This document shows positions 1 through 64,000 of a stretch of DNA of 64,000 nt, piece after piece (the first letter of the stretch is position 1; the number at the start of each line of letters is the position of its first letter). Source of the DNA: Tomocerus qinae (lineage: Eukaryota; Arthropoda; Collembola; Entomobryomorpha; Tomoceridae); contig CM034546.1 of NCBI GenBank assembly GCA_020055645.1, positions 63,550,001 to 63,614,000 on the forward strand, read 5' to 3'. The notes under the pieces are model-generated. The model searched no databases, had not been told where the DNA came from, and was given only the letters and a program-made list of their open reading frames with translations. Made by a program: the position numbers and the translations under genes.

Positions 1-1680
1 CGTCGTTTAGCAGGGGCGTCGCAGATGTTGAATTAACCACTATGCAAAAAGCCCATATTTTGCAAAAATTAATTACATAATAGGAAATGTATAATTCTTC
101 TTTCCTTAATAATTTTTATCTACAAAACCTATGAGATTACACTGAGTCCTGAACTGTCCAATTGATAACGATAAAGTAGGGAAACACATGGCATATTTGG
201 GTTGAAGAAACCTGGAAACAATGGGATTTGAAACTAATAGTTTCATCTAAAAACACCCACAAATATATTTATCATACACTCAATCATATTATCCTAGGCC
301 CTACAAATGCCTGCCGATGTTTTTGTCAAATCATTTCCTAACTTAGCTCTAATTAATAGAATGGTGCTCATTTCAATAACCATGATTTGTCATTCGCCTA
401 CATCTACCTCAACTCACAAATGAGTGATATCTCCATGTATTACAAATATTGCAAATGCATCAGCTGAATGAAGCTATAACCTACTCAAAACGTATGATTG
501 CCGTCTCTCGTTAAAACACGCACACAGGGCACTACACAAACCAACAAATGAAATGGTTTGTAACTTCAACTTCAGTTCTGACAACGCAAAGCTATAACGC
601 AATTTAAAATGCAGCCAGGGAACGCTACATTATCCCACAAAATCCGCATGATTAATTTCATAAAAAACACTGTTTTGGAAAGACTTTCAAACTTATTCGA
701 AACTTTAAGTCAAATTTGAAACATCTTAATCATTCTAACATGTTTGTAACTATTAACAAAGTTGCGACAATTATTCTTTACCAAATAATATTAGGTTTAA
801 AATTAATGTGCACCGTTGACATAATTATTCACAGATATATGATTTTTAAATGCAGCTTATGATAAACTGCAAAGTGACAAATGAAACTCTTTTCAACTGA
901 AAAAATGCATTAAACATTTCTTTCTTAACTACAGTTTCATGTGTAATACAATATCTCATTTTGATACTATTGTTGTTCGTGTATACAATTTTTTTCCGTC
1001 AGTCATTATACAAAATTAAATAACTGATAAAAAGAAACAAACTTTAAATGGATCGTTTCGATTAGCAGTTTGTTTGCTTAAATATTCTACATTTTTATGT
1101 AAACTGCTTTAATATTGTTTTGCATGCTATTCAATATTTAAGTCTATTTTCATACTTTTGATTTATATACTGCTTTGTCAAGCTGTTTGTGTTGCTTGGT
1201 TGTAATTTTCAAACATCATTTCATATTTCTTTTATTTAAATGGTTTGAAAGACGATGAAATTAAGTGTGGGATTAATGTCGATGTAATTACTTAACCAAT
1301 GAGATCTTGGACATTAAACAGCGAACAATTATTGTCAGGATATTCTAATTTACAATCATTTCCACTAATGTATATGTTTCCATCTGCAATTCTCATTTGC
1401 GCTATTGCTCGGATTTTATTAAACCACCGTATTGTCGTTAGTACCAAGTAATCCGATTTTTGGGTTTACATAACTTAAATACAGTACTGAAAGAAGACTT
1501 TTTAACCCTATTTAGGTCCTCCTTAACTAACGCTTTTTGAAAACTCTCAAAAAGGTTGCCTTTTCCCCAGCTTGATTTTCGTCCTGCCTATTCCAATTAC
1601 AAATGGTAATACAATTTGCTTACTCTAATATTTTGAATTGTGACACCCAACTCATTCTGTGGTCTTTCTTGTCTGACTAG
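1..1680. other. AT-rich non-coding stretch
   Basis: I see no reading frame with a recognisable domain, no tandem repeat and no clear inverted repeat here. It is uniformly AT-rich intergenic DNA upstream (on the + strand) of the LINE-A fragment that begins near position 1680. Confidence 0.6.
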
Positions 1681-2580
1681 AGCGTATTGTGGATGTTAGT
1701 GGGAGAGTACAACATATACTATTGATGAGTATAGATATACTACCGCTCAAGCCGCGAGGACTTACTTGCAGTGACTCCCTGAACAGCTTTATTGTTCGGA
1801 GAAGCCACCCATTTGTCCGGTAGACGTACAAAATGATAGCAGAGACGACAAGGGCAACCCCGGTAACTCATCCACATGAATGAGAAACTTGCTCAGGTGT
1901 TTGAATCTCAAATAGCTCAAAGCTGGGCATTTAGCCTCATGGTGGACCGATGTCCCGACGCTTAATGCGCACAGAGGGCATAGCGGAGACGAATGATTTC
2001 CCAATTAATTCTGATGCTTGGCTAAGGAGGAGAAACCAATAATTAAATGAGTGAAGACCCTGAGCATTCTTATACCAAAACTTGTGAATTATTTGCTTTT
2101 GATATATGAAGGTGACGGCAGGAATAATATTGTAGTTTTACAATCTATACGGTTTATCCAGTTACGTATGTTTAGTTTGTTAAAATATTTACTGATAGCG
2201 ATTTTAGTACATTTTCATGTATAAAGTTGTATTGGTTCAGGACCAAAAACAGCCATCTTTGTTGATTCATTAGCAAAAATGTCAGCCTCTTCATTTCCTA
2301 TTATACCAGTGTGGCTAGACACCTATTGCAGAGAGACAGTTGCTTTCTCAGATAGTTTATGCAAACAACGAACATTCAAGGATCAAAGCCGAATCCGTGT
2401 AATTAGCCTCAAGGGCTTTTAATGTGCTGAGAGAATCGCTGTAGATAACTACCTCATCTCTCCAGTCCAAATCAGTTATTCTGAGTGTGACCATGAGAAT
2501 ATCTACCAGTTCCGCTTGGAAAACAGTAGAATATTTTCCTAGAGATTGTTGAATGATGATATGACCATCAGTGCTACATA
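1680..2580 (-). mobile_element. LINE-A fragment: RNase H domain and 3' end (broken)
   Basis: On the minus strand, 2580 to 2220 reads as a degraded RNase H domain: a FQAEL stretch, then IYSDSLSALKAL, then a SHTGIIGNEEAD-like motif, with internal breaks. It is followed at 2004-1789 by a 71-residue C-terminal segment with a CPLC...H...C pattern and a CPALSYLRFKHL stretch, the Zn-binding tail typical of Jockey/I-type non-LTR retrotransposons. The same C-terminal and 3' non-coding sequence recurs on the + strand at about 56500-56800, ending in the same block with GAGCGGTA and ACTCTCCC, which defines the family. The stretch between the RNase H part and the tail is damaged, so this is a dead, 5'-truncated copy. 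Family assignment within Jockey/I is inference. Confidence 0.75.
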
Positions 2581-2584
2581 AGGC

Positions 2585-3280
2585 AAACGGAGGAGTTTTG
2601 CTCAGATGACAAAAAATTTTTTACCTCATTTATACCGTCGATGAATGTCTTTGGTATTTTCAATGTGTTTTCCACCTTTCTGGGAAACCAGACGAAGTCG
2701 CCTTTTCCATGTCTCAAACACTTTTGTCACCAAAGCAATATATCCGGAATTACGGGTAATGTTCGGCCTTTTAAAAAATTGTGACTGCAAACGAATATAG
2801 TGCTGAAATTTTTTGTGCTTGATGCTTACATATTTAAGCCTCATATATGTAGAAATCAGCGAGTTCCTATCTCTGAAACTTGATTTATTAATTTTTTAAG
2901 AAGACAACTTTACTGTGTATTAAGATAGGCAAATAAAAATTCCGAAACAATTAATTAAAAAAAACACATACTGCAAGCTCCGAATCACATGAAATTTGGA
3001 TCAGTCAGAGATACAGATACAGATCATACTGATGAAGAACATACGTAAGTTTTACGAAGTTCCTATCTCTAGTTTCGGAAATATTGCAGTCGAAACTAAT
3101 TTTTAGTTAAGCTTTTATACATTTTATATGCACATACAGGAACAAAGGCGAATTGAGTGTGCTAATCAGATAATGACGTCATGAATCGTCGTTCTGATTT
3201 TCAGCTACCATAGTCATTTACCAAATAAAACTCAAATGTATCTATTCTAATCTCTTGACTCACAGCAACAAAAGGTGAAC
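2585..3280. other. Non-coding, no recognisable feature
   Basis: Short open frames exist, such as one on the minus strand at 2626-2844, but none shows a domain or convincing codon structure. I call nothing here. Confidence 0.5.
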
Positions 3281-3406
3281 ATACAGGGGCTGTATACGAC
3301 AAGTTCTCTCCATATTAAGGGGGCTGTTCCTGAATTATAAGTGTTCCTGAATGTTTGAAATATTTCGAAATCCAAACAAAATATGCTTTTAATGTTAGCC
3401 GAAAGC

Positions 3407-3672
3407 CACCCAGCCACGTTGGTTTGGTAGCGTACTCAGTCGTCTAATTAATCAATGCGTGTTTCCGAGTAGCTTGGATAACCTGTCTTTGTTGGGCTAG
3501 TGGACTTCCGATAACAGTCCTACAACAGTGACTCGTAAATAACAGCCTTTGGCTTCTCGGGTATTAACTAACAAACAATACCAGTGTTGAGGGAGTTGGC
3601 AATAGGCCCGTAATGAGGTCTGCGCCCAGTACTATCACTGTGTATTGAGGCAGTACACCTCATATAACATTC
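3407..3672 (+). repeat. Insertion inside the inverted-repeat arm, possibly a tRNA-derived SINE
   Basis: This block is absent from the other arm of the surrounding inverted repeat, so it is an insertion. Its 5' part contains TTGGTTTGGTAGCGTACTC, which resembles the D-arm/A-box of a tRNA. A matching B box is not convincing, so the SINE call is tentative. Confidence 0.3.
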
Positions 3673-3719
3673 ATACATAGCTGAAACCCATAGCCCTACC
3701 AACCGACAAGCTACCTGTA

Positions 3720-4790
3720 TCAAGCACGTATACAGAACTGAGTTTTGGAGGGGGATAAGATTTCCAATAGGTATTTTAATTATACAAAACTTTTTGGAAA
3801 TTTTTGATGGAAATAAGTCAAAAAAGGCCTAAAAAAGGCAAATAATCGCTCGGAGCGCGAAATTTTTTGCTAGTTTGAGAAAAAAATTCCCCTTTTCTTG
3901 GAACTCAAAATAACATGTTTACATTTGGTTTACATCTATGTTCTTAAATGATTTGGCGTCAGCAATGATGGAATATTTGTCCAAATTTTGTCAAGATTTC
4001 AACAGTTTAAAATATAAAATGTATATTTATAAACTGGGAGGAATATCGATTATTTTCTCGGATGCAGCCGAGCCTAGCCAATCCGTTTGCCATTCCGACC
4101 ATATACTACACTAGAAAATCGGGCCAGGACTTTTGCCAATTTTGAAGCAAATGTCAAGAAGGTTTCATGAAAAAGTTTAAAATGTAAACTGTCTTATACT
4201 TGACCGGATTTTTAGGCTATATATGAATATCCGACAAATTGAAGGGACCTACCGCAGACCCGAATACCGTAGACCCAAAAACCGAATCCCCCAGACCCGA
4301 AAACCGATTTTCGCGAGGTTGTTTTAATGGCGCGAAAATGTCGGTGCCGATTTCTCGGTCACAAAGCCACATTTTGAAAATGTAAGAGCCTTGGTTGGGT
4401 TCGAGGTCTAGATCCGTACTTTAAATTTCCATTTAACACACTTTTCACCACCATTCAACCGTACTCGAGATTTTTGTACAACAGGCATTTCAATGTATTA
4501 GCCTCCAACTTATCTTAACCTTTTAACTTTTAGCTGGGAGAAGCCCGTCGTCATGGATACATCCACCGATCCCCTCGGTTTTATCCTATTCTAACTGGCT
4601 GCAGAAGGAAAGCAAAACAAAACTCATTCTTTTGGCATCACCAAAAGTGGTAGGCTACATTCATGAACATTCTGCAGATTGCTGTTGGTATTGGCTCCCA
4701 TTATTAAACAGATACACATCCCATTCAAAATTAGGAACTCGGGTGTAAATATTTTGTTATTTTGAGTATTGCACTACTGTCGAGTGTTTG
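3720..4790. other. Interior of the inverted-repeat element
   Basis: No gene seen. Around 4240-4320 there is a short run of related phrases built on AGACCCGAAnACCG, a small degenerate repeat. Near 3840-3870 the phrase GAGCGCGAAATTTTTT resembles the core of the dispersed repeat annotated at 10490, 22755, 46140 and 52590. Confidence 0.4.
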
Positions 4791-5104
4791 CATTTTGCAT
4801 ATCTCCGTATACAGTTAGCTTGTCGGTTGGTAGAGTTATTGGTTTCGACTAACATTAAATGCATATTTTTGTTTGAATTTTGAAATATTTCAAACTTTCG
4901 ACTTAATTCAGGAACAGCCCCCTTAACAGGGCGAGGGTGGGTAGTATACAGCCCTGTGTTGGCTTCAGAATACAATACTTCTGCTTATCATCAAAAAGTG
5001 GTTACTATAGGTGAAATACTTTTTTACTATGCCGTCACTTAAACATTTCCATGGGCCCGAGCCGGGCAATGCGTTTTAAATATAAACAATAGTCTGTTAG
5101 GCCG

Positions 5105-5305
5105 GGAAGTTCAGCCAAACCGGATATTGTCTTTTATGTCGATCTTCTTCCACTCTTCATTTAGGACTTTCCAAACCCCTTCCATGCACTTTGGTTTCCT
5201 TGCAAAAAGTCTTCTCTTTAAATATCCAAAGCCAAAGAAGTCCATGGGACTGGTGTCAGGAGTTTTTACCGGTATCAGGGAATTTTCTAATATAGTTATA
5301 CCTGT
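5105..5305 (-). pseudogene. DDE transposase C-terminal relic
   Basis: The minus strand from about 5305 down to 5105 is open and reads ...SLIPVKTPDTSPMDFFGFGYLKRRLF..., followed by a KPKCMEGVWKVLNEEWKKI segment and a stop near 5105. The PDxSPMDFFxFGYLKRRL pattern matches the end of the catalytic core of Tc1/mariner-related (IS630/DDE_3-type) transposases, where the last acidic catalytic residue lies just after the PD motif. No upstream catalytic part or terminal repeat was found, so this is an isolated fragment. The superfamily label is from pattern memory only. Confidence 0.55.
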
Positions 5306-5315
5306 TCTTCTTTGT

Positions 5316-5885
5316 ATGTATGTATGATTTTATTCAGGCGTCTCAATGTCATAGAGTTATTATTTTTAATACAGTTTTTCAGATAGTGAATTATGTCATT
5401 ACATTGCATATAATTAATGTACATTAAAATGGTTTGATGTCATATTTACACATAATATGATATTACATATTGGACTAGAAAATTAATTTTCAGTAATTGC
5501 GTTAACGACGGAATCAATGCATGACAGATTACACACATTTGCATTTCTATTTTCTGTACATATCAAACTATCACATAACTGTATTCTTAATAGATGTGTT
5601 TTTATTTCATGTTTAAATATATCTCTAGATTTACTCTCTTTGATGTATTCGGGCAAATCATTCCAAATCGAGTTTGCCACATTACTAAGTAATCTTTTAC
5701 CATATTTATTTTTAATTGCTACGTTACAATGTATATTATTTTTATTCCTGGTATCATATCTATGGATGCTGGATTTACATTGCAATTGAAATAGGAAATA
5801 ATCAGGACAGTCAATGTTTAAAATGTCATTCATGAATTTAGTAATACTACTTATATAGAGGTTTTCAGGAAATAACCACTCTAAG
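5316..5885 (-). mobile_element. LINE-B fragment: RT C-terminus and 3' tail
   Basis: A 116-residue minus-strand frame (5833-5483) contains RYDTRNKNNI, then KYGKRLLSNVANSIWNDLP, then a KSRDIFKHEIKTHLL segment. This is the conserved C-terminal region of CR1/Rex/L2-type non-LTR retrotransposons. On the element strand it is followed by AT-rich 3' UTR and a tail of TACA units (TGTATGTATG on the + strand at about 5316), next to CCTGAATAAA. The same tail ends the LINE-B copy at 39906-40600. This copy is 5'-truncated and abuts LINE-A sequence at about 5886. Confidence 0.7.
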
Positions 5886-7610
5886 TTTTCAGTTATGTTT
5901 TGCTTAATGCTATTCCCTCTCTTTCCAGAGCCAGATTCATAGTTTTAAAAGTGGCGTAACTGAAAGACCCTTCGACATCTAAGAAAATACCTAAAGCCAT
6001 TTGATTATTTTTGAGAGCACATTCAGTGCGAGCAACATATTGATGAAGAGCCGCATTCGTGAAAGTACCACGTAAGTATGCAAACCCTCCTGCATTTTTA
6101 GTATATTTTCAATTTTCGGAGTCTTGATGCTCCAGGCAATAAGACGTTTAAGTATTTTGATACAAGTAGAGGTGAGTGATATTGGGCGCCTTAAGTTAGC
6201 TTTTGATAGCTACTTTTGGCTGGTTTAGGTATGAAGGTTATTTTGGTCTGTCGCCAAACTTTGGGTATATACCCAAAAATTAGGCTAGTTTGGAGAATGC
6301 TAAGCAGATGGGGAGTTAACTCTCTTCTGGCCATTCGAAGCATGACTGGCAGAACACCATCACAACTTGCAGCTTTAATCGGCTCAAATGAGTTTATAGC
6401 CCTTTGGACTTTTTCCAACGTAATTAACAATACGCAAAAGTTCTGACAACGCAATAGAGTTGTCAGAACATATGCTGTAGTCTGGAGTGGAAAAGACTAT
6501 TTGATGGCCATTGGGAAAATGAATTTTCAGAAGTTGAATTAACGAATCATCCATATCAAATGTATAATTGCCATCAGAGGTCTCTATTGGACCAAGTCTC
6601 CTGCTTCTATCTTTGGCTAGTATTTTGGCAAGCTTTGACGCTTGCTGGGTATCTTCAATTTCGTTGCAGAAGGTTCCCCATGAGTCCCTCTTTGCTTTTC
6701 TTAAAGTAGTATTAAAAAGTACTCGAATGTTGTTTTAGTTTCTTCTGTTCTCTTGTATTTGTATTTAAGTTTACCACCGTTCCTGATGGTTTTTAGTGGA
6801 CAGGCTTTGTGAAATGCATTAATGATAACGTCATTGAGATTATGCACTTGTTCATTAAGTTGATTAACTGTATCAATAGAAGTGCAAGAAATTTTTGCTA
6901 TGTTTTTCTTAACTGTCCTTTTATATAAGAGCCAGTTAGCTTTCTTTGGGTTTCTAATTGAATTAGCATTGGAGGCTTTATTTCTAATTCATATGTAATG
7001 TACATATTATCGGAAAGTGTGATGTCGTCTTCCACTCTAAAGTTATGAATGTGATGATAGAGACTTTCGGAGCAAAGAGTGATACATAAAACCTCCTCTC
7101 TGCCCATATCATCACGAAAAGTTGGTTAATACCCTTGATTAAGTATTTCAAGGTTAGAGCCTACTATGAAATCAAGTAGGACTTCCCCTCGTTCATTAGT
7201 ATTTGTGCTACTCCATATCATGTTGTGAGCATTGACATCCCCAGCCACAAACGTTTCCCTTGTAGGCATATGGTTCCTGAATACAAATGACAAATGTGTT
7301 CCCAAAAAGACGATTACTAATCAGACCAGTAGCAGCTATGCAATGCTGCAGATTGGCCAGTAAAAAGCGGATTTTACAAGAAGGGCCATCAGCTGAATCG
7401 TTAATATTGGTAGTTTCTATCGCACTTTTTCCAATAGTCGGCGTATGTACCTGTGTTATAGTGCCAGGCATTTGAAAGTAATTTTTCGCCGCCGCCTCAC
7501 AAAAACTGCATTTCGGCCGCGGCCAATAATACCATTGTGAAATACCAAGTGACGATTGCCCTTTAGATATATTATATCGAATAAAAATAAAAGTAAATGT
7601 CATAATCAGA
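5886..7610 (-). mobile_element. LINE-A fragment: endonuclease to mid-RT, decayed
   Basis: Read on the minus strand from 7610. First comes the start of an exonuclease-endonuclease-phosphatase (EEP) domain (LLANLQHCIAATGLISNRL ... CIQEPYAYKGNVCG, about 7400-7210). Next is the EEP end (7107-6898), with GREEVLCITLC and LSDNMYITYEL in place of the usual SDH. The RT N-terminal region follows (6454-6191; AINSFEPIKAASCDGVLPVML, FGYIPKVWRQTKITFIPKP). Frameshifted RT continues below 6190 with RGTFTNAALHQYVARTE and ALGIFLDVEGSF, which carries the first catalytic Asp. The order EEP-RT is that of Jockey-type LINEs. Multiple stops and frameshifts make it a pseudogene, and it is cut off at about 5886 where LINE-B sequence begins. 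Confidence 0.8.
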
Positions 7611-7950
7611 GTGTTTAAATGAATAGACTTTTTAATTAATAGAAGAAATTTTCTTAAGACGCCAGATTATTGTAATTATAGAATATAAACTACAGTTATT
7701 ATGTGTGAAGAATGAAAGAATATAATTAATTATGAATGAGCTAGTTGATGTTAAGTGGATAAAAAAATAAATAAATAAATTAGTAGCAAAACTTAAAGTG
7801 AAACGTATATATAGTACAGTTTGCAGTATGGTGCAGACATAATATACGTATAAATTGTATGCAAATACATCTGCACAGCTGCAATATTTGGCTGAAGACT
7901 ATGCGTAAAATAAAAATTTGTAAAATTTGGTGGAAAAGCATAGAAGGCCC
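7611..7950. other. AT-rich non-coding spacer
   Basis: Contains a short AAAT run near 7765-7780 and nothing else I recognise. Confidence 0.5.
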
Positions 7951-7954
7951 AAAA

Positions 7955-8275
7955 CTTCCAGGGGCCGTAAAAATAATTATTTTTGATCGACTTCAGCCCG
8001 TGAATTCAACAATACTCCTTCCCGCTTCAAGAAGCGCAGGAGAATACTAGAGCGTTGTAGGCAATCTTTGTTAGTCTATCATTTGACATTTTCAATATCT
8101 TTAACAAAGTAGTTGCATATTCCTTTCAATAAGTTATGAACTAGTTTAACCCTACAACACTCGACTCTAGTAATATAATTAGCCGCAGATTTGGTCAAAC
8201 ATAGGAGTCTTTTTAAAAACAACGATTGGACTATTTCTATCTCTTCTAGATATCTCAGACCCCATACAGCGACGA
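7955..8275 (-). mobile_element. LINE-C fragment: post-RT region
   Basis: No long frame marks this piece, but the minus strand from 8275 reads VAVWGLRYLEEIEIVQSLFL, then KRLLCLTKSAANYITRVEC, then CRVKLVHNLLKGICNYF. This is the same post-RT segment found in the LINE-C copies at 30880-31040 (+) and 12525-12271 (-), where WG-L...VQ..F.KRLL.LP precedes a TP/VRLE-type motif. It carries stops downstream. Its upstream end stops exactly where the 28-bp TTCGAAA minisatellite begins. Confidence 0.6.
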
Positions 8276-8346
8276 AAATGTTCGAAACTATTCGAAAATG
8301 TTCGAAACTATTTAACTATTCGATAATGTTCGAAACTATTTAACTA

Positions 8347-8895
8347 CACACTTAGAAATCCAGTCAAAGTGGTTTAACATTATTCACTTAATGTTAAAAT
8401 TTAACATTAAATAAGGCACCTGTAATATTTTTTTGAATGTAATTTTTAACAGTAAATGTCCTGTAGGTAAAAGTCACGTTAATTTTATGTTAACATGACA
8501 TGACCATAACGTTAGTTGAGGTTAACAGTATGTCATGTCAAGTCCCCTCAGCTATATTTATCACCAACAATAACCACCTTAATTTTCAATGTGGCGGTGC
8601 GGTTCAGTGAGTAGGGTGTCCGCCTGAGTAGTGCAGGGAACTGGGATCGTTTCCTGGTGTCACTTTTTGCACCATCAACATTAAATAATGTTGTAATGAC
8701 ATTATTTCTAACATGAGGCAATGTTAACTTTTAACATGATCCCATGTTAGTTTTAATCACATATACTGTTAAAATATTAACAGGATGTGGACAATGTTAA
8801 TTCGACGTTAAATAATGTGTAACCATCCCTACGTGATTTCTAAGCTGATATACTGTTAAATATAACAGTATATCAGCTTAGGATTTTTAAGTGTG
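8347..8895. mobile_element. 549-bp MITE with TA target duplication
   Basis: The element begins CACACTTAGAAATCC and ends in the reverse complement of CACACTTAAAAATCC, giving 15-bp terminal inverted repeats with one mismatch. TA flanks it on both sides (8345-8346 and 8896-8897). Removing it restores the minisatellite unit TATTTAAC-TA-TTCGATAATG. A TA duplication is the hallmark of the Tc1/mariner superfamily. The interior is rich in TTAACATT/AATGTTAA palindromes, and a 40-bp hairpin lies at 8843-8882. There is no transposase, so it is non-autonomous. Confidence 0.85.
8591..8664 (+). repeat. tRNA-like module inside the MITE
   Basis: GGTTCAGTGAGTAGGGTG resembles a D-arm/A-box. CTGGGATCGTTTCCTGG can fold as a 5-bp T-stem with a 7-base ATCGTTT loop at B-box position. 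The acceptor stem does not pair well. It is probably a tRNA-derived internal promoter remnant rather than a working tRNA. Confidence 0.4.
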
Positions 8896-9369
8896 TATTC
8901 GATAATGTTCGAAACTATTTAACTATTCGAAAATGTACAAAACTATTTAACTATTCGAAAATGTTCGAAACTATTTAACTATTCGAAAATGTTCGAAACT
9001 ATTTAACTATTCGAAAATGTTCGAAACTATTTAACTATGCAAAATTATTCGAATAGTTTGAACAGTTGAACGAAAAGTAAAGCCTACTTTTGGAAGCCAC
9101 TTGATAAATCCTACTATGGTATAACTTCTCGTACATGGTTATGCAAACAAACAGCCAGAATTGTCCAGCGTGCAGGTCTAAATTTTAGGTTTTTTAAATA
9201 AGTAATGAATACGTTATTGTATATCGTGGATACTGCTCTTTATCTGCGCTGACAGCTATCAGCTAACATTTTGATTACACATATTCGTAGAAATGAGTTG
9301 TTATCGACGTTCATGATGTCTAATTGGTTGAAGGCTTACTGTTATCTGTATTTATTTGTTTCGTTCCCG

Positions 9370-9379
9370 TATATAAAAG
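9370..9379 (+). promoter_or_regulatory. Candidate TATA box without a recognised gene
   Basis: TATATAAAAG lies 70-80 bp ahead of CAG|GTAACG (about 9444), which resembles a splice donor. No coding exon or LTR partner is visible, so this may be a decayed promoter or chance. Confidence 0.3.
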
Positions 9380-9589
9380 GAAGAGGAGTACACTAATATA
9401 TGAATACTTTGCACAATACTTGGAAGAGATATCAACTGTATCAGGTAACGAAACTGCAATTAATTATTAAATAATAATTATTGTAAATTATTGTATAGAA
9501 TTATTAGCAAAGAATGCTTATTGGCCTTTTACCATTGCACATTGTTGAGCCGTCGTGTAACGGTTTGGTCAAGGTAGAGAAATCTTAGA

Positions 9590-9885
9590 TGGCGGAGGGA
9601 GCTAAGCTCTGAAAGTAGCTACCCTACTAATGTTAAATTGCGAATTTGAAATCGCTATAACTGTAGCACCGCACCTCGTCGGTCCTTCTAACTTACAGAT
9701 ATTGTTAATTTGGACAAGGCGATTCGAATGATGTAAACATCATTGCGTTGCGGGCCTTTGACATACATCAAAAATCATTTCGAAAATCTAAGTAGAAAAT
9801 TGCATGGTTAAGCTAAAGCCCCGCCAGATAGCCTCTCAGATTTAACTGTCCTCACAGCCCCTATTCAATACTACTATGTGCATTG
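9590..9885 (+). repeat. Dispersed repeat, second copy at 27565-27885
   Basis: From GGCGGAGGGAGCTAAGCT onward this matches 27565-27885 at moderate identity. Shared phrases in order include TGTTAAAT.GCGAATTT, CTTCTAACTTACA, ATCGCGTTGCG-like, GACATACAT.AAAA and AAGTAGAAAATTGC. No coding potential is visible. It is an old interspersed element whose other copy sits in the loop of the 27-29 kb inverted repeat. Confidence 0.7.
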
Positions 9886-10489
9886 TTAGGAGCATAATAA
9901 TAGTATAGGCTGATTTCTAGTATAATGGCGCACTTGATATAGACGGGTATATATCTAATTTAAAAGATTTCATAGGGTCGAAGACGAATATGATATTTTT
10001 TGGCGACCCCCAAATAAAGAAGTTATGGTGTGTTCGAAGGAAAAATATAACTATTTCGATACCAATGTAATCAGAAATAGAATTAGCAATTTATTAAGAA
10101 TTTTAAGTTGAAGAGCTTGATATTTATGTTACTTTCAGTTTCAGTCACTTGTAACTATAGCGACATAGATAATATCTACATTAAACATCATTTTAATCAT
10201 AATTTATCGATTTTTGTTTTTAGATTAGATTAGGTTTTAAAAAATCAAAATGTGAATAAATTCCACAATTTTGTTGACCAGGTAAGAGGAAGAGTTTAAA
10301 ACAGCCAAATGTGGATACATGCTTATTTAATGTTCATCATTTCTGAGTAGGTTTTCGTTGACCACAGCAACATTACATGACGTTTTTAGATTAGAGGTCC
10401 ACTTAGAATTACAAAGTTCATTTTTAGATAGGATAAGCTGATTTCCTTTGCCGTAATCCTGAAAAGTAAATACATCCTTTCAAGCACGT
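9886..10489. other. AT-rich non-coding, nothing recognised
   Basis: No gene, tandem repeat or clear inverted repeat seen. Confidence 0.5.
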
Positions 10490-10660
10490 ATCCAGGAATT
10501 TGACCTAGGGGGCACACAAAAATACAATAGTAAAATTATACCATATTCGCGCGAAATTTTTTTGGACTTTTAACGTCCTTTGACAAAAAAAATCTGTTTT
10601 TTTGAAGCTTAGGGGGCCCCGGGCTCCCCGGCCCCCCCTCTGGATATGTGCTTGCACCCT
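10490..10660 (+). repeat. Dispersed repeat with CGCGAAATTTTT core and G/C run
   Basis: Contains CGCGCGAAATTTTTTTGGAC followed by a GGGGGCCCCGGGCTCCCC stretch. Similar arrangements, with a GCGCGAAAAATTTTGGCTTA core next to a G- or C-rich run, occur at 22755-23005, 46140-46270 and 52590-52830. The minus-strand frame through here has no recognisable domain and is not called as a gene. Confidence 0.45.
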
Positions 10661-11390
10661 TGCATTCTTGTTTCAAAATTCTCCCATCTTTAAAAACCTT
10701 TATCGTGGTCCCTAATTTTTGCAAAATCGTCAAATTTTTGTAATGCTTAGATAATTGTATATCTCTTGTGTTACTAACAACAAGATGAGTCAAATCAGAA
10801 GTAGATTTACGTACACAGATTTCATTGGAAGGTTGAAGGTATTGCCATTTACATTTAATTAGTAGTTGCACAGTTGCAGTTCCATGGATCGGCGGTAATT
10901 GGAAACTTTTTTGAGCATTTTGGATTTTAGAAAATGTTGACCATTTTGAAGCTGCATGGTAATGTAGTCAACACGGAGCATTAGACTCATCTTTCTAGTT
11001 TTTTGCGATACGTATAACGGAAGATATTAAAATGTATCACTGAGCAATTCCTATACTCTCCTACATAAAACATTACATAACATTAGTTCTCACCACTTCT
11101 CACCCTAAACTAGTTAAAAAATTCAGCTGCCACATTGGAAGATATAGGTGGCTTCAACAACCGGGCTTAAAGAACCGCACAGTTTTTGGAGCCCCTGTTA
11201 ATTCTCTAATACATGGTTAAAGTTTAACCAAGCCTGTAAAATTGCTTTTACACCAGCGGAGGACCCTATTCATTTTTACTTGTTAAGCAAGCCGAAAATG
11301 TGTGGCACACTTTTTAGCAGGGCGGGCTTTTATTACGACTTTACATTAGTTTTTGATAAATATTAAAATTGTAGTCTTTAAACTATAAGA
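10661..11390. other. Non-coding, nothing recognised
   Basis: No supported gene or repeat structure seen in this stretch. Confidence 0.5.
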
Positions 11391-11400
11391 ACACAAGTTT

Positions 11401-11700
11401 TCACAACCACAAGGAAGAAAGACAGTTTTTGATAAAAATAAGCTTAGTTAGCGAATTACCGCCCATTATAAAATTAAATGAATGTGAGTTTGTGTGATCC
11501 ATATTTCTGAATAAAAGCCTCTTGTTCAACATGTATAATTTAGAGTCCCTATTACTTCTACTACAGTTACAGTATACCCTAGAAGATGGGGTGTCTGCTG
11601 GAAGATTGATAATTCCCTTCACCCTACTACTTATTATTTTATCCACATATTTTGAAGAAAGTAGTAAGCATTTTTAAAAGAGCATTTGAAGTGGACAGAT
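11401..11700 (-). mobile_element. LINE remnant (post-RT region)
   Basis: On the minus strand the reading SSKYVDKIISSRVKGIINLP continues into ADTPSSRVYCNCSRS and then LYMLNKRLLFRNM. The pattern (L)PADTPSxxxY...C followed by LxKRLLF matches the segment after the RT in LINE-C-like elements. It is short and decayed, and unlike the 11890-12710 copy its adjoining parts are missing. Confidence 0.4.
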
Positions 11701-11889
11701 TATGGTTGGAGCGTAAGCTAAAATAGATAGATAGTTTATTGTGCCTTAAAATTTAGGCTGCAGCCCAAAACACAGTATCCATTAAATACGTACGAATTAA
11801 TTTCATTATAACAAATATTAAGATTTGGTATACAATATGTTTATACGCTTACAGAAACAATTCACAACTTTTTCCAAGAAATTATATAA

Positions 11890-12710
11890 TACTCATTTAG
11901 TGTCCATGGTCTCAACAATAGTGCTTAAAATTGTATATGTATCTTCGTTACAATTCAAAATATGAGGTATATAGTACCTTCTTAAGGGTTCGAACACTTT
12001 ACATTTCACTTCAAAGTGATACAAATTATCAAAATTACTACCGGATTCACAATTACGAATTGTACTGATTACTTTAGGATCAAAAGAATATTTATTTGCG
12101 AAGGAGAATAAACGGAAAAAATAATTACCACTCATACTAATTTGGCTTATTATTCTAATTTTATCCGTAGAGGTATTCATATTTAAATATTTTTCACGTC
12201 CGGATTCGCATCTTATTTTAGAGTAGAAACTGCTGTAGCTGGAATCTGCGACCCTTTGGATATCATTCTCTCAACAGTCAGAATCTACAATTTCCAGTAT
12301 TGTAGTCATAGATTCAGTCATAATAGCTGAAGACTGAGCTTCCCACACACTCCCGAATCCAAATTTTTCATACTTTTCATATATAATTTTTGGCCATCTA
12401 TTACATTTCATTTCCGATATTTTCATCCAAAATAATAATATTCGTTTTACTAATGTAGACATGCAAGAAGTTCTGTTGCATTCTAACCTGACCAAGTATC
12501 CTGGGGTCCCATTAGGTAGCCTCAATAGGCGTTTCAGGAAGTAGACATATACCTTTTCGATCTCGTCCTGTTGAGAGAGTCCTCATATTTCACGGCCATA
12601 CATGACCGTAGGTAATACACAATAGTCTAGGAGATTTGTTTTCGACCGCCACTTCTTGAATTTTGCTTTCCCAATGATTTCAAATATTTTTGCCGTCTTC
12701 AAAATCGACT
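11890..12710 (-). mobile_element. LINE-C fragment: post-RT region to C-terminus
   Basis: Minus strand from 12710: KWRSKTNLLDYCVLPTVMYG, then KVYVYFLKRLLRLPNGTPGY, then LVRLECNRTS (12525-12271). After a frame break a C-terminal segment follows (12180-11893) with NLYHFEVKCKVFEPLRRYY. The corresponding part of the 31 kb copy reads TLYHFECNCIIYSSLRAHYW, a conserved YHFxxxC motif. The two copies define the same family. It is frameshifted and 5'-truncated, and its upstream edge meets the minisatellite at about 12711. Confidence 0.7.
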
Positions 12711-13345
12711 ATGCCTTAAGGATTTTCATTATGTATGCTTTTGATAGTCAATATTAATATATTTTCATTATGTATTGACTTTGATAGTCAATATTAATAT
12801 ATTTCATTATGTATGCTTTTGATAGTCAATATTTTCATTATGCATTGATTTTCATAGTCAATATTAATACATTCTGTTGATTTTCATAGTCAACATTAAT
12901 CAATTTTGAATTTCTTTCTGTTGATCTTCATAGTTAACATTAAACAATGTTGATTTTCTTTATGCTGATTTTCATAGTCAACATTAATCAATTTTGAATT
13001 TCTTTCTGTTGATCTTCATAGTTAACATTAAACAATGTTGATTTTCTTTCTGCTGATTTTCATAGTCAACATTAATCAATTTTAATTTTCGGTTGATATT
13101 CATAGTCAACATTAAACAATTTTGATTTCTTTCTGTTGATTTTCATAGTCAACATTAAAAAATTTTGATTTTCTTCTCGTTGATTTTCACAGTCAACATT
13201 AATCAATTTTGATTTTCTGTTGATTTTTATAGGCAACATTAAACAATTTTGATTTTCTTTCTGTTGATTTTCATAGTCAACATTAATCAATTTTGATTTT
13301 CTGTTGATTTTCATAGTCAACATTAACTAATTTTGATTTTTTGTT
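12711..13345. repeat. Minisatellite of about 40 bp built on GTTGATTTTCATAGTCAAC
   Basis: Roughly fifteen degenerate units of GTTGATTTTCATAGTCAAC plus ATTAATCAATTTTGATTTTC, with length variants caused by TTCTTTCT insertions. Each unit begins and ends with the GTTGA/TCAAC inverted pair. The first 150 bp are a more diverged form with AATATTAATATATTTTCATT. Minus-strand frames here are repeat artefacts. Confidence 0.85.
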
Positions 13346-14277
13346 AATTTTTCAAATAATATAGCTTCGTTTCCTCATAATATCAATGTTTGAATTTTTA
13401 ATGTCGTAGCTACATATATAAAGACTCAATTCTGAAATTTTGATCAAAATCCGTACGCTCGGTTTTGTGTTACGAGCGAGTACTTTTTGTCTACCATAAT
13501 ATGTACACGTTAACCTTTACTCAGGCGAGCTTCTGTTATGGCTTGCAATAGGTATTTGTTTATTTTAATAATTAATGTACTTTTAATTTCAATTTCTATT
13601 CATTTTGAAATTCAATATCAATCTATTTACAATTTCTTAGCAAATTCAACTTTCTCTTACTCATGTTGATGTACTCTTACTTTGTATCCATATTGATAGT
13701 CAATATTAATCTATTTTCAATTAGCACTTTTCGACTTCTTTCATTCTGCTACGTTATATGTACACTTTCACTGGTTTTTCAACGAAATATTCGAAGTGAA
13801 ATAGGTACAAATATTGAATTTGGAGAACGTGAAATTGCTCTGTCAATCTGTAGACACGAAAGAGGTGTGCGATCTTGCGTTGAGAAGAGATTTAAACAAA
13901 GTCTGTGTCCCATAATTTTAAACCGGCCATTCATTTTACTTTGCTTTCGGATGTATTACATTTTAATTCAAAGCGAAAGGTTTTACCCAATGACGGTAGT
14001 AAGTATATAGTTAAACGTATAGAAAAATTGCAAAATGACTAATGCACGGTGTGTAGAAGTTATTGAAGTTTTAGGTCTAAACTTGATGGTCAAAATAGAA
14101 ATGAGGCAGGTATTATTAACAAAAAATATATTTTCCAATTATCTAATTATCATCTAACTGCCATTCGAACTAAGCTAGATTCCTTTGTGTGAATTTATTC
14201 ACATTGTTGTTACCGCCAGGGTTTTTTGACGGGCTAGTCTTGTATTAATATCAAAGTATCAACACCAGCTATAATGC
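13346..14277. other. AT-rich non-coding
   Basis: Scattered relics of the preceding repeat (ATAGTCAATATTAATCTATT near 13697) are visible. A 115-codon + strand frame at 13663-14010 has no domain and partly overlaps those relics, so I do not call it. Confidence 0.5.
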
Positions 14278-14285
14278 GTTGCAGT

Positions 14286-14855
14286 CAGTGTACAAAATAC
14301 CATTTACCACCTACCAGTGGTAAGTGGTTTTTAATGGTATTTAACGTTAAATACCACTACCTAAAAAGTAGTGGTAAGTGGCATAAATAGTAAAAATAGT
14401 TTCATTTAAATTTCGTGTTTGAATTTTGAATAAAATTCGGTGCCAAAGTATGAAATAGCTTAACAGATGATCATTGTTGTCACAAATTGATAAGTGTTCA
14501 CCAATCAGAGTAGGATTCAACCAATGGGGGCGCTAACAACCCTTGCCAATTGAGAAATTAATTGCAATTAAATTAGCATCAATTTTAAATGGGCGATACC
14601 CAATACAATCTTTCTTTCTTCATTTTTTATAACTTTTGGTGTACAATTAAATAAATATGATTAATTTAATTGATTAAGGGGCTAATTAGAAATATTTCAT
14701 AGAAAATAAAGTTTTAAAACTAATATTTTAGGAATTCTAGTGTATCTGTACTCAGCTGTATAATCAAGCGCTAAAATTTACCATTTTTACCATTAAATGC
14801 ATTTTTACCACTGTGATGGTAAAAAAGGCTAAAAAGTGGTAAATTTTGTACACTG
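14286..14855. mobile_element. 570-bp hAT-type MITE with 8-bp target duplication
   Basis: The ends are CAGTGTACAAAATACC and the reverse complement of CAGTGTACAAAATTTACC. The 8-bp GTTGCAGT flanks both sides exactly (14278-14285 and 14856-14863). A CAG start with an 8-bp duplication is diagnostic of the hAT superfamily. ACCACT/AGTGGT motifs are repeated and palindromic near both ends. No transposase is present. Confidence 0.9.
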
Positions 14856-15233
14856 GTTGCAGTTGTGGTCTGGTAAAGTTAACATAATAATATACAAGAC
14901 GGTGGAGTGGAGGTGCGAGAGCTAGGAGTGGGTCAACGATGCCGGAGTTCTTACTCCGGCCTCCAGCTCCGGGGTTTGGAAAGACTCCAAACTCATTGAC
15001 CCTGTGCGGCTTTATGAGAGATTAGCGAACTTCTTGAGGAATTTCATTCTGAAATCGGCTTTATTAAGGGGGCTCACCCCTCCGTCGAAGTATCTAGCGG
15101 AATTTGGCAAGAACTCGATGTATTTACATTGAGTTGAGTACAAAAACATTCAAATACTTTTTAGGAAATCAAAGAAAACTCAAAAGCGCTTCTGTTTTTA
15201 ATCTTGATTTTTTTACCCAATATTCGTACAGGG

Positions 15234-15400
15234 CCCTGGAGGGTCACAAGTTTTCGTTTTGTTCAAAAAGTCTTTTAGTTATTTTAAAAAAATTATAAAT
15301 CTATCCCTTCAAAAAAATAAAAAACTTTTTGGTAGAATGGCTACTGTGACCTTTGTAGGTCAAAATCATAACATGTCTGAAACTTGGGACCCTCCAGGGT
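15234..15400. repeat. Small inverted-repeat element
   Basis: CCCTGGAGGGTCACAAGTTT at the left faces a reverse-complement copy (CCCTGGAGGGTCCCAAGTTT) at the right, around AT-rich sequence. No target duplication was recognised. The ORF overlapping it (15104-15298) lacks any domain. Confidence 0.45.
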
Positions 15401-16335
15401 CTTCAGTCTAAATTTTGAGACTAACTATGCCCAGATTGATTGAAAATTAGGTGACTTATCCATGATTTGCTTGAGTAGAAAAACACATGGAAAACCTACC
15501 ACTACCGCGCCCTCTTAATTTACAGATACAACACCTGGAAAATAATGCGGCAAGTCTGTAAAGACGGCCTCCTTAATCGTGGTTCCATATAGTAATTCAG
15601 TATTGTTAGTTTTGGTCAAATTTCAGTAATATTGAAGACCAGGGTCCAACACGCTTAACTTAAAAAACCCTGGGTTTAATGGGTTTTATATAACACAATA
15701 ATGTGCACTAAAGCTCCATGTAGATAAACAAAACATACTGATTTACTCATATTTCTATTCAAAAATATAAACAAATATACAATCAGGTGGAAGCAAATTT
15801 GTAGCTTATACACTTTTACGTGTAGTAAGTGTATCGTATAGAGATGACTATAGGTATTTATTAGTTTTATGCAAATTTTAATCACTGTGAATATTATACT
15901 GTGTTGTACACATAATTATGCTCTATTTTAATTAAATTCTTACATTTTCAGTTCATTTCTGTACTGTTTCACATTTAAAGCTTCAAATTAATGACGGAAT
16001 TTCATAAAGTCAATTTAATCAGTAAAATATTATAACGCATAGTATTCACTAATTGTTATGAAACAGTAATAATAGTACATGTGTTAAAAAAACAATACGT
16101 GTTTACTGTGTTAAAACTATGTTAAAAATAAAATCTTGTTGTGTTTTAATTTTTGTTTTTATATGCGTAAATGATAGCAGCTGCAAGCTGCAATATTAGT
16201 ATCTTCACTGAAGATACTATATCCATGTCAAGTAGCCACTACAGCGTTTTCATCAAATTGTAGTTTAGTTTTTAAAGAAAATCAAGGTAACGAACATTTT
16301 CATTTTTACGAATACCAGGAATTACCATACACCTG
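15401..16335. other. AT-rich non-coding
   Basis: Only a short hairpin, AGTATCTTCACTGAAGATACT near 16198, stands out. No gene seen. Confidence 0.45.
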
Positions 16336-16339
16336 GCAA

Positions 16340-16590
16340 GTACCCCAGGGCCGCGCCGCCCTGGCGGGCGGCTCTAGGGGACATCTCTATGTAGATGTCC
16401 CCCAGAGCCGCCCGCCCGTCAGATTTGGGGATCTGGTCCGGCGGGCGGGCGGCTCTAGGGGGCTCTACAGCCGGCAGGGCGGCGCTAGGGGACTTCTCTA
16501 TCTAGATGTCCCCTAGAGCCGTCCCGCCCGAGCGGGCGGCTGTGGGGGACATCTCTATCTAAATGTCCCCCATAGCCGCCCGCCCGCCGT
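16340..16590. repeat. GC-rich cluster of three long hairpins
   Basis: Three successive inverted repeats of about 50-60 bp lie at about 16363-16417, 16474-16530 and 16531-16586. Each reads GCGGGCGGCT, then GGGGACATCTCTAT as the turn, then ATGTCCCC and AGCCGCCCGC. The stems are almost perfect, and the loop is conserved as TCTCTAT(C/G)T. The surrounding DNA is AT-rich, so this is a sharp compositional island. It has no coding frame. Confidence 0.8.
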
Positions 16591-16909
16591 TGATATCAAT
16601 CCCCGAGATACAGTGATTGTTGACCTCTGTTCCAAGTTTCATCCAAATCGTTCGGGTAGTTCGGAGTTATTTCATATTCCGATTTTTCGGTGTTATTTCA
16701 AACAGGCTTTGAAATGCTGAAAAATGAATTATTTTGATCAAATATGTTAGTAATATAAAGTGCACAGAAAAACAGAACTAAAAAATTTCTCTATTTGCAG
16801 TTTTCCACCGATCATTATGAAAGTTTTGGAGTAGCTGATAGCCACCCTCACTAAGGGTTTTTGGGGTTTTATTTCTCAAAATTCAAATTGTTTGCCATGG
16901 ATTTTTAAA

Positions 16910-17195
16910 ATAAGGGGTAATTGGAAATAACGGGGTTATTGAAATAAACAGGGTTATTGAAATAAATGGGGTTATTGAAATAAATGGAGTTATGGAAATA
17001 AATAGGAGCTATTTATTGAAATAAACAGGGTTATTTAAATAAACAGGGTTATTGAAATAAACAGGGTTATTAAAATAAACAGGGTTATTGAAATAAATGG
17101 GATCAATGGAATAAACAGGGTTATTGAAATAAATGGGACCAATGGAATAAACAGGGTTATTGAAATAAATGGGATCAATGGAATAAACAGGGTTA
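16910..17195. repeat. Tandem GAAATAAACAGGGTTATT repeat, left side
   Basis: Units of 18 bp (GAAATAAACAGGGTTATT or AAATGGGGTTATT variants) and a longer 36-bp form adding GGATCAATGG. The same array resumes at 18494, showing it was split by the TTAA element between. Confidence 0.8.
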
Positions 17196-17240
17196 TTAAC
17201 ACTTCCACATCCAAGCCTAAAAACTTCCGCGGACTACCAA

Positions 17241-18471
17241 GTGTGGTACAATTGTACCACGCAGCAATATCCAAGCATGGTACAATTTTACCGCACAAGG
17301 TTTCGTGTTTTCATACTGGTCGCCAAACCAATGCTTAAGGCCCTACTCTTGCTAACATGGCAATATCCAAGTGTGGTACAATTGTACCACATAGCAAAAC
17401 CCAATGTGGTACAATTGTGCCACACCGGAAAACATACAAACGTTCAGTGTATAGTCGACGATAACAATTAATTTCGGTTTCCGTCGGTTAATTGTCGACA
17501 ATAACAAATTACATTCTAGCGGGCTATCATCGATGATTACAATTTAATATGCAGTCTGCCGGCTTGTAGTCGATGATTACTATTTAATATGCATTCGGTT
17601 GGCTTATAGTCGATGCTTACAGATTATTTTGCATTATTTCGGCTAATAGTCGATGATTATGATGTAATATATATTCTGTCGGCGTATAGTCGATGCTTAC
17701 AGAATAATTTAGATTCCGTCTACTTATATTTGGTGACTACAATTTAATGCGCATTCCGTCGGCTTATAGTCGATGGTTACATATTACTATACATTCTGGC
17801 TGATGTTTGTCGATGATTGCAATGTAATATACGTTCTGTCGGCTTATAGTCGTTGCTCACAGATAAATTTGCATTCTGTCGGCTAATAGTCGATGCTTAG
17901 AGATTATTTTACATTCCATCCGCTTATAGTCGATGCTTACAGATTAATTTGCATTCTGTCGGCTAATAGTCGATGCTTAGAGATTATTTTACATTCCGTC
18001 GGCTTATAGTCGATGCTTACAGATTAATTTGTATTCCGTCGACTAATAGTCGATGGTATAAATTAATTTGAATCCTGTCGTCTTATAGTCGATGATTAAT
18101 ATTTAATTTGAATATTGTCGGCCTATAGTCGACTGTAGAAAATTAATTTTCTTACTATCAATGTATTAATTGTATTTATTTATTAAATATTTACCATTTA
18201 TTCTAGCCTACATGGTAGTATCCAAGTGTGGTACAATTGTACCACCCCAGATAAGAAACCTTCTTTGTGGTACATTTGTACAACATTGGATACTGCCATG
18301 TTAGCAATGACTTCGCCTTAGTTTTTCGCTCATAAAATCTTCAAATTTACCTCAAAATATATTCAAAAATTGTAAAACAATATTCCTGACAGGTACCTGA
18401 AAGTTGGATGTAATTCGGTTAAACGGAACGGAGATAAGGACAAATAAAGGCGTTGTGGTACAATTGTACCA
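17241..18471. repeat. Dispersed palindromes GTGGTACAATTGTACCAC
   Basis: The perfect 18-bp palindrome occurs near 17241, 17372, 18228 and 18454, with near-perfect copies near 17278, 17405 and 18256. Several are preceded by ATCCAAGT. All lie in the subterminal parts of the TTAA element, on either side of its minisatellite, as transposase-binding repeats often do. That role is inference. Confidence 0.75.
17440..18140. repeat. 60-bp minisatellite with GTCGGCTTATAGTCGATG core
   Basis: About twelve units of roughly 60 bp, each with ATTCTGTCGGCTTATAGTCG, then ATGCTTACAGATTAATTT. They are diverged and start beside GTCGACGATAACAATTAATT near 17454. The array lies wholly inside the TTAA element and is non-coding. 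Confidence 0.85.
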
Positions 18472-18493
18472 CACTTGGATGTGGAAGTGTTAA

Positions 18494-18690
18494 AATAAAT
18501 GGGATCAATGGAATAAACAGGGTTATTGAAATAAATGGGATCAATGGAATAAACAGGGTTATTGAAATAAATGGGATCAATGGAATAAACAGGGTTATTG
18601 AAATAAATGGTGTAAATGAAATAACCATACATGGCTTTTGAAATAAATGGGGTTATTGAAATACATGGGGTTATTGAAATAAATAGGGTT
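18494..18690. repeat. Tandem GAAATAAACAGGGTTATT repeat, right side
   Basis: Continuation of the array at 16910-17195, with the same GGATCAATGGAATAAACAGG units, then a transition through GGGGTTATTGAAATA variants into the 18-bp satellite that follows. Confidence 0.8.
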
Positions 18691-20290
18691 ATTGAAAATA
18701 ACATGGTTATTGAAAATAACATGGTTATTGAAAATAACATGGTTATTGAAAATAACATGGTTATTGAAAATAACATGGTTATTGAAAATAACATGGTTAT
18801 TGAAAATAACATGGTTATTGAAAATAACATGGTTATTGAAAATAACATGGTTATTGAAAATAACATGGTTATTGAAAATAACATGGTTATTGAAAATAAC
18901 ATGGTTATTGAAAATAACATGGTTATTGAAAATAACATGGTTATTGAAAATAACATGGTTATTGAAAAATAACATGGTTATTGAAAATAACATGGTTATT
19001 GAAAATAACATGGTTATTGAAAATAACATGGTTATTGAAAATAACATGGTTATTGAAAATAACATGGTTATTGAAAATAACATGGTTATTGAAAATAACA
19101 TGGTTATTGAAAATAACATGGTTATTGAAAATAACATGGTTATTGAAAATAACATGGTTATTGAAAATAACATGGTTATTGAAAATAACATGGTTATTGA
19201 AAATAACATGGTTATTGAAAATAACATGGTTATTGAAAATAACATGGTTATTGAAAATAACATGGTTATTGAAAATAACATGGTTATTGAAAATAACATG
19301 GTTATTGAAAATAACATGGTTATTGAAAATAACATGGTTATTGAAAATAACATGGTTATTGAAAATAACATGGTTATTGAAAATAACATGGTTATTGAAA
19401 ATAACATGGTTATTGAAAATAACATGGTTATTGAAAATAACATGGTTATTGAAAATAACATGGTTATTGAAAATAACATGGTTATTGAAAATAACATGGT
19501 TATTGAAAATAACATGGTTATTGAAAATAACATGGTTATTGAAAATAACATGGTTATTGAAAATAACATGGTTATTGAAAATAACATGGTTATTGAAAAT
19601 AACATGGTTATTGAAAATAACATGGTTATTGAAAATAACATGGTTATTGAAAATAACATGGTTATTGAAAATAACATAGTATTGAAAATAACATGGTTAT
19701 TGAAAATAACATGGTTATTGAAAATAACATGGTTATTGAAAATAACATGGTTATTGAAAATAACATGGTTATTGAAAATAACATGGTTATTGAAAATAAC
19801 ATGGTTATTGAAAATAACATGGTTATTGAAAATAACATGGTTATTGAAAATAACATGGTTATTGAAAATAACATGGTTATTGAAAATAACATGGTTATTG
19901 AAAATAACATGGTTATTGAAAATAACATGGTTATTGAAAATAACATGGTTATTGAAAATAACATGGTTATTGAAAATAACATGGTTGAAAATAACATGGT
20001 TATTGAAAATAACATGGTTATTGAAAATAACATGGTTATTGAAAATAACATGGTTATTGAAAATAACATGGTTATTGAAAATAACATGGTTATTGAAAAT
20101 AACATGGTTGAAAATAACATGGTTATTGAAAATAACATGGTTATTGAAAATAACATGGTTGAAAATAACATGGTTTTTGAAAATAACATGGTTATTGAAA
20201 ATAACATGGTTGAAAATAACATGGTTTTTGAAAATAACATGGGTTTTGAAAATAAAATGGTTTTTGAAAATAACATGGTTATTGAAAATA
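18691..20290. repeat. 18-bp satellite AATAACATGGTTATTGAA, about 88 units
   Basis: About 1.6 kb of near-identical 18-bp units. Rare variants are a one-base insertion at about 18967, a broken unit at about 19677, and four or five units lacking ATT near the 3' end, where decay increases. Because 18 is a multiple of three and the unit lacks stops in several frames, long open frames run on both strands (up to 588 codons). These are repeat artefacts, not genes. Each unit is a near-palindrome (AATAAC-ATG-GTTATT). Confidence 0.95.
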
Positions 20291-20294
20291 CCTT

Positions 20295-20400
20295 TTTGCA
20301 GGGTTTCCAGGTGACCAGGATTTGAACCAGTGGCCTGTGCCCCTTCTCCAAAGCAGCTCATTGCGCATCGTTTGATGCTACGATTAATCCACTCCGTACT
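20295..20400 (-). repeat. tRNA-like or SINE-like segment
   Basis: On the minus strand the phrase GGTTCAAATCCTGGTCACC near 20310-20330 closely fits a tRNA B box with its T-stem. A plausible A-box-like region lies about 40 bp upstream, but no full cloverleaf is obvious. It borders the end of the 18-bp satellite. Confidence 0.35.
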
Positions 20401-20659
20401 ACGTCTCTCCTTAACCAGGTTAGTAATCGCCTATTACATTTATTATTATTGCATTCAGGTTTCCTAAATTAAATCTACCTTCCATGCAGTTGCTATTGAA
20501 GTATTGCCAAATAATTGTGTGTACTAAATCTTATCTTTTTTGCTCAGTAATCGACATTAAGTAAATTAACAGTTAGTTTTACAATCTCCCATATCAAATC
20601 TCTGACAATTGGACATTAGACTAATTTTGTTATATTATATTATTTTATTAAACGCATGC

Positions 20660-20670
20660 TATATAAATAA
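20660..20670 (+). promoter_or_regulatory. Candidate TATA box of the AIG1-like gene
   Basis: TATATAAATAA lies 66-76 bp upstream of the ATG at 20736, a spacing that would leave a 5' UTR of about 40 bases. AT-rich surroundings make chance occurrence possible. Confidence 0.4.
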
Positions 20671-20735
20671 ACGTTGCAGGTAATTACATTAAATTGTAAA
20701 AAGAAGAAAGGTATCGACTCTATTTATACTGAAAA

Positions 20736-21053
20736 ATGGAAAGCATTAGTAAAGATGTTACTTCGCTTGAAATGGACATTACTCGGTTAGAAAGAAGCCT
20801 GACTCCATATCACACAAATAATGTAATGCCAAAGGCTGAGTGGCAACCAATTGAAGAAGAATTGTCCAAAATCAAAGAAGAAAGCAAAGTAATTTTTAAA
20901 AACGGAAGAAAACAGGCAAAAGATCAAGAGGAAGTGAATTTATTACAGGACAGAGAAAAAGCCTTGCAAGACAAAATTTCCGGTATAGCAGTCACGACAA
21001 AGGAAATAGCGGCAAAGTTACCTACTAATATTGGCAGCAAACAATGTGTTCAG
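20736..21053 (+). CDS. AIG1/GIMAP-like GTPase, exon 1 (coiled-coil N-terminus)
   Basis: The first ATG (AAAAATGG context) opens a 106-codon exon, MESISKDVTSLEMDITRLE onward. It is rich in charged residues and heptad-like leucines and isoleucines (LERSL, EEELSKIKEE, LLQDREKALQDKI), suggesting a coiled coil. The exon ends ...TGT GTT CAG followed by GTATGT, a good splice donor, in phase 0. The open frame continues 69 bases into the intron, where the residues turn hydrophobic and AT-driven, as expected of intron. The acceptor at 23601-23602 joins it in frame to the GTPase exon, for a predicted protein of about 729 residues. The exon link is inferred from splice sites and phase. This exon has no hallmark domain of its own. 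Confidence 0.7.
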
Positions 21054-22329
21054 GTATGTTTATACTCCATAATGTTTAAATATATTATTGTAATAATTTT
21101 CATAGAAACTTTAATTATTTAAATAATAAATTATTTTCAACTACTAGCTACAAGACTTTTTCAAAGCTTGAATTTGGTATTTAATAATAGTTTAGGCTTA
21201 CCCAAATGACTTCCCAAATACAGGAATTGGCAGGGTTAAATCTGTATATGACCAGAAATCACATGAACACGGTATAGGCTCTCTTAATCTTAATCAGGGG
21301 TCAAAAAATAGTAACAAAATAAGTTCAAGTTCAGACTCATTATAAAAATCCCCATTACGCCCAAAATTCTCTTTTAATTATTACAAACTTTTGTTCCCGG
21401 TGTTAGGTGTCTTTTGACAATCCATTTATAACCGGATTGATAGTTAACCTCATAAAACTCATTAAAATGTTTTATAAAGGCAATCCTACTTTTCCATGAC
21501 CACCATTTAGGCTGAATTGCCGAGTAATAAGTTTAAAGGGATATCTGAAAAAGAAACAATACTTAGCTTTTTTCAAGGAGGATTTTAGGGTTATGACCAA
21601 AGAGCTGGAGTGTGTTTATTTAAAGCTTTAACAAGTGTATTTAAAGCTTTAACAATTTACTAAAAAAATTAGAAAAACTGTAATTATTGCCAAAAGCATT
21701 ACCACAAAAAAAGGTTTTTTCTTATAATTTTGTAAAAATGCCTTTCGTCCGCCGAAATGGGGTCCGATCCAAGAAATTGTACGTGGTGGGATGCATTTAT
21801 AGAAATTTTATTTTAATGTCATAAAATAGAGAAAAACTTTCCTTTAGTTTAAAAAGAATTTGAATTTTTGAACTACTTTTACAATTTTTAATTGAATAGG
21901 ATAGAGCAAGAAGTACACTTTTCAAAAACAATCAAAATTTTATTTGGAAATTTATAAAGCGGCTGAAATATTTTCGAAGTAAGTACCCGACAGTCGTAAC
22001 CTATGTTACCCTATGAACTGATAACATTTCCTTATACTGACCATAAACGAGATCAGGGAGTGACTTCTGTCGCAAACAATTTAGCATTCCATTTTAGCCA
22101 GCTTGTGACCAAATTGGCCAAAAATCATGGTTTTTATACGCCAAATCAAGGAAGATTTGCTCAGTTCGCACAGCCCAATTTTTGACAATTTTAGCCAATT
22201 CAGAAGTATTAGCGATTGGCTGACAATGGCTTAAAAGCCATTTTGGCTGACCAGCTGGATGGTCTCCGACTGAATACCATTCCCAAATCAAAGTAGGGTC
22301 CGAAGTGGTTGAATTTAGGCAGCGGGGTT

Positions 22330-22595
22330 TCTTCTCCTCCGTTTCCTCCAAGATGCCACATAACCTATTATTCTAACAGATTACCTCCCGTAACTATTTT
22401 ACCCCCTTTTCTAACCTAACATAATAAAAAGATAAACATAGCTAACAAATAACATGTTTATTTTTTGATTAGGTTAGGTTACAACGAAGGCAAAAATAGT
22501 GACAGGAGGCAATGGATTTTAGATTATTTTATTAAGTTTGGAGGAAACGGATAATAGGTTTTGTGGCACTTATAGGAGGAAACGGGATTGGAGGA
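22330..22595. repeat. Palindromic MITE-like element in the intron
   Basis: CTCCGTTTCCTCC, then ATGCCACATAACCTATTAT at the left, is mirrored by ATAATAGGTTTTGTGGCA then GGAGGAAACGG at the right. The inner arms also pair (ATTACCTCCCGTAACTATTT against AAATAGTGACAGGAGGCAAT). No clear target duplication was found. Confidence 0.55.
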
Positions 22596-22754
22596 AACGA
22601 TATCCTGTGGCCTAAATTCAACCTTCAAATTTTCCAACGATCAAAATTTACGCCTCCCACTGAACTTACCAAATGAAACCACTACCCACTAACAACACAC
22701 AATGGCAAGAGCGTAGGGGTATAAAAAGTTTAATTAAAGTTTCTTGGCACATTG

Positions 22755-23005
22755 CGATTCAAGGCCGTATTGAGGGGGGGCATTGGGGGCAGATGACCGC
22801 CCCCCCCCCCGAAATCCAAGACGAAAGAAAATTATTTCTCAAAATACCAGAAAATTTTATGCTATTTTGTGTTTTTTGGCTATTATTGACTCAATTTAGA
22901 AAAAATAAGCCAAAATTTTTCGCGCTTCTCGCGATTATGCCCAATATATATTGTCGTATTATATCATTGTCCCCTCCGAAATCGACTTCTCGAAATCGAA
23001 ATTTG
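22755..23005 (-). repeat. Dispersed repeat, inverted copy
   Basis: The reverse complement reads TCGATTTCGGAGGGGACAAT, then GAAGCGCGAAAAATTTTGGC, then CTTATTTT, paralleling 46140-46270 and 52590-52830. A run of G and then C (22777-22810) sits at its left. Confidence 0.65.
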
Positions 23006-23602
23006 CGGAGAAACTCAAGTGCAATTTAAATAATACAAACACAGACTTAAATTTCATACCACAAAATGCAAAGAAACTCGGTTTTACAGTTTTATTTCGT
23101 TTGTTCGCAGAAACTCGAAATTTTTGTTTTGGAATTTTATTTTTTAGAATGCAATAAGCATTGAAACTCGAAAAGAATTTTCAGACTCAGCCCCACTCTG
23201 TGCCCAATCAAATCATGAATTTCGGGTTGATTTTGTTTTAGATAAGATTCATTGCATACTGGTGTGCGAAGAGCCTGCCTCTTGAGCTACCCTTCTTTTC
23301 GATTTTCTGTTAGTCTAAACAATAAAAGCCATAATATAGTCATTATATACTTGTAGACCCTTATGATTTCATTTTAATTTGCCATACGGTTTATTAAATA
23401 GGTATTAAGAATTGCTTAATTCTTTTTACAAACAATTCAACGAAAATAATGACTACCAAAACGACTATAAAGTTAGGTCAATAATGAATATAAATGCAAT
23501 GAATATAATATAAAGTGAACATAAATTCAAAGTAGAATAACATTCTTGATTATGAAATTTATTAAGACAAGCAGAACTCTATCAATATTTATATTTTACT
23601 AG

Positions 23603-25474
23603 GTAACCAGAATTGAGGATGTTTCCAATTCAACTTGTCAATCGAATATGGAAGTTCAAAACAAGGAATCAGAAACCCTATGTTTAACGAAGGATTTAAA
23701 CATCCTTCTCCTTGGGGAGACAGGTGTAGGCAAATCTACATGGATAAATGGTTTCGTTAATTTCCTAAATAACGAAACTTTGCAAGAAGCAGAAAAAAAG
23801 GATTTAATCACATTAATTCCATCCACATTTACAGTATGTGACAAGAATTATACAGAGATAACTGTTTCGACAGGTAACGATTCCAACGAAGTACAATGTA
23901 CAGGGCAATCCGCAACGCAAGGGTGCAAAATATATAGTTTTCCTGTTACAGGCATAACTATTAAACTTATTGATACACCCGGCATTGGCGACACTAGAGG
24001 TGTAGAACAAGATAAAAAAAACTTCGATAATATCTTGACTACTTTGTCTTTGTTGCCTGAAATTCATGGAATATGCATTCTTCTTAAACCAAACAATGCA
24101 CGTCTAACCCTCATGTTTCGATTTTGTATTAAAGAGCTTTTGACGTATCTTCACAAAGATGCAAGTCAAAATATTATGTTTTGTTTCACCAACTCCCGTT
24201 CAACCTTCTACCGACCAGGAGATACATTGCCAGCTCTCAAAAAATTGCTTAGTGAAAACGACAGTGTGAACATTCCAATTGATCCAACCACAATATACTG
24301 TTTCGATAGCGAGGCATATCGATTCTTAGCTGCTGTCAAGAACAAGACACCACCTGTTCCATTTACACAAGATGAGAGAGAAAATTTCGCAAAAAGTTGG
24401 GAAAAATCTATCGAGGAGACGCTGAGAATGTTGTTACATATAAACAGCCTTAAGCCACACGCAACACAAAGTACGTTGAACCTCAATCATGCACGCCAAA
24501 TAGTACTTAAACTTTCCCGTCCTCTAGCTGAAACAACTAAAAATATTCAGATTAAAAAAGCAGTCATCCAAACACAGTTGGAAGAAATTATGGCCACAAA
24601 TGAGAGCATAAAAGATTTAGAAAAAAAGGTTAAGTACAACAAATCTCGTGTGGAAATTACGAAACTTGAGTACCCAAAAACCGTATGTACAAATAGTGCA
24701 TGCACTGAAGTGTACGGTGATGATACGATGAAACAAATAAGATTCAGTACAGTATGCCATGAAGCTTGTTCATTAGATAATGTCACAGCGGATGCAACTG
24801 AAGACGACATAGTGAAGAATTGTGGGGCCATGGATGAAAATGATTTCTGTAAAAACTGTAAACATTACTACAAAGACCATGCGCACTACTATTATGATTC
24901 GAATATGATAACGGAACAAGTTGTAAACCATTCTGTACAGGAAATGTTGGCAACAAATTGCGATGCAGCTGAGGTGAAGAAAAAACTTATTGAAGACCTC
25001 CAGAAGATAATTAAGGAATATGATTGCGAATTGGAGGAAATTCAAACAGTATCTGCAAAATTTTCATGCTTTCTAAAGACGAATGCAATAACTCCATACA
25101 ATGATGCCTTGCTCGACTATATAGATCATTTAATTCGAGTAGAGCAGAATAAAATCCCTCATGGAGGAAGCACTGCATTACTAGAATCAATGATAATCAG
25201 CAAAAATTCTTACGAAAAGGAGATAAAAGTGCTGGAAGCCAAGATTAGCAGCAACGATGCAGATGTCATATTGAAACCAACTGAAATTGACGATGTTGTA
25301 ACAAATCTAACTCAGCTAAAACACAATGGTAAGGATTTACATAAAGCTTTTGAATGTGTAAATGAGACAAAGCAAAAATCGTTTATGAAAAACCTGATGG
25401 TATCGGTTAAAAGTGTGCCTCGAATTGCAGGAGAGGCATTAGCTTCACTTTTTAGGAAATTTAAACCATTTTGA
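23603..25474 (+). CDS. AIG1/GIMAP-like GTPase, exon 2 (G domain and Cys/His-rich region)
   Basis: This exon follows TTTTACTAG and stays open for 623 codons; an internal ATG at 23648 would give a 608-residue protein by itself. In 608-residue numbering, the P-loop is GETGVGKST (23-31), the Mg-binding DTPGIGD follows at 109-115, and TNSR near 181 occupies the G4 position. These place it with AIG1-type, septin-like P-loop GTPases. After the G domain come long helices, then a Cys/His-rich stretch (about 345-420: CTNSACTEV, CHEAC, CGAM, CKNCKHYYKDHAHYY), probably zinc-binding, and a C-terminal coiled-coil region. This architecture is known in invertebrate immune-related GTPase families, but its function here is inferred only. 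The frame is intact, with no stop or shift. An ATTAAA at about 25493 could be the poly(A) signal. Confidence 0.85.
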   Translation, partial: VTRIEDVSNSTCQSNMEVQNKESETLCLTKDLNILLLGETGVGKSTWINGFVNFLNNETLQEAEKKDLITLIPSTFTVCDKNYTEITVSTGNDSNEVQCTGQSATQGCKIYSFPVTGITIKLIDTPGIGDTRGVEQDKKNFDNILTTLSLLPEIHGICILLKPNNARLTLMFRFCIKELLTYLHKDASQNIMFCFTNSRSTFYRPGDTLPALKKLLSENDSVNIPIDPTTIYCFDSEAYRFLAAVKNKTPPVPFTQDERENFAKSWEKSIEETLRMLLHINSLKPHATQSTLNLNHARQIVLKLSRPLAETTKNIQIKKAVIQTQLEEIMATNESIKDLEKKVKYNKSRVEITKLEYPKTVCTNSACTEVYGDDTMKQIRFSTVCHEACSLDNVTADATEDDIVKNCGAMDENDFCKNCKHYYKDHAHYYYDSNMITEQVVNHSVQEMLATNCDAAEVKKKLIEDLQKIIKEYDCELEEIQTVSAKFSCFLKTNAITPYNDALLDYIDHLIRVEQNKIPHGGSTALLESMIISKNSYEKEIKVLEAKISSNDADVILKPTEIDDVVTNLTQLKHNGKDLHKAFECVNETKQKSFMKNLMVSVKSVPRIAGEALASLFRKFKPF

Positions 25475-26145
25475 AATGGTTAGAATATTTGAAATTAAAG
25501 GGATTATTAGTAGTGTTTTTGGTGTATTAGCTAATGTACTCTATTTCAACAATAGAAAAAGTAAGTAAAGACAGAGTGGAAGTTTACTTTCACTCTGTGT
25601 CATAACTTTTGTGGTAGAAATTCCCGCAAAAATTTGCAGATATACTTATAGATTATTGAGTTTATGTATATATAATAATGTTCGCCGGTATATCTTCCAG
25701 TAAAAGCAAAATATTTCGCTAGATAATTCCCGTTTAAAAAATGGATGCAAGTATTATAAAAGTAATTCTAATGACCTTTTCTTTATAACCATCTTTTCAA
25801 ACTCTTATAGAAAAGTGGTAGGTTACTCGTTTCTAAATTTTTAATAGTAATATTAATGGTTCCGGCTGAAATAAATCTTCAGAATTTGATTAATGGCTAT
25901 TAGACTTATTACTGCAACTGTATAATATTATTGGCAGCCTTTCGAAAAGACTAAAATGCAGTCAGTTTGCAAGTTAGGTTAGTAACTGCAAGTAATGAGT
26001 AATGATAGAAGTTATCTATTTTAAATGTTACACCATCTTTCTAGGGTGTTCATTTTATATAATTACACAATATCGCTATAATGCTTAATAGCGTGTTAGT
26101 TAAATTGTATTGTAATCCATTATTCTAATGCATTCGTTATCAGTA
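25475..26145. other. 3' flank of the AIG1-like gene, non-coding
   Basis: Holds the candidate ATTAAA poly(A) signal near 25493 and AT-rich sequence. No other gene or repeat recognised. Confidence 0.5.
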
Positions 26146-26149
26146 GATG

Positions 26150-26560
26150 GCATTTAAAGTTTAACAATTTATTAGGTTTTAAAGTATTAGTTTAACAATT
26201 TAGGTTATTGTAAAGTATTAATTAAACAATTTATGTCATCGTGAAGTATTAGTTAAACAATTTGTGGTGTTTCGAATTATTAGTTTAACAATTTATGGTG
26301 TTTTAAAGTACTAGTTTGCCAATTTATGGTGTTTTAAAGTAGTAGTTTGCCAATTTATGGTGTCTTAAAGTAATAGTTTGTCAATTTATGGTGTTTTAAA
26401 GCAATAGTTTAACAATTTATGGTGTTAGAAGTATAAATTTAACAATTTGAGGTGTTTCAAGGTATCAGTTTAACAATTTTTGGCGTTTTAAAATACAAGT
26501 TCGACAACTTATAGTGTTTGAAAGTACCAGTTTAGCAAATTATGTTGTTTATAATTATGG
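26150..26560. repeat. Minisatellite of about 31-33 bp
   Basis: About thirteen diverged units of AGTTTAACAATTTATGGTGT then TTTAAAGTAAT. Divergence increases toward both ends. No coding value. Confidence 0.85.
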
Positions 26561-26999
26561 GGTAGTTTAACATTTATTCCAATGTCACAGAAGTTTAATG
26601 GGAAAAACTACTGCTAAAATATATAAAAATAGTTAATAAAATAATGTAAAAAAGTAAAAAAAGTTATAACAAATGGGAAAGTAAAATAAACTGCTTGCAA
26701 ATGGTACTATACGTAAAATAAAATAATTATATCGTTATTTTGCCTTTTTGTCTGAACGTCCACCGTTACATTAGCACCTATAGGTGAAATGGCATTACAT
26801 TTTAAATCCGTTTTTAGAAGATGAAAACGTTTGACACACCTCTATATGAAAAATTTTCGATTAAACCGAGAATTTTTTAAATATTGATACTGCAAACTCA
26901 CTACCAACAATTCGCTAACTTTAATGGCATTATTCCATCGACAGCGTCATGCATAGTTCTGAAGTTGGTAATTTGTCCCTATTATTGTGGTGTTGCATT
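26561..26999. other. AT-rich spacer
   Basis: No gene or repeat recognised before the inverted-repeat element begins at 27000. Confidence 0.5.
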
Positions 27000-27564
27000 G
27001 GATATGGCACAAAGTGAGTTCCCCGTGGGCTCCGAGGGAATATTCTCATATTCATATACAATGTTGACACTTGTATGGAGGTCAAAAGTGAAACTGGATT
27101 TGCTCTGAATGTTGTCCCTTTACGAGATAAACGGGGTCAAAGTTCGACATGTCATTTCCTCACAACCCCCCTACGTGTAGCATATCGATCGAAAGGGCTT
27201 AATCCCCTGGTTCCAAAAATACCATATACTTGATATCTGTGATCAAGGGGTAAAGATCTATGAACTAAAAAGGAATAACTAGAGGTTTATTGACCAGAAC
27301 TGGAATTGCATTATATAGGTGTTGAGCGTGTCCGGCGAGATGGCCCCATGGAAACTGGCCCCCAGGACACCTGGCCCCATGGCAAGTGGCCCTATGGATA
27401 GCTGGCACCAAGTGGGAGGAGCTTCCGTGTATAGTCCAAGCTTATCAATGAGCTCGTTAACTTCCATCAATCCCTTTCCCAATCAATGTACTGGCCCTCA
27501 GAAGGGCCATCACATACATACCACACTGGGCATTGCTTTATATTGTTTGAGACATGCTAGTAAG

Positions 27565-27885
27565 AGGGCCCTAAGAGAGGGCGGAGCATAGCTTCCAAAG
27601 TACCTACCATATCTATGTTAAATATGCGAATTTCAATTAGCTATAACGCGAGCATCTCCGGTCGTCTCCTCTTCTAACTTACATATGTTGTCAATTTCGA
27701 CGAGACGGTTCTAACTATGTATATATCATCGCGTTGCGCCGAATTGACATACATTAAAAACCAATTGGAAATATTTAAGTAGAAAATTGCGTTGTTAAGC
27801 TCGAGCGGGAATTGAAACGTTCTGTACTCTGCTGTGTAGTGTTAAATGTCACTACTTCCCTACTTTGAATTCCCTATGTGCATAC
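27565..27885 (+). repeat. Dispersed repeat, second copy of 9590-9885
   Basis: Shares phrases in the same order with 9590-9885, including GGCGGAG.....AGCT, CTTCTAACTTACA, GCGTTGCG, GACATACAT and AAGTAGAAAATTGC. It sits in the loop of the inverted-repeat element, immediately before the tandem array. Confidence 0.7.
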
Positions 27886-27894
27886 TACGACCTA

Positions 27895-28215
27895 TATTAA
27901 ATCCCCATGCTAAGTCCCATGTTAAATCCCAATGGTTAGTCCCATGTTAAATCCCCATGCTAAGCCCCATGTTAAATCCCCATGCTAAGTCCCATGTTAA
28001 ATCCCCATGCTAAGTCCCATGTTAAATCCCCATGCTAAGTCCCATGTTAAATCCCCATACTAAGTCCCATGTTAAATCCCCATGCTAAGTCCCATGTTAA
28101 ATCCCCATGCTAAGTCCCATGCTAAATCCCCATGTTAAGTCCCATGTTAAATCCCCATGCTAAGTCCCATGTTAAATCCCCATGCTAAGTCCCATGTTAA
28201 ATCCCCATGCTAAGT
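27895..28215. repeat. 25-bp tandem array, forward
   Basis: About thirteen units of CCATGTTAAATCCCCATGC then TAAGTC. Occasional swaps of GTTAA and GCTAA. The mirrored array follows at 28294-28672. Confidence 0.9.
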
Positions 28216-28221
28216 CCCATC

Positions 28222-28293
28222 CTAAGCCCTAACCTAATTTAACCTAACCCTAACCTAACCTAACCTAACCCAACCTAACCTAACCTAACCTAT
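28222..28293. repeat. Interstitial CCTAA (arthropod telomere-type) repeats
   Basis: About a dozen CCTAA units, some degenerate, lie at the centre between the two mirrored 25-bp arrays. CCTAA is the complement of TTAGG, the common arthropod telomere unit. The run is short and imperfect, and similar AACCTAACCT strings occur at 53700-54200 and 56880-56970, so it may be simply a common simple repeat. Confidence 0.7.
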
Positions 28294-28672
28294 CCATTGG
28301 GACTTAACATGGGACTTAGCATGGCACTTAGCATGGGACGGACTTAGCACGGGACTTAGCACGGGACTTAGCATGGGACTTAGCACGGGACTTAGCATGG
28401 GACTTAGCATGGGGATTTAACATGGGACTTAGCATGGGGATTTAACATGGGACTTAGCATGGGGATTTAACATAGGACTTTGCATGGGGATTTAACATGG
28501 GACTTAGCATGGGGATTTAACATGGGACTTAGCATGGGGATTTAACATGGGACTTAGCATGGGGATTTAACATGGGACTTAGCATGGGGATTTAACATGG
28601 GACTTAGCATGGGGATTTAACATGGGACTTAGCATGGGGATTTAACATGGGACTTAGCATGGGGATTTAACA
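28294..28672. repeat. 25-bp tandem array, reverse
   Basis: About fourteen units of GACTTAGCATGGGGATTTAA then CATGG, the reverse complement of the array at 27895-28215. The stretch nearest the centre is a variant lacking the GGGGATTTAA half. Confidence 0.9.
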
Positions 28673-29208
28673 TAGGAGACGGTTATAGTATGTATGTGAT
28701 GGCCCTTCTGAGGGCCAGTACATTGATTGGGAAAGGGATTGATGGAAGTTAACGAGCTCATCGATAAGCTCGGACTATACACGGAAGCTCCTCCCACTTG
28801 GTGCCAGCTATCCATAGGGCCACTTGCCATGGGGCCAGGTGTCCGGGGGGCCAGTTTCCATGGGGCCATCTCGCCGGACACGGTCAATACCTATATAATG
28901 CAATTCCAGTTCTGGTCAATCAACCTCTAGTTATTCCTTTTTAGTTCATAGATCTTTACCCCTTGATCACAGATATCAAGTATATGGTATTTTTGGAACC
29001 AGGAGATTAAGCCCTTTCGATTGATATGCTACACGTAGGGGGTTGTGAGGAAATGACATGTCGACCTTTGACCCCGTTTATCTCGTAAAGGGACAACATT
29101 CAGAGCAAATCCAGTTTCACTTTTGACCTCCATACAAGTGTCAACATTGTACATGAATATGAGAATATTCCCTCGGAGCCCACGGGGAACTCACTTTGTG
29201 CCATATCC

Positions 29209-29739
29209 TTTGCAGAGAATTGCAGTTTACTAAGTACTAGGAGAGATTTCATCAACAGCATTGTAGTAAATATAAATTTGCATTTTTGCAAAATACATCG
29301 AGATTATCGGTGTCTTTATTTATTGTCTTTTTTGAATTCATAATCTGCCTTTGTTTACTTTTAAGTAATAAATGAGCGATTATTTGGCAATACTTATAGC
29401 TATATCTTTAGTGTTATACAATTGTACAGAATTTTATAGCCTGGTATTGATAAGGATGTATTTAGTAACTAGCATTTTTCAGCGGCTACAAATAGCAATC
29501 AGATTCATGGTTGTGATGTACTGTAAATTCTAGTCCACTACCATGGTCAATGATCCTTCGACTTGGGCAAACCTTTTTTCACAGCGCCAATATGTTGCAT
29601 CTTTTTTTGATACGTAGAACTATGGTGTAGGACCAGCCCTTGAACACCACCACTTAAATGAGATTTGCATTTTACGATAATGTTAATGAAAGTTTACAAT
29701 TTTTCAAAGCCAAAGAAGAAGGCCAACCGTTGGAAACGT
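29209..29739. other. Non-coding spacer
   Basis: No gene or repeat structure recognised. Confidence 0.5.
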
Positions 29740-30000
29740 AACGAATTATGCGAAACTTCGTAATTTAGAAATCACAGGAATATTTTCTCTGATTTCCAGA
29801 GCAATAAAATCAATTTGTTCGTTAACCGTAGAATAATCAAAGAGAGGCAAACGAGACAACACATATACATTACCATCACTCATGGAATGACGATAATCAA
29901 TGTCATACTGGAACTGGCTGAGAAATACGTTCCACCCTAAACGAGTTACCACCAAGGGAGGTAATTCCCCATTATTGTCAAAAATGCAACTGAGGTTTAT
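29740..30000 (-). mobile_element. Ty3/gypsy pol fragment (RNase H end)
   Basis: The minus strand reads IFDNNGELPPLVVTRLGWN, then VFLSQFQYDIDYRHSMSDGN, then VYVLSRLPLF. This is the end of the gypsy RT/RNase H block, whose consensus is xxRLxRWxxxLSxYxYxIxYRxGxxNxxADxLSRLP. The usual N-A-D before LSRLP is altered to N-V-Y-V, so it is decayed. No LTRs, protease or integrase were found nearby. Confidence 0.7.
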
Positions 30001-30339
30001 GATTGGTGACCAACATCATCTACGGCCACATAAATAAGGTTTACCAGATTTTCTTCAATGAATTTAAGTACCTAATTATCAAAAGCCATTTACCAACCAT
30101 ATCAGAAAGTCAAGACAATGTGGTATGTTTTAAATTTGGAATAGAAAGGTTAGATTTTCGAAGATATACTTTGCTCAATGGGTGGAGGGCAGAGTGAGCC
30201 GTTTGTACATCTATACCTGCTCCGCACATCTTGCCGTTTTTTATTAGTAAATACTGATTATTTTGTGTTGAAACTTTATACACCTAATTCCCTAAACATC
30301 CTTTCTCTGTTTTGTGAAATTATACCAATAGAAAAGTTT

Positions 30340-31744
30340 ACCAAAATCGTATAAAATTGATGCAGGACATTTATAAAAAAGCTTTTATGGTTGTAAGAAC
30401 ATATGAGGGAAACCCAATTAAAGTTACACAGGGCGTTTTGCAGGGTGAGTTGACCTCGTCCCTGCTATTTAGTTTATATATCTTTGACCTGGAAAACGTA
30501 ATGAATGATTGTCCACTTTCTAAACTAGACATTGGCCAAGATAAAGGGTTGCATTTATTGATGTATGCCGACGATTTGGTTTTATTATCCCCCACCCCCA
30601 GATCTATACTACTGAAACTTAATCTCCTAAACCGTTACTGTAATGAAAGGAAATTAAATGTTAATGTTAATAAAACAAAAATTATGATCTTTAACAGAAC
30701 AGCCAAACTATGTACCAAGTACAAATTCTTCTACGAGAACCAAGAAATTGAAGTGGTAAGAGAGTTTGTTTACCTTGGTGTTCTCTTTTCTATGTCCGGT
30801 CTATCCCAAAGAACGGCGATTGATTTCAAAAAAGGGCGTTATCTCGCATAGGAGTAGTGTGGAACATAATTTTGAGATCAAAAATAGACAGCTGGTTTTC
30901 TCGCATAAAATTTTTTGACGCTATTACCCAATATGCCCTACTCTACTCTAGCTCAGTATGGGGTCTCAATCACCCGGATGTATTGGAAAGTGTGCAACTA
31001 AATTTTTTCAAAAGACTCCTTAAATTGCCAAAAATAACTATGCGATAAGACGCGAAACTGGCCGAACAAAACTAATTGTACATGTTTTTGAATAGGCAAT
31101 CAGGCTTTGGATTAAGATTTTCCATGAATCCAAATCGGTATACTAGGTTTATTTTTAATACCCTTTATATTTTTGAACGCATATACAGCACGGTTCAAAA
31201 GCGTAGTTAATCTTCGTTAAGGAGTACTATAGAGTCGATTGGATTTGGTTATGTTTGGCATTCGCAGTCACAAGATATAGCTGAGAATAATATTAATGCT
31301 ATGTTATTACGAATGGTAGATATTGAATACCAAAAAGATCAGGAGAGGAAAAGGTTTTAGCTCATTGAGTAACAATGATTCTATCATGTGTGAAAAATAC
31401 CTGTGTCGGCGAATGCCAATTGAAAAACTCGCCTATTGTGTCAAGTAAGACTACTTAATAGCTATGACACGCGTATAATACTCAATAACATTAAATATGA
31501 TTTATACACGAATGAATCATGTACAGTATGTAGAAACGATGAAAATGAGAATAAAACATTATATCATTTCGAGTGTAATTGTATAATTTATTCATCCCTT
31601 AGAGCCCACTACTGGGGGAAAAACGCGCTGACTTATAGTAATTATTCAATTCTGTTTGACGTTAGTAACAGAAAAGATATCACTGATGTGTATAACTATT
31701 TCTCCTGTGCACTTAAACTACGAGCGTGGGTGCAAAATGAATGA
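30340..31744 (+). mobile_element. LINE-C fragment: RT core to C-terminus, frameshifted
   Basis: From 30357 the frame contains QDIYKKAFMVVRTYEGNP, then TQGVLQGELTSSLLFSLYIF (RT motif B region), MYADDLVLL (the catalytic YADD) and a FVYLGVLFS segment. A stop at 30851 and a frame change lead to IKFFDAITQYALLYSSSVWG and FFKRLLKLP (30857-31048). After further decay, a C-terminal frame (31436-31744) carries CTVCRNDENENKTLYHFECN. The whole matches the pieces at 11890-12710 and 7955-8275. At least two disabling changes make it a pseudogene. No endonuclease lies upstream, so it is 5'-truncated at about 30340, next to the gypsy fragment. Confidence 0.8.
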
Positions 31745-32400
31745 TTTGTTAAGAGATGTATTATTATTGTTTAGCCAATCCATAGCACTTTAAGGTTCGA
31801 TCAGTTCATAGTTTTTCTTTTCACTTCTATGGATACCATACTAATTTACTGACAATCTAACACATTGGTTTGTAATAAGTTCATTTAAGACGAAATCCAG
31901 CCATTTCATTGCCGGGGCTAACTGTCACGTGTCACAGATTTAATTAAAACTAAAGGCATGCATTGCTATAATATAGCTAGCTACATTGACAAAAGGTTTT
32001 TGTTTTTCAAGCACTCAGGCAATAGGAAACCCGCCTACAAGAAATTCAGATTTTTTGAATTATAAGATTAAAGCTAACAAAAGTTAATGTTTTTATTGCT
32101 GAATTAATTTTTTGGATGTATATACCACAAGTTTTGTTTAAAAAGCAGTTTTGAAAAATTCGTTGATTTAATTTTTAAAAATGTTTTTCAATTTTGTGCC
32201 ACCGAAATGACGATTTCTTGGCCGAAAGTTAAACTTTTGACAATTGAATCGGGTAGAACACCTTTGATATTGATATAGTTGGATCAAGAAAAAGTTTGAC
32301 AATCGGCCAAGTGAACTGTTAAAAAAGACAATGAAAATTTGAGTATAGGTATAGCATGGATCCAAGGATACAATATGTATACATTCTATCCTTGGCTGAT
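31745..32400. other. Non-coding spacer
   Basis: AT-rich. No supported frame or repeat. Confidence 0.5.
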
Positions 32401-32407
32401 TCACCCC

Positions 32408-33316
32408 CAAATTGTCAACCCCTAAATGTCAACAGGAAAAAAACTTTTTACCAACACGGTTTTCCTTTTTGTCAACACAGCATTCTCTTTTTGTCAACAA
32501 AATGTTTGTTATGTTTATTCTGTAGGTTAGAAGTATGTTTGCATACAGGTATGTGTAATATTATTGCAAAAAAATAAGTTAATCAGTCAACTGGCAATGT
32601 CAAGTATTAAGCAAGATTAAGAATAAAAAAATGTATAAGTGAAATAGAATCCGTATATAAATCACAATTTTCTCGGGATTTTCCATTGCTAATTTTTTGG
32701 TTTCTCCAAAACACAATTTTTTTGCAACTTGACTATAATTTGGGTCATGGGAAGAATGTCTACCATCTACCCAGCCTTTGATTCCATCCACGAATTGTCC
32801 ATTTTCTTCAACGACGACTGCACTGCAAATTTCCGTTTCGGTACAAGACCAGTACCTTTAATGTGGTCTTTGGGTCCGTAAACTGTAGACATAACCGTTT
32901 CTGGCAAGTTGCTGAGTAACTTTATTCTTCGTTTTTGAAGTGAATAAAGTACAATATGATGCCATTTTCCCTAAAAATACTTGCAAGCAAGGGACTCTGT
33001 TCTGCACAGCTCAAATGGACAAGAACAAATAAAGTTCAAACACCTTACCTTAAATTTATATATCTGACAATGCATAAAATGGTATTCTACACAGAGTATC
33101 AGAGCACAGGCAGTCTATTCTACTCCATCTATCTACTCAGATGTCTGTGTGCCACGATTCCTAAAGCTCCTGTAAAACATACACTATAAGGATCTTATAT
33201 ATACTATAACTTGTTGACAAAAAGGGAGTTTCGTGTTGACAAAAAGGTGTTGAAAAAAAATCTGCCAATAATTGTGTTGACAAAAGGGGGTTGACAAAAA
33301 GGTGTTGACAATTTGG
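32408..33316. mobile_element. Inverted-repeat element with TTGTCAACA subterminal repeats
   Basis: CCCAAATTGTCAACCCC at the left end faces GTTGACAATTTGGGG at the right end. Multiple TTTTTGTCAACA copies follow the left end (32405-32500), and the reversed TGTTGACAAAAAG copies precede the right end (33210-33310). Such repeated subterminal motifs are typical of DNA transposons with transposase-binding sites. A FLYWCH-like finger relic lies inside on the minus strand. No target duplication was recognised. Confidence 0.6.
32640..32900 (-). pseudogene. Degraded FLYWCH-type zinc finger
   Basis: The minus strand reads YVYSLRTQRPH, a stop, then RYWSCTETEICSAVVVEENG, then QFVDGIKGWVDGRHSSHDPN. The pattern (hydrophobic)Y-x-L ... 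YWxC ... C-x-A ... HxHxP is that of FLYWCH domains, with the final H-x-H lengthened to HSSH. FLYWCH fingers accompany some MULE-type transposases and also insect host genes, so this may be a transposon remnant or a captured exon. The in-frame stop and altered spacing argue against function. Confidence 0.5.
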
Positions 33317-33731
33317 GGTTCTCCCCCTTGGCTACATGTTATAACCAAGCTTGTTTGAACTTCCAGGGAAAAACAAGTTACTCTTAGTCAAAAGTGTGCT
33401 TACCGCAGGAGCGCGGCTAATGGGGACCATTCATTTGGATTGGGTCTTAATTGATATAGCATTAATGAAACAATTCAATTTTGATTGTGATTCTCTCTCG
33501 GAACTGTACCCTATATCTATTTACTGATTTTACTGCGCCACTTGTGTATGAGCAGTGTAATTCGTCTTACAATAAAAAATCTAACTCCCTGTTTATGTAT
33601 GAATAGGTTGCTGTGAATATGGGGGTCGCCGTGATTTATAGTTGTACAGTTAATGTACTTAATATTAGAAATATTATAATTATAAATTTCTAGATAAAAA
33701 TTAAATTCTTATTTGGATACAATATATATAT

Positions 33732-34013
33732 ATCATATCGTCTGCTTAATATTACAAGGTAACAAGCCATTTTATCATGACTGCTACAAAGTAACAAACC
33801 ATTTTATCATGGCTGAGACAAAGTAACAAACCATTTTATCATGACCGCGACAAAGTAACAAACCACTGTATCAGGAGTTAGGTTTGTTACCTTGTCGCAG
33901 CCATGATAAAATGGTTTGTTACTTTGTCTCAGCCATGATAAAATGGTTTGTTACTTTGTAGCAGTCATGATAAAATGGCTTGTTACCTTGTAATATTAAG
34001 CAGACGATATGAT
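33732..34013. repeat. 282-bp near-perfect palindrome
   Basis: ATCATATCGTCTGCTTAATA at the left is the reverse complement of the right end. Each arm contains about four copies of a 32-bp unit, CAAAGTAACAAACCATTTTA then TCATGACTGCTA. The centre (about 33865-33885) has only a few unpaired bases. It could extrude as a long hairpin. It is probably a MITE, though a clean target duplication was not seen. Confidence 0.8.
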
Positions 34014-34097
34014 TAATGCTGACGTTTTTTGTAAATGGACTTGTTGTTCAAAAGGCACAATAAAAGCATTACTTACTACTTAATTACTACTTAATTA

Positions 34098-34318
34098 CTA
34101 CTTTGCTCAATGTTTTTGGTAAAGAAAATTTGTACTCTGAAAGATTTCGATCAATGTTGCCAACGGTTTGTGAGCGAGATAAAAGAGCTACCAGACAATC
34201 AAAAGGTTATTTACTACAACCATTTAATGTAAAAATTAAAAGGCGATATAAGAATTCCACCATACCACAAGATTTTATCTTATTAAATAAAATGTGCGTT
34301 AATGATGAAATTAACTAG
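34098..34318 (+). mobile_element. LINE-B fragment: extreme C-terminus
   Basis: The frame reads ENLYSERFRSMLPTVCERDK, then RATRQSKGYLLQPFNVKIK, then RRYKNSTIPQDFILLNKM. It aligns with the C-terminus of the LINE-B copy at 40023-40529 (NSERFRTMLP ... RRQTRHSKKILLQPY ... KKRYEESTVP). Only about 70 codons remain. Confidence 0.65.
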
Positions 34319-34362
34319 AGTTGCTAAATTTAAAAAATTCTAGAACTAATTAACACTTCCTT

Positions 34363-34640
34363 TACCAACGTGTGTGACAAATGTCACACACGCCGTTTTT
34401 GGTTTTTCATTCGGCTCTGTTGTGCGATACAACCTTATGGCTCCTGGTAGCTTTCAAAAATATAGTTTTATAAATTTTAAAAATATTTTGAAGTCATTTG
34501 GTTCATTATTTCGGTTTTTATAGCAAAATTAAATGAGGAAAGTCTGACTATACATGGTAGTTACCAACGTGTGACAAATGTCACACAATCAGGGTTTTTG
34601 TACTGGAGTGTGACATTTGTCACACACGTGGGTAACTACA
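34363..34640. repeat. MITE-like element with GTGTGACAAATGTCACAC palindromes
   Basis: TTACCAACGTGTGTGACAA at the left is mirrored by TTGTCACACACGTGGGTAA at the right. A second TTACCAACGTGTGACAAATG lies near 34560. Each copy contains the palindrome GTGTGACAAATGTCACAC. Confidence 0.6.
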
Positions 34641-34856
34641 ATGTAAAAGGTAATAAATGGAATTTTATTATTTTTACGGACATTATTGTTGCGCCGCGTA
34701 GACGCAAGTAAATGTAGTGTATAATTTAAGAATTCATTTTGTGAACGTTTCAAAGTTGAAAGAAGCGCGCAGACTCATTGCTCTTTTGCCTTTGCTAGAA
34801 GGACGCTGTTGTCCGTTAATTTAATAGAACTTGTTTGATATTCGTTGGAGTAAGGT

Positions 34857-35855
34857 GTCTGTTTGGAGCTTCTCCCCAATTAATTGTGTGAATGTGAATA
34901 AATATAGTTAAAATTTCACATTCTCGGTTTTTTGGACTTGATCACTATTTAATTTATCCTTGCACCGTTCGGGCTTTCCAGGTCAAGGGTCAGAAAAAGT
35001 CGACATAATTTTTGTCACATATCATACTTCACCACCCCATGGCAAGCGCCACAACAATTATGGTATAAAAAGTGCGAAAAATAGACATATATTATGCATA
35101 ATATATGAGTATATAGTAAGCATAAAAGCATTTATATTAAGCATATATGAGTATATAATAAGAATATAAGCATTTATATGAAGCATATACAGGGCAAACC
35201 AGATGTATCCTTACGTGGTCTACGCTCTCTAGCTCCTGAACGGAGACTGCTACGAAAATGAGGTGGCCACCATTGGAAAGAGGGCAAAATTTCCAATCGT
35301 TACTAAGAGCCTAAGTATTACATTGGATATATTGAAGCAAATTTTGGAAAATTTTGTTACGCTTCGAATTAGGCCTAACCCGGAACAGATAAAATAATTA
35401 TTATACTCACTTCGATTGGAAATTTTGTCCTCTTTCCAATGGTGGCCACCTCATTTTCCTAGCAGTCTCCGTTCAGGAGCTAGAGAGCGTAGACCACGTA
35501 AGGATACATCTGGTTTGCCCTGTATATGCTTCATATAAATGCTTCTACTCTTATTATATACTCATATATGCTTAATATAAATGCTTTTATGCTTATTATA
35601 TAGTCATATATTATTCATAATATATGTCTATTTTTCGCACTTTTTATACCATAATTGTTGTGGCGCTTGCCATGGGGTGGTGAAGTATGATATGTGATAA
35701 AAATTATGTCGACTTTTCTGACCCTTGACCTGGAAAGCCCTAACGGTGCAAGGATAAATTAAAATAGTGATCAAGTCCAAAAAACCCGAGAATGTGAATT
35801 TTAACTATATTTATTCACATTCACACAATTAATTGGGGAGAAGCTCCAAACAGAC
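34857..35855. repeat. Inverted repeat with 443-bp arms and 113-bp loop
   Basis: 34857-35299 and 35413-35855 are reverse complements with only scattered differences. They start GTCTGTTTGGAGCTTCTCCC and share GGTGGCCACCAT-type and ATATATGAGTATATA phrases. Both arms are 443 bp. The loop is unique AT-rich sequence. The right arm joins the TTCGAAAGTACTCC minisatellite directly. Short frames inside are not genes. Confidence 0.85.
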
Positions 35856-36120
35856 TCCAAAATATTCAAAGGCTCTAGAATATTCGAAAGTACTCCAAAA
35901 TATTCAAAAAGACTCCAGAATATTCGAAAGTACTCCAAAATATTCGAAAAGACTCCAAAATATTCGAGTACCCCAAAGTATTCGAAAGTACTCCAAAATA
36001 TTCGAAAGTACTCCAAAATATTCGAAAGTACTCCAAAATATTCGAAAAGACTCCAAAATATTTGAAAGTACTCCAAAATATTCGAAAGTACTCCAAAATA
36101 TTCGAAAAGACTCTAAAATA
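35856..36120. repeat. 20-bp minisatellite AATATTCGAAAGTACTCCAA
   Basis: About thirteen units of 20 bp with AAAAGACTCC and AAAGTACTCC variants. Its reverse complement resembles the 20-bp unit of the large satellite at 58990-64000. Peptide-like frames with repeated EYFRIFWS-type units on the minus strand are artefacts of the repeat. Confidence 0.9.
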
Positions 36121-36140
36121 ATTAGGAAATTGCCATTAGA

Positions 36141-38182
36141 GAAGACAGTTGTAACGATATAGATTTAAGTATAATTATCACCACTAACTCTAAGAAGAAG
36201 AAAAAATGTCGTAAATTTATTAACATGTGTAAGGTTTTTAAATTAAGACAATATCCTAATAGGAAAAGGATTAATTTATATTATAAACTTTACAATGATG
36301 TAATTAGTAAGCAAAATCAAAATTCAGTACACAATTTAACCAGAGATAAAATTCCACTACCATTTGAGATAAAAACGTTGTTATATTTAGGAATGAAATT
36401 CAGTTTTACTCTTTCGCCTAATCCTAAGAATTTGATTATGAGTTTTAATGAAGGAATGAGAAAGATAGCTTGGTTTGTATACTTTTTAATAAACCAAAAT
36501 GTTCATTAAATAATATTGAAAAACTTGTACATAGTTTTAAGAAAAGTAAAACTGGATACAACAAAGTACACTCTTCTATAGAACCCTTAATTTTTAATGA
36601 ACCAAAAGACTCATGTGACAACTTTATGAAAAGAATAAAGGCTAATACTACAACAAATAAATTAATTTCTAAAGAATTTTTGGAGTCATTTAAAAACATT
36701 CAATCGGAAAAAAATATTATTATAAAATCTGCGGATAAAAACGCTGGTATTTGTATTATGGATAGGGTTGATTATGATAAAGAAATCCTCAAGCAGTTAA
36801 ATAATTTAGAAGTATATCTGCCTTCAACTAAAGCGCATTTTATTTATGAAATGGAATCAATGATTGATGAAATTAAAAGCTACAAGTTTCCACCTGAATT
36901 AAAAGTTAAAGATTTAATAGACACAAACTATGAACCTGCTATGTTTCATGGTTTACCAAAAGTACACAAAGATTTTAAAACGTTCCCACCTGTTAGACCA
37001 ATAAGTAGTAACGTTAAATGTGGTAATAGAAATTATAGCAAATTAGTGGATATAACTTTGCAACCAGTAATGAATCTACTTCCAGAAGTAATAATAGATA
37101 CAACACATTTCATTTTACGGTTAAGTCAAGTTAAATTAAACCCCAACCGAAAGTATGTACTTGTAACAGCAGATATAGAATCTTTGTATCCTAATTTACC
37201 AATTATTACTTGTAAACATCAATGTTTAGCAGCGTATGAAGAAAACAGGCACTTGTTAAATGATAATGTACCATTATCAACTAAACAATTGGAAAAACTG
37301 TTAAATTGGACTTATAGCTATGTAGAATTCAATAATTTATATTATAAACAACACAAAGGAATTCCAATGGGTTCAAGTGCTAGTGTAGTCATTGCTAATA
37401 TAACTGTATCAAGGGAACTACAACCAAACTTTCATAACAAACCTGAAGTAGCATTTAATGTACGCTTTATTGACGACATATTTTTGATCATAGATGTTAC
37501 AGAAATTATTGATGTTAATAATTACATTAATACTATGTTAAAACATAATTTCTTAACCTTTACCTATAATATTAATGACAAAACTGTGAATTTTCTAGAT
37601 TTAACTGTAAATATAAATGATAATAATGAACTTAGTACAAGTATTTTCAGAAAACCTATGAGCAAGCACCAATACTTACACTACCTTTCTAATCACCCTT
37701 TTCATGTAAAACAATCCCTACCATTCTCTGCTGGTATCAGAATTATAAGATGTACATCAAATGAAGACGCTGCAAAAATTGAAATCAAAAATGAACTTGA
37801 GAAATTTATACCAAGAGGCTATCCAAATAGTTTAATAGAAAATAGCATTGATAAGCTAAGTAAAATAACAAGATACGAAATTTTAAGGCCTAAGAAAAAA
37901 ATGCTTATTACTAATTTGTATTTACATACACCAGAGGTTTTAAACCAATATAATGTTAGTATTTCTGAGGTATTTAATAATGCAATTAACACGGGTAACA
38001 AAATCTTTCTAGTTTTACCATTCTACAAAAATATAAACAATTTGGGGAAAATCTTTAATGAACAATTAATTGAGGCGATGAAACAATGTATAGACAATAG
38101 ATTTCTGCAGATTTTAGACAACCTAAGTATCTCTCTGGCCTTTTGTAAGACTAATTCACTAAATCAATATTTCCTAAAATAA
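36141..38182 (+). pseudogene. Penelope-like reverse transcriptase, one frameshift
   Basis: Coding similarity starts near 36141 (DSCNDIDLS ... KKKKKCRKFIN), passes the ATG at 36225 and breaks near 36490-36505. It then continues to 38182 in a frame that is 570 codons long. RT hallmarks include FHGLPKVHKDFKTFPPVRPI, TADIESLYPNLP (motif A), KGIPMGSSASV (motif B), RFIDDIFLI (motif C, catalytic DD), NFLDLTV and SNHPFHVKQSLPFSAG. This matches the copy at 46896-48836 throughout at moderate identity. No GIY-YIG domain follows and no N-terminal ORF precedes, so it is 5'-truncated. A 14-bp inverted pair (AATTGCCATTAGAG near 36127, CTCTAATGGCAATT near 38357) brackets it. Confidence 0.85.
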
Positions 38183-39560
38183 ATGGGGAAAATGAATTTG
38201 CGCCAATGTTCAAAAATAGAGTAACATGAGAACCGCGCTCTTTTAGCTGACAATGAGCGAATGATTAATCTCATTAATTGTAATTATATTTATAAATTTA
38301 ACACAATGTACAGTGTACTAATTTAGATACATAACACTGTTATTTGGGTAAGTCTCCTCTAATGGCAATTATTTTATTTTATATTATTTTATACAAACTT
38401 ACAATATTTTATGACCTTACAACTTTAATTTTATTATACTCCTATTAGATCTGTAAAAGTTAATTACTATATAATATAATTATTATTTTAATGTCAAAGA
38501 CTTCAAAGTGATTCCTTGTATAGTATTACATTACTGAACATAAAATTAAAACGAACAATGTATTTTTATGTAATGTATTCCAGTTGGACTTGACAAAGAT
38601 TAAATCGAAACATGTTGTCCTATTACCAAACTGGATTTTGAACTGAAGAAATTTTTTAATCATTTTTTGGATTTGGGCCGATTAACTTGTGATAAATTTA
38701 TTGCATATCAAAACATCCAAGTTCGTTACAAAAAGATTTCACATCAGAATATTTAAATGCCTTCTATGAGTAAATTGGGAGGTGCATGAGCAAACAGTTC
38801 GAAGCAAATGGGTGTAGCTTTGAACTGGGAATTAATTTCCGGTATCCACTTAGATATCTGGGCAGTTAACGGTGAAAAACAGTAAGAGATAATTAGATTG
38901 TACCCAACCTAGAATTAGTTTCCTTCTAACTATAAAAAATCTGGCCCACCTACAGAATACTCAACCTGCCTTAAACGATATTTTAAAGGGTTTAATTAAC
39001 TGTAACAAGGGGTTTCTCCCCGCCTTTAAATTTTCAATAATAAAAGTGGAGGAACAGCTGAATGGGGTTTTCTTTTACCGAATTGCTGTTAATGAGGCTT
39101 TGAGCCTAATTTTAAGGGCCAATACCGACTCATCTTTAGGCAAGTGTGTCCTCCGCTATTACACTAGGAAGGTATATTTCAAAGAAGCCAAATAAGTATA
39201 TTCATTCTTTTCTATAATTCCGAATGGCAAATTTCTTTTTCCAAAATTTTTCACGAAATGATGAGAATATCACATCGATTCACTTGGCTCGCTGTGTTAC
39301 TTGCTTGTGGTCGAGGCCTTGAACTCCCCCTGCATCTGATATTATTATCAAAATTTAAATAAACATCTAATATTTTTATTTTTTACCAAAATTTTACCAC
39401 TTGTACCAAATTATTTTGACGAGAGTTGGCAGGAAATTGGTAACATTTTAGTATACCAATATTTAATATACTTTAAATCTGACTCAGTAGAACTACAATT
39501 ACGATTACAAGCATTCGTATTCATAACAAACTTTTGTCACAGCTCCGTCAGGAGCTTGTC
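38183..39560. other. AT-rich non-coding
   Basis: Contains the 3' end of the Penelope-like copy and otherwise nothing I recognise. There is no domain-bearing frame on either strand. Confidence 0.5.
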
Positions 39561-39569
39561 TTTCATCCG

Positions 39570-39905
39570 CCATGATGGCTAGCAATGATATGTACAGTAT
39601 GTCGCCGACCTTTAATAGTCTTGAGGCGGCACCTAAAGGTTCATCAACTGCAAAAGGTAAATTAATTTTCAAACAAATTAATTTACAACATTGCAAAGCA
39701 GCCACGGCAGCACTTAGCAATAGATATCTAGGCAACAATTATTGTTCTCATCCAGGAACCATATGCATACAAAGGCGAAGTTTGCGGCCTTTCTAGAAAG
39801 GGGATGATCCATGCTTTGGATTGCACAGAAAATACAAGGCCCTGCATACTTACGTCAAACAACTTAAATCGGTCGCCGTTAAATTCAAATTGTTTAACGG
39901 AGATA
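39570..39905 (+). mobile_element. LINE-A fragment: start of the EEP endonuclease
   Basis: The frame reads FKQINLQHCKAATAALSNRY, then a damaged part with ICIQ, and in another frame MIHALDCTENTRPCILTSN. This matches the start of the LINE-A endonuclease at 7400-7210 (LANLQHCIAATGLISNRL ... CIQEPYAYKG). It is cut at 39905, where the TACA tail of LINE-B begins. Confidence 0.65.
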
Positions 39906-40600
39906 TTGTATGTATGTATGTATGTATTGCATTTATTCAGGAAGAGTTACAGGCAACTTTGCAGTTGGAAGAGAACCCAGAAATACATATAGAATATAAA
40001 AGTGGTCAAGTGTCAACTAAACTTATTTTGTAAATACTATACCATTATTGTAGGATATTACATTTTGGTTGTATAACCTGTTTAATTCATTGACAATTTT
40101 CGGGACTGTTGACTCTTCATATCTCTTTTTAATTGAGGATTTGTACGGCTGTAACAGAATTTTTTTTGAGTGTCTTGTCTGCCTCCTCTCACCGGAATTG
40201 TAAAAATCTGGCAACATTGTTCTAAATCTCTCAGAATTTAATAACTGTATGCCAAATTTTTTGAGGAGGTTGGATCTACGTTGTTCTAATTTTTCTATTT
40301 TTAATTCTATACACCATTGATCATACTCTGATTCGGCAATTTTACATCCAATTATCACCGACATTGCTCTCTTCTGTACACTCTCTAACTTGTTACATAA
40401 GGTTTTAGACAGTGCTGGGCCCCATACGACATTTGCGTACTCTAAAATTGGTCTAATGTAACACTTGTATGCCTGTACTAACTCTGGTTTATCAAATCCA
40501 TGTCTCTTCAAATTCTGTAGTATGAACATTTTTGCAGAGGCTCTTTCAATTATCTCGTCGATTTGGTTGTCCCATTTAAGGTCATTTGTAATTTTGTCCG
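39906..40600 (-). mobile_element. LINE-B fragment: post-RT region to 3' tail
   Basis: On the minus strand from about 40600: ITNDLKWDNQIDEIIERASA, then the 168-codon frame at 40529-40023 with AYKCYIRPILEYANVVWGPA, NKLESVQKRAM, RRSNLLKKFGI and KKRYEESTVPKIVNELNRLY. This is the post-RT and C-terminal region of CR1/Rex-like LINEs and is intact as far as it goes. It ends in AT-rich 3' UTR and a TACA tail (TGTATGTATGTATGTATT on the + strand at 39909-39926). It is 5'-truncated and lies between two pieces of LINE-A. The part from 40388 upstream is repeated at 50999-51210. Confidence 0.75.
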
Positions 40601-40609
40601 GGCTTCAAT

Positions 40610-41127
40610 ATATTCGTAGAACAAAGATAAAAATCCGCCTTCCGATAAGGTACACAGTCTTGTTAACTTCTGTAACCAAAACTCTACCAATAATATTTAG
40701 CATCGACGCCAATGCCAACAATGAGACGTGCGGCAGTACAAATACTAACGACAGAGGATAATCCTTCCTCGAGTTCATTGTTAGTTCAAATTCTAAACCG
40801 TGGACATATACCAACATTTAGTAGTGGCCTTGGCAGGAAGGAGGTCATCGATATTACTCTTTGTTCTCCTACTTTATCTTCTCATATATCTAATTGGGAA
40901 GTTGAAGTGGAGCCTTCACTCTCTGACCATATGTACATATCCTTCCAACTAGAGTACAATACTCCTAAGCCTATACAGTATAGGAATCCAAAAAAGGCAG
41001 TAGAGGAGTTGGACCATATAGTTGATAGGCTGAATGCAATTATAACTAAATCCTTCGAAAATGCCACTCAAAGCCATCCGGAGCGGTGGCAAGCTTGTTC
41101 CTTGGTGGAACGACGAACTGACACTTC
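40610..41127 (+). mobile_element. LINE-A fragment in block X: EEP domain C-terminal half
   Basis: In two frames: IIFSIDANANNETCGSTNTN, then a frameshift near 40757, then ILNRGHIPTFSSGLGRKEVI, DITLCS and SLSDHMYISFQLE. These are the EEP endonuclease motifs DANAxN...NxRG, NRGxxPTF and SDH. The region ends VPWWNDEL-like just before the LTR insertion at 41128, and continues at 45295. Confidence 0.75.
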
Positions 41128-41480
41128 TGTAATGGTACATTGTTATTGTAGGAAAATACATAAAAATTGAAAAGGACAAAATAAGGATGTTATGTCCATT
41201 ATTTGGGACTATGGTTGTTATTGTAGGAAAATGTAAATGTTATGACCTAGAAGACGGATATAAATATACATGGAGAATGAATGCATAAGAAAAGAGAGTA
41301 TATAATAAAGACGAGCAGTAGACTCAGTAGTATGATTCGGAGTATTGGGACGTCTACACATCTTATTTTACAGCATATTCTGGCCAATTGTGGTCTAAAC
41401 CTTACGCAAAGGAACCTCACCCTTAGACAGAGCACAAAAAGGATTTTAATGATTATACGACGCCAACAAGCGCCACTACA
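41128..41480 (+). repeat. 5' LTR
   Basis: 353 bp, TG...CA. It contains TATAAATATA (41259-41268) and AATAAA (41304-41309), a plausible U3/R order for + strand transcription. The phrase TTGTTATTGTAGGAAAAT occurs twice near the start (about 41140 and 41215), a small U3 duplication. Confidence 0.9.
41259..41268 (+). promoter_or_regulatory. TATA box in the 5' LTR
   Basis: TATAAATATA, 36 bp ahead of AATAAA. The order promoter then poly(A) signal supports + strand as the transcribed strand, in agreement with the FHA frame. Confidence 0.55.
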
Positions 41481-41498
41481 TGGAGGCTCAACTAAGTT
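41481..41498 (+). other. Candidate primer binding site
   Basis: TGGAGGCTCAACTAAGTT follows the LTR with no gap. TGG is the expected complement of the CCA end of a tRNA. I cannot assign the tRNA. Confidence 0.45.
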
Positions 41499-41864
41499 TT
41501 TGCGTAACTACGACCGCAGTTCTACAATCTGTTAAGTTTTAATTTTTCGAATTTTTTTTCTTATTACTTTATTTCCTATATTTGCCACATCAGACTATAC
41601 ATTGATTTGACACTGAATCCACATACTAATTCGGATTTCCTTAATTCCGGCTGCTATTGAGGACGCGGTGGCAGGGCCCATTTTGTTTTAGTTTGCCTTC
41701 CGATGGCCCGGGGGAGCAGAGAGAGAGAGGGAGGAGAGAGTGTAGACCGGATGAATGGTTTAACGATGTTGGGTGATTCTGTTAATACACAATTTTTAGT
41801 TATCTTTTAAGAACTTTAAGCTATTTATTGAAGTGACCTTAATCAACGTAAGTTACTTACTTTA

Positions 41865-42076
41865 GCCTCGTCTTCCAGGAGAGCATCATAACCCTTTAAC
41901 ACGAGTACCAGCGTATTGTGAAATCTCAGGTGTCTCAAAACTCTTATTTCATCATCGACTACCTTTACTTTTAAATATCCTTTGGTAGCCAATTTCTGAG
42001 TTAGGATTGTTGAAAGGGGTGTCAAAGATACCCGGCATACGGGAGCGTTCGATGTGGAAGAGGAAAATCTACCCAT
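41865..42076 (-). other. Candidate antisense coding exon
   Basis: From an ATG at 42076 the minus strand is open for about 71 codons (MGRFSSSTSN ... KVKVVDDEIRVLRHLRFHNT ... YDALLEDEAK) and then meets AAA|GTAAGT, a near-consensus splice donor at about 41864. It could be the first exon of a host gene captured in antisense. I recognise no domain, and no downstream exon is evident before the LTR, so chance is possible. Confidence 0.3.
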
Positions 42077-42609
42077 TTTGTTTTGTCACACAGGGTAGGG
42101 ACTCAATATAGTAGTGATCTAGTTCGTAAACTCAAACGGAATGTGAACATACGCTTTTTAGACAATATTTTATAGTAAACCTTAAACAATCGCTTCATTT
42201 TAGAAATATTTATCTGTTAAGAGGACGCATCGAACACTTGAACAATTTCACTTTATTTTCGGCAGATATAGTATTATGAGCAGATACTTAGGGATCATTG
42301 TGAAAAATTTTATTCATTAGATAGATTTCGTCTTTTTCCCACGAACAAACATCTAAATATAAGTAGCACTGATATGAAATAGATAGGCCACTCCATTCAT
42401 AACGGGTAAAATTATTTCTGTAGAAAAAGGGAATAGATGTATATATAGTCACTCAGGCTAGAATTTTGGGCTGAAGGGAAAGGGCAGTTGTCAATCAAAA
42501 CTAATCAAGTGAACCTTCCATTTCAAGTAGAGACACAATATAATTCATTCATTCATATAGCTGCGATAATCTGAATAGTAGGTGTTAGTAAAACCCATAA
42601 GTTATCGAC

Positions 42610-42720
42610 ACTCTATGTATACGTTAGCCGACATCCTGCGTATACGTTAGCAGACATCCTTGCGTATACGTTAGCAGACATCCTGCGTATACGTTAGCAG
42701 ACATCCTGCGTTAGCCGAAT
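42610..42720. repeat. 23-bp minisatellite in the LTR element
   Basis: Four to five units of GTATACGTTAGCAGACATCC then TGC, with one shortened unit at the end. Confidence 0.8.
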
Positions 42721-43234
42721 GGCGTCATATGAGTTAGCCGACATGTTACAATACAGGCTTCTGCATACACTGATTAATACCCAACTGAATAGAGGCCCTC
42801 ATCAGTTCATGGGCATCGCTTTTGCCAAGTCTGGTCGACTTTCGGCTTTGCGTTTAGGAGTTGTCATGGGCATGGACGGACGGACATACTAACGTACGGA
42901 CAGACTGTGCGATGCTATAAACTAGTCAGGCGAGCTCAAAACGGGAACTACATTAGAAGGGTAAAAGTAGACTTGTATAAAATAGGGCGTTATGAAAAAA
43001 TGTGGGACTAGTCGCTGTAGTTACAATTTAAAGATAAGAAAAAAAAACTGGGGTATATATATATAGTTGGACGGAAAAATACGGGACTCCTAAATACGAA
43101 ATGAGAGAAGTATAGAAAAATAAGATGTACTCACTCTTTACGAGCTAGTTACATTACTATGCGGAACTACTTCAGCTATGAGTTGGTTGGTCCGTCGGGT
43201 ACAATTGATGATGAGGAAGGTACTTACTGCTGCT

Positions 43235-43550
43235 GTACAATCAGTAAAACCAGAATCCGCTGAAAGCATGTGGAGATAGTAAAACCAGAATCCGCTGAAA
43301 GCATGTGGAGAGAGAAACAATGAACTGATTGTTGTGGTGGACGCACCGATAGTACACTGCTGAAAGCATGCAGTCTAGTTAGCCAACACTACAGCTTGGT
43401 AATATAAGTACCCGAGAGGTAGTAAAACTAGAATCCGCTGAAAGCATGTGGAAAGATAACCGTTATGGCACTGCTGAAAGCATGCAGTCAAGTTAGCCAA
43501 CACTACAGGTTGGTAATGTAAGTACCCGAGACCTAAATCGAACAAAAATT
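43235..43550. repeat. Interleaved repeated blocks with CTGAAAGCATG
   Basis: CCAGAATCCGCTGAAAGCAT then GTGGAGA occurs at about 43250 and 43285, and a close variant at about 43430. A longer block, GCTGAAAGCATGCAGT then GTTAGCCAACACTACAG through AAGTACCCGAGA, occurs at about 43360-43420 and 43471-43532. They alternate, suggesting unequal exchange. Confidence 0.75.
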
Positions 43551-43830
43551 AATGTAACCAACCCACAGCTTGGAGCATGTAGTACCCAGGCATACGATTC
43601 CGAATCAGGAAGATATAAACACAACATAATATTTCATGGTCCGCAAATAAGTGTCAGGCATTATAGATAAATAACTAATTGAGAAGCGAAAAAAATAACC
43701 TTTTTTTGATATTGTGGAGTCTTATTTATAATTAGATCAACTTTCCTATAGCAAGGGAAAGACAGACGGCTTGGTGGGTATAAATGCTGGCAAGTTGACA
43801 ATAATAAAGTTCAGTCAAATACTGGCGACA

Positions 43831-44742
43831 ATGATGAATAGTTGTTCTTATGAAACCTCCTGCGCTGTTTATCAGCTCTTCCAGAAATCACCGGTTTATT
43901 TGCAGCCGAATTCTCGTTTTGTATTCGGCCGAAAATCTAAAACTATAAAAACCGTAAAAGCTGATCACTATATGTACACAGACAGTCCGGTAGTTTCAAG
44001 GGCCCATGTCATAATCAGCCACACCAAAGGAGGAATATGGATTATTCAGGACCTGAACGCATCCAATGGAACATATCTCAACCACAATCGATTACGACCA
44101 AACCAAAGACTCCCGTTAGAACATGGAGACCTCATTGGTTTAGGGGTGGACAAATCTGGCTGTTTAGACGAAGAAAACAAAGGCGACCATAGGGACCCGA
44201 GGTGCGTGTATTATAAGTTCTTAGAAAACGTCGACAAAAAGTCATGCACCACTCGAGAACAGCCGTGGGACAAGGCCATCCGGGAGGAACTATTTTCTAC
44301 TTATGAAGCTGGACACAAAATTGACTGGAGTCGAATTCAAAGACAGGAGCAGCAAGCTTTCGAACACGCTGACGACCATTTTTCAGGAGAAATAAACGGG
44401 TTTTTCAGTAAAACGGGAGATCTACAGGAACGAGGACGGAGAAGTTCATCAGTCCGTAGGCATCTCAGTCTCTCACCAGAGTTACTACGCTGTAGAGAAT
44501 CATCACTTCGACCGTCTAAGAGCTCAACACCGATCTTAAGATTTCCAAGTGGCGCTTCATTATCCGAGGGCAAACCGATGAAACCGGAAACGGCACCTTT
44601 ACAGCACCAAATACCCCTACCCGGAATCGACCCGGAGGTTATATTTATTAAGACAAGAAACGGGCTCAAGAGGAAAACGATGAGCTTTGAGACAGAACCT
44701 GACATAAAGCAACTTCGTGTCGGGAACGAGAAAACAAATTGA
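43831..44742 (+). CDS. FHA-domain protein carried by the LTR element
   Basis: The first ATG in the frame is at 43831 (ACA-ATG-ATG context), giving 303 residues; the frame is open 20 codons further upstream without an ATG. Residues about 20-105 form a forkhead-associated domain. FGRKS (32-36) supplies the conserved GR, VVSRAH (54-59) supplies the S-x-x-H, and NASNGTYLN (76-84) supplies the NG turn. These are the residues that contact phosphothreonine in known FHA domains. The remaining 200 residues are polar and low in recognisable structure. The KAIREELFSTYEAGHKIDWS segment and Ser/Arg/Pro-rich tail suggest a regulatory region. No intron is visible, which fits passage through RNA. FHA proteins usually act in nuclear phosphorylation signalling; the cellular parent cannot be named. 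The intact frame between identical LTRs implies recent capture or selection. Confidence 0.8.
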   Translation: MMNSCSYETSCAVYQLFQKSPVYLQPNSRFVFGRKSKTIKTVKADHYMYTDSPVVSRAHVIISHTKGGIWIIQDLNASNGTYLNHNRLRPNQRLPLEHGDLIGLGVDKSGCLDEENKGDHRDPRCVYYKFLENVDKKSCTTREQPWDKAIREELFSTYEAGHKIDWSRIQRQEQQAFEHADDHFSGEINGFFSKTGDLQERGRRSSSVRRHLSLSPELLRCRESSLRPSKSSTPILRFPSGASLSEGKPMKPETAPLQHQIPLPGIDPEVIFIKTRNGLKRKTMSFETEPDIKQLRVGNEKTN

Positions 44743-44937
44743 CGGACTGGTCTCATTTATATATTGTCTCATTTAGTGTGAGTTGTTTTTGTCAGTTAAG
44801 AGTAGTTTTTTTGTCATACTCCATATTGGTCAAATAGAATTGTGACATCTAAATAATCATGTTAATTTTTAATTCACTAGAATATAAGTATTATATCTTA
44901 TTTTCTTTCTGACGAAAGAAATCAGGGCGCCGGCCAG
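44743..44937 (+). other. 3' non-coding end of the LTR element
   Basis: AT-rich, ending GAAAGAAATCAGGGCGCCGG then CCAG against the 3' LTR. Only the GAAAGAAA part recalls a polypurine tract, and it is weak. Confidence 0.5.
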
Positions 44938-45290
44938 TGTAATGGTACATTGTTATTGTAGGAAAATACATAAAAATTGAAAAGGACAAAATAAGGATGT
45001 TATGTCCATTATTTGGGACTATGGTTGTTATTGTAGGAAAATGTAAATGTTATGACCTAGAAGACGGATATAAATATACATGGAGAATGAATGCATAAGA
45101 AAAGAGAGTATATAATAAAGACGAGCAGTAGACTCAGTAGTATGATTCGGAGTATTGGGACGTCTACACATCTTATTTTACAGCATATTCTGGCCAATTG
45201 TGGTCTAAACCTTACGCAAAGGAACCTCACCCTTAGACAGAGCACAAAAAGGATTTTAATGATTATACGACGCCAACAAGCGCCACTACA
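44938..45290 (+). repeat. 3' LTR
   Basis: 353 bp, indistinguishable by eye from the 5' LTR at 41128-41480. It is followed by the CTTC duplication at 45291-45294. Confidence 0.9.
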
Positions 45291-45294
45291 CTTC

Positions 45295-45800
45295 TAAAGA
45301 AAAATCTGAAATCATCCCTTAGGAAGTATAGATCTAATTTTACTGAAGATAACAAAAGTAAACTCATGGAGGGCCTTGACGAATCCATCCAAATACTACT
45401 TAACACTCACTTCCCAAATGATACAGCCATAGTGGCTTTTCCGACCGATCATTCCTTACTTGCAGATAAAGTCTCAGAAGACATAATCATAAGTGAGTTG
45501 GAAAGCAGTGACCTGTCTATGACTGTGCCTACTGATATTAATCTTGTATTGATTGGACTATTTTGACACTTGAATAAAGCTAACATAACATAACATAACA
45601 TAACATAATCAGTTTAAATAAAGTAAAAAGAGCTATTTGCACCTTTGGTCCATACAAAGCTGTTATGCTGATCATGGCCATGACAGTAATAGCACCACAA
45701 CTACTACATATTTCCGCGCCACTCTCGGATTTGGGTACATTCCTAATACATGGCGTCTAAAAAAGGTTATTTTTATACCAAAGACAAGCCAAAAGCAGCT
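45295..45800 (+). mobile_element. LINE-A fragment in block X: linker and RT start
   Basis: This continues the piece broken at 41127: LLKKNLKSSLRKYRSNFTED, then ESIQILLNTHFPNDTAIVAF, then VSEDIIISELESSDL. A run of ATAAC units (about 45577-45606) follows, then TLGFGYIPNTWRLKKVIFIP, the RT N-terminal motif also seen at 6230-6290. A deletion separates the last two parts. It is not functional. Confidence 0.7.
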
Positions 45801-46139
45801 ATCAAAAGGCAAATGCATTGTGGCCTATCTCACTGACATCTATATGGTCATCGCTTATATAATGGGTTATATTGAAAGTGGGTGTAAAACAAAGGAATTT
45901 GGCAGTTCGTACAAAGGCTTCGGCAATGCTCAACCATGTTATATATTCTTGGTATAGCTTTTTATTTCCATTGTCAATATTAATCTATTATTTTCAGGGT
46001 TAGCATTTTTATCACCTTACAATTATTATTAACCACTGTGAATGTTCAAATTACCAAGGTTCATTGTTTATATTATTGATCTATAGCCAGCTAAAGTTTA
46101 ACCTAATTTTACAATTTTCTTATCAAAAAAGTTAACCCT

Positions 46140-46270
46140 GTACCCAATGCCGTATTTAGAAATCGATTTCGGAAGGGGCAATGACGTCATACGCCTATAT
46201 GCAATAGGCATATTCGTGAAGCGCGAAAAATTTTGGCTTATTTTGCCTAAAATAGGTGAGAAATAGCCTA
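46140..46270 (+). repeat. Dispersed repeat, cut by the Penelope-like element
   Basis: AAATCGATTTCGGAAGGGGC through AAGCGCGAAAAATTTTGGCT is the family shared with 22755 (inverted) and 52590. It stops at 46270, where the retroelement begins, whereas copy B continues uninterrupted. Confidence 0.75.
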
Positions 46271-46787
46271 CTTGCAATAAATAAATAGAAAGACGACTCA
46301 GAATCCAAATTCAGCTTAATGTCACTTTTATTTAGTTCGTCTGAATGTAGGCGACCGGTTTCATAATTTTTATCAAGGCTGTTAGTTTTAAATACAATCA
46401 ATAGATAGTCAAATCCTTAATACTTATAAAATAGTCCTATTATATTAATAAATTTAAGATTTTCTAAGAATTATGTTTACATATGAATGCCATTGAAGTT
46501 TAACCTACCTGTATGCTTTTATTGCACAATATTGGTGTGTGACGTGCTATCAGTAAAAATTTTGATTCTGATTTTAACTGTAAAACCAAAAAGTAACTTA
46601 CATGCTTAAATTCACTGTGTTAGTGTTTACATGTCATTAACTCAACTTAAATTAGGATTATTAACAATTATCTATATTATTTTAAGTTAATAAAATAATT
46701 ACCTTTACATATTATGGTCTGTTACTAAAATCTTATAATTTTGTTAATTATAAATAAACAAAGTACAATTTCGTTCTTCTGTCAGAA
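46271..46787 (-). repeat. 3' pseudo-LTR of the Penelope-like element
   Basis: 517 bp matching 50491-50998 with about fifteen to twenty substitutions and small indels. Shared landmarks are GACGACTCAGAATCC, GGCGACCGGTTTCATAATTT and TTCTTCTGTCAGAA. Unlike true LTRs, the two copies are not identical, as expected when they derive from tandem or heterologous templates. Confidence 0.85.
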
Positions 46788-46895
46788 TAAACTTCCTGCT
46801 GTTCGGTATTTACCGCATAATATGTATTTACGCGCCTTTCGCGTTGGCTTACATTTTTAAGATCTATACAGTGTAATTTTATTTAATAATGCCCC

Positions 46896-48836
46896 TTATT
46901 TTTTCAGTATCTGTCTCAATGAGTTTGTCTGTGTGTATGCTACATTGAGACTTAACGATTCAGCCCATAATTTGTACTTTTCATTTGTGCATTTACGTAA
47001 TTGTGAATACAATATTTCTTTTACAATATTTCCTATGTTTTTTATATTATTATAAAAAGGCACTAAGATAAAAATCTTATTGCCGAAATCATTATAATTA
47101 GTTGGATCTATAGTTATATTGTACTTTGAAAATATTTGTGGAGTATGAATACGTAAATTACTAATTAATAGATCTTTTTTAGGCTTTAGTATACTTTGTC
47201 TTGTAATAGTTTTGAGTTTATTTTTACTATGTTGTATTATATTATTGGGGTATCCTCTAGATTTAAATTTTTCCATTTCATTAGTTATTTGGACTTTTGC
47301 CTTTTCTTCATCTGAAAAGCATTTAATAATCCTAATGCCCGCTGAATAAGGTAAAGATCTTTTTACATGAATCGGATGATTAGATAAGAAATGTAAGTAT
47401 AAATGTTTGCTCATTGGCTTTTTGTACATTTCTGTGCTTATTTCGTTATTTGTAATGGATATATTTAGATCGAGAAAATTTACTTTTTCGTATGACCATT
47501 CATAGGTAAATGTCAGAAAATTGTGGTTAAAAAGTAATTTTAAGTACTCATCCGGATTCGGTATATTTGTTGCATCTATAATTAAAATAATATCGTCTAT
47601 AAACCGATTTCTAAATACAATTTCGTTTTTGTTTTCGAATAGCTTGCTGGTTTCACGTGATACAGTTATATTGCTAATAACGACACTAGAATTGGAACCC
47701 ATCGGGATTCCTTTGTGCTGTCGAAAATACTTATTATTAAATTCAATAAAATTATTGTCTAATGACCAGTTCAGTACATTACTTAATTCTTTAGTTGTTA
47801 TATCGAATGGTAAATTAATTAGATGTTTGTTTTCCTCGAATGCTTGAAGGCAGTGCTCTTTACATGTTTTTAGAGGTAAGTTAGGGTACAGTGATTCGAT
47901 ATCTGCCGTTACAATTATGTACTTTTTATTTTTCTCTAAAACCACTTCGTTTAGTCTTAAAATTAAATGATTAGTGTCTATAAGTACGTCTGGCATTAGG
48001 TTCATTATTGGTTGTAAAATCTTATCTGCTACCTTATCTATGTTACGGTTACAGCATTTAACAGTGCTACTTATTGGCCTTAGCATAGGAAATGTGTCGT
48101 ATTTTTTATGTACTTTAGGTAACCCATAAAAATACGCAGGTTTATAATTCTTATCAACTAATTTTTTTAAATGTAATTCATTAGGCATAGGAGTGGAATT
48201 AATTTCATCTATTAACCTTTCGGTTTTTTGTACAAAATGGGCTTCTGTAGTAGGAAAATACGTATTTACATTTTCTAGTTGTTTAAGAATTTCTGTGTCA
48301 TAATCATTTTTATACATTATAGTTAGTCCAGCATTCTTATCTGATGGTTTAATTATTATATCATTGTTTAGTTGAAAATATTTGAAAGTATTTATAAACT
48401 CTTCAGAGATAAGTAATTTAGGGCAATAGTTACATTTAATCACAGTAATAAACTTTTTAAGTATACAATTTGCGTCAGGAAATATTATATTTTCTGTAGG
48501 CGAATGAATCTTAACCTTAGATTGTTTGTTAAATTGATACCTGATATTCTCAAATGGATTTAAGGGTTTTTTTGTTTGATCACAAAAAAATGCATTCCAA
48601 CCTATTTTTCGCATGCTTTCGTTTATACATTGTTTTAATTTAAGGATATTTGGTTTTTGTGTAAAACTAAACTTAAGACCTAACCATAACAGCACTTCTA
48701 CTTCAAAAGGTAATGTTTTAATATCAGTTAAATTATGTAAAAAATTTGGCGCTGTTTTTACTTCCTTGAATAATTTAAATAATTTCGCTTTCTGTTTGGC
48801 ATCAGGCGTTTCACTTAGTTTAAATATTTTTTTCAT
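46896..48836 (-). CDS. Penelope-like reverse transcriptase
   Basis: 646 codons from the ATG at 48836, and in frame upstream to 48944. RT landmarks: FYGLPKVHKKYDTFPMLRPI (236-255), motif A TADIESLYPNLP (310-321), motif B KGIPMGSNSS (375-384), motif C RFIDDIILI (411-419) with the catalytic Asp pair, NFLDLNI (453-459), then SNHPIHVKRSLPYSAG and FKSRGYP. The GLPKxHK motif and the FLDL...SNHP...RGYP series are those of Penelope-like RTs, related to telomerase RT. The frame ends SLRQILKK with no GIY-YIG nuclease, so it resembles endonuclease-lacking members. The frame is intact and motif residues are present, so activity is possible. The 36-38 kb copy is its frameshifted relative. Confidence 0.9.
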   Translation of the reverse strand: MKKIFKLSETPDAKQKAKLFKLFKEVKTAPNFLHNLTDIKTLPFEVEVLLWLGLKFSFTQKPNILKLKQCINESMRKIGWNAFFCDQTKKPLNPFENIRYQFNKQSKVKIHSPTENIIFPDANCILKKFITVIKCNYCPKLLISEEFINTFKYFQLNNDIIIKPSDKNAGLTIMYKNDYDTEILKQLENVNTYFPTTEAHFVQKTERLIDEINSTPMPNELHLKKLVDKNYKPAYFYGLPKVHKKYDTFPMLRPISSTVKCCNRNIDKVADKILQPIMNLMPDVLIDTNHLILRLNEVVLEKNKKYIIVTADIESLYPNLPLKTCKEHCLQAFEENKHLINLPFDITTKELSNVLNWSLDNNFIEFNNKYFRQHKGIPMGSNSSVVISNITVSRETSKLFENKNEIVFRNRFIDDIILIIDATNIPNPDEYLKLLFNHNFLTFTYEWSYEKVNFLDLNISITNNEISTEMYKKPMSKHLYLHFLSNHPIHVKRSLPYSAGIRIIKCFSDEEKAKVQITNEMEKFKSRGYPNNIIQHSKNKLKTITRQSILKPKKDLLISNLRIHTPQIFSKYNITIDPTNYNDFGNKIFILVPFYNNIKNIGNIVKEILYSQLRKCTNEKYKLWAESLSLNVAYTQTNSLRQILKK

Positions 48837-48944
48837 ATTGTAGAACTTTCGGTTTCTCTTACGTTTAGATACATTGGACTTAAGATCCTTGTCATTTACA
48901 TCATTAAAATTAACATTTGGTGTGGTAACTTCAATGGCATTGTC

Positions 48945-48947
48945 CTA
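48945..48947 (-). other. In-frame UAG between ORF1 and RT
   Basis: The codons read AAC AAT TAG GAC AAT, and the 36 codons up to the RT ATG are open. Their basic end (SKRKRNRKFYN) parallels the KKKKKCRKFIN found before the corresponding ATG in the 36-38 kb copy, so the linker is coding in both. The stop may be readthrough-coupled or a recent nonsense mutation. Confidence 0.7.
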
Positions 48948-50432
48948 ATTGTTATTTAACATATTATTTTTTCTGTCATTAGCATTTGATTGTACGTTAC
49001 CTCGTATATCGTTTCTATTTGTCTGGTTATGTTCTGTTTCCTGGTAATTTCCGTCCCTGTTACCTTTTCCATAATTCATTCCTCCTTGATATTTATTGCC
49101 TATGCTATATTTATTATATCCACGAAAATGATTTCTCCCTCTTGGATTGTAGCCCCTGCGGTTATAGTTATCGTTGTGATATGTACCTTGATTTCTATTT
49201 GTTCCTCTAAACTTATTAAAATTTCCTCTCTGAAATGTATCAGTGTCTTTATAATTTGAAACTCTTTCTCTCGGCTTTAATTCTGTTTGAAAAACGAAGT
49301 CTACTTTATTGTTACCGTTATTATTTGCATGTCTGCTTGTATTCTGTTCATTTGCATATGTATTTTTATTAGGATTTGAAAGATTGGAGACTGCTAACTT
49401 TCCCTTTTTAACAAAGTTTTCAAATTCCATTTGGATTTCTGCCATATTAAATTTTACTGTTCCCGTTTCGATATTTTGACAAAAGTTATTTGCATATCTG
49501 TTATAAATGATTGGTGGTTGGTTTGGCCGCTCTCTCCTCCATAGTGGAAGACTACGTGTAATTCTGCTTTGCCTTTTCTTCCAATCTATATCTTTTATTT
49601 TAAAGGCCTTTTTGAATTCAATTTTAGATTTAATGTATCCTACGGCAAAAACATGACAGTATAAATCCGCTATTAAGTCTCGTGGTACATTTAATGACGT
49701 CAAGTGTACAAGAATAATGTTATTTACCTTAACAATTAAAAATTCTTTTTGAAATATGCTTCCTGTTAATGTAGTTGCCTGATATTGCATAGCAAATGAT
49801 TTTTTGAGATCGTATAAATTGTCAATCGTTTTCAGTGACATAGTATTATATTGAGGAATTCTGAGATCTACTTTTGGATTGAATAGTGCCACTTCATTCA
49901 TAGTGGCATTTTCAACATTATTAGTAAAGTAATCAAGTTGGAAGTAAGAAAATAGTAGTTTGATTATTGGTACATAAAAGCTTTCGGGAATCTCAAAATT
50001 ATGTTTGAAACCTAGCATTTTTTCTAGATCTACTTCCATAGGTATTATTGGAGGAAATTCTGGATTGTTCAGATAGTTGTCAATAAATTCGGTTACAAGA
50101 ATATCTTTGTCATATGATTCTACATAGTCGTGAATACAGGTTAATTTTTTAGGATCAATTCTCTCTAAATTAGCTCTTAAAGTAACAGTGTCGTATTTAG
50201 GTTTTTTGCTAGCCATTACCCGTTCTTGTGAGATTTCCATCGAAGAGTTTGAGGTTGCTTTTCTTTTCTTTTTGTCTGGAGTAGAAGTTAAAAATGGTAA
50301 GCCGATCTGACGTTGATTTTGAGGTAGTACGGTTTCATTGAGCATGCTTAATGATAGATCTTCGAGTCTTTGTGCATTTTGAGATTCGTGTTGACTATTA
50401 GCGGATGATTTGTTTGGTGGTGAATGAATCAT
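48945..50432 (-). CDS. Penelope-like element ORF1, RG/N-rich basic protein
   Basis: The frame is open from 50498, but the first ATG is at 50432 (MIHSPPNKSS), giving 495 residues. The first 80 residues are polar and include a basic DKKKRKATS stretch that could be a nuclear signal. The middle (about 90-330) looks folded, with hydrophobic segments such as FYVPIIKLLFSYFQLDYF, and a SRITRSLPLWRRERP stretch. The tail (about 380-495) is Asn/Gly/Arg/Tyr-rich with RGG-like spacing (NRRGYNPRGRNHFRGYNK), suggesting RNA binding in a gag-like role. I recognise no named family. It ends in a single UAG, after which the same frame runs straight into the RT. Confidence 0.75.
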   Translation of the reverse strand: MIHSPPNKSSANSQHESQNAQRLEDLSLSMLNETVLPQNQRQIGLPFLTSTPDKKKRKATSNSSMEISQERVMASKKPKYDTVTLRANLERIDPKKLTCIHDYVESYDKDILVTEFIDNYLNNPEFPPIIPMEVDLEKMLGFKHNFEIPESFYVPIIKLLFSYFQLDYFTNNVENATMNEVALFNPKVDLRIPQYNTMSLKTIDNLYDLKKSFAMQYQATTLTGSIFQKEFLIVKVNNIILVHLTSLNVPRDLIADLYCHVFAVGYIKSKIEFKKAFKIKDIDWKKRQSRITRSLPLWRRERPNQPPIIYNRYANNFCQNIETGTVKFNMAEIQMEFENFVKKGKLAVSNLSNPNKNTYANEQNTSRHANNNGNNKVDFVFQTELKPRERVSNYKDTDTFQRGNFNKFRGTNRNQGTYHNDNYNRRGYNPRGRNHFRGYNKYSIGNKYQGGMNYGKGNRDGNYQETEHNQTNRNDIRGNVQSNANDRKNNMLNNN

Positions 50433-50490
50433 TGTTGACCTGATTTTGGAGATTCCAGAGGAATAGCTTTGGGTGAGTCGGAAAGTAGAT

Positions 50491-50998
50491 ACTTGCAATA
50501 AATAAATAGAAAGACGACTCAGAATCCAAATTCAGCTTAATGTCACTTTTATTTAGTTCATCTGAATGTAGGCGACCGGTTTCATAATTTTTATCAAGCC
50601 TGTTAGTTTTAAATACAATCAATAAATAATCAAATCCTAAATACTTATAAAATAGTCCTATTATATTAATAAATTTAAGATTATCTAAGAATTATGTTTA
50701 CGTACGAATGCCATTGAAGTTTAACCCACCTGTATGTTTTTATTGTACTATATTGGTGTGTGACGTGCTACCAGTAAAGTATTGATTCTGATTTTAACTG
50801 TAAAACCAAAAAGTTACTTAAATTCACTGTGTTAGTGTTTACATGTCATTAACTCGATTTAAATTAGGATTATTAACAATTATCTATATTATTTTAAGTT
50901 AATAAAATAATTACCTTTACATATTATGGTCTGTTACTAAAATCTTATAATTTTGTTAATTATAAATAAACAAAGTACAATTTCGTTCTTCTGTCAGA
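50491..50998 (-). repeat. 5' pseudo-LTR of the Penelope-like element
   Basis: 508-bp direct repeat of 46271-46787. It lies upstream of ORF1 on the element strand and would hold the promoter. Its outer edge joins block X copy B. Confidence 0.85.
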
Positions 50999-52714
50999 AC
51001 TTGTTACATAAGGTTTTAGACAGTGCTGGGCCCCATACGACATTTGCGTACTCTAAAATTGGTCTAATGTAACACTTGTATGCCTGTACTAACTCTGGTT
51101 TATCAAATCCATGTCTCTTCAAATTCTGTAGTATGAACATTTTTGCAGAGGCTCTTTCAATTATCTCGTCGATTTGGTTGTCCCATTTAAGGTCATTTGT
51201 AATTTTGTCCGGGCTTCAATATATTCGTAGAACAAAGATAAAAATCCGCCTTCCGATAAGGTACACAGTCTTGTTAACTTCTGTAACCAAAACTCTACCA
51301 ATAATATTTAGCATCGACGCCAATGCCAACAATGAGACGTGCGGCAGTACAAATACTAACGACAGAGGATAATCCTTCCTCGAGTTCATTGTTAGTTCAA
51401 ATTCTAAACCGTGGACATATACCAACATTTAGTAGTGGCCTTGGCAGGAAGGAGGTCATCGATATTACTCTTTGTTCTCCTACTTTATCTTCTCATATAT
51501 CTAATTGGGAAGTTGAAGTGGAGCCTTCACTCTCTGACCATATGTACATATCCTTCCAACTAGAGTACAATACTCCTAAGCCTATACAGTATAGGAATCC
51601 AAAAAAGGCAGTAGAGGAGTTGGACCATATAGTTGATAGGCTGAATGCAATTATAACTAAATCCTTCGAAAATGCCACTCAAAGCCATCCGGAGCGGTGG
51701 CAAGCTTGTTCCTTGGTGGAACGACGAACTGACACTTCTAAAGAAAAATCTGAAATCATCCCTTAGGAAGTATAGATCTAATTTTACTGAAGATAACAAA
51801 AGTAAACTCATGGAGGGCCTTGACGAATCCATCCAAATACTACTTAACACTCACTTCCCAAATGATACAGCCATAGTGGCTTTTCCGACCGATCATTCCT
51901 TACTTGCAGATAAAGTCTCAGAAGACATAATCATAAGTGAGTTGGAAAGCAGTGACCTGTCTATGACTGTGCCTACTGATATTAATCTTGTATTGATTGG
52001 ACTATTTTGACACTTGAATAAAGCTAACATAACATAACATAACATAACATAATCAGTTTAAATAAAGTAAAAAGAGCTATTTGCACCTTTGGTCCATACA
52101 AAGCTGTTATGCTGATCATGGCCATGACAGTAATAGCACCACAACTACTACATATTTCCGCGCCACTCTCGGATTTGGGTACATTCCTAATACATGGCGT
52201 CTAAAAAAGGTTATTTTTATACCAAAGACAAGCCAAAAGCAGCTATCAAAAGGCAAATGCATTGTGGCCTATCTCACTGACATCTATATGGTCATCGCTT
52301 ATATAATGGGTTATATTGAAAGTGGGTGTAAAACAAAGGAATTTGGCAGTTCGTACAAAGGCTTCGGCAATGCTCAACCATGTTATATATTCTTGGTATA
52401 GCTTTTTATTTCCATTGTCAATATTAATCTATTATTTTCAGGGTTAGCATTTTTATCACCTTACAATTATTATTAACCACTGTGAATGTTCAAATTACCA
52501 AGGTTCATTGTTTATATTATTGATCTATAGCCAGCTAAAGTTTAACCTAATTTTACAATTTTCTTATCAAAAAAGTTAACCCTGTACCCAATGCCGTATT
52601 TAGAAATCGATTTCGGAAGGGGCAATGACGTCATACGCCTATATGCAATAGGCATATTCGTGAAGCGCGAAAAATTTTGGCTTATTTTGCCTAAAATAGG
52701 TGAGAAATAGCCTA
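50999..52714. repeat. Direct duplication block X, copy B (uninterrupted)
   Basis: 1,716 bp matching copy A without its LTR insertion. It contains the LINE-B piece (50999-51210, minus), the LINE-A endonuclease and RT-start pieces (51220-52245, plus), an ATAAC run (about 52025-52052) and the dispersed repeat. Beyond 52714 the sequence continues naturally within the dispersed repeat, so B keeps the original right flank. Confidence 0.9.
51220..52245 (+). mobile_element. LINE-A fragment in block X copy B
   Basis: Same content as 40610-41127 plus 45295-45800, uninterrupted: DANANN, NRGHIPTF and SLSDHMYI of the endonuclease, then LVPWWNDELTLLKKNLKSSL, then GFGYIPNTWRLKKVIFIP of the RT start. It keeps the endonuclease frameshift (near 51368) and the deletion before the RT. 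It shows the LTR target site intact near 51732. Confidence 0.75.
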
Positions 52715-52835
52715 AAAATCACATAAATCTGCGTTTTGGTATTTTGAGAAAAAATTTTCTCGTTTCTTGAATTACAGTAATTCAAGAAATGAGAAAATTT
52801 TGCCCTCGATGCACCCCCCTCCACAATACAGCATT
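52590..52835 (+). repeat. Dispersed repeat, longest copy
   Basis: AAATCGATTTCGGAAGGGGC, GAAGCGCGAAAAATTTTGGC and, beyond the block boundary, a hairpin at about 52749-52800 (GAAAATTTTCTCGTTTCTTG against CAAGAAATGAGAAAATTTT). It ends in a CACCCCCCT run, the G/C run that marks the family. Confidence 0.7.
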
Positions 52836-52839
52836 GACT

Positions 52840-53357
52840 GTACCGTTTACTTAGGCGAGATTTTTGTTACTGATTGCTGTTAAGTTTAAGTGCTAAGTTT
52901 CATTGAAATACATCAAGAATTCAATCTGGTCTAGATGGGGTCTATATTTCTCATATCTTGTTATTGTGAGCCATACGATTACCCTATTTTGATGAGATTC
53001 CCCTATTTTAATGAAACTGAAAAACTGATAATTCCTTTTCGGTCTACTGCTACGAGCCTTTTTGTCTACTGCTGAATCCTTTGTTGCTCAACTGCCGTTT
53101 CCTTTATTCAAATGCCACAATTAGTCAAACTGCCATTTTCCTTTATTTTACCCCCACTTTAATTCATATCCTTATATAATACCCCCACTGTGTAGTATAA
53201 ATCTGGAATATTAATTAGTTTCTATTTAGAAATTAGTTGACCAGTAGACCTGAACTGAACATGTAGAAATGCAGTTAGATGAACTCTCTAAATCAGTCTT
53301 GCAGAACTTAAGTTGTTTAACTCTATGTACCTACCTATGTTACAGATTATAACTTAG
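52840..53357. other. Non-coding spacer
   Basis: No gene seen. It includes a loosely repeated ACTGCC...TTTCCTTTATT phrase near 53090-53150. Confidence 0.45.
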
Positions 53358-53366
53358 TATATAAAA
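53358..53366 (+). promoter_or_regulatory. Candidate TATA box
   Basis: TATATAAAA precedes TCATTGTAACCC by a short distance. No coding exon follows; a pyrimidine-rich CTCTCTCTCTCTG lies at 53471. Possibly a solo LTR or decayed promoter. Confidence 0.3.
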
Positions 53367-53564
53367 CGGCTCATTGTAACCCTAGAATACACAGTAGAAT
53401 ACTTAACTTCGAGTGCAGTAGTAACTCACTCATTTGTATTCGGTCGGTGCGTAAACCCCTAAAACTATTTACCTCTCTCTCTCTGTTGCCGATCACAACA
53501 AGCAAGACTGAAGCGTGCGTGGTCGGTTCAGTCCCACCCGCGCGGCCAGCCATCATTTAGTTAG

Positions 53565-54310
53565 AGTAGAGGTTAGAGTAGAGGAGAGAGTAGAGGAGAG
53601 ACCTTGGAGGAAGCATTGGCTTAAGCCACTGTGGCTGAAGGCAAAATAGCAAAAGGGCTTAGCTTGAACCTAACCTTGAAAAATATTTGAGGAGACCTTG
53701 AAAGAAGCATTGGATTAAGCCACTGGGCTAAAGGCAAATTAGCAAAAGGGCTAAGCTTGACCCTAACTTTGAGTCAAACCTAACTTTGAGTCAAACCTAA
53801 CCTTGGGTCAAACCTAACCTTGGGTCAAACCTAACCTTGGGTCAAACCTAACCTTGGGTCAAACCTAACCTAAAATATTTGTGGAGACCATGGAGGTTTT
53901 CATTTAGCCACCGGGCTGAAAACTATCTAGCTAAATGACTATGAGTTAAAAATATTTTAAATTTGAACCTAACCTAAAATATTTGTAGAGACCTTGGAGG
54001 TTTTCATTTAGCCACTGGGCTAAAAGCTGTCTAGCTAAATGGCTAAAAGTTAAAAATATTTTAAGTTTGAACCTAACCTAAAATATTTGTGGAGCCCTTG
54101 GAAGCTTTCATTTAGCCACTGGGCTGAAAGCTATCTAGCTAAATGGCTAAAAGTAAAATTATATTTAAATGAAACCTAACTTAGATAGAAACCTAACCTA
54201 GGAAAAAATGTGGAAGCATTGGAACCTTTAGCCACTTGGCTAAAAGCTATCTAGCTAATTGGCTAAAGGTTTGAAGCATAAGAGGTTAGGAGTGAGGGAT
54301 TGGAACATTT
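53565..54310. repeat. Compound tandem repeats with AACCTAACC and TTTAGCCACTGGGCTAAA
   Basis: Four to five long units (about 100 bp) contain GAGACCTTGGAGG, TTTCATTTAGCCACTGGGCT, AGCTAAATGGCTAAAAG and TTGAACCTAACCTAAAATAT. Between the first two lies a short array of AACCTAACCTTGGGTCA (17 bp, about six units). GCCACTGGGCTAAA...TAGCTAAATGGCTAAA can fold back on itself. No coding. Confidence 0.8.
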
Positions 54311-55635
54311 ATTATTTAGCATTTTAGTTTTAGTATCTAGTTAGTAAGTAACTAGTTAGTAAACAATAAATTTATGTTAAATTAATTCGTATTTGTAAGA
54401 TGATCAAGTTGTATATGTCATGTCATCGTAATGTTATGTTTTATTGTTAAATTGTTAAGTGGAGTAGTTGGGCGGTTGCTAGTACGTCGGCACCGACCCC
54501 TTATATAAAAATTGAATGTGTTGAGTGTATGTAATTAGAGTAGTTGACCCCTGTGCTTGAACGTCCGCACTCGGGGTAAAAGTATGAGCTCTCAGTGGAA
54601 GGGAGCTCAGTTTCGTTTCTGGATTCGTGCTCTGAAGTTCTTCTCTAAAATCTCTCCTGGAAGTTCCTGGCTGCAGTTACTCGAAAGGTTTCTTGTGGTC
54701 GACTTGCGAAGTTAGTCAGTAGTTTAGCTAAATTTTGTGAAGTTCTTCGTGACTATTTGGAGGAATAGTTGACCGAAGTTTTTAGCTGACTGACTGGGTA
54801 ATTCTGTGGAGTGCTTGGTATAAGCTAATTGTGGGGAACTCAGAAGCGAAAGAGAATAGGCTGAAATAGCTAAAGTGTTTTAGTTATTAAGATATTTTTG
54901 TGAATTGATTAATGTTGTTCTTGTGAAATAAAGTGTAACTGATTTGTGTGAATGAATATCACGGGATTAGTTCACGGTTGATTGAATAGGAAAGCATTTT
55001 TAGAACGATAAAATCCTTAGGTAGAGTCGGATATCTATTTAAGGTTATTAGAACGACTCTCTATCTTAGCAATACTAAGGTTGTGTTGCAAGGTAGCGTG
55101 CATTTACAGGCAAGCAGTGAAGCTGACTAACTGTAATACTCTCCCTCTTTTTACTCTCTTACTAATAAATACGTATATATATATTAAACACCCACACTCC
55201 GATCTAAACCTACATAAATATATTTCATCACCATAAATAAACGGCTAAGTAAAAGAAGTCACATTCTGGAATCGTTAAATAAACGGCAAAACACCACCAC
55301 AGAATAGTTATCAAAATAGCCTATAGTATACCATCTTGTAGAAAATCTGTTTTAGAACAATCGGGTAAAAAATTATCCGCTTACCAACTTTCCTCAGGTC
55401 CCCAGAAATTTATTTTTGGAATATTGTTTCCGGAATCATTAAAGTTTTTTGTGGATTACTCCAATTTTGAGTTAAATCTCAGGTTTTCGTAACCGATTTG
55501 CATAGTGTTGGAGTCGGTTAGATTCGCAAAAAGATTCTCTACTAGATAGTATATAAACCATTTTGATAATTATTCTGTGTTGGGCTGTGGTAGGGGGAAT
55601 TATATAAGTGATGACCCTGAACATGCTTAAAGGTG
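54311..55635. other. Non-coding, possibly an old solo LTR near 54417-54961
   Basis: TATATAAAA (54502-54510) is followed by a moderately GC-rich leader and AATAAA (54927-54932), then TGTGTGAATG. The order resembles an LTR, or a short non-coding transcript. A TG...CA pair can be drawn at 54417-54961, but no target duplication supports it. Confidence 0.3.
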
Positions 55636-55639
55636 ATGG

Positions 55640-55975
55640 AACGCCTAATCAGCTGGAATAAAAAAACTCCAGAACTGGAAGAAAAAACGAAACAAGCAGA
55701 GCAGTATGGTTACCTACGAGGTATTTCCACAGACGCTACCCTACATCAATATATAGCGCGTACGGAATGTACGCTAAAAAGCAGCAACCTTTGAAACTAT
55801 ATATCATATCATGCCTTAATTAGGGAAGGTACTGATAAACATCTCGAACGCTGGATAGAACGAATGTTGAAAGAAAGAACAGTCATTGCGACTGGAGGTA
55901 GTCGAAATCATAGCATAGACGTTAAACGTGGCTGTCCACAAGGAGGAGTGCTGTTTCCGCCAGGCAAAACAGGCG
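55640..55975 (+). mobile_element. LINE-A fragment: RT middle
   Basis: Across two frames: GYLRGISTDATLHQYIARTE then CTLKSSN, and HLERWIERMLKERTVIATGG, then SRNHSIDVKRGCPQGGVLFP. The RGxSTDAxLHQxxxR and RGCPQGGVLSP motifs are hallmarks of Jockey-type RT, and the first matches the minus-strand copy near 6060. The piece stops right after the GCPQGGVL motif, before the catalytic Y-x-DD, and meets a minisatellite. Confidence 0.75.
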
Positions 55976-56044
55976 TCGTATATCCTAATGTATAAGTAAA
56001 TCTGAGGTATGTCAATACCTTTGGCGGAAGGCCGCATACTAAAC

Positions 56045-56150
56045 ATACCCGACATATCCGAAACACCTGACCTACCCGACACACCTGACCTACCCAACAC
56101 ACCTGACCGACCCGACACACCTGACCTACCCAACATACCTGATACACGTT
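56045..56150. repeat. 18-bp minisatellite CGACACACCTGACCTACC
   Basis: About five alternating units (CGACACACCTGACCTACC and CAACACACCTGACCGACC). The minus-strand RSGVSGRSGV-type frames are artefacts. Confidence 0.85.
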
Positions 56151-56395
56151 AATCGAACTTTTTCGAGTACTTTCGAATAGTTTAGAATATTTTCGAACTA
56201 TTTTGAATACTTTCGAATAGTTAAGAATATGTTCGCTATTTTTCTAATAGGTTCGAACTTTTTCGAATATTTTCGAAATTTCTCGAATATTGTATAACTT
56301 TATCAGATATTTTTTGGACTTTTTCGATTAGTTAAGAACTTTTTCTAACAATTTCGAATAGTTTTAAATATTATAGGATATTTTCAATTTAACAT
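56151..56395. repeat. Degenerate TTCGAA-rich tandem repeat
   Basis: Repeated ATTTTCGAACTTTTTCGAAT and AGTTTAGAATATTTTCGAAC phrases with decay. Kin in motif to the arrays at 8276, 35856 and 58990. Confidence 0.7.
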
Positions 56396-56419
56396 TCTAG
56401 TACCCAGTAAACCCAAAAC

Positions 56420-56800
56420 TCGTACCCCTTTCAGTGAACGACTAGTTTGTTACACTGATGGGTCAAAACTAAACAACCTCTTTGGCAAAGCAACAGTTTT
56501 ACTTGAGGAATCTTTCGTCTCCGCTTTGTCCTTTGTGTCATGAATGCGTTTAGACGTCGGTCCATCATTCAGCTGAATGCACTGCCTTAGATTTAAACAC
56601 CTGAGTAGGTATCTCATCCCAGTTAGGGAGTTACCGGAGTTGCCTTTGTCGCCCTAGTTGGCGTTTTGTATGTCCGCAGGGCGAATGAATGGCCTCTCCG
56701 AACAGTAAAACGGATCAGGGAGTCACTGCAAGTAAGTAGGCTAGAGCGGTATGTATGCCTGTGCTACTCAATAGTGTACGTCATACTCTCCCATTATTAT
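56420..56800 (+). mobile_element. LINE-A fragment: RNase H start, C-terminus and 3' end
   Basis: FVCYTDGSKLNNLFGKATVL is the start of an RNase H domain, with the first catalytic Asp in YTDGS. After a deletion of most of RNase H comes the C-terminal Cys region (CGTC-free, LCHECV-like, decayed) and the same 3' sequence as 1680-2004. It belongs to the same broken copy as 55640-55975, with the minisatellites 56045-56395 between. Confidence 0.7.
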
Positions 56801-57099
56801 ACATAAATACATACAACATCAGTATTTACAAATTCCTCTACTTAATCTAAATATACGCTCCCACTCTGATATACAATACAACTCCTTAACCTAACCTAAC
56901 CTCACCATATACATGCTTCCTGTTATACCACCAAATATAATTTCGTTAACTTAACCTAACCGTACTCAATATGCATGCCTTATACCTGTCTTAAAGTTGT
57001 TTCTTTGGCTAACGTAACTTAAATGTTCTCTGATATGCTTTTGTTAAGTTGCCTTTCCTTTTCTACAATGAAACGAAATCTAAAATATCTAGGATGCCA
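56801..57099. other. Non-coding spacer with short CCTAACCTAA runs
   Basis: CTTAACCTAACCTAACCTCA at about 56882 and CTTAACCTAACC at about 56950. No gene. Confidence 0.5.
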
Positions 57100-57330
57100 A
57101 TTTAAATACAATGAAGATGCTTATAAAATTAAATACAATGAAGATGATTATAAATTTAAATACAATGAAGATGCCTATAAAATTAAATTCAATGAAGATG
57201 CTTATAAAATTTAATACAATGAAGATGCTTATAAAATTAAATACAATGAAAATGCTTATAAAATTAAATACAATGAAGATGCTTATAAAATTAAATACAA
57301 TGACGATGCATATAAAGTGAAATACAAATA
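57100..57330. repeat. 27-bp minisatellite AAATACAATGAAGATGC then TTATAAAATT
   Basis: About eight units, close to identical. The 27-bp length keeps frames open, hence short repeat-encoded frames; not a gene. Confidence 0.9.
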
Positions 57331-57419
57331 TGAGGAATTGGAAGAATGTTATGTCACTTTGGTTTGTAATAAAAAATATTTAACAAACAGTAAGTAGCCA
57401 AGTTACAATTTTCAATAGT

Positions 57420-57850
57420 GTTAGTTGCTATAAAATCTAGAGAATAGAATCTAGTAGAGATGACCATGGTAGATTAAGAGATAAAGCTGAATCCAAATTC
57501 ATAGTTTGTGCTTTTGAACGGATATACAAACCTTCTTTTAATTTCCTAATGTAAGGCTTTGTTTTTTATCAATCAGTTTTATGGATGAAGCATTTTGAGT
57601 GTGTGTTTCATTTTCAGCGAAATGCAGGGCAACTGCCGAAGACAACATTCGACTATGATGTATATCCGCCAAATGCTTTTTAAATCTAACATTACGATCT
57701 CCAGTTTCTCCTATACAGCTTAATTGACAATTTTCGCTTTTTAATTCTAAAACTCCAGAACTGTTTTCTTTGTGGTTACAGAGTTTACTGTAAAGTTTGG
57801 GATCAGGATAGTAGCTAAAATCAGAATCTAGTTCCGATTGTATATTATAG
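57420..57850 (-). pseudogene. GIY-YIG endonuclease fragment of Penelope type
   Basis: The minus strand from 57780 reads CNHKENSSGVLELKSENCQL, then SCIGETGDRNVRFKKHLADI, then a segment with SSAVALHFAENE and SSIKLIDKKQSLTLGN. A stop and frame change follow, leading to KEGLYIRSKAQTMNLDSAL. The G-V-L-E-L ... C...(Y)IGxTG..(R)..H...H pattern is the GIY-YIG nuclease found at the C-terminus of canonical Penelope elements, with Tyr of the second YIG changed to Cys. The trailing AQTMNLDS motif is also usual there. No RT lies upstream on this strand; in that direction lie 57850 and beyond, without a recognisable RT. It is an isolated relic of a different, endonuclease-bearing lineage. Confidence 0.65.
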
Positions 57851-58985
57851 CGCTAGTTATCTTTTTTGTAGCATCCTTATAAATAAACGGCTAAAGTCTA
57901 ATTCCGTAGGTTTGTTTTTACTTCTGTGTGTTGATTTGCCGTAATTATAAAACGCAGCCAAGCACATAATAACGCACATAATGAGGCAAATTCCAACACG
58001 TTCAAAGCAGAAGAATTTGGTGGCAGTACGCAATTATGCACTGCGCGGTCTACAATCTCCTACGAAAATTTCATAACAGGAACAACGTATACATTCCGTA
58101 TGAAAATTTTCCCAGCTTTCAGTGCGCTCAAAGTTTCTATATATTATCTCATGTGCGGGAAAATTCAAATTGGCCATTTACATTGATGTTTTGAATTTTG
58201 AATTGGTTTAAAAAAAGTTAGATCCCAAAAAAGTGAGTCAGTTTTGATTCTGTAAAGCAAATAACGTTTGTAAACGTTGTAACGTTTAAGGCAGTGGTGC
58301 AGATTTCAATAGACTGTTTTTGCCACAAATGGGGACGCTGCTAGGTAACCAGCAAGAATTATCATAGAGGGTTAATCGGAATCGCGAAAATTATTACTTT
58401 TTTGGTAAAGTCCTAAAGGATCTGAGAGTACTGGTCCTACACCCATTTAGTAAGTGTAAAAAAGATTCTTCAAAACTTATTCTATAGATTATACTTTGAA
58501 AACTTCACATTTTTGTCTCTGGCTTAAAGATATCATCCTTTGAAACTTGAAATTGATACATAATCCTGTATTTGCATTTTGTGAGCCGTGTAACTTCCAA
58601 TAAAAGACAAAATTGTGAAAATTTCTAAATATAACCTCAAGAATAAGTTCCGATGAATCGTTATTGAATTTACTTTGTGGGTGTTTGATCAGTCATCTCG
58701 GATCCTTTAGCACTTTCCCAAAAAAAGTTAATGAGGAATATGATAGTCTAGAGATCATTTACGAGATCATGTTTAACCCAATGACTCACTGTAACGCTTG
58801 CTTTGCTTTCCTTCCACTCCGCTTGGTCAGCCGGAGCAAAAAGTTCGGGGGAGCCTCAGCTGAAACTAAGGAATTATCAGGTGTCAAAGGTTCGGCGGAG
58901 CCTAAGGTGCTATGAGACCTCCGATGCTATTTTACCATGATTTTACCACCGAAGACACAATTTTATTTAGTTGAATATGAACACA
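57851..58985. other. Non-coding spacer before the terminal satellite
   Basis: A + strand frame at 58664-58915 has no domain and low-complexity character. I see no other supported feature. Confidence 0.5.
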
Positions 58986-58989
58986 ACCA

Positions 58990-61900
58990 CCACCTGACTA
59001 TTGTAGGGGCCCTATTCAAATTCCTCCGAATAATTTTAAGTTCCTCCGAATAAATTCGAGTCACTCCGAATAAATTCGAGTCACTCCGAATAAATTCGAG
59101 TCACTTCGAATAAATTCGAGTAACTTCGAATAAATTCGAGTCACTTCGAATAAATTCGAGTCACTTCGAATAAATTCGAGTCACTTCGAATAAATTCGAG
59201 TCACTTCGAATAAATTCGAGTCACTTCGAATAAATTCGAATTACACCTAATAAATTCGAGTTACTCCGAATAAATTCGAGTTACTAACGAATAAATTCGA
59301 TGTACTCGGAATAAATTCGAGTTACTCCGAAAAAATTCGAATTACTCCCGAATAAATTCGAGTTACTCCGAATAACTTCGAGTTACTTCCGAATAAATTC
59401 GAGTTACTCAGAATAAATTCGAGTTACTCTGAATAAATTCGAGTTACTCCGAATAAATTCGAGTTACTTCCGAATAAATTCGAGTTACTTCCGAATAAAT
59501 TCGAGTTACTCCGAATAAATTCGAGTTACTGCGAATAAATTCAAGTTACTCCGAATAAATTCGAGTTACTTCCGAATAATTCGAGTTACTCCGAATAAAT
59601 TCGAGTTACTTCCGAATAAATTCGAGTTACTCCGAATAAATTCGAGTTACTCCGAATAAATTCGAGTTACTCCGAATAAATTCGAGTTACTCCGAATAAA
59701 TTCGAGTTACTCCAAATAAATTCGAGTTACTCCGAATAAATTCGAGTTACTCTGAATAAATTCGAGTTACTCCGAATAAATTCGAGTCACTTCGAATAAA
59801 TTCGAGTTACTTCCGAATAAATTCTAGTTACTCCGAATAAATTCGAGTTATTCCGAATAAATTCGAGTTACTCCGAACAAATTCGAGTTACTCCGAATAA
59901 ATTCGAGTTACTCCGAATAAATTCGAGTTACTCCGAACAAATTCGAGTTACTCCGAATAAATTCGAGTTACTCCGAATAAATTCGAGTTACTCCGAATAA
60001 ATTCGAGTTACTCCGAATAAATTCGAGTTACTCCGAATAAATTCGAGTTACTCCGAATAAATTCGAGTTACTCCGAATAAATTCGAGTTACTCCGAATAA
60101 ATTCGAGTTACTCCGAATAAATTCGAGTTACTCCGAATAAATTCGAGTTACTCCGAATAAATTCGAGTTACTAATGAATAAATTCGACTTACTCCCCATA
60201 ACTTCGAGTTACTTCCGAATAAATTCGAGTTACTCTGAATAATTCGAGTTACTCCGAATAACTTCGAGTTACTTCCGAATAAATTCGAGTTACTCCGAAT
60301 AAATTCGAGTTACTCTGAATAAATTCGCGTTACTCCGAATAAATTCGAGTTACTCTGAATAAATTCGCGTTACTCCGAATAAATTCGAGTTACTCCGAAT
60401 AAATTCGAGTTACTCCGAATAAATTCGAGTTACTCCGAATAAATTCGAGTTACTCCGAATAAATTCGAGTTACTCCGAATAAATTCGAGTTACTCCGAAT
60501 AAATTCGAGTTACTCCGAATAAATTCGAGTTACTCCGAAAAAATTCGAGTTACTCCGAAAAAATTCGATATACTCCGAATAAATCGAGTATTTCCAAATA
60601 AATTCGAGTTACTCCGAAAAAATTCGATATACTCCGAATAATTCGAGTAACTCCAAATAAATTCGAGTTACTCCGAATAAATTCGAGTTACTCCGAATAA
60701 ATTCGAGTTACTCCGAAAAAATTCGAGTTACTCCGATTAAATTTGAGTTACTCCGAATAAATTCGAGTTACTCCGAATAAATTCGAGTTACTCCGAATAA
60801 ATTCGAGTTACTCCGAATAAATTCGAGTTACTCCGAATAAATTCGAGTTACTCCGAATAAATTCGAGTTACTCCGAATAAATTCGAGTTACTCCGAATAA
60901 CTTCGAGTTACTCCGAATAAATTCGAGTTACTCCGAATAAATTCGAGTTACTCCGAATAAATTCGAGTTACTCCAAATAAATTCGAGTTACTCCGAATAA
61001 ATTCGAGTTACTCCGAATAAATTCGAGTTACTCCGAATAAATTCGAGTTACTCCGAACAAATTCGAGTTACTCCGAATAAATTCGAGTTACTCCGAATAA
61101 ATTCGAGTTACTCCGAACAAATTCGAGTTACTCCGAATAAATTCGAGTTACTCCGAATAAATTCGAGTTACTCCGAATAAATTCGAGTTACTCCGAATAA
61201 ATTCGAGTTACTCCGAATAAATTCGAGTTACTCCGAATAAATTCGAGTTACTCCGAATAAATTCGAGTTACTCCGAATAAATTCGAGTTACTCCGAATAA
61301 ATTCGAGTTACTCCGAATAAATTCGAGTTACTCCGATTAAATTTGAGTTACTCCGAATAAATTCGAGTTACTCCGAATAAATTCGAGTTACTCCGAATAA
61401 ATTCGAGTTACTCCGAATAAATTCGAGTTACTCCGAATAAATTCGACTTACTCCCCATAACTTCGAGTTACTTCCGAATAAATTCGAGTTACTCTGAATA
61501 ATTCGAGTTATTCCGAATAAATTCGATATAGTCGGAATAAATTCGAGTTACTCCGAATAAATTCGAGTTACTCCCGAACAAATTCGAGTTACTCCGAATA
61601 ACTTCGAGTTACTTCCGAATAAATTCGAGTTACTCTGAATAAATTCGAGTTACTCCGAATAAATTCGAGTTACTTCCGAATAAATTCGAGTTACTTGCGA
61701 ATAAATTCGAGTTACGCCGAATAACTTCGAGTTACTTCCGAATAAGTTTGAGTTACTCCTAATAAATTCGAGTTACTTCGAATAAATTCGAGTTACTTCG
61801 AATAAATTCGAGTTACTTCGATAAAATTCGAGTTACTTCCGAATAAATTCGAGTTACTCCGATAAAATTCGAGTCACTTCGATTAAATTCGAGTTACTCC

Positions 61901-64000
61901 TAATAAATTCTAGTTACTCCGAAAAAATTCGAGTAACTCCGAATAATTCGAGTTATTCCGAATAAATTCGATATACTCGGAATAAATTCGAGTAACTCCG
62001 AATAATTCGAGTTATTCCGAATAAATTCGATATACTCGGAATAAATTCGAGTTACTCCCGAATAAATTCGAGTTACTCCGAATAACTTCGAGTTACTTCC
62101 GAATAAATTCTAGTTACTCCGAATAAATTCGAGTTATTCCGAATAAATTCGAGTTACTCCGAATAAATTCGAGTTACTAACGAATAAATTCGACTTACTC
62201 CCCATAACTTCGAGTTACTTCCGAACAAAAAAGAGTTACTCTGAATAATTCGAGTTATTCCGAATAAATTCGATATAGTCGGAATAAATTCGAGTTACTC
62301 CGAATAAATTCGAGTTACTCCCGAATAAATTCGAGTTACTCCGAATAACTTCGAGTTACTTCCGAATAAATTCGAGTTACTCCGAATAAATTCGAGTTAG
62401 TCTGAATAAATTCGAGTTACTCCGAATAAATTCGAGTTACTCCGAATAAATTTGAGTTACTCCGAATAAATTCGAGTTACTCCGAATAAAGTCGAGTTAC
62501 TCCGAATAAATTCGAGTTACTCCGAATAAATTCGAGTTACTCCGAATAAATTCGAGTTACTCCGAATAAATTCGAGTTACTAACGAATAAATTCGACTTA
62601 CTCCCCATAACTTCGAGTTACTTCCGAATAAATTCGAGTTACTCTGAATAATTCGAGTTATTCCGAATAAATTCGATATAGTCGGAATAAATTCGAGTTA
62701 CTCCGAATAAATTCGAGTTACTCCCGAACAAATTCGAGTTACTCCGAATAACTTCGAGTTACTTCCGAATAAATTCGAGTTACTCTGAATAAATTCGAGT
62801 TACTCCGAATAAATTCGAGTTACTTCCGAATAAATTCGAGTTACTTGCGAATAAATTCGAGTTACGCCGAATAACTTCGAGTTACTTCCGAATAAGTTTG
62901 AGTTACTCCTAATAAATTCGAGTTACTTCGAATAAATTCGAGTTACTTCGAATAAATTCGAGTTACTTCGATAAAATTCGAGTTACTTCCGAATAAATTC
63001 GAGTTACTCCGATAAAATTCGAGTCACTTCGATTAAATTCGAGTTACTCCTAATAAATTCTAGTTACTCCGAAAAAATTCGAGTAACTCCGAATAATTCG
63101 AGTTATTCCGAATAAATTCGATATACTCGGAATAAATTCGAGTTACTCCCGAATAAATTCGAGTTACTCCGAATAACTTCGAGTTACTTCCGAATAAATT
63201 CTAGTTACTCCGAATAAATTCGAGTTATTCCGAATAAATTCGAGTTACTCCGAATAAATTCGAGTTACTAACGAATAAATTCGACTTACTCCCCATAACT
63301 TCGAGTTACTTCCGAATAAATTCGAGTTACTCTGAATAATTCGAGTTATTCCGAATAAATTCGATATAGTCGGAATAAATTCGAGTTACTCCGAATAAAT
63401 TCGAGTTACTCCCGAATAAATTCGAGTTACTCCGAATAACTTCGAGTTACTTCCGAATAAATTCGAGTTACTCCGAATAAATTCGAGTTACTCTGAATAA
63501 ATTCGAGTTACTCTGAATAAATTCGAGTTACTCCGAATAAATTTGAGTTACTCCGAATAAATTCGAGTTACTCCGAATAAAGTCGAGTTACTCCGAATAA
63601 ATTCGAGTTACTCCGAATAAATTCGAGTTACTCCGAATAAATTCGAGTTACTCCGAATAAATTCGAGTTACTAACGAATAAATTCGACTTACTCCCCATA
63701 ACTTCGAGTTACTTCCGAATAAATTCGAGTTACTCTGAATAATTCGAGTTATTCCGAATAAATTCGATATAGTCGGAATAAATTCGAGTTACTCCGAATA
63801 AATTCGAGTTACTCCCGAACAAATTCGAGTTACTCCGAATAACTTCGAGTTACTTCCGAATAAATTCGAGTTACTCTGAATAAATTCGAGTTACTCCGAA
63901 TAAATTCGAGTTACTTCCGAATAAATTCGAGTTACGCCGAATAACTTCGAGTTACTTCCGAATAAGTTTGAGTTACTCCTAATAAATTCGAGTTACTTCG
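58990..64000. repeat. 20-bp satellite TTCGAGTTACTCCGAATAAA, at least 5 kb
   Basis: Some 250 units of 20 bp, running off the window edge. The first 230 bp is a variant with CGAGTCACTTCGAATAAATT. Insertions giving 21-bp (CTTCCGAAT) and deletions giving 19-bp (GAATAATTCG) units recur. From about 61.4 kb to the end, a pattern of variant units repeats with a 1,091-bp period: the mark ACTAACGAATAAATTCGACT occurs near 62171, 62573, 63262 and 63664. No transcription unit or gene inside. Confidence 0.95.

Follow-up and report, generated by a model that had tools for sequence, protein, structure and literature searches.

An LTR element of Tomocerus qinae with an open FHA frame as its sole recognisable gene

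Non-autonomous LTR elements are usually regarded as non-coding parasites, and the genes captured by LTR elements as passing fragments. An insertion in the 64,000-nucleotide stretch of Tomocerus qinae DNA analysed here (the window) raises the question of what kind of element carries a complete FHA frame and no visible gene for its own copying, and of how such an element might be propagated.

The features of the insertion are collected in Table 1. A preliminary description had reported an identical 353-bp LTR pair with TG/CA ends and a CTTC duplication, and this was confirmed: the LTRs match at 353/353 positions and the identity extends no further at either side. Its TGG start at the primer-site position (41481, directly after the 5' LTR) and its TATA and AATAAA signals within the LTR (41259 and 41304) were likewise found in place. 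An empty duplicate of the flanks, in which CTTC occurs once (51735-51738), sits 6.4 kb away inside the same window. We note that one insertion lies within retroelement-like sequence adjoining this empty duplicate.

Table 1. Coordinates of the features of the FHA element and of its empty site in the window
Feature	Position	Strand	Remarks
Complete LTR element	41128-45290	+	4163 bp, Tomocerus qinae window
Left target-site duplication CTTC	41124..41127	+	Flank comparison
5' LTR, 353 bp, TGTAATGG...CCACTACA	41128..41480	+	Identical to 3' LTR
TATA-like box TATAAATA in LTR	41259..41266	+	Present in 4/4 copies
AATAAA in LTR	41304-41309	+	Present in 4/4 copies
tRNA-Pro primer binding site TGGAGGCTCAACTAAG	41481..41496	+	TGGGGGCTCAA in other three copies
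Predicted intron	41848..43751	+	Donor AAC/GTAAGT, acceptor TTTCCTATAG/; both sites identical in 4/4 copies
Tandem 23-bp repeats in leader	42617..42711	+	Length differs between copies
Fragment of unrelated dispersed host repeat in leader	42769..42941	+	67-88% identical to listed places
Hairpin 1 of 5, loop TGAAAGCAT	43256..43274	+	
Hairpin 2 of 5	43291..43309	+	
Hairpin 3 of 5	43356..43374	+	Stem changed, pairing kept
Hairpin 4 of 5	43434..43452	+	
Hairpin 5 of 5	43470..43488	+	Stem changed, pairing kept
FHA ORF, 303 aa, intact	43831..44742	+	303-304 aa, intact in 4/4 copies
FHA domain, residues 31-105, GR, SRxH, NG	43921..44145	+	Pfam PF00498
Region before 3' LTR, like L036 at same place	44853..44945	+	66.7% over 99 aligned columns
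3' LTR, 353 bp	44938..45290	+	Identical to 5' LTR
Right target-site duplication CTTC	45291..45294	+	Flank comparison
Empty site: both flanks duplicated without element	50998..52714	+	1717/1717 bases match flanks joined by one CTTC

Full-length copies were found at four different sites on two large contigs, with a solo LTR in addition. Each copy has its own 4-bp target duplication (CTTC, AAAG, CACT and ATAT), and no differences were seen within any of the four LTR pairs (353, 352, 351 and 353 bp), so the insertions are young. Direct LTRs, TG/CA ends and a short target duplication in all four copies, together with a tRNA primer site beside the 5' LTR, identify an LTR retrotransposon. The window LTR has 12 matching pieces in the genome, and the whole interior occurs at four places only (40 scored out of 839 candidates). 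The dispersed family with 4-bp duplications foreseen in the preliminary description is therefore real and goes far beyond what chance would give; the opposing case that it had set out, a unique LTR pair around a single-copy interior, was not seen, the interior recurring at three other sites. The element is mobile and of low copy number, and several diverged sources gave rise to its copies. The flanking duplicate (50998-52714, identical over 1717 bases) could be a false duplication in which the empty and the occupied allele were joined, but the idea that the element is a degenerate single-locus relic or an assembly artefact is refuted by the four complete copies on two large contigs, each with a duplication of its own, and we give it almost no credence; even a misplaced tandem allele would still display the empty site. 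A region with LTR-like pieces 73-81% alike to the element LTR (L021, C1:68134700-68144699) was considered as an autonomous partner and rejected. Among the frames listed there, no long gag- or pol-like frame lies between the pieces, where a neurotransmitter-gated channel frame is found instead, and we read the pieces as separate old LTRs that do not form an element.

The interior of the window copy measures 3.46 kb. The preliminary description had seen no gag, protease, RT or integrase there and had named the finding of gag/pol by profile searches as a refutation; a six-frame Pfam scan (X at stops) detected none of the four, returning only the FHA domain and a sub-threshold Yop-YscD_cpl match on the same residues. 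The longest other sense stop-to-stop frames, in the three frames, are 75, 72 and 64 aa. The window copy is thus no autonomous Ty3/gypsy element with its own gag, protease, RT, RNase H and integrase; nor is it a short, non-coding TRIM, having 4163 bp and an ORF of 303 aa. Rfam gave no match at gathering thresholds in the window, a SNORD82 match in the element being weak (E=0.27) and under its gathering score. The long sense frame reported with the FHA residues GR, SxxH and NG was upheld by a Pfam match of E=7.4e-15 (55.6 bits against a cut-off of 20.7), and profile and residues together make its product an FHA protein. The GR, SRxH and NG motifs are unchanged across the translations of the four copies. 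These results support the view that the open FHA frame is the only recognisable gene of the element. The same motifs mark the domain in cellular FHA proteins such as RNF8 and SLMAP; unlike them, the element protein has no second Pfam domain above the cut-off. Its tail looks low in complexity. A single-sequence structure prediction of the protein had a mean pLDDT of 33.8 and was unusable for fold comparison.

The FHA gene would derive from a cellular FHA family. A protein search of the genome gave eight places, four of which are the element copies, and a Pfam FHA search gave 25 matches, again including the four copies. Identity to the host relatives is 30-46% and covers only part of the protein, and the genome thus shows no donor of a recent capture. 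The longest host match is a single-exon frame (C4:4672787-4673239; 34% over residues 8-157); C1:77762693, apparently an intron-split gene, is slightly closer over a shorter stretch (24/56 against 22/61 residues for the C4 frame). An intron-bearing parental gene had been expected from a protein search; no close parent was found. No match to element DNA was seen near host FHA relatives at the four loci examined (L022-L025), and no FHA relatives were confirmed in viral contigs.

Is the FHA frame of any use to the element? Between the four copies the ORF shows 18 synonymous and 28 nonsynonymous changes and no stops, for which simple simulated neutral change gives P(N<=observed and no stop)=0.0028, in a modest test resting on four copies and with five stretches tried. 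In the same simulation, P is 0.10 for the FHA core taken by itself (codons 27-134) and 0.11 for the tail. The dN/dS comparison called for in the preliminary description gave 0.27-0.52 for the six pairs of copies, a reduced nonsynonymous change with 4/4 frames intact. Purifying selection on the FHA ORF is moderately supported by these comparisons. A dS of 0.03-0.06 between copies implies that their source lineages were active in copying long before the present insertions were made. This bears on two other readings. The gene could be a trapped cellular passenger, of no use to the element and open only because the insertions, with their identical LTR pairs, are young; gene capture by LTR elements is well known (PMC6431247), and the C-terminal tail is near neutral (17/25 changes nonsynonymous, P(N<=observed)=0.30). 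Against this, at that dS none of the four frames is broken and nonsynonymous change is lowered, and host relatives as distant as those above offer no recent donor; we regard a passenger as unlikely. Alternatively, the protein might serve the host, or host and element both, the copies being kept as dispersed host genes. Intact frames with reduced nonsynonymous change would fit this as well, but the insertions are young with identical LTRs, one lies in retroelement-like sequence beside the empty duplicate, and the divergence predates the insertions, a pattern that suggests selection in the course of copying instead of on fixed loci. Service to the host therefore seems to us highly improbable. 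We favour a gene kept intact by selection on the element, for which the benefit would probably be binding of phosphothreonine on a host or helper protein, leading to more copying of the element. The two roles suggested in the preliminary description, spread of a nuclear signalling domain through the genome and targeting of the element to phosphorylated chromatin factors, are conjectural.

The ends of the element suggest where its copying proteins may come from. The window copy has the primer site TGGAGGCTCAA, one change from the tRNA-Pro complement TGGGGGCTCAA held by the other three copies, and host tRNA-Pro(TGG) genes end in GGTTGAGCCC, fitting the site. No exact LTR run of at least 8 bases complementary to the primer site was found that would point to self-priming. 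At the other end, the junction GCCGGCCAG/TGTAATG stands where a polypurine tract is expected. The sequence before the 3' LTR is GAAAGAAATCAGGGCGCCGGCCAG in 4/4 copies, and a purine-rich run is found some ten bases upstream of the LTR, with none abutting it. A gag/pol-bearing relative, L036, has related sequence at this place, and deviation from the usual polypurine form is therefore a trait of the whole lineage. The exact 16-base 3' junction occurs at six places, four being in the FHA copies and two in elements of the L036 lineage (reversed-pattern control, 0). L036 has the same LTR ends (TGTAATGG/CCACTACA) and the same primer site as the FHA element. Its own LTRs differ at 3/439 positions, and their resemblance to those of the FHA element is largely confined to the ends and to short stretches inside. 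The gag frame of L036 is open and matches a zinc knuckle weakly, under the Pfam cut-off; the RT, RNase H and integrase of its open pol match Ty3. Judged from these sequences, L036 is a candidate Ty3/gypsy helper that could supply Gag and Pol. In the short pieces examined of the three next RT relatives outside its lineage (59-60% identical), neither an LTR pair nor a matching primer site was seen.

The noncoding leader contains the predicted intron. This 1.9-kb noncoding block is the least variable part of the element, with 43/1898 variable sites (2.27%) against 29/362 in the leader before it, 23/348 in the LTR and 47/911 in the ORF. The grouping of the four copies switches along the element, and the low variability of the intron could stem from recombination. 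The five hairpins pair in 35/35 cells, two of the pairs having changed in both partners. At large scale the two repeat regions fold in an ordinary way (z of -0.87 and -1.41), and we limit the claim to the small hairpins. The block is a candidate packaging region, and splicing of the leader intron is suggested by its conserved sites. The splicing model is not unique, because a second conserved GTAAGT is present at 43518 and the first exon holds seven ATGs. The exact loop pattern forms no clusters elsewhere in the genome, and the motif is absent from the loci of the helper lineage examined (L036-L038), which gives no support to a packaging signal common to element and helper.

In our view, the locus is probably a young, low-copy, trans-mobilised LARD-like element allied to Ty3/gypsy with one selected FHA gene. 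Its LTRs would drive transcription and terminate the RNA; unspliced full-length RNA would be packaged and copied by the Gag and Pol of the helper, with tRNA-Pro priming the copying and insertion making 4-bp duplications. Translation of the FHA protein would use a spliced RNA lacking the noncoding leader, and the retained intron with its conserved hairpins may be the signal for packaging unspliced RNA. More tentatively, these parts could be joined in a single scheme, which we put forward as a possibility less probable than not: having dropped its copying apparatus, the parasite would out-copy its helper through a selected FHA adaptor whose targets would be phosphorylated proteins of host or helper; it might, for instance, tether helper particles or integrase or blunt a DNA-damage kinase response. 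In this scheme the FHA mRNA would arise, in retrovirus-like fashion, by removal of the packaging intron, leaving unspliced RNA as the only form to be copied.

Replication-defective transforming retroviruses and murine VL30 have an LTR, a noncoding packaging leader and one cellular gene, and depend on a helper. The FHA element shares this plan of LTR, leader and single gene, and presumably packaging and helper use, but it is genomic and Ty3/gypsy-allied and its gene is FHA. LARDs have interiors described as not necessarily coding (Kalendar et al., 2004, cited in PMC6431247), and, like them, the FHA element has an LTR pair, a primer site and a long interior without gag or pol, keeps its cis signals, has several mobile copies and would be mobilised in trans. 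The interior of a plain LARD would hold no maintained gene, whereas here a non-retroviral gene is intact in 4/4 copies with nonsynonymous change reduced; for this reason we call the element a LARD-like variant and not a plain LARD. Maize Bs1 also has cellular gene sequence between its LTRs, described as segments of three genes, none full-length (PMC13317346); the FHA element differs in its single complete ORF, with no remains of gag or pol detected. In tapeworms, ta-TRIM and its candidate helper lennie are reported to share the first eight LTR bases, the same tRNA primer at the same distance and 4-bp duplications (PMC4558846), and the helper is argued there by the same logic as L036 is here. 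TRIMs are, however, small and non-coding, whereas the FHA element has a 3.46-kb interior with an ORF, and its candidate helper differs in having open gag and pol. Motif scanning alone has predicted FHA-binding motifs in the integrase of an endogenous retrovirus (PMC8303831); this is a lead and not evidence for an action of FHA on integrase. In the literature searched (titles and abstract openings), we found no description of an FHA gene in an LTR element. Compared with the usual view of non-autonomous elements, the four full-length copies found here all retain one complete cellular-type gene, and their candidate helper has open gag and pol. The contrast raises the testable question of whether a retroelement parasite may evolve an adaptor protein of its own, and a second, whether a phospho-binding module may aid copying or insertion.

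The preliminary description proposed an LTR element whose only sense gene encodes an FHA protein, and its observations were borne out in every part. The LTRs of the window copy begin with TGTAATGG, end with CCACTACA and carry a TATA-like box and AATAAA, and the same 4-bp sequence flanks both sides. An LTR search of the 334-Mb genome (all 11 candidates scored) returned 12 matching pieces and established a family, with four full-length copies at different sites, each with its own 4-bp duplication. We note two further LTR-like places near C1:68.14 Mb, which are 73–81% alike; a locus there with LTR-like pieces (L021) holds a neurotransmitter-gated channel frame, which hints at an animal genome. 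Searched with the whole interior, the genome gave full matches at these four copies and, beyond them, only a short dispersed repeat (window 42769-42941), the count of which is a lower bound since 40 of 839 candidates were scored.

Coordinates of the FHA element family, its gene, host relatives and related elements (bare coordinates refer to the window)
Feature	Position	Strand	Flanks	Details
Full-length copy (window), complete LTR insertion	41128-45290		CTTC	LTR pair 353 bp, identical
Full-length copy	C2:2022054-2026311		AAAG	LTR pair 352 bp, identical
Full-length copy	C1:12306719-12310880		CACT	LTR pair 351 bp, identical
Full-length copy	C1:22099642-22103828		ATAT	LTR pair 353 bp, identical
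Solo LTR	C1:55917249-55917603		CATT, both sides	
TATAAATA in LTR	41259			
AATAAA in LTR	41304			
FHA frame	43831-44742			sole recognisable gene
Host FHA relative	C4:4672787-4673239			single-exon frame, 34% over residues 8-157, E=3.5e-22
Host FHA relatives	C1:59848305; C14:122921			30-31%
Host FHA relative	C1:77762693			46% over residues 74-132, E=3.6e-4, TAG inside stretch
Host FHA gene or fragment	L022:4245-5405	minus		related to element protein
Host FHA gene or fragment	L023:4707-5093			related to element protein
Host FHA gene or fragment	L024:4862-5275			related to element protein
Host FHA gene or fragment	L025:4703-4909			related to element protein
Related-lineage junction hits	C3:51297643; C1:7360899; C1:139181687			
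L036 (C3 element)				9.1 kb, LTRs differ at 3/439 positions
L036 third frame, after pol	L036:1415-2152	minus		245 codons, hydrophobic stretch near C-terminus

The target of the window insertion is a sequence with a frame barely above the Pfam cut-off for Exo_endo_phos_2 (endonuclease-reverse transcriptase). This target is present again, element-free, at 50998-52714, where 1717 of 1717 bases equal the flanks joined by a single CTTC. The empty duplicate is direct evidence of insertion and of the 4-bp duplication, and its complete identity indicates that the insertion is very young. The alternative is a fault in the assembly, with 50998-52714 then probably being the empty allele. The doubled target (40387-46270 and 46269-46787 versus 50490-50999 and 50998-52714) is 100% identical outside the FHA element, and a second direct repeat (94.8%) lies on either side of a two-frame reverse transcriptase (RT) element at 46896-50531 (minus strand). 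This A-X-element-X-A layout could be an array of terminal-repeat elements or a false assembly duplication.

Related RVT_1 frames at 36452-38182 (below the Pfam cut-off) and 46896-48944, with DNA about 67% identical over 1.3 kb, have what we take to be a Penelope-like look. An intact 623-codon frame at 23603-25474 matches AIG1-family GTPases slightly above the Pfam cut-off. Satellite arrays occupy 59024-63997 (20-bp unit, about 247 copies) and 18651-20290 (18-bp unit, about 92 copies); the long open frames in the latter are probably not genes. A (CCTAA)n tract, presumably the arthropod-type telomere unit, lies between two inverted 25-bp repeat arrays within the window (27897-28677).

A Pfam scan of six-frame pieces of the window copy interior (X at stops) matched FHA and no retroviral domain, in agreement with the reported lack of gag, protease, RT and integrase. 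The FHA frame is open in all four copies (303-304 codons), with GR, SRxH and NG unchanged, and the six pairwise dN/dS values are 0.27-0.52. When each change was counted once, there were 46 (18 synonymous, 28 nonsynonymous, no stops), compared with 34.8 nonsynonymous or stop changes expected from neutral simulation [P(N<=observed)=0.018; P(no stop)=0.096; both together 0.0028]. The signal is only modest, as the four parts tried gave 0.010 (codons 45-194), 0.0065 (codons 1-194), 0.10 (FHA core alone) and 0.11 (tail). Two indel events were counted in the FHA stretch. One, at 43899, is in phase and spans two codons; the other is a one-base gap in the C2 copy inside the window copy's first ATG, upstream of the start codon used by the other copies. 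Synonymous-site divergence between copies is 3-6%, whereas LTR differences within each insertion are zero, so the differences arose in source lineages over repeated copying. An unneeded gene would be expected to break during that copying, and the absence of broken frames among the four copies argues for selection. Which copies group together depends on the position in the element, with a switch near 44.45 kb, a pattern that recombination between co-packaged RNAs would produce.

The FHA start codon is preceded by about 2.5 kb of the presumed transcript, which contains 40 ATGs. The four copies all retain a donor (AAC/GTAAGT, 41848) and an acceptor (TTTCCTATAG, last base 43751); if used, these sites would bring a short leader next to the FHA exon. 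Three copies have no ATG between the acceptor and the FHA start; the window copy has one. Two difficulties for this model are that the window copy has seven ATGs in its first exon and that a further GTAAGT, at 43518, is found in all four copies, which means that the predicted donor is not unique; nor is it uncommon for chance alone to yield such sites. Variability falls at the predicted splice borders, with variable sites numbering 29/362 in the leader before the donor, 43/1898 between the splice sites, 47/911 in the ORF and 23/348 in the LTR; the predicted intron is less variable than the LTR (P=8e-5), the ORF (8e-5) and about 198 synonymous sites (6e-6). Within it are five hairpins with an invariant TGAAAGCAT loop. 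Four of the seven stem pairs are invariant, two show changes on both sides and the remaining one on a single side, with pairing kept in 35 of 35 cells. A covariation score as high was obtained in 3 of 500 shuffles, although independent events are few because the five hairpins derive from only two stem types. The loop motif occurs 27 times genome-wide (five per FHA copy and seven single hits; reversed control five) and is absent from loci L036, L037 and L038 of the candidate helper lineage. In retroviruses, a packaging signal within an intron excludes spliced RNA from particles, and the hairpins fit a candidate signal of this kind.

The preliminary description anticipated an intron-bearing parental gene. 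A protein search found four places besides the four copies, and C1:77762693, a short open stretch with a TAG, reads like an exon with introns on both sides. Over the half common to all relatives it has 24/56 identities, compared with 22/61 for the C4 frame. Across the genome, 25 matches to the Pfam FHA profile were found, the four copies included (43 candidates scored). Neither these nor the protein matches, which are partial and 30-46% identical, contain a visible recent donor; the capture is therefore old, or the donor was lost, or the gene originated elsewhere. Some of the host loci L022-L025 share an N-terminal YRLF-type stretch; one is a single-exon frame and one is apparently intron-split.

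The 5' LTR is followed by TGGGGGCTCAA in three copies, the window copy being one change off. This is the complement of GGTTGAGCCC, with which host tRNA-Pro genes end (ten pattern hits, four exact); eight loci were cut out, and ARAGORN called tRNA-Pro(TGG) in all six submitted. Six tRNA-Pro-type pattern hits with the variant end GGTTGTGCCC lie within 33 kb (C1:135543074-135575989 of the host genome, G000), and the two inspected adjoin tRNA-Ile.

A genome search for the LTR-end and primer junction (<=3 mismatches) gave ten hits, compared with 3 for the reversed control. Four are the FHA copies and three belong to a related lineage; at the remaining three the motif does not mark the end of any repeat pair, although at one of them (L040) a 1-kb repeat pair runs through it. 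The junction motif GCCGGSCAGTGTAATG has six exact occurrences, one in each FHA copy, one in L036 and one in the C1:139.18 element (control 0), and four more places match it with one mismatch. L036, a Ty3/gypsy relative and candidate helper, has an open gag (734 codons; zinc-knuckle match below the Pfam cut-off) and an open pol (1381 codons) with RT, RNase H and integrase, its best solved relative being Ty3. Its third frame, which has no Pfam match, perhaps encodes an env-like or accessory protein. L036 and the FHA element agree in the eight bases at each end of the LTR and in the primer site; at the 3' junction, 99 aligned columns show 66.7% identity. L036 is flanked by ATAG and ATAA (one mismatch), and the C1:139.18 element by GTAT on both sides.

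Overall, the FHA element is a non-autonomous LTR element that is mobile and was recently active, and it has a single maintained gene, for the FHA protein; in our view this protein may well benefit the element itself. Lennie has been proposed as the helper of tapeworm ta-TRIMs, on grounds much like those applied here to L036 (PMC4558846). Among LARD-like elements with transduced genes (PMC6431247, PMC13317346), the FHA element is a variant, set apart by a complete gene that is intact in all four copies.
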